Origin: a virus
IMG/VR virus record: IMGVR_UViG_3300032271_000294
Location: 1 to 41,090 of that record
DNA length: 41,090 nucleotides
Reading direction: 5' to 3' (one strand)
The notes beneath the pieces are model-generated. The model was given only the letters and a program-made list of their open reading frames with translations. It did not search any database and was not told the DNA's origin. Made by a program: the position numbers and the translations under genes. The stretch's first letter is position 1. Each line of letters begins with the position of its first letter. This document shows, in pieces, positions 1 to 41,090 of this stretch.

Positions 1-1980
1 GCAGATTCTAAAATAGCAAAACGTCAAGCTGGCGTTAACAAAGCAGTTGATCGTTTAACACGAGATAAAGAGGTGTCAGAAGCCTTGAAATTTCAACCAG
101 ATGGCAAAGGAGCTATGAAGCAAAAATCAGGTACTTTCAAGAATGATCCTAAAGACTCATACAAGGGTTATAGAGAGAAAAAAGTAACTGATCGAATAGC
201 AAAAGGAGTACCACGTAGAGCTGCTCAAGAATTTGATGAATCAATTAGTCAAGATGACTTTGATCAAGCTGCTATTGGCAGAGGTAAGCGTGGTCGTAAT
301 GATCGTGATAACCCATCTAAAGCAGCAGCGGCAGCCAAACGCAGTCCAGCAGCACAATCAGCAAGACAAAAAGTGGCAGATTATCATAAAAAAAATGATG
401 AGCCAGTTAAAAAATTAGAAGAAAAATTTGACAAAGAAGCTAAGATTAATCCTGCTAAAAAGGGTATGTTCAAGGGTAAGACTAAAGCCGAACTAAAGAG
501 TCAACTTGCAAAATTAAAAGCAAGTGGCCCACATAAGCTTGGAAGCAAAGAAAACACAAAAATGAAAGAACTTCAATTTGCTATTCGTGCTAAAAGTGAT
601 TGGGGTCCAATAGACGAAGGTAAAGTAAGTCAATTAGATGCTGATCTTACTGATTTGACTCCGGCTGAATTTAAGAAAGAATATAAAATGACAAAAGCTG
701 AAGCTCGTAAAAAGTTTACTGGCAAAACTTCAGAAAAAAAGAAAATTAAAGAATCAATCGACTTTTTAAACTGGGACAAGCAATTAAAATCATTGATTAA
801 TGAAGACCTAACTGTTAATATTACAAAGAGTAGTACTCCGGGATCTAATAGCGTTAATGTAAGTGCTACTGGCGAAGAATCAGAAATGTTAATGAAGCTT
901 ATTCAAAGTGCTGGATTGGGTGGAGCCGAACTTGGACAAAGTCAGTATCGTCAACCAGCAGATGATTCAGCAGCAGTTACAGTAGAACCTGTAATGCATG
1001 ATGAAGTCATTAGCTCATTGGGTGATGATGACATTGATAATGGTCAAGATGCTATGACATTCTTAAAGCATATGATTCAACATGGTCAAAGTCCAGTTGA
1101 AGTAGATGTTGCTGACGGTGACTGTGATGACTATGAGCAAGAAATGGATGAAGATAATTATGGATCAACTCAGCAAGCAGGAATGCCAGCAACAGGTTCT
1201 AGTCAAAGTCCAGTAAATGGAGCCACTACTCAAACTAAACCAACTACTCAGCCAATGTCAGAAGCAGAGCCTGAAGATGACGAGTATGATGACGAAGAAG
1301 TATGTCCAGAATGTGATGGCGAGGGTTGTCCAGAATGTTACGGCGACGAACACATAGATCGCGCTCATGATCATGCTCAAGATATGGAACGTGAAAGTGT
1401 TGAAATGGATGAAGATGAAATGGATGAAGGTGCTGGTGTAATGCACTTTAAAAATCAACAAGCTAAAAAATCTGGAGAGAAATCATTTAAACTTGGAAAT
1501 AAAACATTTCCAGTTAAAGAAGCTGATGATGACATAACTGCTTCTGGAAATGAAGACAATTCTGAAGAAGCAGACGAAGAAAAAAGCGACGCTACTCGTG
1601 ACGCTGGATTAGCAGCATCTTATACTCCAGAAAGCAAGAGTGAATCTGATATTGTCAAGAGTTTAATGGAAAAATTAAACAAAATTGGTAAAAAGTCAAC
1701 TAAGTGTAATGAATGTGGTTCAATGATGGAAGATGATCATGAGTGTTCGTCAAAGAAGCTAGATGAATGGGCAAACTCACCAGTCGGACAAAGCGAAGAT
1801 GAGCAGTTTCAAACCGATACTGACTTTATGACTAAAGCAATTAGCGGTGGTCTAAACAACATCAAGCAAGATCAAACTACATTAGGTCAGGGTCCACTTC
1901 GTGTCAAAACAAGTGGAGAGATACAAGATGTTAATTTAAGTATGGGTGCAATGCTACGTAAGCTAGATGGCATAAACTAA
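1..1980 (+). CDS. Candidate prohead core/scaffold-type protein (5' partial)
   Basis: The reading frame is open to the first base of the window, so the gene starts upstream; a GTG at 73 is in frame but need not be the start. The visible part is very Lys/Ala-rich at the N-terminus and strongly acidic in the middle, with almost no predicted hydrophobic core, as in scaffold or core proteins. Two small Cys clusters (CPEC..GCPEC near 1303-1340 and CNEC..HEC near 1706-1746) could each bind a metal. Motifs IKE/S, IDE/G and VKE/A fit the T4 gp21 cleavage rule, but such short motifs also arise by chance in a Glu-rich protein. A strong terminator follows directly. No catalytic domain was recognised. The head-core role is inferred from composition only; it could instead be another virion-associated protein. 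Confidence 0.6.
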   Translation, partial: ADSKIAKRQAGVNKAVDRLTRDKEVSEALKFQPDGKGAMKQKSGTFKNDPKDSYKGYREKKVTDRIAKGVPRRAAQEFDESISQDDFDQAAIGRGKRGRNDRDNPSKAAAAAKRSPAAQSARQKVADYHKKNDEPVKKLEEKFDKEAKINPAKKGMFKGKTKAELKSQLAKLKASGPHKLGSKENTKMKELQFAIRAKSDWGPIDEGKVSQLDADLTDLTPAEFKKEYKMTKAEARKKFTGKTSEKKKIKESIDFLNWDKQLKSLINEDLTVNITKSSTPGSNSVNVSATGEESEMLMKLIQSAGLGGAELGQSQYRQPADDSAAVTVEPVMHDEVISSLGDDDIDNGQDAMTFLKHMIQHGQSPVEVDVADGDCDDYEQEMDEDNYGSTQQAGMPATGSSQSPVNGATTQTKPTTQPMSEAEPEDDEYDDEEVCPECDGEGCPECYGDEHIDRAHDHAQDMERESVEMDEDEMDEGAGVMHFKNQQAKKSGEKSFKLGNKTFPVKEADDDITASGNEDNSEEADEEKSDATRDAGLAASYTPESKSESDIVKSLMEKLNKIGKKSTKCNECGSMMEDDHECSSKKLDEWANSPVGQSEDEQFQTDTDFMTKAISGGLNNIKQDQTTLGQGPLRVKTSGEIQDVNLSMGAMLRKLDGIN

Positions 1981-1998
1981 TCATACATTGTAGTATAT

Positions 1999-2027
1999 AA
2001 AAGGCTCAACTTAAGTTGAGCCTTTTT
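1999..2027 (+). terminator. Rho-independent terminator
   Basis: A perfect inverted repeat (AAAGGCTCAA / TTGAGCCTTT around a CTTAAG centre) runs directly into a T run. It lies 19 bases after the stop of the first gene and before the late promoter of the next, separating two transcription units. Confidence 0.9.
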
Positions 2028-2040
2028 GTTTAATCATTGA

Positions 2041-2048
2041 GATAAATA
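2041..2048 (+). promoter_or_regulatory. T4-like late promoter (GATAAATA)
   Basis: GATAAATACT resembles the T4 late promoter core TATAAATA, including the trailing CT. By T4 spacing transcription would start near 2054, giving a leader of about 16 nt before the ATG at 2070. It follows a terminator, as expected for a unit start. Confidence 0.7.
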
Positions 2049-2069
2049 CTCAAAGGACTTAATTTATAT

Positions 2070-5000
2070 ATGTCATCATGGAACACGCCAGCCGGTAGTC
2101 TTGGGTCTTATTCTCAGGGTCAACCAGTAATAAAGACACTAAGTGCCAGTCCAACACTGGGCGGATACATTGAGTATTTTTTGGCAGATGGAACTAGATT
2201 GCCTTCAAATCTTATATTAGAGAAATACGGAGTAATTAGTGGTATTCCTACTTTTGTCAGTGTTAATACTATTTCATATTTTCAAATAAGTGCCACTGAA
2301 TTTGTAGATGGAGTAGCACATCCTAATATTCAAAATTTCTCAATATATATTACTACATTGATCTGGGAAACACCAGCGGGAAGTATAGGATCATTTACAG
2401 ACAATGTACCATTAAATTATCAATTTGTTGCAATTCCCAGTCAAATAACCAGTACAATTACATATCAATTACTCAATGGGTCATTGCCAGTTGGTACTAT
2501 AAGCCCAGTTACTATTAGTAGTAGTGGTCTACTATCTGGTACTTCTGATTTTATAAGTCAATCTACCGTATATAATTTTACCATTAGAGCAACTGAATAC
2601 AATGGATCAGCGTTTATTGCAATCAGAGATAGAACATTTAGTATGATCTTGGATATACAGATTCCTATTCCATCATTTACTACACCGAGCGGAGCATTAT
2701 TTACCACGTATGATAGTACTTGGCAGTCATTTCAGCTTCAGTATATTAATCAAGATCCAAATGGGATCGTAGTGATTAACGTAGCATTGGGCATTTTGCC
2801 ACCAGGATTAGAAATTAATGCCACTGGGTTAATTCGAGGTTATGCATTACCTCCAACTGATGTACTAGGAGACCCAGTTGATAGAACGTATAATTTTACA
2901 TTACAGATTACTAGTAGTACTGGTCGTAGCTTAACTGACTATAGCATTACTATTCTTAATCAAGAATTAGTTGTAGGATTTATTGGAAGACAACCAACTA
3001 TACTGAATACTCAACCACTAAGTTATATTATACCTAGCACTGATGTATATGCCCCGTACTATTTAAGTTCTTCAAGTCTAGGAGACTTTATACAGAATAG
3101 TGAATTTATTTTCAAAATTATAGGTTATAATTTTGATACTAATAGTGATATTGATTTGACGTATGAGTTTAATATCAATTCTGGAACAGGAATTACTATC
3201 AATGATGCCGGATGGTTAAGTGGACTATTACCAGTGATTGATCAAAATATCATAACCTACAACTTTACCGTTAGTGTTTATAAAACCTCTACTCCAAGTT
3301 TAATTAGTGATACTTTTTCGTTATCATTGACTATTATCGGAGATATTAATGCTCAGATAACATGGTTGTCAGATAGCAATTTAGGAACCATCAATAACGG
3401 AGCAATTTCTGATTTATCGGTACTTGCAAAAAGCGTAGGAAATCTTGATTTAAGTTATAGATTAGTTGGTTCATCAATTCAAACAAATTTAAAAACTATA
3501 ACATCAAACGCATCTCAATTTAATGTATTTGGAGATGTTGGCGCTTATGTAGTTGGTAGCAGTAATGGATTAACATGGACTAGTGAACCAAATATCAGCA
3601 GCCCAGTTACGTTTTTATATTTCACTTCGAGTGTATATGACAGTGTGAATCAAGTAACTATATTGGTTGGATACAATCAAAGTAATAATTCTATAATTGG
3701 TAGAATATACGATGATAATATAATATATTATGCTAGTACTAGTATAGTATCAGAACAATTAAATTCGGTTACTAATAATAGTGGTACGTACATAGCAGTT
3801 GGCAACAATGGGGTTATTGTTACCACTACTGACATCTCATCATGGACAGTAGTGCCAACGTCTGGTACTACAAATAATTTAAACTATGTTTATTACTCTA
3901 CAATGTACATTGTGGTTGGTGACAGTGGCACTATTCTAACTAGCAATGATGCTGTTACATGGAATGAACAAGTAATACTTACTACTTTAAGTTTGAGAGC
4001 AGTAATATATACCGGAACTAAGTACATAGCAGTTGGCGATCTTGGAATTATTGCTAGTAGTGTAGATGGCATAGTATGGACTACTGATTTTATCTCAGAT
4101 TTTAATTTTAAAACTATAGCCATAGATACTTCTGCATATAATCCGGTAGATAGAATACTAATAGCAGGTGATAATGGCATCATTTATCAAAGTATAGACG
4201 ATGGAGTAACTTGGATACTAGTTCAGAACTTGATATCTACCACAAATTTATACAATGTAATGTTTGATAGTGTTAACACTAACGACTTTTATATAGTTGG
4301 TGATAGTGGCACCATTTTAATCTATGATAATAAATTTGATAGTGCAACGTATACTAATCTGATTAGTCCTACTCTAAGCAGACTACCTCCAGATTTGATA
4401 CTATTAACTGATGGAGATATTAGTGGTCGTTTGGCTTTTGAATCGACTAATAGTATAGTAAATCAGGGAGTAGAAGCCACTTATTCATTCAGTGTTCAAG
4501 CTTATAGCACATTGTATCCAGAAATATATTCTATTAAGACGTTTTCTCTAACTACTGTTCAGAAATTTTATTTGCCATACGATAACGTTTATATTCAAGC
4601 ATTGCCAAGTTTAAATGATAGACAAATAATAAACTCATTGCTGTATAATGGAAATATTATTCCACAAGAATATGTATATAGACCTACTGATCCGTACTTT
4701 GGTGTAGCCACTGACGTAAGATATCAGCACATATATGGAGTTCCTACAGTAGCAGCTCAAGATTTTTATACTACTTATGTTCAAGCAGTTCAGATAAATC
4801 ACTATTGGAGAAATATAACTCTGGGTGAAATCAAAACTGCTGTCGCGACAGATGACAATCTTAACATTATATATGAAGTCGTATACAGTGAAATCATTGA
4901 TGATTTGGTAACCAATAATGGAGTATCTATTAGTAAAGAAATTATTTGGCCACGAGCAATCAATCTTCATCTGAATGACTGGATTACATCGTTGACTAAT

Positions 5001-5708
5001 ATATACGACACTATAACATATGACCCAACTATTACTATAGTCAAGACATATATTTCATCATCTGATGGATTAACATTAATATTAAACAGTGTTGATGGTC
5101 TTGAACTAGGAATGAATTTATTGGCAGTGGTTAATACTACTGTTACTAATGATATATACGATGCTCCTTCTATTATCGTGTCAATTGATCCAACAATATC
5201 ATCAGTTACAGTTAACGTAGTACAAAGTTTATCAGCTAATCAACAAATATTGTTTAGTCCTGGCGTGTATACAAGTTTAACACCGGGAATAGCACAAACA
5301 TTGTACCCTAATAGTTTGCCAAATATGCGTCAGCAAATATACGATAGTATAGGTAGAATAAATGACAGTAGCTTTCTACCAACATGGATGACTAGCTTAC
5401 AGCCAGATAAAACTATTCCTGGGTTTACTCCTGCTTGGGTTATTTGTTATACTAAGCCTGGATTTTCTAAAATAGTAGCCAATAATATAGCAACACAATG
5501 GTCGTATACATTAAATCAGATTGATTTTGAGTTGGATAGATTTGAAGTGGATCGTAGTAAGACATATAATTATACTGGACTTAACTCATCTGAAGTTCCA
5601 ACGTGGGTTACATTGCCAAGTGCTCAACCTAACGTCGTAGGTAATGATGAGGATAAATATGTGTTTTTCCCAAGAAAAACAATTCTACCCACTCAATCTC
5701 AAGACTAA
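2070..5708 (+). CDS. Large virion adhesin/tail-fibre-like protein with Ig-like repeats and a Ycf48/BNR-like propeller
   Basis: This is a 1212-residue, Ser/Thr/Ile-rich, beta-strand-rich protein. The N-terminal part carries repeats opening with W(x)TPAGS(L/I)GS (about residues 4, 97 and a variant near 205), each followed by strand patterns and a LPxG(L/I) or SG(L/I) turn typical of putative-Ig (He_PIG) domains. From about residue 488 to 750 there are repeats of GD(S/N/L)G(T/I)I..S.D...W, spaced about 40 residues apart (near 577, 617, 656, 700, 744). These match Ycf48/BNR-type beta-propeller blades. The last 400 residues resemble no family I know. It has its own late promoter and precedes another virion-like gene. 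A host-recognition or baseplate/fibre role is inferred; no signal peptide or enzyme motif is visible. Confidence 0.75.
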   Translation: MSSWNTPAGSLGSYSQGQPVIKTLSASPTLGGYIEYFLADGTRLPSNLILEKYGVISGIPTFVSVNTISYFQISATEFVDGVAHPNIQNFSIYITTLIWETPAGSIGSFTDNVPLNYQFVAIPSQITSTITYQLLNGSLPVGTISPVTISSSGLLSGTSDFISQSTVYNFTIRATEYNGSAFIAIRDRTFSMILDIQIPIPSFTTPSGALFTTYDSTWQSFQLQYINQDPNGIVVINVALGILPPGLEINATGLIRGYALPPTDVLGDPVDRTYNFTLQITSSTGRSLTDYSITILNQELVVGFIGRQPTILNTQPLSYIIPSTDVYAPYYLSSSSLGDFIQNSEFIFKIIGYNFDTNSDIDLTYEFNINSGTGITINDAGWLSGLLPVIDQNIITYNFTVSVYKTSTPSLISDTFSLSLTIIGDINAQITWLSDSNLGTINNGAISDLSVLAKSVGNLDLSYRLVGSSIQTNLKTITSNASQFNVFGDVGAYVVGSSNGLTWTSEPNISSPVTFLYFTSSVYDSVNQVTILVGYNQSNNSIIGRIYDDNIIYYASTSIVSEQLNSVTNNSGTYIAVGNNGVIVTTTDISSWTVVPTSGTTNNLNYVYYSTMYIVVGDSGTILTSNDAVTWNEQVILTTLSLRAVIYTGTKYIAVGDLGIIASSVDGIVWTTDFISDFNFKTIAIDTSAYNPVDRILIAGDNGIIYQSIDDGVTWILVQNLISTTNLYNVMFDSVNTNDFYIVGDSGTILIYDNKFDSATYTNLISPTLSRLPPDLILLTDGDISGRLAFESTNSIVNQGVEATYSFSVQAYSTLYPEIYSIKTFSLTTVQKFYLPYDNVYIQALPSLNDRQIINSLLYNGNIIPQEYVYRPTDPYFGVATDVRYQHIYGVPTVAAQDFYTTYVQAVQINHYWRNITLGEIKTAVATDDNLNIIYEVVYSEIIDDLVTNNGVSISKEIIWPRAINLHLNDWITSLTNIYDTITYDPTITIVKTYISSSDGLTLILNSVDGLELGMNLLAVVNTTVTNDIYDAPSIIVSIDPTISSVTVNVVQSLSANQQILFSPGVYTSLTPGIAQTLYPNSLPNMRQQIYDSIGRINDSSFLPTWMTSLQPDKTIPGFTPAWVICYTKPGFSKIVANNIATQWSYTLNQIDFELDRFEVDRSKTYNYTGLNSSEVPTWVTLPSAQPNVVGNDEDKYVFFPRKTILPTQSQD

Positions 5709-5711
5709 ATA
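5704..5711 (+). promoter_or_regulatory. Late promoter variant (ACTAAATA)
   Basis: ACTAAATA overlaps the stop codon of the adhesin gene. The predicted start near 5717 would leave a leader of about 17 nt before the ATG at 5734. The ACTAAATA form recurs before other genes here (21543, 22252), which supports it. Confidence 0.5.
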
Positions 5712-5733
5712 TTATAATAACTGGATATAAAAA

Positions 5734-6738
5734 ATGACTTCAAACATTAACACTGGATCAATCAATGTAAATTACCCTACCGCTGGGATAAATAATCTCA
5801 GTCAGGGATTTAGAAATAACTGGGCAGGCATAGCAACCAACTTAAACACTGCTGGCGCGGAAATTTCTGACTTACAAAATAAAGTACTTTTAAAAGCAGC
5901 ATTGACAGGAACCACGCTAAACAATGATATGGCAGGCGCTCAAATTAGTAATGTACTAACTCTAGGATTTAGAGCTACTACATATGATTTGGGTAGTAAC
6001 TTATCTAGTACTGTTAATATTAATTTAACCAGTGGTGATGTTCAATACGGAACAATCACTAATAATTGTCAATTACAATTTGGTCAATGGAGTCCAATAG
6101 GAACTGAAAGCAGAGTAGAGGTAATATTAACTGTAGGAAATCCAAATGCCGTTTTGAATTTACCATCTAATGTTGTATATGGTCTTAATACTATCAATAA
6201 TTATCAGGGAGATGGAGTTGGCGGTAATATTCTAATGCCCACAGTAGAATCTCAACTTCATTATATATTCAGTAGCATAGATTGCGGAACTACTATTACT
6301 ATTCAACCAGTAAATCTACCAAGACAAGCTCAACAAGTAGTTTCTCGAATTGTCACTGCTCAAATCGGAGAAGCTGGAGATGTAGCCGGAGACGTATGTA
6401 TCGGATCTGGATACGGGATTGGCTCAATAGCTATTAATCAAGCTGGATCTGGATACTCTAGTCCATCTGTTGTTATTCCTCCTCCAAATGTACAGGGTGG
6501 AATTCAAGCAGTTGCTACTGCTACTCAAACCGCTGGAATAATCACCAATATCGTAGTTAATACCATTGGTTCCGGATATTTATATGCTCCAGAAATAACT
6601 ATTACTGATAGCGGCGGCGGACTAGGAGCAGTAGTAACTCCAGCACTTTCAAATGTAACTAATTATATGTACTACTGTAGTAATGACTATAATGGTTCTA
6701 CCTTAATATGGCGTAAATTAGCCACACAGAGTTGGTGA
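5734..6738 (+). CDS. Virion structural protein, tail-fibre-like
   Basis: This 334-residue protein is rich in Asn, Thr, Gly and Ser, with few charged residues. The N-terminus (NTGSINVNYPTAGINN) and the following helix with GFRNNWAGI resemble short fibre or baseplate attachment proteins of marine T4-like phages. In the C-terminal third a module recurs twice: GSGYSSPSVVIPPP with GGIQAVATA, then GSGYLYAPEITITDSGGG with GAVVTPAL (about residues 236-310). Such GSGY...GGG.GA repeats are seen in phage fibre and appendage proteins. It lies 25 bases after the adhesin gene with its own late-type promoter. The exact structural position is unknown. Confidence 0.65.
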   Translation: MTSNINTGSINVNYPTAGINNLSQGFRNNWAGIATNLNTAGAEISDLQNKVLLKAALTGTTLNNDMAGAQISNVLTLGFRATTYDLGSNLSSTVNINLTSGDVQYGTITNNCQLQFGQWSPIGTESRVEVILTVGNPNAVLNLPSNVVYGLNTINNYQGDGVGGNILMPTVESQLHYIFSSIDCGTTITIQPVNLPRQAQQVVSRIVTAQIGEAGDVAGDVCIGSGYGIGSIAINQAGSGYSSPSVVIPPPNVQGGIQAVATATQTAGIITNIVVNTIGSGYLYAPEITITDSGGGLGAVVTPALSNVTNYMYYCSNDYNGSTLIWRKLATQSW

Positions 6739-6741
6739 TCT

Positions 6742-6981
6742 ATGTCTGAAATGCAACATCCTTTAATTGGTGACGTAAGTGACAAGACTACTGAAGAGTT
6801 AGTAGATATCATATCTAAGTTAAACAGAAATCTTAGTTTTGCCAGCAGAACTAATAATTACGGCATGTTTAATCAACTACAAATGGCACTTGTCACTTAT
6901 AAAACTGAGTTAAACAAAAGAGACAAAGAGATTTTGGATGAACACGAAGAAGATATTATTGGTAAAATAGATATTAGATAG
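6742..6981 (+). CDS. Small conserved phage protein, function unknown
   Basis: This is a 79-residue charged protein, predicted mostly helical. It opens with MSEMQHPLIGDVSDKT and continues with TEELVDIISKLNRNLSFA. From memory, marine T4-like phages encode similar small proteins with PLIGD(I/V)S near the N-terminus, but the function is unknown to me. It starts three bases after the preceding stop, so it is probably cotranscribed with the fibre-like gene. No enzymatic or DNA-binding motif is visible. Confidence 0.65.
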   Translation: MSEMQHPLIGDVSDKTTEELVDIISKLNRNLSFASRTNNYGMFNQLQMALVTYKTELNKRDKEILDEHEEDIIGKIDIR

Positions 6982-6994
6982 TATCTAAATTTGC

Positions 6995-7022
6995 TTGACA
7001 AAGCAATAATGTGTGTTACAAT
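6995..7022 (+). promoter_or_regulatory. Sigma70-like promoter TTGACA-16-TACAAT
   Basis: TTGACA (6995-7000) and TACAAT (7017-7022) are separated by 16 bases. Transcription would start about seven bases after the -10 box, at 7029, which is the A of the ATG of the next gene. There is no Shine-Dalgarno sequence. The same arrangement recurs before the co-chaperonin and dnaJ genes. Confidence 0.75.
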
Positions 7023-7028
7023 AGTAGA

Positions 7029-7535
7029 ATGAGAAAAGACATCTACGGACAACACATCCTTACCGAAAACGATTTATGTAAGATATACTTACGAAATCCT
7101 GATGCTATAATATCCAAAGTCATGGTAGAAACTCCCATAAATATAAGCAATGAACTTGAATTAACCAATATTCCTAATATTATTGAATATATATCTAGTT
7201 CTGAAACCATCGAAGATTTTGACAGAAGATTACAAAGTAATTGGCATATGCCAGATACCTACAAAAATTTAGATATTGCTGAATGGATACTAAATCAGTG
7301 TAATACAGATTCAGAACGTCAGCGAGTGGGCGAAGAACTACTACTATATTTGGATAGAAATTTGTTTCCTCTATTACAGTATCTTAAATATTTTGTTGAT
7401 ACTATGAGAGCAAATAATATTTTATGGGGAGTTGGTAGAGGAAGTAGCGTTTGTAGCTACGTTTTATACTTAATTGGAATTCATAGAATTAACTCTATGT
7501 ATTTTGATTTAGATATAAATGATTTTTTAAGATAA
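7029..7535 (+). CDS. DnaE-derived small protein (DNA polymerase III alpha fragment-like)
   Basis: This is 168 residues from the ATG at 7029; an in-frame ATG at 7011 lies inside the promoter and was rejected. The last 65 residues read like the DnaE region leading into the palm: a helix LLLYLDRNLFPLLQYLKYF, then GVGRGSSVCSYVLYLIGI (about 134-151), then the FDL...FL ending where DnaE has DLLFERFL. In DnaE the catalytic Asp residues follow this point. Here the protein stops, so it cannot be a complete polymerase. The N-terminal 100 residues were not recognised. It sits in the early-type block with gp31- and gp44-like genes, consistent with a replication or host-replisome-interaction role, which is inference. 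Confidence 0.65.
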   Translation: MRKDIYGQHILTENDLCKIYLRNPDAIISKVMVETPINISNELELTNIPNIIEYISSSETIEDFDRRLQSNWHMPDTYKNLDIAEWILNQCNTDSERQRVGEELLLYLDRNLFPLLQYLKYFVDTMRANNILWGVGRGSSVCSYVLYLIGIHRINSMYFDLDINDFLR

Positions 7536-7547
7536 CGGAGAACTAAA

Positions 7548-7961
7548 ATGGGAACAACACATACATCAGCTCGTGGTAAAGCAGTTGACATGGGCGCAAT
7601 AAAGACAAAGAACGAACACGTTCGTGCAGTTGGTAATCAAAACGTAAATGCTCGTGGAGATATTATCGATAGCCACGGTAATGTTATTAAAGATGCTAAC
7701 AAGCGAGTTAATGAGTACTATATGAAAGGTGTAGCAAAAACAATTCCTAGACCATCAACCTCAACTCAACCAGCTCCTGGATCTACTCAGTCAGAAATTA
7801 ATAGACACGAAGAAGCTATTAGGTCTCAATCTAAAGTTCAAATGCCAAAAGCAGATTCTAAAGCAAAATTGAATAAAGTAGAGTTGACCAAAGAAGAAAT
7901 GGAATTTGATGCTGAAGATGAAATAATTGAACTTCCAAAAAAATCAAATTCTACAAAATAA
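7548..7961 (+). CDS. Hypothetical phage protein, low-complexity C-terminal half
   Basis: This 137-residue protein has a CGGAG Shine-Dalgarno sequence before its ATG. The first 60 residues contain TSARGKAVDMGAIKTKNE and VNARGDIIDSHGNVI, suggesting two related RG(K/D) beta-turn units. The middle is Pro/Ser/Thr-rich and the tail is charged and acidic. No domain was recognised. It is separated by 12 bases from the DnaE-like gene and probably shares its promoter. A virion or DNA-associated role cannot be told apart from the sequence. Confidence 0.6.
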   Translation: MGTTHTSARGKAVDMGAIKTKNEHVRAVGNQNVNARGDIIDSHGNVIKDANKRVNEYYMKGVAKTIPRPSTSTQPAPGSTQSEINRHEEAIRSQSKVQMPKADSKAKLNKVELTKEEMEFDAEDEIIELPKKSNSTK

Positions 7962-7979
7962 TTGATTCATCCAAAAACA

Positions 7980-8008
7980 TTGATTAATAATCTATATACG
8001 ATTATAAT
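7980..8008 (+). promoter_or_regulatory. Sigma70-like promoter TTGATT-17-TATAAT
   Basis: TTGATT (7980-7985) and a perfect TATAAT (8003-8008) are separated by 17 bases. The predicted start at 8015 is the first base of the co-chaperonin ATG, so the transcript would be leaderless. No Shine-Dalgarno sequence is present. Confidence 0.8.
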
Positions 8009-8014
8009 ACATAT

Positions 8015-8374
8015 ATGAAAATAAGCTACGCAGCACATCAACTCACTAAAGATCAGATACTTCCTCTGAAAGATACTATTATTGTTAAAGATATGGTATT
8101 CAAAGAAAGAATGGTAGGGTCAATTATCATCGTTAAAGATGATGGCAAGGATAGTGGAATCAGACCACGTTGGGCAGAAGTATACAAGATCGGTCCAGAT
8201 CAAAAAGATATCAAAGAGGGCGAATTTGTATTAGTCGCTCATGGTCGTTGGACTAGAGGATTGGATATTGAAGATGAGAATGGTCATACGACTATTCGTA
8301 AAATTGATCCAAAAGATATTCTTCTTGTATCAGATGTACCAATGATAGATGAAACTATGAGCGACAAAGTATAA
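8015..8374 (+). CDS. GroES/gp31-like co-chaperonin
   Basis: At 119 residues it is close to T4 gp31 (111) and a little longer than GroES (97). It follows the GroES fold order: the strand LPLKDTIIVKD (16-26), a mobile-loop segment with ERMVGSIIIVKDDG (31-44), then AEVYKIGP, a KEGEFVLV strand and a terminal strand DPKDILLVSD. In T4, gp31 replaces GroES on GroEL to fold the major capsid protein gp23; the same role is inferred here. A short C-terminal extension (about 12 residues) follows the GroES core. It has its own strong sigma70-like promoter and its stop overlaps the next ATG (TAATG). Confidence 0.85.
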   Translation: MKISYAAHQLTKDQILPLKDTIIVKDMVFKERMVGSIIIVKDDGKDSGIRPRWAEVYKIGPDQKDIKEGEFVLVAHGRWTRGLDIEDENGHTTIRKIDPKDILLVSDVPMIDETMSDKV

Positions 8375-8649
8375 TGATTAGACGCTCAATCAAAAAACTT
8401 ATTAGATGGGCTAATAATTTCAATGAATCATATCCTGTAGATATACCTATGACTTCATCAGGTAGTACTATAAATTCATCAGGAATGAACTTTACCATAT
8501 TTAATGCCTCTGGCGGATACATCATTGAATATCGTAAGTATGACACAAAATTAGATCGTAACACTAACAATTTACATATTATTAATACTGATGAAGACCT
8601 AGGCGAAAGAATAGGTCAAATCATAACTCTTGAAATATTGAGAAATTAA
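8374..8649 (+). CDS. Small conserved hypothetical protein
   Basis: This 91-residue protein starts at an ATG sharing its A with the co-chaperonin stop codon, implying translational coupling. A basic N-terminal helix (RRSIKKLIRWANNF) is followed by Ser-rich strands and FNASGGYIIEYRKYD. From memory, similar small proteins occur beside gp44 or co-chaperonin genes in marine T4-like phages, but I cannot give a function. It precedes the clamp-loader gene by one base. Confidence 0.6.
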   Translation: MIRRSIKKLIRWANNFNESYPVDIPMTSSGSTINSSGMNFTIFNASGGYIIEYRKYDTKLDRNTNNLHIINTDEDLGERIGQIITLEILRN

Positions 8650-8650
8650 A

Positions 8651-9589
8651 ATGAGTTTACATAATAAACTTTGGACTGAGAGATATCGTCCAAAAACAAC
8701 TGCTGACTACGTTTTCATAGATGATAGACAGCGAGAGCAAGTAGAAGATTGGATTAAAAAGCGTGAAATTCCTAATCTTTTATTTTCTGGCGAACCCGGA
8801 ACTGGAAAAACAACACTAGCAAAAGTACTAATTAATGAACTTGAAATTAATGAGTATGATGTACTTGAGATCAACGCATCACGAGAAAATGGTGTAGAAG
8901 TCGTTCGTGAAAAGATTTTGAATTTCGTTCAAACAATGCCATTTGGTAAATTCAAGATCGTGTTATTAGACGAGGCTGATTATCTTACTCAAAATGGTCA
9001 GGTAATGTTACGTAGTGATATGGAAACATATAACTCGTCAGTTAGATTCATTATGACTTGTAATTATGCTCATAAAATCGTTCCAGCTCTTAGAAAATCT
9101 CGTTTAACTGAATTTCATATTAACAAGCCAGATAAAACTGAATTTACTGCTCGTGTAGCTACTGTTCTAGTTACTGAGAATATTGAGTTTGATCTAGATA
9201 CATTAGATACTTACGTAGGAGCAACTTATCCAGATTTACGTAGATGTTTAAATCAACTTCAAAACAATTGTTCTAATGGTAAATTACTACCAGTTCAGAA
9301 TAGTATTGAAGATCAAGATTCAATGTTGATTGAAATCACTCAGATGTTTAAGTCTGGAAACATTGGAGATGGTAGAACTCAGCTACTTCAATTCTTAAGT
9401 TTGAATCCAACAAGACTAGAAGACATTTATCGCTGGATGTATAGTAATTTAGATTTGTGGGGTAAAAGTAATGAACAAAAAGATGCTGCCATTATTGTTA
9501 TTAGAAATGGATTAGCAAACTTATCATTGGTTGGTATTCCAGAGATTTCACTGGCAGCTACAATTTGTGAATTAACACAAGGATTATAA
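8651..9589 (+). CDS. 44: Sliding-clamp loader ATPase large subunit (T4 gp44-like)
   Basis: This 312-residue AAA+ protein of the RFC-small/gp44 type matches T4 gp44 (319) in length. It has the clamp-loader opening WTERYRPKT (8-16), Walker A GEPGTGKTT (47-55), Walker B with DEAD (107-110), sensor 1 TCN (136-138) and a Ser-Arg (150-151) at the arginine-finger position. In T4, gp44 with gp62 loads the gp45 clamp at primer ends using ATP. The gp62 and gp45 partners are not evident here, unless the small downstream protein is a much-shortened partner. The following gene starts in its stop codon (TAATG). Confidence 0.9.
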   Translation: MSLHNKLWTERYRPKTTADYVFIDDRQREQVEDWIKKREIPNLLFSGEPGTGKTTLAKVLINELEINEYDVLEINASRENGVEVVREKILNFVQTMPFGKFKIVLLDEADYLTQNGQVMLRSDMETYNSSVRFIMTCNYAHKIVPALRKSRLTEFHINKPDKTEFTARVATVLVTENIEFDLDTLDTYVGATYPDLRRCLNQLQNNCSNGKLLPVQNSIEDQDSMLIEITQMFKSGNIGDGRTQLLQFLSLNPTRLEDIYRWMYSNLDLWGKSNEQKDAAIIVIRNGLANLSLVGIPEISLAATICELTQGL

Positions 9590-9855
9590 TGCGTTATTTA
9601 CTAATTACTTATGTCAGAAAACCAGGCGGTCAAATTGACGAACAAATGATATTTAGTAAAACTATCAAGACTAATGATCTACAAACTTGTAATGTAATTA
9701 TGGATTACAAAGAAGAAAAAATCATTAAGTGTGTGATAGAGAGTAATATTGTTCCGACCTCATTTGAGAAACTGAACGAATATTATGAGAAAATTTATCC
9801 CAACGTCATTGAACAATTGATATTGGCACAAAACGAAAGATTTGAAAAGAAATAA
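9589..9855 (+). CDS. Small hypothetical protein coupled to gp44
   Basis: This 88-residue protein starts in the overlapping TAATG of the clamp-loader gene. It reads as a small alpha/beta protein: the strand MRYLLITYV, a central strand KIIKCVIES, and a terminal amphipathic helix YYEKIYPNVIEQLILAQNERFEK. It has no similarity I recognise to T4 gp62, which is about twice as long. Coupling to gp44 suggests a replication link, but that is only context. It is the last gene before a bidirectional terminator. Confidence 0.6.
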   Translation: MRYLLITYVRKPGGQIDEQMIFSKTIKTNDLQTCNVIMDYKEEKIIKCVIESNIVPTSFEKLNEYYEKIYPNVIEQLILAQNERFEKK

Positions 9856-9869
9856 ACAATGTAAGTAAA

Positions 9870-9899
9870 AATGAACAGACCTAGTCTGTTCATTTTTTT
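9870..9899. terminator. Bidirectional terminator between convergent genes
   Basis: An 11-bp perfect stem (AATGAACAGAC / GTCTGTTCATT, loop CTA) is followed by seven T on the + strand and preceded by an A-run that reads as T on the minus strand. It lies between the convergent gp44 block and phoH and can stop both. Confidence 0.93.
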
Positions 9900-9906
9900 A
9901 ATCACA

Positions 9907-10686
9907 TCAATTATACAGTTTCAGTATTTCTCCAATCAAACGATGACGCTGAACGTCTTTTATGGTGAATTCACATATTTCAACTCCATTAATCGGTGAA
10001 CATTTGAGTTTATTAATGAGATCGAACAGCCCATTATCTGCGGATACTCGGTCAGCCTGATTTATGTCGCCTGTAATGATAAATTTACTTTCTTGGCCAA
10101 TGCGAGTAAGCAATGATTTTAATTGTAACGGAGATGCATTTTGTGCTTCATCAAGTATCAAAAATGTATCTTTGAAAGTTCTGCCTCTGAGAAACCCAAG
10201 TGGGGCAAATTCGATAATTTCTTCTGCAATCATGGTTTCTATTTCTTTGACGGCGTAAAATTCTCTTAAAATATCAGTGACTGGTCTGACCCAAGGTGCC
10301 AATTTCTCAGTCAATGTACCCGGTAAGAACCCATGATTTTCTCCTTCGATACTTACCGCGGGTCTACATATGACGATACGACTCACTTCTTTGTTACGGT
10401 AAGCTTGAATTGCAGCTAATGTTGCAAGATACGTTTTGCCAGTGCCAGCTGGACCTCCGACAACGACTACATCAGTCTCTTCATTTTGAAGAGCTAATAT
10501 ATATTGTTCTTGATTGATAGTTTTTGGAACTAAGCTGACAGATTTTCGCTGTTTTTGTGGATTAAAATTTAGAACATTGGAATCAGTTTTCATAGGTTGT
10601 TTTTGATAAAATGTTTGTTGAGATTTGTATGAATTTGCTTGATAGTCCTGCTCTTTTCTTAATGTACTATTTCTTTTTCTTGACAA
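9907..10686 (-). CDS. phoH: PhoH-like ATPase
   Basis: This 259-residue protein has a polar 55-residue N-terminal extension. Then come Walker A GGPAGTGKT (77-85), the PhoH signature region (RPAVSIEGENHGFLPG, EKLAPWVRP, FAPLGFLRGRTF), Walker B with LILDEAQN, and TGDINQ. It belongs to the PhoH P-loop family common in T4-like marine phages. Its role is unsettled; RNA-related helicase/ATPase activity has been proposed for relatives. The start is TTG at 10684-10686, chosen because AGGAG lies seven bases upstream (complement of 10694-10698); no better ATG is nearby. It is the only minus-strand gene in the window, bounded by a bidirectional terminator and a divergent promoter region. Confidence 0.9.
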   Translation of the reverse strand: MSRKRNSTLRKEQDYQANSYKSQQTFYQKQPMKTDSNVLNFNPQKQRKSVSLVPKTINQEQYILALQNEETDVVVVGGPAGTGKTYLATLAAIQAYRNKEVSRIVICRPAVSIEGENHGFLPGTLTEKLAPWVRPVTDILREFYAVKEIETMIAEEIIEFAPLGFLRGRTFKDTFLILDEAQNASPLQLKSLLTRIGQESKFIITGDINQADRVSADNGLFDLINKLKCSPINGVEICEFTIKDVQRHRLIGEILKLYN

Positions 10687-10731
10687 AGTAAATCTCCTGA
10701 GTTAAATATGATCTGCTCATAACAGATAAAG

Positions 10732-10739
10732 TATTTAGA
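10732..10739 (-). promoter_or_regulatory. Possible minus-strand late promoter for phoH (TCTAAATA)
   Basis: Read on the minus strand the sequence is TTCTAAATACTTT, matching the xCTAAATACT form seen on the + strand. It lies 45 bases upstream of the TTG start, leaving room for a leader that contains AGGAG. Confidence 0.4.
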
Positions 10740-10785
10740 AAACATTGTTGTGTATGAAAATGGATGTGATTAGTGATGAAATTAT

Positions 10786-10793
10786 GATAAATA
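10786..10793 (+). promoter_or_regulatory. Possible late promoter (GATAAATA), distal
   Basis: GATAAATA followed by TATCT lies in the 179-base gap between phoH and the next + gene. A second copy at 10850 is nearer the gene. One or both may be used; the gap holds no other feature I can see. Confidence 0.4.
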
Positions 10794-10849
10794 TATCTCT
10801 GGACGACTAATAATCTTAATTCTAAAAACGCCTGATAAAAATTAAAATA

Positions 10850-10857
10850 GATAAATA
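10850..10857 (+). promoter_or_regulatory. T4-like late promoter (GATAAATACT), near-leaderless
   Basis: GATAAATACT ends eight bases before the ATG at 10866. With T4 spacing the transcript would begin about three bases before the ATG, and no Shine-Dalgarno sequence is present. Confidence 0.65.
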
Positions 10858-10865
10858 CTTATACT

Positions 10866-11486
10866 ATGAGCAAAAAGAAAACATTCATTGATAGTCCCGA
10901 GTGGACAGAAATCGTTCAAAACGTAAAAGGAATCATGACAAGTGATGGGACAATGTCCACCTTGTTAGACTTTGAACGAGTTTTGGATGAAGCTGATATA
11001 TATGCGTTTAGGAATTGGGAACTAGGTGAATTAGTAGATGGGCCAATTATTCGTAAATATGAAGTAGTTTGTACATTTATGTGGCCCACTGGAATCATGC
11101 CTGATCCACGCGGAGCTAAACGATTACTACCTCTTGGCTGTACAATTAAGTTTAAGAAAACTCAAATTAAAGTACCTATTCAAATCAAAGAGCCAAGTGA
11201 TTATAAACCAGGATCTCACTATCCAAAAGTTATTGATAGAAAAGTATGGTTGGTAAATATAATAATTCCTAAAGATTTAATGAATGACATTCGTGAAGGA
11301 AGTATTGACTTAGCAGGTCAAACTATTGACTTAGAAGACTTGGATGATGCATACGCTAAAGATTACGATACAGAAAGTCTAAAAACTAATCAAGAAGAAA
11401 ATCAAGGAATAGATCAATTAGGAGGAATGGGTGGACTAGGTTCTCCGGATATGGGCGGCGGCACTCCACAATTTCCTCCGCTATAA
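10866..11486 (+). CDS. Conserved hypothetical phage protein
   Basis: This is a 206-residue protein of mixed alpha/beta character, with no recognised catalytic motif. A central segment (CTFMWPTGIMPDPRGAKRL, about 59-77) followed by KFKKTQIKVPIQIK suggests an OB- or jelly-roll-like beta domain. The C-terminal 40 residues are acidic and then Gly/Met/Pro-rich and probably disordered. It is the first gene of a + unit with the LAGL-containing gene, ahead of dnaJ. A structural or assembly role is possible but unproven. Confidence 0.6.
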   Translation: MSKKKTFIDSPEWTEIVQNVKGIMTSDGTMSTLLDFERVLDEADIYAFRNWELGELVDGPIIRKYEVVCTFMWPTGIMPDPRGAKRLLPLGCTIKFKKTQIKVPIQIKEPSDYKPGSHYPKVIDRKVWLVNIIIPKDLMNDIREGSIDLAGQTIDLEDLDDAYAKDYDTESLKTNQEENQGIDQLGGMGGLGSPDMGGGTPQFPPL

Positions 11487-11495
11487 AGGATTGAT

Positions 11496-12038
11496 ATGAC
11501 TACACAACTAAACGAAAGTTTACATTACTTAGATATGGAAAATCAAATGATTCCTATCATAGAAATCGATCATTACAAATCAAAAATTGGAAATGATAGC
11601 GATTTCGTCACGCTTAGTTTTACTGTAAAAAGCAAAAGCTCAAGTGATGATTTGGTTACTTGGTTTGAACGTGGTTATGAATTTGTAATTGACGCAGAAA
11701 ATAGCCCAGGCGAAATTAGTCCCGGAAAATACATTGTGTTTGTCGAACTAAATCGTAGAAGTAGTGTCCCTAAGAGAGTGATAGAAATGTTAACTGATCT
11801 AGATACGTTAACTGGATATGGTCCAGAAGAATGGAAGTTAAAAATAGAAGATGAACTTTATGATGCTACTGAAGAAAATATTAAAAAGCATATCAAATTG
11901 AGTCCTCATGAGTATAGAATAAATGACGAGTCAGACTTAAATGAAATGAGAGTAGTGGCAGGACTAGAACCAGTTACTAGTTATGATAAATCTGACAAAG
12001 GTTTAAAGTCAATGCAGAATCTAGCCGGAATATATTAA
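11496..12038 (+). CDS. Conserved hypothetical protein with LAG-type C-terminal motifs
   Basis: This 180-residue acidic protein has an N-terminal beta-rich part (MIPIIEIDHYKSKIG, FVTLSFTVKSKS, KYIVFVELNRR). A helical C-terminus follows, containing LNEMRVVAGLEPV (about 149-161) and ending LKSMQNLAGIY. The same short motif, M(R)xLAG(L/I), appears in the gene before the terminase and at the C-terminus of the protein at 24174. I read it as a shared short linear motif rather than homology. It starts ten bases after the preceding gene, with AAGGA before the ATG. No function is assigned. Confidence 0.6.
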   Translation: MTTQLNESLHYLDMENQMIPIIEIDHYKSKIGNDSDFVTLSFTVKSKSSSDDLVTWFERGYEFVIDAENSPGEISPGKYIVFVELNRRSSVPKRVIEMLTDLDTLTGYGPEEWKLKIEDELYDATEENIKKHIKLSPHEYRINDESDLNEMRVVAGLEPVTSYDKSDKGLKSMQNLAGIY

Positions 12039-12053
12039 ATATTACCAAAAAGC

Positions 12054-12082
12054 TTGATTAATTTATAGTATACTGTTACAAT
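12054..12082 (+). promoter_or_regulatory. Sigma70-like promoter TTGATT-17-TACAAT
   Basis: TTGATT (12054-12059) and TACAAT (12077-12082) are separated by 17 bases. The predicted start falls at about 12089, one base before the dnaJ ATG, and there is no Shine-Dalgarno sequence. TTACAATAGT is shared with the promoter at 6995-7022. A weaker late-type ATTAAATA overlaps the preceding stop (12034-12041). Confidence 0.75.
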
Positions 12083-12089
12083 AGTTTAC

Positions 12090-12866
12090 ATGGACTATTA
12101 TAAAATATTAGGTGTATCTAACACCGCAACCGAACAAGATATTAAAACTGCCTATCGTAAGATGGCGGCAAAACATCACCCTGATCGTGAGGGTGGTAGC
12201 AAAGAAGAATTTCAAAAGATTGAAGAGGCATATAGAATTTTATCTGATCCTCAAACTCGTCAACAGCATGATAATCCACAACCTCAAGGAATGCCAGGCG
12301 GATTTCATTTCAATTTCGGCACTGAAGGATTTAATCCATTTGAAGATATATTTCAACAATTTGCCAGACCAAGAACCCGCGTATATACTGTAACAATATT
12401 TGTTACACTAGAAAAAGTTGCTAATGGCGTAACAGAAACCATTCAAATTCAAACTGCGGTTGGACCAAAAGCATTCAATATATCTATCCCTAAAGGAGTA
12501 GAAGATGGTCAGAGAGTAAATTATGAAAATTTAATGCCAGATGGAATTCTACAGATTATGTTTAGAATTCATCGTCATTCTAAATTTGAAAGACGTGGAC
12601 TGGATCTATACTCAACAGAACATATTTCAGTTTTTGATTTAATACTCGGAACAAAGATTTCGATCACGACAATTTTAAATCAAACACTAGAAATTACAAT
12701 TCCTCCAAGAACCAATCCAGAATCAAGTCTAAGAATTCCTAGTAAAGGACTAGAATCACCCAATGGAATTGGAGATCAATATATTATAATTTCCCCAGTT
12801 ATACCAGATGTAATAAGTCAAGAAGTTATACAAGTGCTAGAACGTGAACGTAACAAAATAGGATAA
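12090..12866 (+). CDS. dnaJ: DnaJ-like (Hsp40 class B) co-chaperone
   Basis: This 258-residue protein has a complete J domain at residues 1-65: DYYKILGVS, the HPD triad (30-32) and the helix-IV region AYRILSDPQTRQ. A short Gly/Phe linker (GMPGGFHFNFG...FNPFEDIF) follows, then two C-terminal substrate-binding subdomains. The Cys-rich zinc domain of DnaJ is absent, so it resembles CbpA/DnaJB. The intact HPD suggests it can stimulate a DnaK ATPase; no DnaK is encoded here, so the partner is presumably the host's. It lies four bases upstream of clpA and shares its promoter, suggesting a joint proteostasis role. Recruitment of host DnaK is inference. Confidence 0.9.
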   Translation: MDYYKILGVSNTATEQDIKTAYRKMAAKHHPDREGGSKEEFQKIEEAYRILSDPQTRQQHDNPQPQGMPGGFHFNFGTEGFNPFEDIFQQFARPRTRVYTVTIFVTLEKVANGVTETIQIQTAVGPKAFNISIPKGVEDGQRVNYENLMPDGILQIMFRIHRHSKFERRGLDLYSTEHISVFDLILGTKISITTILNQTLEITIPPRTNPESSLRIPSKGLESPNGIGDQYIIISPVIPDVISQEVIQVLERERNKIG

Positions 12867-12870
12867 TCAG

Positions 12871-15165
12871 ATGATTAACAACCCAGAAGTTGAACGTATT
12901 ATTGAACAAGCAATCAATATTGCTAAACAAAAAAAACATGAATATGTAACATTGGAGCACACTTTGCTTAGTATGATTACATATGATCCATTCAAAAAGC
13001 AATTAGATAAGTTTGGGGTAGACACCGATCTAATGGCAAATGACGTTTCTAACTATCTAGATAGTTTGCTTTCGTTATTAGCAAAAGGAGGCGAGTCAGT
13101 TCAACCTAGAAAAACTAATGCACTAGAACGTATGTTTAGTCGTGCTGTTACTCAGGTTCTATTCACTGGTCGTAGACAAATTGAAATTATTGATTTATAT
13201 TTAAGTATGTTTCAGGAAAGTAATAGTCACGCAAACTATTTCTTGTTAAAATGGGGTGTAACTCGTAATGAATTTGTTTCATTCTGGCAGAAAAATTACA
13301 AATATAACAAAGAAAGTACTAGACTTAGTGAAGATCAAGCAACTGAGATTTTAGAAGAATATACAATTAATCTAACCGATCTGGCTCGTGCTAACAAAAT
13401 TGAACCAGTTATTGGTCGTGAGCGAGAGATTGAAGATATTATGTTAATCTTAGCAAAAAGATTCAAGAGTAATGTACTGATGGTCGGTGATCCTGGAACT
13501 GGCAAAACTGCTATTGCTGAAGGCTTAGCCAGCAAGATCATTATTGATGATGTGCCAGAATTTTTACGAGGTCATGAACTCTATTCATTAGAAATTGGAT
13601 CATTATTGGCAGGTAGTAGATATCGTGGAGACTTTGAAGAAAAAGTCAAGAACGTTATTGATGCACTAACTACTAAAAAGAATGTTATTTTATTCATTGA
13701 TGAAGCACATACAATGAAAGGCGCAGGCAGTGGTGGCAATAGTTCACTTGACTTTGCTAACATGTTTAAGCCAGCTATTACAAAAGGAACACTAAAGATC
13801 ATAGCAAGTACTACTTGGGAAGAATATTACGAATCATTTGAGAAGGATCGAGCATTAATGCGTCGTTTCTATCGTGTTAGTATTGATGAACCTAATATGG
13901 AAACTACTGAAAAGATTTTGGCTGGACTAAGTGAACGTCTAAGCGACTTTCATGGAGTAACTATTGATAACAGTGCTATTACAGCGGCAGTTGAATTTAG
14001 TAATCGTTATATTCATGATCGTAAGAATCCAGATAAATCAATTGATTTATTGGATGCAGCTTGTGCTAAACACAGAGTACTAAGCACCAATGCTATTATT
14101 ACTAGTGAAAGTATTAGAGAACAAGTTACTAAGATGTGTGGTATACCAGAAGATAAAATGGATATTGGTATGTCAGATAGAATTATATCATTAGAAGATA
14201 ATATTAAGACCAAATTATACGGTCAAGATGAGGCTGTACAAAAGGTACTAGAGCGAGTGTATGTTAGTTATGCTGGCATTGCCAATCATAAAAAGCCAAT
14301 GGCTAGTTTCTTGTTCTTGGGACCAACTGGTACTGGTAAAACAGAATTAGCTAGATTGTTAAGTGAACATCTTAGTATGCCCTTACTTAAGTACGACATG
14401 AGCGAGTTTCAAGAGAAACATTCAGTGGCAGCTCTTATTGGTGCTCCACCTGGATATGTAGGATATGGCGAAGGTAATCTTGGGGGCGGTAAGATCATTA
14501 ATGACTTGAGCAAGAATCCATATTCAATCTTGCTATTTGACGAGGTCGAGAAAGCTCACCCTGATGTGTATAACTTGTTCTTACAATTACTAGATGAGGG
14601 TCGTATTACTGGAACTAATGGCAAAACTGTTAATGCTAAAAATACTATTGTTATTATGACTAGTAACTTGGGTAGCGCCGACAGCGAACGAAATAATATT
14701 GGTTTTGGTGATCAAGACAAGTTAGGCGAAGATGACAAGGCTTTAAAAGAATTCTTCAAACCAGAATTACGTAATCGTATTGATATGATTTGTAAGTTTA
14801 CTAAACTTGATACACTAGCAGTTAAGAAAATTGTTGTTAAGTTTATAAATGAACTCAAGACACAGTTAACTGAAGAGCATGGTATTAGTTTGAATTTAAG
14901 TGAAGATGCAGTTGAATATCTAGCAAAAAATGGCTATGATAGTAAAATGGGTGCTAGACCATTGGCTCGTAAGATTGATGAATTGATTAGAGTTCCATTG
15001 GCCAAGAAAGTATTGTTTGAAAGATTAAAACATGCTCATGTTAATGTAGTGTTAAGAAACGATACTATTGAGTTTGACGTTACTCAAAAATTATCTGAAA
15101 ATATGGCAGTTGTAGGATCAGATGGAATTATCTATGTCAAAAGTGAGTCAAGTGATAACACCTGA
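12871..15165 (+). CDS. clpA: ClpA-like AAA+ unfoldase
   Basis: This 764-residue protein matches E. coli ClpA (758) in length and order: an N-domain (1-145), D1 with Walker A GDPGTGKT (206-213) and LFIDEAH, and D2 with GPTGTGKT (484-491) and LLFDEVEKAH. It lacks the long ClpB middle coiled coil. The ClpP-docking loop is retained: NNIGFGDQD puts I610-G611-F612 where ClpA has IGL. No ClpP or ClpS gene is in the window, so it could dock on host ClpP. The ATG has AGGAT upstream. Coupled with dnaJ. Target proteins are unknown. Confidence 0.93.
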   Translation: MINNPEVERIIEQAINIAKQKKHEYVTLEHTLLSMITYDPFKKQLDKFGVDTDLMANDVSNYLDSLLSLLAKGGESVQPRKTNALERMFSRAVTQVLFTGRRQIEIIDLYLSMFQESNSHANYFLLKWGVTRNEFVSFWQKNYKYNKESTRLSEDQATEILEEYTINLTDLARANKIEPVIGREREIEDIMLILAKRFKSNVLMVGDPGTGKTAIAEGLASKIIIDDVPEFLRGHELYSLEIGSLLAGSRYRGDFEEKVKNVIDALTTKKNVILFIDEAHTMKGAGSGGNSSLDFANMFKPAITKGTLKIIASTTWEEYYESFEKDRALMRRFYRVSIDEPNMETTEKILAGLSERLSDFHGVTIDNSAITAAVEFSNRYIHDRKNPDKSIDLLDAACAKHRVLSTNAIITSESIREQVTKMCGIPEDKMDIGMSDRIISLEDNIKTKLYGQDEAVQKVLERVYVSYAGIANHKKPMASFLFLGPTGTGKTELARLLSEHLSMPLLKYDMSEFQEKHSVAALIGAPPGYVGYGEGNLGGGKIINDLSKNPYSILLFDEVEKAHPDVYNLFLQLLDEGRITGTNGKTVNAKNTIVIMTSNLGSADSERNNIGFGDQDKLGEDDKALKEFFKPELRNRIDMICKFTKLDTLAVKKIVVKFINELKTQLTEEHGISLNLSEDAVEYLAKNGYDSKMGARPLARKIDELIRVPLAKKVLFERLKHAHVNVVLRNDTIEFDVTQKLSENMAVVGSDGIIYVKSESSDNT

Positions 15166-15844
15166 TAAATTCAAAGTAGACAAATCTAAACTAACATTGT
15201 ACTTTGGTAAATTTAAGTACAAAGTTAGTATTGCTATAGAAGGAATTCATCATTTTAGACTATGTAAAACTGAATTTGGTTATCATGAGCGAGTAGCATC
15301 AAAAGCATCTCTTTCATTTGATCGTTTGAAAACAGAAGTATTTGTAAATTGGCGATCAACACTAGTATCTACTGCCAATATGATGATACGAATTCAGTTT
15401 GATAAAGCAGATATATATTCTAATAATTTAAGTTCATTTCAATCATTGTTAGATGATTTTGATGTAATTGATGATTGCGTTGATATAAAATATTCAGTGG
15501 TCAAGCCAATGAAAAACTTTGAACGTGATGTAATTTATCATAAAAATCCCAAGCATAATTTTAGAATCTTTCTTGCTAGTAAAAAATGGTCTAAACAAGA
15601 AATAAAAGAGTTAGATGAATGGTTGAAAAAATATAATGCCCAACCTAGTCGCTCGTTAACAGACTGGATCAATCCCACTCATTTTGCCTATCTTCCAGCG
15701 ACATTAACTTCGATGGTATCTGTATGGTCATGGGGTGGCTACAGCTTTGACTTAGATGATGAACACGTAATTACTCTATTAGGTCTACAACACGATGAGT
15801 GGATATCTAAAGTGTGTCGAATTGAAAAAAAGATAAATACTTAA
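15134..15844 (+). CDS. Hypothetical phage protein overlapping clpA
   Basis: This is 236 residues from ATG 15134; an earlier in-frame ATG at 15122 is possible, but 15134 shortens the overlap with clpA. It is a mixed alpha/beta protein with KLTLYFGKFKYKV near the start, a central acidic stretch, and a Trp-rich C-terminal part (SMVSVWSWGGYSFDLDDEH). It resembles no family I can name. Because it overlaps the clpA end by 32 bases, its translation is probably coupled. Its last codons overlap the late promoter at 15832. Confidence 0.6.
   Translation: MSKVSQVITPDKFKVDKSKLTLYFGKFKYKVSIAIEGIHHFRLCKTEFGYHERVASKASLSFDRLKTEVFVNWRSTLVSTANMMIRIQFDKADIYSNNLSSFQSLLDDFDVIDDCVDIKYSVVKPMKNFERDVIYHKNPKHNFRIFLASKKWSKQEIKELDEWLKKYNAQPSRSLTDWINPTHFAYLPATLTSMVSVWSWGGYSFDLDDEHVITLLGLQHDEWISKVCRIEKKINT
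15832..15839 (+). promoter_or_regulatory. T4-like late promoter (GATAAATACT)
   Basis: GATAAATACTT lies at the end of the preceding gene. The predicted start near 15845 places GGAG (15846-15849) at the very 5' end of the transcript, eight bases from the ATG at 15857. Confidence 0.7.
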
Positions 15845-15856
15845 TGGAGCAATAAC

Positions 15857-16021
15857 ATGGCTAAAATACATACAGAAACATTAGTAATCACCATCAGTAA
15901 ACTAGTAAAAGACAACGGAGACGTTGATCTTATAGCTACTGAAGGAATCGTCGCGGCGCTGGCTGAAGTAACAGAACAGTTAGTAGGCGCTGGTGTTGTG
16001 GTAGAAGTAGAGATAGCGTAA
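15857..16021 (+). CDS. Small 54-residue phage protein
   Basis: The protein begins MAKIHTETLVITISKLVKD and ends VVVEVEIA. It is a compact acidic protein with an N-terminal strand, a central helix (EGIVAALAEVTEQLVGAG) and a C-terminal strand. A GGAG Shine-Dalgarno sequence and a late promoter directly precede it, and the next gene starts two bases after its stop. Marine T4-like phages encode similar small proteins beside structural genes; I infer a minor virion or assembly role without a named function. Confidence 0.75.
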   Translation: MAKIHTETLVITISKLVKDNGDVDLIATEGIVAALAEVTEQLVGAGVVVEVEIA

Positions 16022-16022
16022 C

Positions 16023-16421
16023 ATGGCACAGGGCACAATACGTACATTAATACCGCAGCTTCCATATCCTGGACCGCCAGGAACAGTATGTTCATTTACT
16101 GGTGATAAACAACAGGCAGCTGCCTACTATCTTGCTAATAGTGATCTTCAAACTATTAGCTGGACTCTTGGACCGGGCCCACAACCAAATAACCAACCAG
16201 CAAACCCAGTGTTTATTGGTAATGTTTATATTCAGTCTAGTATTAGTACTAGTCCAAGCAGTGAAGCAGATTGGATCACTGTGTATCAACTACCTACTAC
16301 TCCTGGAACTAACAATGTTCAAACTGGATACTATAATCTAGTTGGAAATTATGTATGGTTACGAGCCATTGTAAATAATTGGACTCAAGGTCCAATTTCA
16401 TTAATATCGGCAAGTTACTAA
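16023..16421 (+). CDS. Small beta-rich virion/decoration-like protein
   Basis: This 132-residue protein is almost all beta-strand and loop, rich in Pro, Ser, Thr, Asn and Gln with few charges. A Pro-rich opening (PQLPYPGPPGTVCSFTG) precedes ISWTLGPGPQP, VFIGNVYIQSS, a strand ITVYQLPTTPG and a terminal NYVWLRAIVNNWTQGPI. This alternation resembles compact beta-sandwich head-decoration or fibre-tip proteins. It starts two bases after the preceding stop under a late promoter. The structural role is inferred from composition and context only. Confidence 0.65.
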   Translation: MAQGTIRTLIPQLPYPGPPGTVCSFTGDKQQAAAYYLANSDLQTISWTLGPGPQPNNQPANPVFIGNVYIQSSISTSPSSEADWITVYQLPTTPGTNNVQTGYYNLVGNYVWLRAIVNNWTQGPISLISASY

Positions 16422-16422
16422 T

Positions 16423-16608
16423 ATGAATAAGACGCAACTACTACGTTTGATCAAAGAAAGCAGACAGCTTGTCAAGACTGCTAGTCCGGAACAAAAGTTG
16501 CGACTACTAACTCTTATTCGTGAGAGTTATAGACAAATAAAAAATCAACAAGTCATTGTTGAATCAAAAGTTCAGTCTGACTCTCAAGACTACTTAGACG
16601 AAAAATAA
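16423..16608 (+). CDS. Short helical protein with repeated LI(K/R)ES motifs
   Basis: This 61-residue protein contains two related helices, LLRLIKESRQLVKTASPEQK and LRLLTLIRESYRQIKNQQ, then VIVESKVQ. LIKE/S, LIRE/S and VIVE/S fit the hydrophobic-x-Glu/Ser rule for gp21-type prohead protease sites. By analogy with T4 core proteins cut to small internal peptides it might be a core peptide precursor, but this rests on motifs alone. The ATG lies one base after the previous stop. No known family recognised. Confidence 0.65.
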   Translation: MNKTQLLRLIKESRQLVKTASPEQKLRLLTLIRESYRQIKNQQVIVESKVQSDSQDYLDEK

Positions 16609-16632
16609 ATTTTTTGATCATGCTCGATTGAT

Positions 16633-16640
16633 ATTAAATA
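16633..16640 (+). promoter_or_regulatory. Late promoter variant (ATTAAATA)
   Basis: ATTAAATAGTATAT lies in the 55-base gap before the glycosyltransferase gene. The predicted start near 16646 gives a leader of about 18 nt containing AGGATGA before the ATG at 16664. Confidence 0.5.
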
Positions 16641-16663
16641 GTATATCAATCATAGGATGAATC

Positions 16664-17623
16664 ATGACTAAAACGTCAAACTCAAAAAAATCAATTCCAG
16701 TAGATGCAGTTTTAGAATTAGCAGACAAAGCACCACAGGCTGCTAGTATAGGCGGAACCGGACCAGTTTCAGAATCTGAAACTGCTTCTACAGCGGTAAC
16801 CGATCAAGCATCACCAGTACCAACTCCAGTAAACAATCCAAATCAAATTCAAATTCAAGTTAATGTAGACTTTTTAAAGACTACTCGTTGTCATATTGGA
16901 ATGCCATGTTATGGCGGTATGTTAACCGAATCTACGTTTATGAGTTTTATTAAGTTTAGCAATACTGCTCGTCAGTATGGACTAGATTGGACATTAGAAA
17001 CAATGGTCAATGAATCTCTTATTTCAAGAGCAAGAAATACACTAACTGCTAAATTTTTACATCAGAAAGAATCAACTCATTTAATGTTTATTGATGCTGA
17101 CATTGGTTGGGAAGCATGGCATCTATTGGCATTGCTCAATCATGATAAAGATATGGTCGGTGGATTATATCCAATGAAAACAATGCCTATTAAGTGGGTA
17201 GTAAACGGATTTGACGGAGCAGAAGAAGGAGAAAATGGTCTTCAGGAAGTTAGTAAAGCTGGAACTGGATTCTTATTGACCAAACGTGATGTATTTGCTA
17301 AGATGGCAAGTCACCCAGCAGTAAAGGCATATAAGAACGACATTGGCTTAGATCCAATTTATGATCAGTATCTTCGTACATATTGGGATACTGCAGTTCG
17401 TCAAGGTCGTTACTATTCAGAAGATTGGACTGCTTGTGAGAACTGGCGTGATCTTGGTGGGCGTATTTGGGTTGACAAAAGAATTATGCTACGTCATAGT
17501 GGTTCATATGTATTCTGTACAGAAAATCAAGATGCTTTATTAAACAGTATTGGTCCAATGTATTTAGAAGCACTGATCAAACAGGGCAAAGCACAGTTGA
17601 TTGACACTACATCTGGAACATAA
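16664..17623 (+). CDS. GT-A-fold glycosyltransferase-like protein
   Basis: This is a 319-residue protein. A 60-residue Ser/Thr/Pro-rich leader precedes the catalytic-type domain. That domain has HIGMPCYGG, SLISRARNTLTAKFL, and MFIDADIGW with DAD (D144-A145-D146) at the place of the GT-A DxD metal/nucleotide-sugar site. AGTGFLLTKRDVF and a terminal RIMLRHSGS (His as possible ligand) match family-2-like phage glycosyltransferases. It probably adds sugar to DNA, virion protein or host surface glycan; the acceptor cannot be told. It is followed directly by an FkbM methyltransferase, suggesting shared sugar modification. Confidence 0.8.
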   Translation: MTKTSNSKKSIPVDAVLELADKAPQAASIGGTGPVSESETASTAVTDQASPVPTPVNNPNQIQIQVNVDFLKTTRCHIGMPCYGGMLTESTFMSFIKFSNTARQYGLDWTLETMVNESLISRARNTLTAKFLHQKESTHLMFIDADIGWEAWHLLALLNHDKDMVGGLYPMKTMPIKWVVNGFDGAEEGENGLQEVSKAGTGFLLTKRDVFAKMASHPAVKAYKNDIGLDPIYDQYLRTYWDTAVRQGRYYSEDWTACENWRDLGGRIWVDKRIMLRHSGSYVFCTENQDALLNSIGPMYLEALIKQGKAQLIDTTSGT

Positions 17624-17624
17624 T

Positions 17625-18368
17625 ATGAGCGAGATCATTACGACGAATGATAACATTAAATATAAAATAATTGATCGTAATGATCTTATTAGTAAAATTA
17701 TTGAGTGTAACGGTGATTATGAGCCAGAACTCAAGCACATAACACAACATTTCTTGAATGAAAAGCCCGGAACGTTAATTGATATCGGGGCAAATATAGG
17801 AACTTATTGTATTCCTATAGCAAAGAAAAATCCCAATACTAATATTATAGCATTTGAAGTCCAATCTAAGATATATGCTCAGTTAATGGAAAACATTGAT
17901 ATCAATGAAATAAAAAATATCAAAGTATATAATAACGGATTATCTGATAAAGTTGAAACATTGGTAGCTACTATTCCAGACTATGAAATAGAAACTAATA
18001 TTGGTGCTTTCTCATTAGATGACGAGGTACGACAAAATGACTATGAAATTTCCACTACTAGCGGTACAGAGACGTTTTCTTTATTAACGCTAGATTCGTT
18101 TAAGTTTGATAATATATCATTGATAAAAATTGACGTAGAGGGTATGGAATTAAAAGTACTACAGGGGGCACAAGATACTTTAGAAAAGAATAACTATCCT
18201 CCTATTATATTTGAAGCATGGACATGGAAGCCCTACTATCAAACACGAAGAAAAGAGTTATATGACTATCTAACTCAAATAGGATATAATATCATTATTT
18301 TTGGTGAGAATAATTTAGCTCAACATAAATCAAATCCAAATCAAGTGACACTAACACTAAATCAGTAA
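17625..18368 (+). CDS. FkbM-family methyltransferase
   Basis: This is 247 residues from ATG 17625, one base after the previous stop (TAATATG); an upstream in-frame start would overlap the glycosyltransferase. It has SAM-binding motif I GTLIDIGANIGTY, the acidic FEVQ after strand 2, and the FkbM hallmark IKIDVEGMELKVLQGA followed by PPIIFEAW. FkbM enzymes are O-methyltransferases, often acting on sugars. Coupling with the glycosyltransferase suggests methylation of the added glycan, which is inference. No membrane segment is visible. Confidence 0.88.
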   Translation: MSEIITTNDNIKYKIIDRNDLISKIIECNGDYEPELKHITQHFLNEKPGTLIDIGANIGTYCIPIAKKNPNTNIIAFEVQSKIYAQLMENIDINEIKNIKVYNNGLSDKVETLVATIPDYEIETNIGAFSLDDEVRQNDYEISTTSGTETFSLLTLDSFKFDNISLIKIDVEGMELKVLQGAQDTLEKNNYPPIIFEAWTWKPYYQTRRKELYDYLTQIGYNIIIFGENNLAQHKSNPNQVTLTLNQ

Positions 18369-18392
18369 GATATCAATAGTTCTGGTAATTAT

Positions 18393-18400
18393 CATAAATA
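18393..18400 (+). promoter_or_regulatory. Late promoter candidate (CATAAATAC) very close to ATG
   Basis: CATAAATAC ends only four bases before the ATG at 18405. By T4 spacing the transcript would start at the ATG itself, plus or minus a base or two. No Shine-Dalgarno sequence is present. Confidence 0.5.
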
Positions 18401-18404
18401 CAAG

Positions 18405-20765
18405 ATGAATTTAAAAGAACTAGATAACTTCTCACTAAGCGATGCCATTAAATTTCACGATCAGTTGAATCCTGCTCTCTTTAATGACGAGCGTATGAAA
18501 CCGGAAGTAAGACACAAACTGTTAGAAATTTCAGAAGAGTTTGTAGACTCATTGGGCATCAATCAACTACATATTAAAGACATTGTGGTGAGTGGCAGCA
18601 ATGCTGCCTATTCATACACAGATCATAGTGATATTGATCTACATATTATCACTGATATGAATGAATTTAATAATAACAATATATATCTAGAGTTATTCAC
18701 TGCAAAAAAGAATTTATTCAATGACGATCATAACATTAAAATAAAAGGGTATGACGTAGAAGTTTATGTTCAAGACTCAAATAAACCAGTTAGAACATTG
18801 GGCGAGTACAGTGTATTGAACAATAAATGGACTAAACTTCCATCTAAGCGTAGAGCTAACTTTGATCAAAGTAGCGTTGAACTTAAATTTACTAAGTTAA
18901 TTCAGTTAAGTGAATTGGCATTACGTGATACTAATATAGATAAATTACAAAACCTTCTAGCAACACTTAGAAAGTATCGTCAGGCTGGTCTAGACGAGCA
19001 TGGTGAGTTCGGACCAGAGAACCTAGCATACAAAGCGTTGCGTACTCACGGTTATGTTGATAAATTATACGATCATTTGAATGATTTAATTAGTAAGAAA
19101 TTAAGTCTAGATGAAATGATAGCAGAGCAACGAGAACAATTGGTGTGGCTCAAAGGAAAGTTAAGTGGGTCATATACAGACAAGCAACTCAAAGACATGG
19201 GTGCTAGATTACATAATGGACAATGGGTAATTCCAAAAGCTAGATTTGATACGTTAGTAAGATTGGGTCAGTTACGAGAGTCTAAAGAAGGAAAAATTAA
19301 ATTAAGTACCGATCCTAATTGGTATGGTGCGACAATAGATAATTATAAAGCAACTGGTCCAGTAGTTAACATCTCAGCAAATAAACTAATAGGCTTTGAA
19401 CCTGATGACAAAATGAATCAACCAAAGAGTAAAGCTAATGTTGAAAAAATAGTAATGGGATTAAAACGTGGTGATAAACTTCCTCCGTTGTTAGTTCGTA
19501 AATACAAAAATGGTTATCAAGTATTAGATGGTCATCATAGATTTTGGGCATATAAATTAGTAGGAACAAAATGTATTCCAGTACAAGTTGTTCCTGATTC
19601 TGACATAGAAGAAATAAGTAAGCAAGATGTAGCGGAAGGCTTGCAGAAAATAAATTGGGTTAAACCCAATTTTGACTTTGAATGGCACGAAGTTGAAGAA
19701 CAATCTAAGATGAAACAAGTCCCGGTTGATGTCAGACAGTATTATCAAAAACATTTTCCTAACAAAGATGAATGGTTAAAAGCAGTTCAAAATGGCAAGA
19801 CAGTTGTAGTGTCACCCGACCATGCCTATGAAATAAGAAATGCTCCGTTTGATAAAGCATCTTTACAAAAAGTTTTAGCACCTACTGGTCACGAAGGTCC
19901 TATAGGTCCAGCAAAAGAAAAAAGAGTAAATGATTTGTTTAATAAAGGTCAAGTAGAAATGCCTATCATACTAAAAACAAGTCAAGGACTGTGGTTAATA
20001 GGTGGAAAAACACGATTGGGCACAGCAAATTATGTTAAAGAATTACCTGCTAAAGTCTGGTTGATTAGTGGAGAGCAAGATGTGGCGGAAGGATCAGAGC
20101 AGATTACTGAATTGCGTGATCGAATGTATCAATACATAAAAAGCATTGTTCCAAAATGGCCAGATTATGTAGTAAAAGATTGGTTATATCAGGGATTTGG
20201 TCGTTATAATGATGAAAATCCTAAACGCAGATTATTGACAATGTTGAATCGAGAGGGTTTAAATAGAAACACTCAATGGCAATTAGTACCCAACATGAAA
20301 TTTACAATGGACATGTGGACTCCCGGCATTGTTGCCAAACTCAATGCACGAGCAGGTGGTAAACAGCACCCGGATTTTGAGGTATCAAGAGATGTCGAAC
20401 GACACGCCACACAAGCACAGTTAGCACAAAAACAAGGAGGAATTAGAAGTGAACCGGTGATACTAATTAAAAGATCCGACGGATATGAATTACTAGAAGG
20501 ATGGCATAGAACTATTCAACACTTTCATAAGTATCCTGATGGCTACACCGGTCCTGCTTATATAGCAGTTGCTCAAAGTAAGCAAGGTGTGGCGGAAGCG
20601 TCGGGATACATTCCAAGCGAAGCAGAGAAGAATGATCCACGTTTCAAGACCGCATTAACGGTAGACATTCATCCTAATACGATGAAACAAAATGCAAAGA
20701 AATTAGGTTCTAAAATATCTAGAGCAGGCATTCCTCCAATTCTAAAAGCATCTGGTAAAATATAA
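18405..20765 (+). CDS. Multidomain protein: MNT-type nucleotidyltransferase plus three ParB-like domains, joined by VAE(G/A) linkers
   Basis: In this 786-residue protein, residues 1-250 are a pol-beta-type nucleotidyltransferase: SGSN (63-66) and SDID (75-78), with a third acidic residue near D117/E119. Residues 300-405 are a ParB/Srx-like domain with LDGHHR (374-379). Residues 412-560 hold a second, divergent one with GGKTR (533-537), and 563-730 a third with GWHR (699-702). The tail (732-786) contains DPRFKTALTVDI and a PPIL ending. The units are separated by KQDVAEG (406-412), EQDVAEG (557-563) and KQGVAEA (726-732), which fit gp21-type cleavage after Glu (411, 562, 731). I infer a polyprotein processed during head maturation. 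The ParB-like parts may bind nucleotide or DNA; their substrates are unknown. Confidence 0.75.
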   Translation: MNLKELDNFSLSDAIKFHDQLNPALFNDERMKPEVRHKLLEISEEFVDSLGINQLHIKDIVVSGSNAAYSYTDHSDIDLHIITDMNEFNNNNIYLELFTAKKNLFNDDHNIKIKGYDVEVYVQDSNKPVRTLGEYSVLNNKWTKLPSKRRANFDQSSVELKFTKLIQLSELALRDTNIDKLQNLLATLRKYRQAGLDEHGEFGPENLAYKALRTHGYVDKLYDHLNDLISKKLSLDEMIAEQREQLVWLKGKLSGSYTDKQLKDMGARLHNGQWVIPKARFDTLVRLGQLRESKEGKIKLSTDPNWYGATIDNYKATGPVVNISANKLIGFEPDDKMNQPKSKANVEKIVMGLKRGDKLPPLLVRKYKNGYQVLDGHHRFWAYKLVGTKCIPVQVVPDSDIEEISKQDVAEGLQKINWVKPNFDFEWHEVEEQSKMKQVPVDVRQYYQKHFPNKDEWLKAVQNGKTVVVSPDHAYEIRNAPFDKASLQKVLAPTGHEGPIGPAKEKRVNDLFNKGQVEMPIILKTSQGLWLIGGKTRLGTANYVKELPAKVWLISGEQDVAEGSEQITELRDRMYQYIKSIVPKWPDYVVKDWLYQGFGRYNDENPKRRLLTMLNREGLNRNTQWQLVPNMKFTMDMWTPGIVAKLNARAGGKQHPDFEVSRDVERHATQAQLAQKQGGIRSEPVILIKRSDGYELLEGWHRTIQHFHKYPDGYTGPAYIAVAQSKQGVAEASGYIPSEAEKNDPRFKTALTVDIHPNTMKQNAKKLGSKISRAGIPPILKASGKI
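19617..19638 (+). repeat. Linker repeat copy 1 (encodes QDVAE)
   Basis: AGTAAGCAAGATGTAGCGGAAG. It differs at two bases from copy 3 and shares the 18-base core with copy 2 with one change. It encodes the interdomain linker after the first ParB-like domain. Confidence 0.75.
20074..20091 (+). repeat. Linker repeat copy 2 (encodes QDVAE)
   Basis: AGCAAGATGTGGCGGAAG. It encodes the linker between the second and third ParB-like domains. The flanking bases diverge from the other copies. Confidence 0.75.
20577..20598 (+). repeat. Linker repeat copy 3 (encodes QGVAE)
   Basis: AGTAAGCAAGGTGTGGCGGAAG. It encodes the linker before the C-terminal tail. Identity with copy 1 extends upstream beyond the protein motif, suggesting DNA-level relatedness. 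Confidence 0.75.
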
Positions 20766-20775
20766 TATTCTTTGA

Positions 20776-20808
20776 GTGTTAGAACTCTATAAATAAAGTC
20801 ACTAACAC
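20776..20808 (+). repeat. Inverted repeat GTGTTAG/CTAACAC enclosing a late promoter
   Basis: Seven-base arms at 20776-20782 and 20802-20808 flank the TATAAATA box. The right arm lies at the predicted transcript start, so it is more likely an operator-like or chance element than an RNA hairpin. Confidence 0.45.
20788..20795 (+). promoter_or_regulatory. T4 late promoter, perfect TATAAATA
   Basis: CTATAAATA is the exact T4 consensus. The predicted start near 20801 gives a leader of about 20 nt with GAGG (20810-20813) before the ATG at 20821. Confidence 0.8.
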
Positions 20809-20820
20809 CGAGGAATATAT

Positions 20821-21495
20821 ATGCTTGATGCATCCAAAACAGTAGACACAATTAAGATTCGATTTTACATTGATTGGCTTTATAATAATCATATACAAGC
20901 AGATGGTGAAAGCGAATATGAAAAAGAATTAACTGCTAAACTAGTCACTGACTTTATTGACCCATTAAATTTATCTAAGACTGCTAAAATTTTAGATTTG
21001 GCTTGTGGTGCTGGATATTTTCTAGATGAAATGAAAGCTCGTGATTATACAAATCTTACGGGCATAACACTAAGTGTGGATGATATTAAACTATGTACCG
21101 ACAAAGGGCATACAGTTCAGCAGCTAGACTTTAGCTTTCTGCCACAACGTGAAGGATATGACGATGAAAGTGTAGATTTTATATTTTTACGTCAAGCACT
21201 AGAACATAGTCCGTTTCCAATACTTACTTTGATTGAATACAATAGAGTTTTAAAACAAAATTCTAAAATTTACATAGAAGTTCCAGCACCGGATATTGAT
21301 AGAAATCATGAGAGTATTAAAAATCACTATAGTGTGCTTGGAGCCAATCAATTAGCATCATTGTTAAACAAAACTGGATTTGATATTGATTTATTCAAAA
21401 CAATTGAATTTGAAATAACAGAAGATGAGATGTCTTCAAGAGAAAAATTATATTGTGTAGTAGCTACTAAGCGTAGAGCATTGGACATTAAATAA
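20821..21495 (+). CDS. Class I SAM-dependent methyltransferase
   Basis: This 224-residue protein has SAM-binding motif I ILDLACGAGYFL (57-68), the motif II/III region GITLSVDDI, the motif IV-like VDFIFLRQALEHSPFP, and IYIEVPAPD after the post-motif IV helix. These match the methyltransferase-11/23 type used on small molecules, lipids or sugars. The substrate is unknown. It has its own consensus late promoter and a GAGG Shine-Dalgarno sequence. Its presence with the FkbM enzyme and glycosyltransferase suggests a glycan-modification set, though it may act separately. Confidence 0.85.
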   Translation: MLDASKTVDTIKIRFYIDWLYNNHIQADGESEYEKELTAKLVTDFIDPLNLSKTAKILDLACGAGYFLDEMKARDYTNLTGITLSVDDIKLCTDKGHTVQQLDFSFLPQREGYDDESVDFIFLRQALEHSPFPILTLIEYNRVLKQNSKIYIEVPAPDIDRNHESIKNHYSVLGANQLASLLNKTGFDIDLFKTIEFEITEDEMSSREKLYCVVATKRRALDIK

Positions 21496-21542
21496 ACATA
21501 ATAACAACAAATTTCAGCATGATATAGATTGTTTAGTACAAT

Positions 21543-21550
21543 ACTAAATA
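21543..21550 (+). promoter_or_regulatory. Late promoter ACTAAATACTAT, near-leaderless
   Basis: ACTAAATACTAT ends its octamer seven bases before the ATG at 21558. The predicted leader is about two bases and there is no Shine-Dalgarno sequence. Confidence 0.65.
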
Positions 21551-21557
21551 CTATATC

Positions 21558-22208
21558 ATGAAAATCAATCAAATTATAGACGAATATACTGACACTGATC
21601 CAGAAATCATTAAATATCTCACTCACCCAGATAGAGGTTATAAGTTTTTAGGGAAAGGAAGCGATCAAACATCATTTCTTGAACCGAGAACTGGACAAGT
21701 TCTTAAAATATTTGGAACTAAAGATGATGTTGCACTTTCTCCATCAGGAAAAAGAAAAAGACCAATATTCTCAAAAGATCAAAAAATGTTCTTTACTTGG
21801 GTCAATTATTGTAATGATAATAGCAGCAATCCATTTCTACCTAAGTTCTATGGTTTTGAAAGTTTTTATTGGAAAAAACATGTATACTTACAAATACGAC
21901 AAGAGTATTTAATTGATTTACGACCAACTTGGGGATGGAAACTATACAATATGTCAACTGATGCGGAAATGGGTGATAGTTTTGATGAAATGATTCAAAA
22001 ATATAACTTAAACAAAGAATTATATGATCATTTTGAAAAAACCAGCGGAAAAGATAGTTTAAAACTATTTTACAAAACTATGGGTAAACTTAGTCGCATT
22101 GCTGAGGGAAAAGGATGGACATTTGATCTAAATCCTAAAAATTTCATGATGCGAAACAATGGGACAATAGTTATTCTTGATCCATGGATAGTTGAAGAAG
22201 AATATTAA
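21558..22208 (+). CDS. Mini protein-kinase-fold enzyme
   Basis: At 216 residues it is short for the fold, but the landmarks are in order: a Gly-loop-like LGKGSDQTSF (31-40), an ATP-site lysine in VLKIF (K50), a catalytic loop FDLNPKNFM with D190 and N195, and D208 in LDPW at the DFG position. The HRD/HGD histidine is replaced (TFD), as in some bacterial phosphotransferase-like kinases. It could phosphorylate protein or a small molecule. The N-terminus MKINQIIDE/Y resembles the capsid-targeting-like leaders of neighbouring genes, though Tyr after Glu is unusual. The gene ends at a terminator. Confidence 0.7.
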   Translation: MKINQIIDEYTDTDPEIIKYLTHPDRGYKFLGKGSDQTSFLEPRTGQVLKIFGTKDDVALSPSGKRKRPIFSKDQKMFFTWVNYCNDNSSNPFLPKFYGFESFYWKKHVYLQIRQEYLIDLRPTWGWKLYNMSTDAEMGDSFDEMIQKYNLNKELYDHFEKTSGKDSLKLFYKTMGKLSRIAEGKGWTFDLNPKNFMMRNNGTIVILDPWIVEEEY

Positions 22209-22213
22209 ACAAC

Positions 22214-22241
22214 AAACTCTAGAATAATATCTAGGGTTTTT
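22214..22241 (+). terminator. Rho-independent terminator
   Basis: The stem AAACTCTAGA / TCTAGGGTTT (one T-G pair) has a six-base loop and ends in TTTTT (22237-22241). It separates the kinase-like gene from the terminase unit. Confidence 0.85.
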
Positions 22242-22251
22242 GCGTTATAAA

Positions 22252-22259
22252 ACTAAATA
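22252..22259 (+). promoter_or_regulatory. Late promoter ACTAAATACTAC, near-leaderless
   Basis: It follows the terminator directly, and the octamer ends seven bases before the ATG at 22267. The predicted leader is about two bases; there is no Shine-Dalgarno sequence. Confidence 0.65.
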
Positions 22260-22266
22260 CTACACT

Positions 22267-22578
22267 ATGGCTACACAATTTTATAAAACATTAGAAGATA
22301 TACTAAAATTAAAAGAAGAAAACGCACAGCAGATACAAACACGTTTAGCAGAACATACGATTGATGAATCATATGATGATGCACTTGCTGGTATGCGTAA
22401 ACTTGCTGGACTAGATGGCACTAGTGCCTCAGAACCTTCAATTGAAGATAAATTCATTGACAAAAGTAAAAGACTAGAATTCATTAAAGAAAATAATATC
22501 AAGCTGGGTTCTCCGCGCTGGTTTAAAGTTATGTATGCCAAACCAGAATTAACGGGTGAAGACCCGTTTGGAGAATAA
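22267..22578 (+). CDS. Small protein preceding the large terminase
   Basis: This is 103 residues from ATG 22267; an in-frame upstream ATG at 22240 lies before the promoter and was rejected. It has an N-terminal helix ATQFYKTLEDILKLKEENAQ, then ESYDDALAGMRKLAGLDG carrying the M(R)xLAGL motif found in two other genes here. A C-terminal part (IKLGSPRWFKVMYAKPEL) and the acidic GEDPFGE end follow. It occupies the place of the T4 small terminase gp16, but no DNA-binding helix-turn-helix is obvious. It may be a head-assembly protein instead. The stop is one base before the terminase ATG. Confidence 0.65.
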   Translation: MATQFYKTLEDILKLKEENAQQIQTRLAEHTIDESYDDALAGMRKLAGLDGTSASEPSIEDKFIDKSKRLEFIKENNIKLGSPRWFKVMYAKPELTGEDPFGE

Positions 22579-22579
22579 T

Positions 22580-24139
22580 ATGAGTGATAATAATTTAGTT
22601 AGAACAAAAAGCAGAAAGATAGATATAACACCAGATCAAATAAATGAGATCATCAAGTGCTGTCATCCTCAAACGGGATACCGATACTTTATGGAAAATT
22701 ATTTTTATATACAGCATCCTAAATTAGGGCAATTGTTGTATAAGCCTTATCCGTTTCAAATCGGATTGATAGATAATTATCATACTAACAGATTTTCAGT
22801 AAGTATGATGTCAAGACAAACTGGTAAGACTACAAGTGCTGCCGGTTATCTACTATGGTTTGCAATGTTTCATCCTGATCAAACAGTGTTAATTGCTGCT
22901 CATCAATACAGCGGAGCACAAGAGATCATGGATCGTATTCGTTATGGTTATGAGTTTTGTCCAATGTGGTTAAAAGCAGCAGTTGAAACATACAACAAGG
23001 GTAATATTGACTTTGCTAATAAAAGTAGAATTGTAGCAAGAGCAACCACTGAAAAGACCGGTCGTGGTATGTCGCTATCATTATTATATCTTGATGAGTT
23101 TGCTTTCGTTCGACCAAGTATAGCAAAAGAGTTCTGGACTGCCATTTCACCTACACTATCAACTGGTGGTAAATGTATTATTACATCTACTCCTAACAGT
23201 GACGAAGATCAATTTTCAAAAATATGGCGTGAAGCTAACAAAAAAGTTGATGCTTATGGTAATGCAACTAAGTTGGGTGCTAATGGATATTCAGCGTATA
23301 AAGCATATTGGTGGGAACATCCTGATCGTGACGAAGAATGGAAGATAAGAGAAATTGCTCAAATTGGTGAAGATCGATTTAGACGAGAACACGAGCTTGA
23401 ATTTATCATTGATGAAGAAACACTAATAGACAACATAAAATTGACTGAATTGTCAAGCAAAGAACCATTGTATAAAACTGGTCAAGTCAGATGGTTTAAG
23501 AAACCAACTAAAGATAGAATATATGTAGTGGCACTAGATCCTAGTTTGGGAACAGGTGGTGATCCAGCAGCTATACAAGTATTTGAAGCAGATACTACTA
23601 CTCAAGTAGCAGAATGGCGTCATAATAAAACTACTATTCCAGAACAAATAAAAATATTAAGCGAAATCAATGAACATATTATAGAATGTACTAATCAACC
23701 CAATCACTTGTATTATAGTTTAGAAAATAATACGATTGGAGAAGCAGCATTGATATCATTACAAGAATTTGGAGAAGACAAGATTCGTGGAAATATGATT
23801 AGTGAGCCTAAAAAATTAGGTAGTGTTAAACGATATCGTCGTGGATTTACTACTACTAATCGTAGTAAGCTAGAAGCATGTAGCAAATTAAAGAATCTAA
23901 TTGAAAGCAAAAAGATGAAGATATCAAGTGAATTATTGATATCTGAACTCAAAACTTTTGTGGCAAGTGGTGGTAGTTATGCCGCAAAGTCAGGAGACAC
24001 TGATGATTTGGTGATGTCAACCCTATTGGCAGTAAGAATATTTCAACATCTACAAAGCTTTCATGTTAATATTAACAAGCATATCAGAGATCACGGAGAG
24101 ATGATTGCTCCAATGCCATTCATCGCGATGATAGGCTAA
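22580..24139 (+). CDS. 17: Terminase large subunit (T4 gp17-like)
   Basis: This is 519 residues from ATG 22580, with GGAG upstream; an earlier in-frame ATG would overlap the previous gene. The packaging ATPase has SRQTGKTT (78-85), Walker B YLDEF (D172, E173) and coupling motif TSTPN. The RNase-H-fold nuclease has ALDPSLGTGGD (D320), SLENN (E382) and SGDTDDLVMS (D473, D475, D476). In T4, gp17 docks on the portal, drives DNA into the prohead with ATP and cuts headfuls. It is shorter than T4 gp17 (610), mainly at the termini. Confidence 0.95.
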   Translation: MSDNNLVRTKSRKIDITPDQINEIIKCCHPQTGYRYFMENYFYIQHPKLGQLLYKPYPFQIGLIDNYHTNRFSVSMMSRQTGKTTSAAGYLLWFAMFHPDQTVLIAAHQYSGAQEIMDRIRYGYEFCPMWLKAAVETYNKGNIDFANKSRIVARATTEKTGRGMSLSLLYLDEFAFVRPSIAKEFWTAISPTLSTGGKCIITSTPNSDEDQFSKIWREANKKVDAYGNATKLGANGYSAYKAYWWEHPDRDEEWKIREIAQIGEDRFRREHELEFIIDEETLIDNIKLTELSSKEPLYKTGQVRWFKKPTKDRIYVVALDPSLGTGGDPAAIQVFEADTTTQVAEWRHNKTTIPEQIKILSEINEHIIECTNQPNHLYYSLENNTIGEAALISLQEFGEDKIRGNMISEPKKLGSVKRYRRGFTTTNRSKLEACSKLKNLIESKKMKISSELLISELKTFVASGGSYAAKSGDTDDLVMSTLLAVRIFQHLQSFHVNINKHIRDHGEMIAPMPFIAMIG

Positions 24140-24142
24140 AAT

Positions 24143-24150
24143 GATAAATA
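24143..24150 (+). promoter_or_regulatory. T4-like late promoter (GATAAATA)
   Basis: GATAAATA lies four bases after the terminase stop. The predicted start near 24156 gives a leader of about 18 nt before the ATG at 24174. It would drive the overlapping operon 24174-30767. Confidence 0.6.
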
Positions 24151-24173
24151 ATAGATAAACTAGGTAACCCATC

Positions 24174-25721
24174 ATGCCAAAAAGCAGAGAATCAGTAAAC
24201 GTAGAATTAAATGATCTATTAACCACTAAGGGATTTAAAGTTAAACCACTGTCAAGCTCTGGCGAAAATGCCGTTGTTCCTGAAAAGGCAGAAGCGTTTG
24301 AATTTAATTTTAAAAGCGGTGATAAAAATTATGGTACTGTAGATATTACCATAGATGATCAAAATAATATGATTGTTTACTACAACACAGAAGTTACCAG
24401 AGCATTAGATGAAGACGAAGACAATGGTGGTTGGGTACAATTTGTCAGACAATTGAAAAATTTTGCAATTCGTCGTGGTTTAAAAATGAAACTAGATGAT
24501 TTGGACAATATTGAATCTGATATGGCAACAAGAGATCATAATAGAAAATTAGACGAGGGTTATTATGGAACTCGTCAGACAAGTTACAGTGATAATGGTC
24601 CCGCCGCTATCAAAATGATCATTAAACATAATAAAGCTTTAGATGAAAATGATGCTAGATATCGTTATGTAGAGCGTATTTTTTTAGAGAATGAATATGG
24701 AGAACGTGTGCTTGTTCCAAGCACAAGACCTGGTATTGGTCGTATATTTGCTAGACATTTAGCAGAAGGTGGACTTCATAATGATGAAAGATGGAAACAT
24801 ATTACAGAAATAGTAGAAGATGCTAGAAAATTAGGTGGATTTGTTCGAGCTACAAAAACAAAACAATTTAATGAAAGTGTACAACGAATTGTACTAGAAG
24901 CAACAGAACACTATAAGACTTTGCGTGAAAATCTTAAAAGACTACAAAGTGTACGTGGATACAATAATTATTTTGAAAGCTGGCAGCCTACTTTAATGGA
25001 AGATTCAGATGATTCTAGTCTAATAGAATTGTTTAAAAATAGTTCAGTTGATATCAGAATAGAAAATGCATTGCCTGTTTTAAATAAATTAAATTTAACT
25101 ATTACAGAAACTTCTGACATGTCAATGTTTGAGGATTGGGCTAATAATATATTAGATGAGATGTTAACACCAGATCAACCTGGACAACGTAGTGACTTAG
25201 TTGAGCTATTGGGTTCAGACAGTGAATTTTTGGCACTAGGACCAGATGCAAAAAATGCCATTGGTGAATTGAACGGACTAATAGAAAACGACAAACTTTA
25301 TTCTAGATTACGTAGAGCAGCAACTAGAAACACTAATCGCGATGCTCGTAGTATAATTATAGCATGGATGAGTGAGCAACGTGGCGATGAGTATCATGAC
25401 ATATTAGATCAAATTGAACCACAAAGTGATACTACTCCGGAAGAGCCTGCTTCGTCTCCAGCTCCAGAAGAGCCAGAATCATCTCCACCAGTTTCAGATG
25501 AAGAACCAGAAGAAGAGCCAGAAGAAGAACCTGCTTCTTCTGGAATGTCTCAGATTCCAGCACTAAGTGGCGGAAATCAAGTTAAAGAACAGCGTAAGCA
25601 AAGTAAAATCAAGAGAGTTCAAGATAATTCTAAATGGGTTGATCCTAATATCAAGGCACTTAAGAATCCAATGGAGCTTTCTGAATCACTAGAACGAATT
25701 AAAAGGTTAAGCGGACTATGA
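24174..25721 (+). CDS. Conserved phage protein, possibly head-associated
   Basis: This 515-residue protein has an alpha/beta N-terminal domain (VNVELNDLLTTKGFKVKPLS, NYGTVDITI, NMIVYYN). A helical middle follows with VLVPSTRPGIGRIFARHLAEGG (about 182-203) and KQFNESVQRIVLEATEHY. A Pro/Glu-rich spacer of EEPESSPP/EEPEEEP repeats (about 422-455) precedes the C-terminus, which is SESLERIKRLSGL, a variant of the M(R)xLAGL motif. I recall related proteins in marine T4-like phages but no assigned role. It overlaps the next gene by four bases (ATGA). Location after terminase suggests head biology; unproven. Confidence 0.65.
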   Translation: MPKSRESVNVELNDLLTTKGFKVKPLSSSGENAVVPEKAEAFEFNFKSGDKNYGTVDITIDDQNNMIVYYNTEVTRALDEDEDNGGWVQFVRQLKNFAIRRGLKMKLDDLDNIESDMATRDHNRKLDEGYYGTRQTSYSDNGPAAIKMIIKHNKALDENDARYRYVERIFLENEYGERVLVPSTRPGIGRIFARHLAEGGLHNDERWKHITEIVEDARKLGGFVRATKTKQFNESVQRIVLEATEHYKTLRENLKRLQSVRGYNNYFESWQPTLMEDSDDSSLIELFKNSSVDIRIENALPVLNKLNLTITETSDMSMFEDWANNILDEMLTPDQPGQRSDLVELLGSDSEFLALGPDAKNAIGELNGLIENDKLYSRLRRAATRNTNRDARSIIIAWMSEQRGDEYHDILDQIEPQSDTTPEEPASSPAPEEPESSPPVSDEEPEEEPEEEPASSGMSQIPALSGGNQVKEQRKQSKIKRVQDNSKWVDPNIKALKNPMELSESLERIKRLSGL

Positions 25722-26896
25722 GAGCAGAACAATTTATCTTAGAGAATTCAGAACCAGTAGGTCGTGAATTTCAGCACATTGAAGATTTGGCATACATTTA
25801 TGGACCAGAAGGCGCAATGCGTGCAATAGAAAGATTGATTAGAATTAATAATGATAGCGGTCACATGGAAGTAAAATGGGACGGAAGTCCAGCCATTGTG
25901 TTTGGTCGTAATGATAAGGGTGAATTTCATTTTGGTGATAAATTCAGTCGTCAGTTTAATACTAGCCCAGACATGTTATACAAACAGTATGAGCCAAAAG
26001 ATGCTAACAATGATGATCGTAGACAGTTTGCTGGCGAGATGATGGCACTGTACAAACTATACGAGCAAGCAACTCCACTTGAATTTCGTGGATTCTTAGA
26101 ATGTGGATTGCTATATAAAGTTAGACCAGCATTAAAAAATAATGAATATTCATTTCAGCCCAATACTGTAATCTATCACGTAGATGCAAACAGTAAATTG
26201 GGACAAATGATAAGTCATAGCACTAGTGCTGCCGCGGCCACTGCTTATTTTAAAATAATTCCTGGAATGGGTGGACAGCGAGAAGCAGTAGGAACTAATC
26301 ATACAGGAATTGGAAGCAAAAGCGTTCTTATTATTCCTCCTAAATTTACAGAAGTTCAAGCATCAGTATCGACTGAAAAACTTAAAAGAGTAGAAACATT
26401 TATTAAGCAAGCTGCTCCAAGAATGGAAGAATTTTTAACACCAGATGAAGAATGGGTGCAAACATTTAGAAATGAAGAGCAAGCTGGCCCTGCATGGCGT
26501 CAAGTTATTTACAAATATGTTAATAGTCAAGTAGATACTCCTGGAGCATTAGATTCACTAGGATCAAATATGGCTCAATGGGCAACTACTGATGTTATAT
26601 TGACAGCTCGTCGTAGACCAATTGCTATTAATAAAATAAAAAGCAGTCAAAGCGGATTAAGAGCTACGTTCTTGGTAGTTCGTGCTATTATGCATTTGAA
26701 AGATATGGTCATTGATCAAATTGAAAAACCAACACTAGGAAGTTTGGGTATCAGAGCAGAATTGCCATTTGATTATGGATCAGGCGGAGAAGGATTTGTA
26801 AGCGATCCAGCAGGCGGAGTTCAACCATTGAAATTTGTTAAACGTGCTGGATTTACAGCAGCAAATCGTTATCAGAATCGTGGCGGAAAATCGTGA
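25718..26896 (+). CDS. KxDG ligase/nucleotidyltransferase-like protein
   Basis: This 392-residue protein has EVKWDGSPAIVFG (51-63), which gives KWDG (53-56), the motif-I lysine of the covalent nucleotidyltransferase superfamily (DNA/RNA ligases, capping enzymes). FRGFLECGLLYK puts E128 at a motif-III place, GGEGFVSD gives E358-G-F-V for motif IV, and LKFVKR gives K372/K375 for motif V. The order fits an adenylating ligase-like core, but motif I to IV spacing is long and an OB domain is not evident, so the reaction is uncertain. The N-terminus MRAEQFILE/N loosely resembles neighbouring leader peptides. Starts and stops overlap both neighbours by four bases. Confidence 0.65.
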   Translation: MRAEQFILENSEPVGREFQHIEDLAYIYGPEGAMRAIERLIRINNDSGHMEVKWDGSPAIVFGRNDKGEFHFGDKFSRQFNTSPDMLYKQYEPKDANNDDRRQFAGEMMALYKLYEQATPLEFRGFLECGLLYKVRPALKNNEYSFQPNTVIYHVDANSKLGQMISHSTSAAAATAYFKIIPGMGGQREAVGTNHTGIGSKSVLIIPPKFTEVQASVSTEKLKRVETFIKQAAPRMEEFLTPDEEWVQTFRNEEQAGPAWRQVIYKYVNSQVDTPGALDSLGSNMAQWATTDVILTARRRPIAINKIKSSQSGLRATFLVVRAIMHLKDMVIDQIEKPTLGSLGIRAELPFDYGSGGEGFVSDPAGGVQPLKFVKRAGFTAANRYQNRGGKS

Positions 26897-27702
26897 AAAT
26901 AAGAGAACTATTAGCAGAATCAATTAATAAAATCGGTAACAAAGATACTGCTATAGTAGGTTGGGGGCGTGGAATGGGCCACAAAGGTCATATGTACTTG
27001 GCACACGCAGTTATATCCACCGCTCATAGACTACACGCTGATGCTTATTTTATTGTAAGCGAGACAGTAGGTAAAGATGATCCATTACTACCAGATGAGA
27101 AACTAGAGATTTATCGTACTGTATTCCCAAATCACGTTGATTCATTTCAAACTGCCAAAAATTTAATTGATGTACTACATCAATTAAATAATGATGGATA
27201 TAAAAATTGTATGGTTATGGTAGGTGAAGATCAAAAAACAGAATTTCAATATTTACTTAGATACAACGGAGTACCAGCAAAAACAACTGGAAATATTATA
27301 TATAATTTTGACAAATTAACTGTAATAAGTCGTCAAGAATCTGGTGACAAGTATGCAAATGAAGCTGGCCCAAGAGCTACTCCAATGAGAGAAATATTAA
27401 AAGAACCAGATGCTACATATGAACAAAAATTTAATTTATGGCGTGAGTGTATGCCAGCAAAGTTAGATGATGGTGAAGTAGAGCATTATATGCAGTTAGC
27501 AGCAGAAAGAATGGGATTTCCTGTAGAACGTGGATTAGATGAAGCAGATAATCCAAACAACGGCGGAGCGGGAATGGGAAGTCAAAGTGCTATTCCAGGA
27601 ACTCCAATTGCACTATCAACTACTAAACCAACTCCAAGAGAAATTAAACTTGCTGCAATTAATGCCAAAAATACAGAAAGGTTTATGGGCCACAGAAGAT
27701 GA
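26893..27702 (+). CDS. HxGH nucleotidyltransferase with gp24-like N-terminal leader
   Basis: This 269-residue protein begins with GTG overlapping the previous stop (GTGA). It has the nucleotidyltransferase-fold opening AIVGWGRGMGHKGHMYLAHAV with HKGH (30-33), the nucleotide-binding signature of NMN/pantetheine adenylyltransferases and cytidylyltransferases. MVGEDQ (strand 4) follows, and then RATPMREIL at the place of the family's ISxTxxR motif. It likely transfers AMP or CMP to a phosphorylated acceptor; the substrate is unknown. MKIRELLAE/S closely matches the T4 gp24 propeptide start as I recall it (INELLRE/S), suggesting cleavage after Glu9. Ends by overlapping the first amidoligase-like gene (ATGA). 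Confidence 0.75.
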   Translation: MKIRELLAESINKIGNKDTAIVGWGRGMGHKGHMYLAHAVISTAHRLHADAYFIVSETVGKDDPLLPDEKLEIYRTVFPNHVDSFQTAKNLIDVLHQLNNDGYKNCMVMVGEDQKTEFQYLLRYNGVPAKTTGNIIYNFDKLTVISRQESGDKYANEAGPRATPMREILKEPDATYEQKFNLWRECMPAKLDDGEVEHYMQLAAERMGFPVERGLDEADNPNNGGAGMGSQSAIPGTPIALSTTKPTPREIKLAAINAKNTERFMGHRR

Positions 27703-30700
27703 AATTGTACGAATTATTCATTAAAAAAAGAAATGTACAACTGAATGAAGTTAATATGAGTTCTAGTGCATTAAAATCTTGGGCAAAAAAACATGCTAGT
27801 GGCATGAAAGCGGGGTTTGAAGCAGAACTAATATTTAAAGATATGCTTAACACTACAGATGATGAAGAAGATCAAGATCAAGAACCTGATTATGATAGAG
27901 ATGAGCGTGCCAATACTATAGATCAAATCCTAGAGTTTTTTAGTCCATTACTTGATTCATCCACGAGAAACTCTGCTGAACAACAAATGCACGATTCTTA
28001 CACTGAATGGAGAGACACTGCAGTGCTTGAGGAATTTGCTGAACAGGCACGTGACTTGATTAGAGACTATATTAAAGCTGATCTTCGCTGGGAATATTCT
28101 GAAAAAATTCATGAATATTTTGTTAATGAACTGGGTAAAACTTCAGAAGAAGCAACTGATATAATGAATGATCCAGATCGCACTGATAATGATGAGTACA
28201 TATTTGTAAAAAGAGAAGTATCAGATCAATTAACTCAATTAGTTGAACGTTCCATGAGAGATCATGATGGAAACTGGCAGGGAGCTTATGACGAGTTTAT
28301 AGAAAACTGGGAAGCTTCTGAAAGAAGTTGGTTGAGAAATATTGGTATCTTTAGTATGCGTGATGTAGGCTCAAGATTTTCATTCGCGAATGAATGGCCA
28401 TATTGGAGTCGAGTAAATAACACTGTTCCTGCAGATGGTCACTATCATGTAGGACATGCTCTTATCTTGGCAGGTAGTCTAGAAAAAGCACTAGGTGTAA
28501 AAACACAAGTAGAATCTGGTACTAGAGGCTCTACAGCAAAACGTAATACTCCATCTGATGTTTGGGTATTTGAAGCAGATGGTAGCTTAAATTCAACTAA
28601 TAGCGAAGACATGCCCGTGGAAATTGTTAGCCCACCTATGTCGCTAGAAGAAACTCTAGCAATTATGCCCAAGTTCTTTGAATGGGCAAAAAGTCACAAA
28701 GCCTATGCTAATAAAAGTACTGGAATACATATGAGTGTTAGTATGCCAGAACACAGTGGTAATGATTTAGATTACGTTAAGGCAGCATTATTTTTGGGTG
28801 ATCAATACATACTAGAACAGTTTGGTCGAACTGCCAATTCATATGCTCAGTCGGCAATGAAAAATATTAAAGATATTATTAACTCAAGCAGATCAAGAAC
28901 TGTTATACCAAGACCAGATGATAAAATTGAGCAAGCATTTAAACAAATGCGAACAGAATTAAATTCTTTAGCTACAAATGCATTTGCCTCTTCTGCTGGA
29001 TATGGCAAGTATTTTACTATTAATCCCAAAGACAAGTACATTGAATTTCGTTCAGCTGGTGGAGTAGATTATATTAATAATATTTCTAAGCTACAAAATA
29101 CAATGTTACGTTATGCACGTGCAATGAGTATAGGCATGGATGTCAATTCAGAAAAGCAAGAGTATGCTAAGAAATTATATAAGTTATTAGGTGATGTACG
29201 ATTACAAAAAAATTCTGATGATAAATTAACAACTGTATCTAAACATGATCCAATTTGGTATTTTTCTCAATATGTAGCTGGTGAATTGGCAAAAAGTAAT
29301 TTAAAAGATATAATTAGGCAAATTCAAAGTACTCGTAAGCTTTATAAAAAGTCAGATCAAGGCAATAAAATGTTTTATAGAGTTTCATATAGAGCATACG
29401 AAGGAGCAGATCGTCAAGGTGGGCCACAAACAACTGTTCAGGCCCGTAGTCAAGATGAAGCTATAGCTTTGGCTCGTGCAGAATGGCACATATCTCCAGA
29501 AACTCATCGAGGATGGCAAAATTCTGACTTTATAGCTAGACCGATAGGTTCGACTCCAACTGGCGCAGCAAATGTTACCACACAAAATAACCCTGACAAT
29601 CTACCTAGATGGGAAGTATTTAATGTTAACGATTTTTCATGGACGGTTCCTGGATATGGTGATACTGAACGAGCTGCTATCATGAATGCTCTACAAAATT
29701 ATCATTATAGTTTATGGACTAGAGGATCAACTGAGCCTACAGAATTTAGAGCAACATTACTATCAGATGATGCAACATCCAGACAAACTGATAGTTCAAA
29801 TGATATTCAGCCTGGGCATATACCGGACTATTTGCCAAATAACACTCAAGAGGGAAATTGGGCAATAAGAAATAGAGATAGTAATCGTCAAGTTGGACGA
29901 GGGCCAATACTGTATCAATTTCAAGCTTTGGGAAATAATCTGGCAATTGACATAGCAATGCAGTATGCAACAGCAATAGGAGTTTCACGAGCTCGTTTGT
30001 GGTTAAGTCCGATATCGGAAGTTCCACGAGAATACAGAACACAAAGATCAGAAAATCACGAAACTCGTCGCCCTGCAGAACTAGATGCTACTAGAACAAG
30101 TACAACTGGATATTGGATTGTGTTTAATTCAGCCGATGGTGTTACAAACATGGACAATCTAGCTCTTCTTCCGGCTATTACTGGACAAGATGCACAACTT
30201 GCATATCAACATTGGCTTCAAAATACTGGTTACATGTTAGGGCGTGAGGCACGATTTTATCTTCGCCCAGCAGATTCATATGACATTATAGATGCACGAG
30301 ATAGAAATCTGCCAGTTCCTCCCAGAATGCAGGCTAACTCTCCACAGACTCTTGAACCAAGTAATCCTGAAGGCAATTGGGGAATAAGAGCGTCAGATGG
30401 TCGTATAGTGTATCGCTTTATTAGCCACAATACCGGTACGTTAATTGATCGTTTAAGAGCATATGCCAATGCAATAGGACAAGATTACAGAAATTATAGT
30501 ATAGACCGAGTTGACCCAGAGAGTACTACTGCTGAACCAGAAAGGTCTACTAATGCTACTGATCCTAATGAATCGCTACAATGGAATATTATCGACTCTT
30601 CTACTAATGAAGTTCTACATCATATTACTTTGCCATCAACTACTCCTCCATCTGCAAGACATACTGAGGCATGGCAGATGGGAGTAGAATGGACAGATGA

Positions 30701-30767
30701 TGCCAGAATTCGAGGACTTCGTATACCGCGAATTGAATTAGTTCCATTGCCAATGCTGTATCCATAA
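27699..30767 (+). CDS. Giant amidoligase-like protein, paralog A
   Basis: In this 1022-residue protein the leader MKLYELF...QLNE/V (1-17) precedes the enzyme core. The core follows the amidoligase (PF12224-type, glutamine-synthetase-like COOH-NH2 ligase) order: GFEAEL (39-44), WVFEADGSL, VEIVSPPM (307-314), TGIHMSV (341-347) and YIEFRSAGG (447-455). Glu and His at these places are expected metal/ATP ligands. An acidic helical insert of about 230 residues separates GFEAEL from the rest. Beyond about residue 545 there are six modules of 50-75 residues with W.(I/V)...VLYxF...A...W patterns. The substrate is unknown; relatives form amide or peptide bonds. First of three tandem paralogs. Confidence 0.75.
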   Translation: MKLYELFIKKRNVQLNEVNMSSSALKSWAKKHASGMKAGFEAELIFKDMLNTTDDEEDQDQEPDYDRDERANTIDQILEFFSPLLDSSTRNSAEQQMHDSYTEWRDTAVLEEFAEQARDLIRDYIKADLRWEYSEKIHEYFVNELGKTSEEATDIMNDPDRTDNDEYIFVKREVSDQLTQLVERSMRDHDGNWQGAYDEFIENWEASERSWLRNIGIFSMRDVGSRFSFANEWPYWSRVNNTVPADGHYHVGHALILAGSLEKALGVKTQVESGTRGSTAKRNTPSDVWVFEADGSLNSTNSEDMPVEIVSPPMSLEETLAIMPKFFEWAKSHKAYANKSTGIHMSVSMPEHSGNDLDYVKAALFLGDQYILEQFGRTANSYAQSAMKNIKDIINSSRSRTVIPRPDDKIEQAFKQMRTELNSLATNAFASSAGYGKYFTINPKDKYIEFRSAGGVDYINNISKLQNTMLRYARAMSIGMDVNSEKQEYAKKLYKLLGDVRLQKNSDDKLTTVSKHDPIWYFSQYVAGELAKSNLKDIIRQIQSTRKLYKKSDQGNKMFYRVSYRAYEGADRQGGPQTTVQARSQDEAIALARAEWHISPETHRGWQNSDFIARPIGSTPTGAANVTTQNNPDNLPRWEVFNVNDFSWTVPGYGDTERAAIMNALQNYHYSLWTRGSTEPTEFRATLLSDDATSRQTDSSNDIQPGHIPDYLPNNTQEGNWAIRNRDSNRQVGRGPILYQFQALGNNLAIDIAMQYATAIGVSRARLWLSPISEVPREYRTQRSENHETRRPAELDATRTSTTGYWIVFNSADGVTNMDNLALLPAITGQDAQLAYQHWLQNTGYMLGREARFYLRPADSYDIIDARDRNLPVPPRMQANSPQTLEPSNPEGNWGIRASDGRIVYRFISHNTGTLIDRLRAYANAIGQDYRNYSIDRVDPESTTAEPERSTNATDPNESLQWNIIDSSTNEVLHHITLPSTTPPSARHTEAWQMGVEWTDDARIRGLRIPRIELVPLPMLYP

Positions 30768-30803
30768 TCAATAACTAAAATACAGAAAAGTTTAATGTCT
30801 ATA

Positions 30804-30811
30804 GATAAATA
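30804..30811 (+). promoter_or_regulatory. Late promoter GATAAATACATAT, leaderless
   Basis: The octamer ends five bases before the ATG at 30817, so the predicted transcript starts at the ATG. There is no Shine-Dalgarno sequence. It gives the second paralog independent late expression. Confidence 0.65.
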
Positions 30812-30816
30812 CATAT

Positions 30817-33636
30817 ATGAAACTGTATGAATTATTTGAAAAACAATTAAACGAAGTCAATATGAGTCCTGGCTCATTAAAGTCATGGGCTAGAAAAAAT
30901 GCCAGTGGAATTACCGCTGGATTTGAAGCCGAATTGGTATTTAAAAACGCACTTCATGTTGATGAAAATCCTTCAGAACCAAATTATGAGCCTGACTATG
31001 GTACAAATGAGCGTGCCAACTCTATTGATGAAATAGTTTATTTTTTCAGTGAAGACTCTACTTTGAGTGTTGGAGAACAAAACAGACTTCAAGACAGACT
31101 CACTAGTGAATATGTAGAGTGGAAAGTTGAAAAAATGCAAGATGAATTTAATAGACACGTTACTCATTATGTAAGAAAATATCTTTTAAAAACTTTTCGT
31201 TTTGAAGAAGAAATAAAGGCTTATATGTCAGTTCGTATGGAAATGACAGATGATGAAATTGATACCGCGATGGCAGGATCAAATAACTTTCCGACCGACA
31301 AATATAAAGAAGCTAAAGAACTAGTATTCAATGAATTTACTCAAAGAGTTCACGATGCGGTAGATGATCAAAATGAAGATTATTATGACGCTCGTCAAGA
31401 TTTTGAATCAAATTTTGAGTATGATGATACTTATAGTGAACGTTCTTGGTTAAGAAGTAATAGTCTGGGATCAATGATTGACGTTGCAAATGCATATGAT
31501 ATTCCATGGCCTCATTTTTCAGAAGTAGAAGAAAATAATAATTCATTCGATGGACGCTATCATTCTAATATTGCACAAGAACTAGCTGACTCTCTAACAG
31601 AAAAACTAGGTGTAAAAACACAAGTAGAAACTGGTACTAGAGGACATCGTGAAAAACTAAATACTCCTCCTGATGTTTGGGTATTTGAAAATGACGGCAG
31701 TGTACGTGCAGAGAATATCAAAGACATGCCTATAGAAATTGTTAGTCCGCCCATGTCACTAGAACAAACTCTAGCAATAATGCCTAAGTTCTTTGAATGG
31801 GCAAAAAGTCATGAAGCTTATACTAATAACTCGACTGGAATCCACATGAGCGTTGGCATGCCAGAACATAGTGGTGATAAATTAGATTATACTAAAGCTG
31901 TATTATTTTTAGGTGACAAATACGTACTAGAACAATTTGGCCGAATAGCAAATTCATATGCTCAGTCTGCACTTGACGAAATTAAATCAAAAATTAACTC
32001 AAGAAGAGTAAATCTAATACCAGCTGATAATGCTGTGACAAAAGCTCTTGATGCAATGCGTACAAAATTAAATTCACTGGCTACAAGATCATTTGTAAGT
32101 TCGGCTGGATTTGGTAAGTACTACACTATTAATCCTAAAGACAACTATATTGAATTTCGTTCAGCCGGCGGCAAAGATTATATCAAAGATATTCCCAAGC
32201 TACAAAACACTATGTTGCGTTATGCTCGTGCAATGAGCATAGGTATGGATCTCGATGCAGAAAAACAAGAGTATGCTAAGAAATTATACAAGTTGCTAGG
32301 TGACGTGAGACTTACTACAACTAGAAGTGATGATACATTTGGTCCACCATCTTCAATAAATAAAAAAGACACAGCAGTGTCATACGATCCAAATGATCCA
32401 GTTTGGCTTTTTGCTCGTTATGTGTCTGGTAATCTTTCAAGAATTGGATTAATTAATAATATTAGACAAATTCAATCAACAAGAAAAGGTCCTCTACCTA
32501 AGTCTTCTAATAATAACAGAAAAACATGGCAAGTATATGATATGTCAACTAGTGACTCTTCGCCTAACGGAGGATTGATTCATGAATTTGAGAACCCAGA
32601 GGGTAATAGACCAAGTGCTATAAGAATTGCACGAGAATGGTTAAATTCTCATCCAGAAGAATTTCGTCCTAATCTGGGAGTAAGACCAGCTCCAGTATCG
32701 CCAGTACATAGTTGGAGAGTATGGAACATATATAGACCTGGTAATACTCGTACTGCATTTGGAAGCACAGCACAAGAGGCTATTACTAGTGCTAGAGCAG
32801 ATCCTGAAAATTCAGATTGGTCTCGTGGATATAATCAAGCAGATTTTGGAGCAGCTCGTATTACTGGACTAACTGATAGTCAAACTATACCGATGCCTAT
32901 AGCGGATTTACCTCCAAGTGATCCAAATGGTAATTATGTTGTAAAAACTTACGATGGTACGGGCCGTGCCGGCACGGGCGGTGCTAGAGGTCAGGTAGTG
33001 TATCAATTCTCGGCTGAAAATCTTAGTACAGCGTTTAACATAAAACTACAATGGGTAGAATCAATAAATGGCGTGCAATCAGATTATATCTTAGCACGAG
33101 CAGAGACCGCTACACAACAAGAGCCTGAGATGAATTTACCTCCAAATGATCCAAATGGTAATTTTATAATAAGAGCAAGACAGCAAAATTCCTCAGGCGA
33201 ATATAGCAACGAAGGATCTGGTCCGGTATTATATCAATTCTCGGCAAGTAGTGGTGGAGAAGCAGTACAGGTAAAAAGACGATGGGTACAATCAGTAGGC
33301 GGACAGAATGTACAATATTTCTTAGGCAATGCCGCTGATATACAACGATTACAAGCAACAAACACACCTCAATCTAGTCAGTACACTCGATTACGTAATC
33401 GAACTAGTCAAAATGGATATTGGGTTATCTATAGTACTAGTAGTCATTTAAATGTTGCTATTATCCCTGCCACTACTCAAGATGATGCAGATTCTGAATA
33501 TTCAAACTGGCTACAATCTGAATGGAGACCAGACGATAACTATGGTATTCGTCCAGCAGATCCAGAAGATTTACAAAATGCTCGTGATGCTGGCATGGAA
33601 ATTCCTCCACGAAATAATAATAATTATATTGACTGA
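30817..33636 (+). CDS. Giant amidoligase-like protein, paralog B
   Basis: In this 939-residue protein the leader MKLYELFEKQLNE/V (1-14) precedes GFEAEL (35-40), an acidic helical insert, WVFENDGS, IEIVSPPM (306-313), TGIHMSV (340-346) and YIEFRSAGG (444-452). Over the core it is closely similar to paralog A. After about residue 565 at least five modules follow. Two are adjacent near-duplicates opening NGN(Y/F)(V/I)(V/I) and containing V(V/L)YQFSA, each ending in a long helix with W. The last, NGYWVIY...IPPR, pairs with a module of paralog A. The core is conserved while module number differs between paralogs. The substrate is unknown. Confidence 0.75.
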   Translation: MKLYELFEKQLNEVNMSPGSLKSWARKNASGITAGFEAELVFKNALHVDENPSEPNYEPDYGTNERANSIDEIVYFFSEDSTLSVGEQNRLQDRLTSEYVEWKVEKMQDEFNRHVTHYVRKYLLKTFRFEEEIKAYMSVRMEMTDDEIDTAMAGSNNFPTDKYKEAKELVFNEFTQRVHDAVDDQNEDYYDARQDFESNFEYDDTYSERSWLRSNSLGSMIDVANAYDIPWPHFSEVEENNNSFDGRYHSNIAQELADSLTEKLGVKTQVETGTRGHREKLNTPPDVWVFENDGSVRAENIKDMPIEIVSPPMSLEQTLAIMPKFFEWAKSHEAYTNNSTGIHMSVGMPEHSGDKLDYTKAVLFLGDKYVLEQFGRIANSYAQSALDEIKSKINSRRVNLIPADNAVTKALDAMRTKLNSLATRSFVSSAGFGKYYTINPKDNYIEFRSAGGKDYIKDIPKLQNTMLRYARAMSIGMDLDAEKQEYAKKLYKLLGDVRLTTTRSDDTFGPPSSINKKDTAVSYDPNDPVWLFARYVSGNLSRIGLINNIRQIQSTRKGPLPKSSNNNRKTWQVYDMSTSDSSPNGGLIHEFENPEGNRPSAIRIAREWLNSHPEEFRPNLGVRPAPVSPVHSWRVWNIYRPGNTRTAFGSTAQEAITSARADPENSDWSRGYNQADFGAARITGLTDSQTIPMPIADLPPSDPNGNYVVKTYDGTGRAGTGGARGQVVYQFSAENLSTAFNIKLQWVESINGVQSDYILARAETATQQEPEMNLPPNDPNGNFIIRARQQNSSGEYSNEGSGPVLYQFSASSGGEAVQVKRRWVQSVGGQNVQYFLGNAADIQRLQATNTPQSSQYTRLRNRTSQNGYWVIYSTSSHLNVAIIPATTQDDADSEYSNWLQSEWRPDDNYGIRPADPEDLQNARDAGMEIPPRNNNNYID

Positions 33637-33642
33637 TAAATA
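33635..33642 (+). promoter_or_regulatory. Late promoter GATAAATATACAT, leaderless
   Basis: The box overlaps the stop codon of paralog B, and the octamer ends five bases before the ATG at 33648. The predicted start coincides with the ATG; there is no Shine-Dalgarno sequence. Confidence 0.65.
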
Positions 33643-33647
33643 TACAT

Positions 33648-36116
33648 ATGAAATTATATGAATTATTTATTCAGCAACTAGACGAAGTAAGTCAAGCTCC
33701 AACACGTTTAGCTCAATTTGCTAATAGTCCCGAGGCAGAAGGAATCATCGCCGGTTTTGAAGCAGAGCTATGCTTTTCTGATATTCGTGAGAACACTGAT
33801 TCTGAATCAGAGCCAGATATGGATTATGATAGTCACACTAATAGTATTGACAATATTATTAATTTTTTTAGACAGGGCGATAACATGGGTTATCGAGAGC
33901 TAGATCGTCTACAAACAAATTTAACTGAAGATTTTCTTGAATGGGTAAATGAACAAGCATCAGAAGACTTTGAAAGAAATAAAGAAAGATTGATTAAAGA
34001 CTATATCATAGAAAATGAATGGGATTGGGACGAGCAAATAAAAATTGATTTAAAAGATAATGGCTATGATGATGGAAGAATAGAAGACGCGATCTTTGCT
34101 AATAACAAAATTATTAAACTTAGAAATAATTATCAAAAAGATTCAGAAGAATACAAATTAGAAGTTAAACCATATTTAGATGATTATGAACTCTATGTCA
34201 TTGGAAAAGAACTGGCAGACAAAACATTAGATGACATGGTAGAAAACTCTATTAGTTCTCGTGATGATATCTATGATCAAACAGAAGAAAATATCAGAGA
34301 AGAATACGGAGAAGATCCAAACATGGAAAATGAGTGGCTGGCAGCCGCCAATCTCAGTTACATGAGTGATGTTAATCTCGCTTATGATGATGCATACTGG
34401 CCATTTTGGACTAGTGATAGTGACGATGATGAAGGATTTGATGAGTCGGCAGCACAGTGGCTTGCAAATGATTTAAAAACAAAGTTAGGAGTAAGAACAT
34501 TTGTAAGTAGTGGTCATGGATATGGTGGAGATAGACAAAGAGATTGGGTATTTGAACCAGATGGTAGTTTACAGGCTAGTAGTACTAGCGACATGACAGT
34601 TGAAATAGTTAGTCCTCCTATGCCACTAAAAGAATGTCTTGATATAATGCCTAAGTTTTTCAAATGGGCCGCATCACGAGATGCATATGCCAATGAAACC
34701 ACTGGTTTTCATATGAGTGTAAGTGTACCATCACAAGATACTAGTTTAATAGATTATACTAAATTGGCATTATTCTTGGGTGATGTGCATGTTCTAGAAG
34801 AGTTTAACAGAGATGGTAATCATTTTTGTGTGTCTGCTATGGAAAAAATCAAATCCAAAGTAGCAAGAGGAAATATTGATATAGAAAATGTATTTACTTT
34901 GATGAAAGAGGGTCTTGATAATATTGCTAGCAGTTTAATAGCACCAAACGGTGGGTTTGGAAAATATATCAGTATAAATCCTAAAGACAAGTACATTGAA
35001 TTTCGTAGTGCCGGCAATACAGATTATTTTGATGATATAGATAAATTACAAAATACACTACGTAGATATGCACAAGCTATACACATTGCCAGTGATCCTT
35101 CTTATGAACGAAAAGAATATCAAAAGAAATTATATAAGCTACTTGCTCCTACCGAAAAGATTGCTCCTGAGCTTGCTAAAAAATTAGCATCATTTTCTGC
35201 TGGAAGACTAAGCAAAGAAGAATTAGATAATTGGCTAAAAGAACTAAAGAGTACACTTTTTAAGAAAAATTTAATTAGAAATACAGATAGTCTAGCAGCA
35301 TCAGGAAGAATATTAAACTGGGATGTTTCAGCTAAAGACGAACCAAGATATAACTACTGTAATGTTTTTGCAAAAACCAAAAAAGATGCACTTGAGTTAG
35401 TTAAAAAATGGGAAACAGAATGGCACAACACACGTGCATCTGTCGATGACTGGGAAGCTACGCTAGTAGGAGAAAGTACAACAGAATCATCAATGAAACG
35501 TGTTGCGGTCAGAGATCATTATGGAACTTTGACTATAGCAAATAATTCAACTAATCTTTCCGACGCGTATCTTACTCAATCTAAGTGGGAGCTAGTAAAT
35601 AATAATGAATTAGTACCAGAAACAGTTTGTAAAGTACTGGCTAGTGACAAATCAGTTGCTGAGGTAATAGCTGATTCGTGGCTACGTTCTATGTATAAAC
35701 AACGTAATGGACTAGCTGGATTTGAACTAAAACCACTAAATGAAGTGGCTCGAAGTGAAATGAATCAATCTACACAAACTAGATCAAATTCTAATGTTCA
35801 AGATATTGGAATGGATATTGCTCAAAATTTTATTCCTGGATCCACTTTGGACTTACAACGTCAAGCTCAAGCTCAAGCTCGACGCGAACGTCAACGAGAA
35901 GCACGACTATCAGGCGGCGAATTTACTGGTGAGTGGATAGTGGTTAATGGATCAGATCAAGAAGTTTATAGATTCGGTGGCATAGGCAACTCTCAAAGTG
36001 ATGCTAATCGAGTAGCTGGTGAATGGGCACAGAGAACTGGATATTTCAACAACAACAACTCTAGATACTCGGTATATCCGGTATTGAGCCCCGATACAAC
36101 TCAATCCACAACTTAA
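33648..36116 (+). CDS. Giant amidoligase-like protein, paralog C
   Basis: This 822-residue protein is the most diverged of the three. The leader MKLYELFIQQLDE/V (1-14) precedes GFEAEL (36-41), the insert with many Asp/Glu, WVFEPDGSL, VEIVSPPM (318-325), TGFHMSV (352-358) and YIEFRSAG (449-456). All putative ligands are kept. After about residue 550 only three modules are evident; the last (GEWIVVN...EVYRFGG...A..WAQRTG) follows a Gln/Arg-rich linker (RQAQAQARRERQREAR). Retention of the leader and core with variable tails suggests the core reaction is common and the tails select partners. That is inference. Confidence 0.75.
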   Translation: MKLYELFIQQLDEVSQAPTRLAQFANSPEAEGIIAGFEAELCFSDIRENTDSESEPDMDYDSHTNSIDNIINFFRQGDNMGYRELDRLQTNLTEDFLEWVNEQASEDFERNKERLIKDYIIENEWDWDEQIKIDLKDNGYDDGRIEDAIFANNKIIKLRNNYQKDSEEYKLEVKPYLDDYELYVIGKELADKTLDDMVENSISSRDDIYDQTEENIREEYGEDPNMENEWLAAANLSYMSDVNLAYDDAYWPFWTSDSDDDEGFDESAAQWLANDLKTKLGVRTFVSSGHGYGGDRQRDWVFEPDGSLQASSTSDMTVEIVSPPMPLKECLDIMPKFFKWAASRDAYANETTGFHMSVSVPSQDTSLIDYTKLALFLGDVHVLEEFNRDGNHFCVSAMEKIKSKVARGNIDIENVFTLMKEGLDNIASSLIAPNGGFGKYISINPKDKYIEFRSAGNTDYFDDIDKLQNTLRRYAQAIHIASDPSYERKEYQKKLYKLLAPTEKIAPELAKKLASFSAGRLSKEELDNWLKELKSTLFKKNLIRNTDSLAASGRILNWDVSAKDEPRYNYCNVFAKTKKDALELVKKWETEWHNTRASVDDWEATLVGESTTESSMKRVAVRDHYGTLTIANNSTNLSDAYLTQSKWELVNNNELVPETVCKVLASDKSVAEVIADSWLRSMYKQRNGLAGFELKPLNEVARSEMNQSTQTRSNSNVQDIGMDIAQNFIPGSTLDLQRQAQAQARRERQREARLSGGEFTGEWIVVNGSDQEVYRFGGIGNSQSDANRVAGEWAQRTGYFNNNNSRYSVYPVLSPDTTQSTT

Positions 36117-36156
36117 TAAGTTTGGTAATATAAAAATATCAATTTAACCAAACAAT

Positions 36157-36164
36157 GATAAATA
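36157..36164 (+). promoter_or_regulatory. Late promoter GATAAATACT upstream of gene 32
   Basis: GATAAATACT lies four bases upstream of the TTGACA of the sigma70-like promoter, so gene 32 may be transcribed both early and late. Confidence 0.5.
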
Positions 36165-36167
36165 CTA

Positions 36168-36197
36168 TTGACAAAGAGATCATTGATCGTATATAAT
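36168..36197 (+). promoter_or_regulatory. Sigma70-like promoter TTGACA-18-TATAAT
   Basis: TTGACA (36168-36173) and TATAAT (36192-36197) are both perfect boxes, separated by 18 bases. Transcription from about 36204 gives gene 32 a leader of about 78 nt, unlike the leaderless promoters elsewhere. Confidence 0.8.
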
Positions 36198-36212
36198 GTA
36201 ATCTAAGTCATC

Positions 36213-36262
36213 ATCAGAATTCCTCTGATTACAACACTTATACATAATTAATACAACACTTA
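36213..36262 (+). promoter_or_regulatory. Candidate autoregulatory leader of gene 32: hairpin plus AU-rich direct repeats
   Basis: The hairpin ATCAGA/TCTGAT (36213-36218, 36224-36229) is followed by two copies of TACAACACTTA (36230-36240 and 36252-36262) in a 22-base period, then AAAGGAAATACAAAATG. T4 gp32 represses its own translation by binding a structured, AU-rich leader; this layout is similar. Function here is inferred. Confidence 0.5.
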
Positions 36263-36281
36263 AACATAAAGGAAATACAAA

Positions 36282-37325
36282 ATGAGTTTAGCAGACATTC
36301 GTGCAAAATTGCAGGCACAAGAAAATCGTGGACAATCTACTCCATCAGCAAAAACCCCAGGTGATCAAGCATTATATCCATTCTGGAATATCAAACCAGG
36401 TGAACAAACTGTTATTCGGTTTCTTCCCGACTCAGATACAACCAATTCTTTTTTCTGGGTAGAAAAAGCAGTTATCAATCTTCCATTCACTGGAGTCAAG
36501 AGTGATTCAACTGATGATAAAGTTCGTATCGTAAAAGTTCCATGTATGGAAACATACGGTGAAAATTGCCCAGTATTAGCCGAAGTAAGAACTTGGTACA
36601 AAGATGACAGTCTAAAAGAAATGGCTAACAAGTATTGGAAAAAGCGTACATACTTATTTCAAGGTTTTGTAAAGACTAATACTTTGCTTAATACTGGAGA
36701 TCCAAAAACAGAAGATACTCCTCCAGAAAATCCAATTCGTCGTTTCGTAGTCACTCCACAATTATTCACCGTTATTAAAGCATCAATGATGGATCCAGAA
36801 ATTGAAGAATTGCCAACTGACTATCAACGTGGTCTTGATTTCAAAATCGTCAAAGGTACTAAAGGAGAATGGGCTGACTATTCAACCTCAAGTTTCGCTC
36901 GTAAAGAAACTGCTTTGACTCAAGCAGAACATCAAGCAATCGAACAGTATGGTTTACTGAATCTTAAAGACTTCTTGCCTAAGAAGCCAAGTGAATCAGA
37001 ACAACGAATTATCAAAGAGATGTTTGAAGCATCAGTTGATGGTCGTCCATATGACGTAGAACGTTGGGGAGCATACTACAAGCCTTGGGGCTTGGATACT
37101 GGAACTGCAGCTAAGTCAGAAGATGATGATGAATCATTTGAGACTACTAAGCCAGCTGCTCAGTCAGCAGTCGCTCAGCCAGCTCAGTCAGGTCAACCAA
37201 CATCAATTCCACCTTGGACAGAAGATACTCCAGAAGTATCAGAAAAAGTCAAGACTCCTGCCGCTAAATCAAATGCTAATGACATTTTAGCACTGATTCG
37301 TAGTAGACAGAACAAAACAGCCTAA
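36282..37325 (+). CDS. 32: Single-stranded DNA-binding protein (T4 gp32-like)
   Basis: This 347-residue protein (T4 gp32 is 301) has an N-terminal segment MSLADIRAKLQAQENR, suited to cooperative binding. An OB-type core follows with LYPFWNIKPGEQTVIRFLPD and FFWVEKAVINLPF, then an acidic tail (KSEDDDESFE) and the terminal helix ANDILALIRSRQNK. The T4 zinc site is reduced: C88 and C96 (PCMETYGENCPV) remain, but the third Cys of CPVC is replaced by Leu, so zinc binding is doubtful. It coats ssDNA in replication and recombination. It has a strong Shine-Dalgarno sequence (AAAGGAA) and a structured leader, and sits upstream of uvsX and the UvsY-like gene. Confidence 0.9.
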   Translation: MSLADIRAKLQAQENRGQSTPSAKTPGDQALYPFWNIKPGEQTVIRFLPDSDTTNSFFWVEKAVINLPFTGVKSDSTDDKVRIVKVPCMETYGENCPVLAEVRTWYKDDSLKEMANKYWKKRTYLFQGFVKTNTLLNTGDPKTEDTPPENPIRRFVVTPQLFTVIKASMMDPEIEELPTDYQRGLDFKIVKGTKGEWADYSTSSFARKETALTQAEHQAIEQYGLLNLKDFLPKKPSESEQRIIKEMFEASVDGRPYDVERWGAYYKPWGLDTGTAAKSEDDDESFETTKPAAQSAVAQPAQSGQPTSIPPWTEDTPEVSEKVKTPAAKSNANDILALIRSRQNKTA

Positions 37326-37336
37326 CTATTAGGTCT

Positions 37337-37366
37337 AGAATATATCCGAGAAATCGGATATATTCT
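37337..37366 (+). terminator. Hairpin with GAAA loop after gene 32 (attenuator or processing site)
   Basis: A perfect 13-bp stem, AGAATATATCCGA / TCGGATATATTCT, is capped by GAAA, a GNRA-type tetraloop. The downstream tract TTATATCT is only weakly T-rich, so it may be a partial terminator or 3' end stabiliser. Confidence 0.7.
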
Positions 37367-37384
37367 TATATCTGGAGAATAAAC

Positions 37385-37615
37385 ATGACACTACCCGATG
37401 AGCGTTATCGCGCCATAAAACAAGGTAAGAAATTACTAGAAGAACTATGTGATCCTGGAAAAACACCTCGTGTACCAGCAATCATAAGAGAACGAGCACG
37501 CGGAGCACTGAGACATTATCCTAATGATTATGAGTTAGATAATATAGCAAAGGAATGCCCAGACCTACTTGACATACACTCGTTTTCTATATATAATAAC
37601 GTATATAAAGGATAA
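37385..37615 (+). CDS. BPSL0761-like small protein
   Basis: This 76-residue protein opens MTLPDERYRAIKQGKKLLEEL and continues with PAIIRERARGALRHYPNDYEL. This matches, as I recall it, the BPSL0761 family of small bacterial proteins (PxERxRA...T..FL.EL, then P...R..A..LLRHYP). That family is of unknown function and common in Proteobacteria, so a host-derived gene is plausible. It has GGAG before the ATG, sits after the GAAA hairpin and ends three bases before uvsX. Placement in the recombination block suggests a DNA-related role, but this is only context. Confidence 0.65.
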   Translation: MTLPDERYRAIKQGKKLLEELCDPGKTPRVPAIIRERARGALRHYPNDYELDNIAKECPDLLDIHSFSIYNNVYKG

Positions 37616-37618
37616 TAA

Positions 37619-38686
37619 ATGAAGAAGCCGTTTGATCTGAGTAAATTTAGAAAAGATATTACTAAGAGTATTGAAGGCATGTCAATTGGATTTTCTGATC
37701 CTACTGATTGGATCTCAACTGGTAATTATGCACTAAATTATCTTATCTCTGGTGATTTTAACAAGGGTATACCTCTTGGGAAAGTAACTGTATTTGCTGG
37801 CGAAAGTGGTGCTGGTAAATCTTATATCTGTTCAGGTAACGTGATCAGAAATGCACAAGAACAGGGTATTTTTGTTATCTTAATTGATACAGAAAACGCA
37901 CTAGATGAAAGCTGGCTTAAGGATCTTGGAGTTGATACATCTGAAGATAAGTTGTTGAAATTAAACATGGCCATGATTAATGATGTTAGTAAGACTATTT
38001 CAACGTTTATGAAAGACTACAAAACATTGCCAATGGAAGACAGACCAAAAGTCTTGTTTGTTGTTGATTCACTTGGTATGCTAATGACCGATATTCAAGT
38101 TGAACAGTTTGATAAAGGTGATAATAAAGGTGACTTTGGTCACAAGCCTCGTCAATTAAAGACACTTGTTACTAACTGTGTGAATATGTTTGGCAGCAAC
38201 AATGTTGGATTAATAGCAACAAATCACTCATATGAATCACAAGACCCGTACTCTCCTGATCCAAAGATTTCAGGTGGTAGTGGTTTTGTTTATGCATCAT
38301 CAATCGTAGTTGCCATGAAGAAACTCAAGCTGAAACTTGATGATGAAGGTAACAAAGTAACTGATGTTCTTGGCATTCGTGCTGGATGTAAGATCATGAA
38401 GACTCGTTACGCTAAGCCATTTGAAGATATCGAAATTCAGATTCCATACGAAACTGGAATGAACCCATATAGTGGATTCTTTGATCTACTTGAAAAACGT
38501 AATATGATTAAGAAAGAGGGCAATCGCTATTGTTACACTGATCTTAATGGAGAAGTTCATAAATATTTTCGTAAAGAATGGGCAAAGAATGCCAATGGTA
38601 TTTTTGATCTAGTAATGTCAGAATTCAATGAAAAAACTAAAAGTGTATTACCAACTATTACTGACGAAGAGGAGATAGAAGAATGA
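37619..38686 (+). CDS. uvsX: RecA/UvsX-like recombinase
   Basis: This 355-residue protein (T4 UvsX is 391) has Walker A GESGAGKS (61-68), FVILIDTENALDESWL, Walker B VLFVVDSLGML (about 138-148) and an L2-region GLIATNHSYESQDPYSPDPKISGG in the UvsX manner. The C-terminal region with GIRAGCKIMKTRYAKP is also UvsX-like. It catalyses homologous pairing on gp32-coated ssDNA, with UvsY as mediator; genes for both lie nearby. AGGA precedes the ATG. It ends with an acidic tail (TDEEEIEE) and overlaps the next gene by ATGA. Confidence 0.92.
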   Translation: MKKPFDLSKFRKDITKSIEGMSIGFSDPTDWISTGNYALNYLISGDFNKGIPLGKVTVFAGESGAGKSYICSGNVIRNAQEQGIFVILIDTENALDESWLKDLGVDTSEDKLLKLNMAMINDVSKTISTFMKDYKTLPMEDRPKVLFVVDSLGMLMTDIQVEQFDKGDNKGDFGHKPRQLKTLVTNCVNMFGSNNVGLIATNHSYESQDPYSPDPKISGGSGFVYASSIVVAMKKLKLKLDDEGNKVTDVLGIRAGCKIMKTRYAKPFEDIEIQIPYETGMNPYSGFFDLLEKRNMIKKEGNRYCYTDLNGEVHKYFRKEWAKNANGIFDLVMSEFNEKTKSVLPTITDEEEIEE

Positions 38687-38964
38687 GTTTAATGTTAGTG
38701 GCCGAAATGTGGTCTGTAGTTAAAGATAGTATCATTAGTAGTGATCGTTCTATTGTAGCTGAGAATATCATTACTATGCTAGTTGATAATGATGTTAGTG
38801 CCAGTGAAATTCGTGAAGCTTTTCGTGGAGAAGGTATAATCATCGACGCATTAAAATTCTACATCGATTCAGATGAAGGAGAATGGGACGATGAAGACGA
38901 ACTAGACAGTGAGTTAGATTACACTGATGATGACGATGATGATGAAGAAGATGAAAATTGGTAA
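38683..38964 (+). CDS. Small acidic protein between uvsX and uvsY-like genes
   Basis: This 93-residue protein starts in the uvsX stop (ATGA) with GAGGAG upstream. The first 65 residues are helical (MSLMLVAEMWSVVKDSI, AENIITMLVDNDVSASEIREAF). The last 30 are almost all Asp/Glu and end DDDEEDENW. Acidic tails often mimic nucleic acid or bind basic partners. Similar proteins follow uvsX in some marine T4-like phages, as far as I recall. Function unknown; a modulator of UvsX is possible. Confidence 0.65.
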   Translation: MSLMLVAEMWSVVKDSIISSDRSIVAENIITMLVDNDVSASEIREAFRGEGIIIDALKFYIDSDEGEWDDEDELDSELDYTDDDDDDEEDENW

Positions 38965-38967
38965 TCA

Positions 38968-39423
38968 ATGAACTGGTATCATAAAGTAACACAAAACTTA
39001 GCAAATTTGCCTGATTTTATCGCTCACTATGAGTCAGAATTAAATCAGGCAAAATACGCTACACATATAAAAGGACTGATTCAGAAAAGTATTTCTGAAC
39101 TTCCTGGAATAACTGAACGAGTGTTTTCTCAATTACAAGAAATTGAATCTGTGTTGAATTTTATGAACATTCAACTCAAGAAACTTCGTAGTCAAACATT
39201 TCAAAAATATCTTGAGAACTATAACAGAGCCTTAACTAGCAGAGATGCAGAACGCTATGTTGATGGTGAGCAGGATGTTATTGACATGGAAACTCTTTGT
39301 AATGAGATAGCACTACTCAGAAATAAGTACCTTTCAGTAATGAAAGGATTAGAATCTAAAAATTACATGCTAGGTCATTTAGTCAAACTAAAAACTGCTG
39401 GCATGGAAGACTTTGAAATTTAG
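38968..39423 (+). CDS. uvsY: UvsY-like recombination mediator
   Basis: This 151-residue protein is close to T4 UvsY (137) in length and entirely helical in prediction. MNWYHKVTQNLANLPDF opens it. LPGITERVFSQLQEIESVLNFM, KYLENYNRALTSRDAERYV and MKGLESKNYMLGHLVKL follow. It resembles the UvsY-like proteins I recall from cyanophages more than T4 UvsY itself. UvsY helps UvsX displace gp32 from ssDNA; the uvsX neighbourhood supports the call. It begins three bases after the previous stop. Confidence 0.65.
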   Translation: MNWYHKVTQNLANLPDFIAHYESELNQAKYATHIKGLIQKSISELPGITERVFSQLQEIESVLNFMNIQLKKLRSQTFQKYLENYNRALTSRDAERYVDGEQDVIDMETLCNEIALLRNKYLSVMKGLESKNYMLGHLVKLKTAGMEDFEI

Positions 39424-39430
39424 GATAACA

Positions 39431-40351
39431 ATGTTTCCATATATCGGCGGCAAAAAACAACATAGTAAATGGATTGATCCATTATTTCCAACTAACTTCA
39501 AGACTTATGTTGAGGTATTTGGTGGAGCATTTTGGATGTATTGGATGAGCAAAAAGACTCCAGCACAAATCAATGTGTATAATGACTTTAATCGTCATTT
39601 ATACAATGTGTTTACTTGTGCTAGTACAGACCCAAAGAAGTTTGAAATAGCACTAAAGAATTTATATCCAAGCGTAGGTAATGCTGCAGTATTTGAACAA
39701 TTTCGTGATCAAATATTTCAAGTATATAACACCAACTTTGTTACGCCAGATTACGATTTGGCAGCCAAGTATATGTTTTTACAAACTCAGTTTTTTACTG
39801 GGGGTTTGGGACTACACGAGAAAACAAAAATCTACAGTAATCCAAAGTATAAATCTAAATTTTATACCTACACAGAAAAATTCTCACAGCAACATTACTT
39901 AGATAGACTTGATGTAATGACTACTGAAAATATGGACTGTAGAGCAGTTATCACTAAATATGATCACGCTGATACATTCTTCTACATTGATCCACCCTAC
40001 TTTAACTTAGAAGATTATTATACCAAGAATAGTTTTGGGCGTGAGGATCATATTGAATTGCTAACACAAATGAGTGCCATGAAAGGTAAGTTTGCTTTAA
40101 GTTATTACTACTTTAAAGAACTAGAAGATATCATGCCTAGAGATAAATTCTACTGGCATGAGCAGATAACTTACTCTAACAATGGCTTGACTAAGGTAGA
40201 GGGAGCAGTACGTAAAGATGGAAAATCAGCCAAGGGTGTTAGACCAGAACGAGTAGAAGTTTTGATCTTAAACTATCAACCTCAGCCTATAGTTCCAGTA
40301 GTATCTAAGAGGAAAAAAATCATAGAATCAAATCTATTTACTTTTGAATAA
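39431..40351 (+). CDS. dam: DNA adenine methyltransferase (Dam/D12 class)
   Basis: This is 306 residues from ATG 39431, with AGGA upstream; an earlier in-frame ATG at 39413 would overlap the UvsY-like gene. The SAM-binding start is PYIGGK (3-8), followed by TYVEVFGGAFWMYW. Catalytic motif IV is DPPY (187-190). The order fits the alpha class of N6-adenine methyltransferases such as T4 Dam. The target site cannot be read from the sequence. It may protect phage DNA from host nucleases. The last residues encode Lys/Arg-rich RKKIIESNLF. Confidence 0.9.
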   Translation: MFPYIGGKKQHSKWIDPLFPTNFKTYVEVFGGAFWMYWMSKKTPAQINVYNDFNRHLYNVFTCASTDPKKFEIALKNLYPSVGNAAVFEQFRDQIFQVYNTNFVTPDYDLAAKYMFLQTQFFTGGLGLHEKTKIYSNPKYKSKFYTYTEKFSQQHYLDRLDVMTTENMDCRAVITKYDHADTFFYIDPPYFNLEDYYTKNSFGREDHIELLTQMSAMKGKFALSYYYFKELEDIMPRDKFYWHEQITYSNNGLTKVEGAVRKDGKSAKGVRPERVEVLILNYQPQPIVPVVSKRKKIIESNLFTFE

Positions 40352-40354
40352 ATA
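40347..40354 (+). promoter_or_regulatory. Late promoter AATAAATAGTATTA, near-leaderless
   Basis: The octamer overlaps the dam stop and ends eight bases before the ATG at 40363. The predicted leader is about three bases; there is no Shine-Dalgarno sequence. Confidence 0.55.
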
Positions 40355-40362
40355 GTATTACT

Positions 40363-41090
40363 ATGAAAATTAATGATCTATTACAAGAAAGTTTTTGGTC
40401 CGATATTAAGAGTGGGTCTAAACGGCTTATCTCTTATTTCTCTAAAGTATTCAGCAAACTTCAATTTGGACAGAAGGTAGAAATCGATTTGTCTGACTAT
40501 TTATCATCATCCACTGCTTTAGATGAAGCAAAAAAGAACACTAAAGATCGAGAAGTTTTTAATTTAACTGCAATGATAGGCTACTACAATGAGTATTGTG
40601 TCGGCTGGAAGTTGGCCTATGGATTAGAACATAACGGAATCAAAATTAAAACAAATGTCTCCGAGGGATTAAAGCAATTTGCTGATAATTATCGTTCTTA
40701 CATTGTAGACAATATATTAAAGTTTAAACCAAATACCCCAGAGCAAGTTTTTGCTGAATTGAAAAGAGCCGAAGAAGGTGGTGAAATTATGGCAAAAAAG
40801 ATATGGGATGAAATTCGTGATGATCATGATTTCAAACTAATCGAAGTTGACATACATTTAACTGGTAGCATTGTTGATAAAGATGCACCACGTTCTGAAA
40901 AGGGCAAAGAAGATGTTAAGATAACTATTAGAAAGTTAGATACAGAAGAAGTGCTAGAAGAAATAAAAGCCAGTTTAAAACTTTACAAAAGTTCTAGTGG
41001 CGTTAATATATATAATGCTACTTTTGCCTCTTATCTAATGACAGTTATAACTGGTACAGAAAATCCTGCTACTGGTAAAAAAGCAATTGA
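40363..41090 (+). CDS. Partial protein with gp24-like leader MKINDLLQE/S
   Basis: The frame stays open to the window end, giving at least 242 residues. MKINDLLQE/S matches the T4 gp24 propeptide start almost residue for residue (INELLRE/S as I recall it), predicting cleavage after Glu9. The body is alpha/beta with KIKTNVSEGLKQFADNY, FKLIEVDIHLTGSIVDKD and EDVKITIRKL...EEIKASLKLYKSS. D...E-I-K could be a PD-(D/E)xK-type nuclease centre, but this is weak without the fold. It is the last gene in view and has its own late-type promoter. Function unassigned. Confidence 0.7.
   Translation, partial: MKINDLLQESFWSDIKSGSKRLISYFSKVFSKLQFGQKVEIDLSDYLSSSTALDEAKKNTKDREVFNLTAMIGYYNEYCVGWKLAYGLEHNGIKIKTNVSEGLKQFADNYRSYIVDNILKFKPNTPEQVFAELKRAEEGGEIMAKKIWDEIRDDHDFKLIEVDIHLTGSIVDKDAPRSEKGKEDVKITIRKLDTEEVLEEIKASLKLYKSSSGVNIYNATFASYLMTVITGTENPATGKKAI

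Follow-up and report, generated by a model that had tools for sequence, protein, structure and literature searches.

IMGVR_UViG_3300032271_000294 is an uncultured virus record of 41,090 nt, and the window analysed here is that whole stretch (positions 1 to 41,090). It derives from an uncultured giant phage of T4-like type. Judged by the terminase, its nearest relatives among isolated phages are Pseudomonas jumbo phages of the PA5oct type (51% identity), and the order terminase, structural protein, gp32-like, UvsX is conserved between them and the window. Three tandem, uninterrupted genes at 27699-36116 encode amidoligase-like paralogues, at exactly the positions where the first-pass annotation had placed three giant proteins of this kind. 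They are preceded, in this order, by genes for the terminase, a structural protein, a DUF6267 protein and a cytidylyltransferase, with junctions that overlap or span 11-50 nt. The genes and signals of interest are as follows (a slash within a protein start marks the putative cut, here and below).

18405..20765, + strand: Pol-beta nucleotidyltransferase and ParB-like protein, homologous to the N-terminal half of amidoligase fusions
21558..22208, + strand: kinase-like protein (gp0.7-type; phrog_15752), tag-like start MKINQIIDE/Y
22556..24139, + strand: terminase large subunit (PF03237; 51% identity to PA5oct), opening the packed block
24174..25721, + strand: virion structural protein, homologue of PA5oct gp278 (ESI-MS/MS)
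25718..26896, + strand: DUF6267 protein (PF19782, 2.5e-24), KWDG nucleotidyl-transfer-like motif, tag-like start MRAEQFILE/N
26893..27702, + strand: cytidylyltransferase-like protein (phrog_3041, 5.8e-22), tag-like start MKIRELLAE/S; a homologous domain is fused to the L031 amidoligase
27699..30767, + strand: amidoligase paralogue 1 (AL1, 1022 aa), PF12224 33.7 bits, all motifs; orthologue in contig G002 at 55506-58580
30817..33636, + strand: amidoligase paralogue 2 (AL2, 939 aa), PF12224 27.9 bits; AF2 core model
33648..36116, + strand: amidoligase paralogue 3 (AL3, 822 aa), PF12224 23.2 bits
36168..36197, + strand: sigma-70 promoter (12/12); a separate unit starts at gp32 (36282)
40363..41090, + strand: gene with tag-like start MKINDLLQE/S, running past the window end

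The 165-nt gap 3' of the amidoligase genes holds this perfect sigma-70 promoter, which leads to gp32. The T4 late promoter TATAAATA occurs below chance in the window, with no copy ahead of the amidoligase block.

The catalytic core, its insert and its tails

AL1-3 almost certainly belong to the amidoligase family. The PF12224 profile search suggested in the first-pass annotation places all three proteins above the curated cut-off of 22 bits, and a six-frame search with the same profile gave 35.7, 30.1 and 24.5 bits for AL1, AL2 and AL3, with no match across 14 control genomes. The motifs GFEAEL, (V/I)EIVSPPM, TG(I/F)HMSV and YIEFRSAG had been described as standing at matching positions; they are indeed collinear in the three proteins, which satisfy the Amidoligase_2 motif order ExE, E.D(G)S, E(I/L)VSP, TG.H.S, EFR. 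AL2 shares 47% identity with AL1 and 31% with AL3. In an alignment of 25 family members (AL2 numbering), D293, E307, G341, H343, K360, R376, E446, F447, R448 and G451 are invariant and E37/E39 nearly so. The parts of the three proteins are:

27837..28562, + strand: AL1 acidic helical insert, 242 aa, pI 4.4
28563..29258, + strand: AL1 main catalytic part (WVFE.DGS to EFRSAGG and C-cap), omega 0.15
29376..30764, + strand: AL1 tail with beta-beta-alpha-beta modules at 29844-30029 (clear) and 30342-30470 (partial)
30943..31677, + strand: AL2 acidic helical insert, 245 aa, pI 4.5
31678..32361, + strand: AL2 main catalytic part, omega 0.13
32512..33633, + strand: AL2 tail with three modules at 32512-32700, 32932-33111 and 33163-33348
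33777..34544, + strand: AL3 acidic insert, 256 aa, pI 4.1, predicted helical
34545..35207, + strand: AL3 main catalytic part, omega 0.24
35259..36113, + strand: AL3 tail with one clear module at 35898-36089

The AF2 model of the AL2 core has a pLDDT of 77.7. The best 50 PDB fold matches in the list consist of glutamine synthetases (GS), GS-like ligases (e.g. gamma-glutamylmethylamide synthetase) and YbdK/glutathione-synthase relatives, all weak (E 0.008-0.1, TM about 0.2) with a query model that is laden with the insert. A search of the core profile against PDB sequences returned a single doubtful match (E 0.008), which covers a helical stretch. The same triple is found in G002 (169.8 kb) at 55506-63923, with whole-gene omega of 0.21-0.36, and is therefore not an artefact. 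Between the window and G002, an omega of 0.13-0.24 indicates purifying selection on the catalytic part; the values lie below those of the tail in AL1 and AL2, though not in AL3. Because the motif residues are invariant, the fold matches, although weak, point to ligases and omega is low in the catalytic part, we hold catalysis to be likely: by prediction, AL1-3 are very probably active enzymes.

The acidic insert, estimated at about 230 residues in the first-pass annotation, is borne out by the measured lengths and isoelectric points. It separates the strands that carry GFEAEL and WVFExDGS and forms a confident helical bundle in the predicted structure. The repeats in the tails are also real, but three to six modules per protein was too high a count: a repeat profile finds two in AL1 (one of them partial), three in AL2 and one in AL3. 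The module is about 60 residues long, and an alignment of 31 copies yields a predicted beta-beta-alpha-beta domain (pLDDT 83.5) whose fold has no match in the PDB at E<1.

AL1-3 resemble Amidoligase_2 proteins, including phage members such as AUZ94978 of Agrobacterium phage Atu_ph07, in their HMM match, motif order and weak GS-type fold matches. They differ from the family as known by the acidic insert of about 250 aa, the repeat tails, the occurrence as three tandem giant copies and the tag-like N-terminus. This tandem giant form is unusual, as had been remarked, but other phages, too, have large copies in tandem or in fusions (L040, L053, L055, L032, L043): L053 and L055 have two tandem copies each, and L040 has two amidoligases within one ORF and, immediately upstream at the edge of the contig, a piece of a further one. 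Nor are amidoligases a novelty in phages, where they are common: BFVD contains 35 viral matches at E<=0.001, many of them annotated as amidoligase; the new part is the apparent site of action. At the sensitivity of the pattern used, no cellular relatives were confirmed in the genome contigs.

Fused relatives and apparent cassette exchange

In L032, L036, L043, L044, L046 and L052 the amidoligase is C-terminal and the N-terminus matches the window protein at 18405-20765 (phmmer E 1e-74 to 1e-120; 6e-66 to 2e-120 when L031 is included). Except in L052, the last 60-75 residues of the window protein match a segment of the fusion that lies upstream of the amidoligase. An HExxH motif (HELTH or HELVH) is present in L032, L043 and L046. 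L031 joins a cytidylyltransferase (1.8e-15 to the window protein at 26893), a nucleotidyltransferase (NTase; 6e-66) and an amidoligase, and the first two are the only fusion partners supported in it: DUF6267, considered as an extra domain of L031, gave no Pfam, BLAST or phmmer match and an hhalign probability of 0.4%. In the window, distinct genes encode the homologues of the NTase and the cytidylyltransferase; the fusions to amidoligases in relatives imply that these separate genes work in a single process.

Such fusions recall polyvalent proteins (Iyer et al. 2017, PMC5512222), for which packaging and injection have been proposed. Like them, relatives in large tailed phages combine several domains, here the amidoligase with a Pol-beta NTase, an HExxH segment and a cytidylyltransferase. 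The word amidoligase does not appear in the text of PMC5512222, where the protein-modifying domains are ART, kinase, GNAT and Pol-beta NTase. In contrast to polyvalent proteins, AL1-3 have one recognised catalytic domain each, whereas L031, L043 and L032 have several.

Divergence between the window and G002 is uneven. Synonymous divergence (dS) is 0.08-0.12 in AL1-3 and 0.05 in the kinase gene, against 0.68-0.97 in the three genes immediately upstream of the amidoligases and 0.37-0.42 in the terminase and gp32. The AL1-3 block and the kinase gene thus appear to have undergone recent exchange, which is what a locus involved in host interaction would be expected to show.

The tag-like N-terminus and its specificity

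The first-pass annotation missed a feature at the very start of AL1-3, where the sequences bear what looks like a T4-type signature for head targeting and cleavage. We regard it as the most informative feature of the proteins because it hints at where the enzymes act. All three begin with MKLYELF, followed by LNE17, LNE13 and LDE13, respectively, and then by V. They were compared with the N-termini of T4 IPI-III, gp24 and gp22.

27699..27749, + strand: AL1 putative capsid-targeting propeptide MKLYELFIKKRNVQLNE/V
30817..30855, + strand: AL2 putative capsid-targeting propeptide MKLYELFEKQLNE/V; residues 1-11 have pLDDT <50
33648..33686, + strand: AL3 putative capsid-targeting propeptide MKLYELFIQQLDE/V

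The T4 proteins start with MKTYQEFIAE/A (IPII and IPIII), MKTFKEF...ITE/A (IPI), MAKINELLRE/S (gp24) and MLKEQLIAE/A (gp22), with the cuts placed by the L/I-x-E rule. Like IPI, IPII, IPIII and Alt, AL1-3 have M-K-x-[YF]-x-x-F, an (L/I)xE within 20 residues and virion genes around them; the LxE ends at residue 13-17 in AL1-3, at 10 in IPII/III and at about 19 in IPI. In T4, residues 4 and 7 contribute most to capsid targeting, and the cut falls after (L/I)xE (PMC9026906). AL1-3 have Y at position 4 and F at position 7, in line with Y/F4 and F7 of the T4 internal proteins.

The putative site is widely kept. LxE-[VIL] lies 18-25 residues ahead of GFExE in 20/20 non-identical sequences of the main lineage (full-length, extracted by the GFExE motif, orthologue pairs included), among them copies embedded in larger fusion proteins and those of the two-domain L040. 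The relative in Atu_ph07 lies two genes from the portal and has the N-terminus MRWQDISSKKLTE/LKM. By accession offset it would be gp196, a number deduced from portal gp198 and core gp204, and would fall inside CDS 170-215, a cluster rich in virion proteins (PMC6102473). Smaller divergent members start with MRLDEFLLTE/K and MSRFKHYILNE/A, and L034 with MRARNFIAE/A. The LxE is missing from L058 and from the copy of megaphage LR745206 (MRKYSDKFLSQ). Conservation of LxE-[VI]xMSP equals that of the core motifs, and LxE could be kept as part of the domain fold and not as a cleavage site.

A basic-plus-(L/I)xE pattern is found in 13/15 standalone amidoligases versus 12% of background genes (P about 9e-11). 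On the contigs examined, a strict regular expression for the tag matches 48/695 gene N-termini (6.9%) versus 17/3881 internal methionines (0.44%), and E at the cleavage position is enriched 4.0x over its local frequency, compared with 0.88x for D. Applied to T4, it picks 7/236 genes, four of which encode known head or core proteins (IPII, IPIII, gp22, gp24). The expression was composed with these sequences in view, and therefore the T4 and E-versus-D controls weigh most. Tag-like N-termini are also enriched on genes adjoining amidoligases, unrelated ones included (tagged genes 28/402 near amidoligases versus 2/142 elsewhere in G002, P 0.01).

In the virion proteome of PA5oct the strict tag is found in 2/86 MS-detected proteins versus 1/153 others, which is not significant (P 0.29). 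PA5oct gp279, a non-amidoligase virion protein detected by MS and encoded directly behind the terminase, begins with MKLFEVFTLYE; gp333 (MKINDIITE) and gp246 (MKIKDILVE) are also MS-detected, and all three have a tag-like appearance. The prohead protease is a strong match in PA5oct, in Atu_ph07 and in four amidoligase contigs (G005, G017, G018, G023); in G002 the protease family is represented only by a 129-aa homologue, and the window is a genome fragment.

Where the amidoligases may act

The front ends of AL1-3 resemble T4 packing tags, and it is therefore probable that the phage injects these enzymes and that they act on some component of the host. What the sequence shows is the protein family, the intact motifs, the LxE site, the tag-like start, the operon setting and the fusion partners; from these we infer how the proteins may work. 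Three diverged, ATP-dependent COOH-NH2 ligases of the GS fold would be part of the cargo inside the phage head. Made alongside the terminase and other virion proteins, they would be drawn into the prohead core by the T4-type N-terminal capsid-targeting sequence (MKLYELF...), trimmed by a gp21-type protease after LxE (residue 13 or 17) and released from the head together with the DNA. Early in infection they would create amide bonds on molecules of the host, with proteins or peptides as the most plausible targets, and other tagged enzymes (the kinase, the cytidylyltransferase and the DUF6267 protein) would work alongside them. In this role AL1-3 would be of the same kind as T4 internal proteins or polyvalent effectors; as candidates of 94-117 kDa with amidoligase domains, they differ from the T4 internal proteins in the cargo itself.

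Packaging in the head and ejection are, on the sequence evidence, reasonably probable. The complete scheme, in which head-packaged, protease-trimmed and ejected amidoligases modify the host, we favour at slightly better than an even chance. If the proteins are packaged and active, a host protein or peptide is the substrate with roughly even probability. More tentative, and in our view somewhat short of probable, is the specific idea that, as infection begins, the injected ligases couple host proteins to amines, amino acids or peptides, in concert with co-injected nucleotidyltransferases and a kinase.

An alternative is that these are ordinary amidoligases that never enter the virion and serve in the infected cell, for example by amidating cell-wall peptides, nucleotides or small molecules, with the LxE and the N-terminus being part of the domain. 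Many phages have amidoligases for which no such N-termini are noted, and the equal conservation of LxE-[VI]xMSP and the core motifs, as well as the non-significant test in PA5oct, fit this explanation. It accounts poorly for the apparent disorder of the tag-like residues 1-11 in the AL2 model, for MKLYELF being fixed among AL1-3 despite its variable distance to LxE, for the tag on unrelated neighbours and for the packing of the amidoligase genes behind those for terminase and virion proteins. We consider it rather unlikely.

All the evidence for packaging, and the placement of the genes with terminase and head genes, would equally suit enzymes that work within the prohead and cross-link or amidate proteins of the capsid, core or scaffold at maturation, an enzymatic counterpart of HK97 cross-linking in which ejection is incidental. 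Yet several divergent paralogues and a recent cassette exchange are more suggestive of a host-interaction locus than of a conserved assembly role, no match came from PA5oct, which by terminase is the nearest of the isolated phages, and ATP within the prohead is uncertain; we find such a role improbable. Most improbable of all is that AL1-3 are catalytically dead structural internal proteins whose amidoligase fold and repeats bind DNA or the core. The insert and tails are big compared with the catalytic part, as this would predict, but all catalytic motifs are present in AL1-3 and in 25 relatives, and the lower omega of the catalytic part in AL1 and AL2 (not AL3) also speaks against it.

Should AL1-3 be packaged and active, amide-bond formation would join ADP-ribosylation, kinases and acetylation among the activities that phages are known or proposed to inject, and it would become easier to understand why one phage holds three diverged copies. 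The part of PMC7824862 that deals with R2K ATP-grasp peptide ligases of jumbo phages proposes that they modify host translation. Like AL1-3, these are phage enzymes predicted to form peptide bonds; they have the ATP-grasp fold and that part of the source mentions no head-targeting tag for them, whereas AL1-3 have GS fold matches and a tag-like N-terminus. The short N-terminal tag may also offer a cheap and testable means of cataloguing the effectors that large uncultured phages inject. On the contigs examined, it marks arrays of unknown genes adjoining the amidoligases.

Possible cassette exchange and kinase-like neighbours

Between the window and G002, a 169.8-kb relative carrying the same amidoligase triple, the flanking genes are several-fold higher in synonymous divergence than the amidoligase block (27699-36116) and a kinase-like gene (21558-22208), suggesting from these sequences that block and gene were recently exchanged as a cassette. 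Mutually related gp0.7-type kinase-like proteins (197-219 aa) repeatedly adjoin amidoligases:

window 21558-22208, kinase-like protein, clear tag-like N-terminus (resembling the T4 capsid-targeting sequence)
L051 12997-13656, kinase-like protein, clear tag-like N-terminus
L032 12183-12776, kinase-like protein
L043 11877-12488, kinase-like protein

Tag-like N-termini in other phages

A T4-like tag, in the forms MRFLKYLQE, MRLKKYLRE, MRLQKYLQE, MRFQQYLIE and MRLQHYLVE, is common to seven genes of a single phage locus (L057:13743-20271), whose products may therefore be injected as a set. Elsewhere, a tagged protein of 288-450 aa is encoded close to the amidoligase (L034:13925-14791; also in L038 and L056) and begins MRATEFLIE, followed after the putative cleavage point by RISSRVFHYTRVTTALKILQSGKFELS. 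It has no match in Pfam, PHROG or NCBIfam, and by eye faintly resembles ADP-ribosyltransferases.

In Methylophilales phage Melnitz-3 (L072:7204-11867), DUF6267 and cytidylyltransferase homologues have starts that look tag-like by eye (MINFSKYITE, MKKFSEIIE), as does an adjoining gene (MQGFKTFLSE); none matches the strict regular expression used to scan N-termini. The homologues in Prochlorococcus phage P-HM1 lack tag-like peptides. In the related Pseudomonas jumbo phage PA5oct, gp279 (L025:16595-18043), encoded immediately 3' of the terminase and detected in virions by mass spectrometry, begins MKLFEVFTLYE and contains a GKGTRWCTA motif.

Protease-family protein, possible glycan genes and promoters

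A full-length head maturation protease was sought in the 170-kb G002 contig and none was found; a 129-aa protein (144291-144680) matches just part of that family (phrog_207). In the window (16664-21495), genes for an FkbM-type methyltransferase, a class I methyltransferase and a possible glycosyltransferase (weak Anp1 match) flank the nucleotidyltransferase-ParB gene; the group is perhaps a glycan module for surface or virion. Scanning 19 kb of the window for TTGACA-N17/18-TATAAT gave 12/12 matches at only two sites:

36168-36197, perfect promoter 5' of gp32
37569-37597, perfect promoter 5' of UvsX
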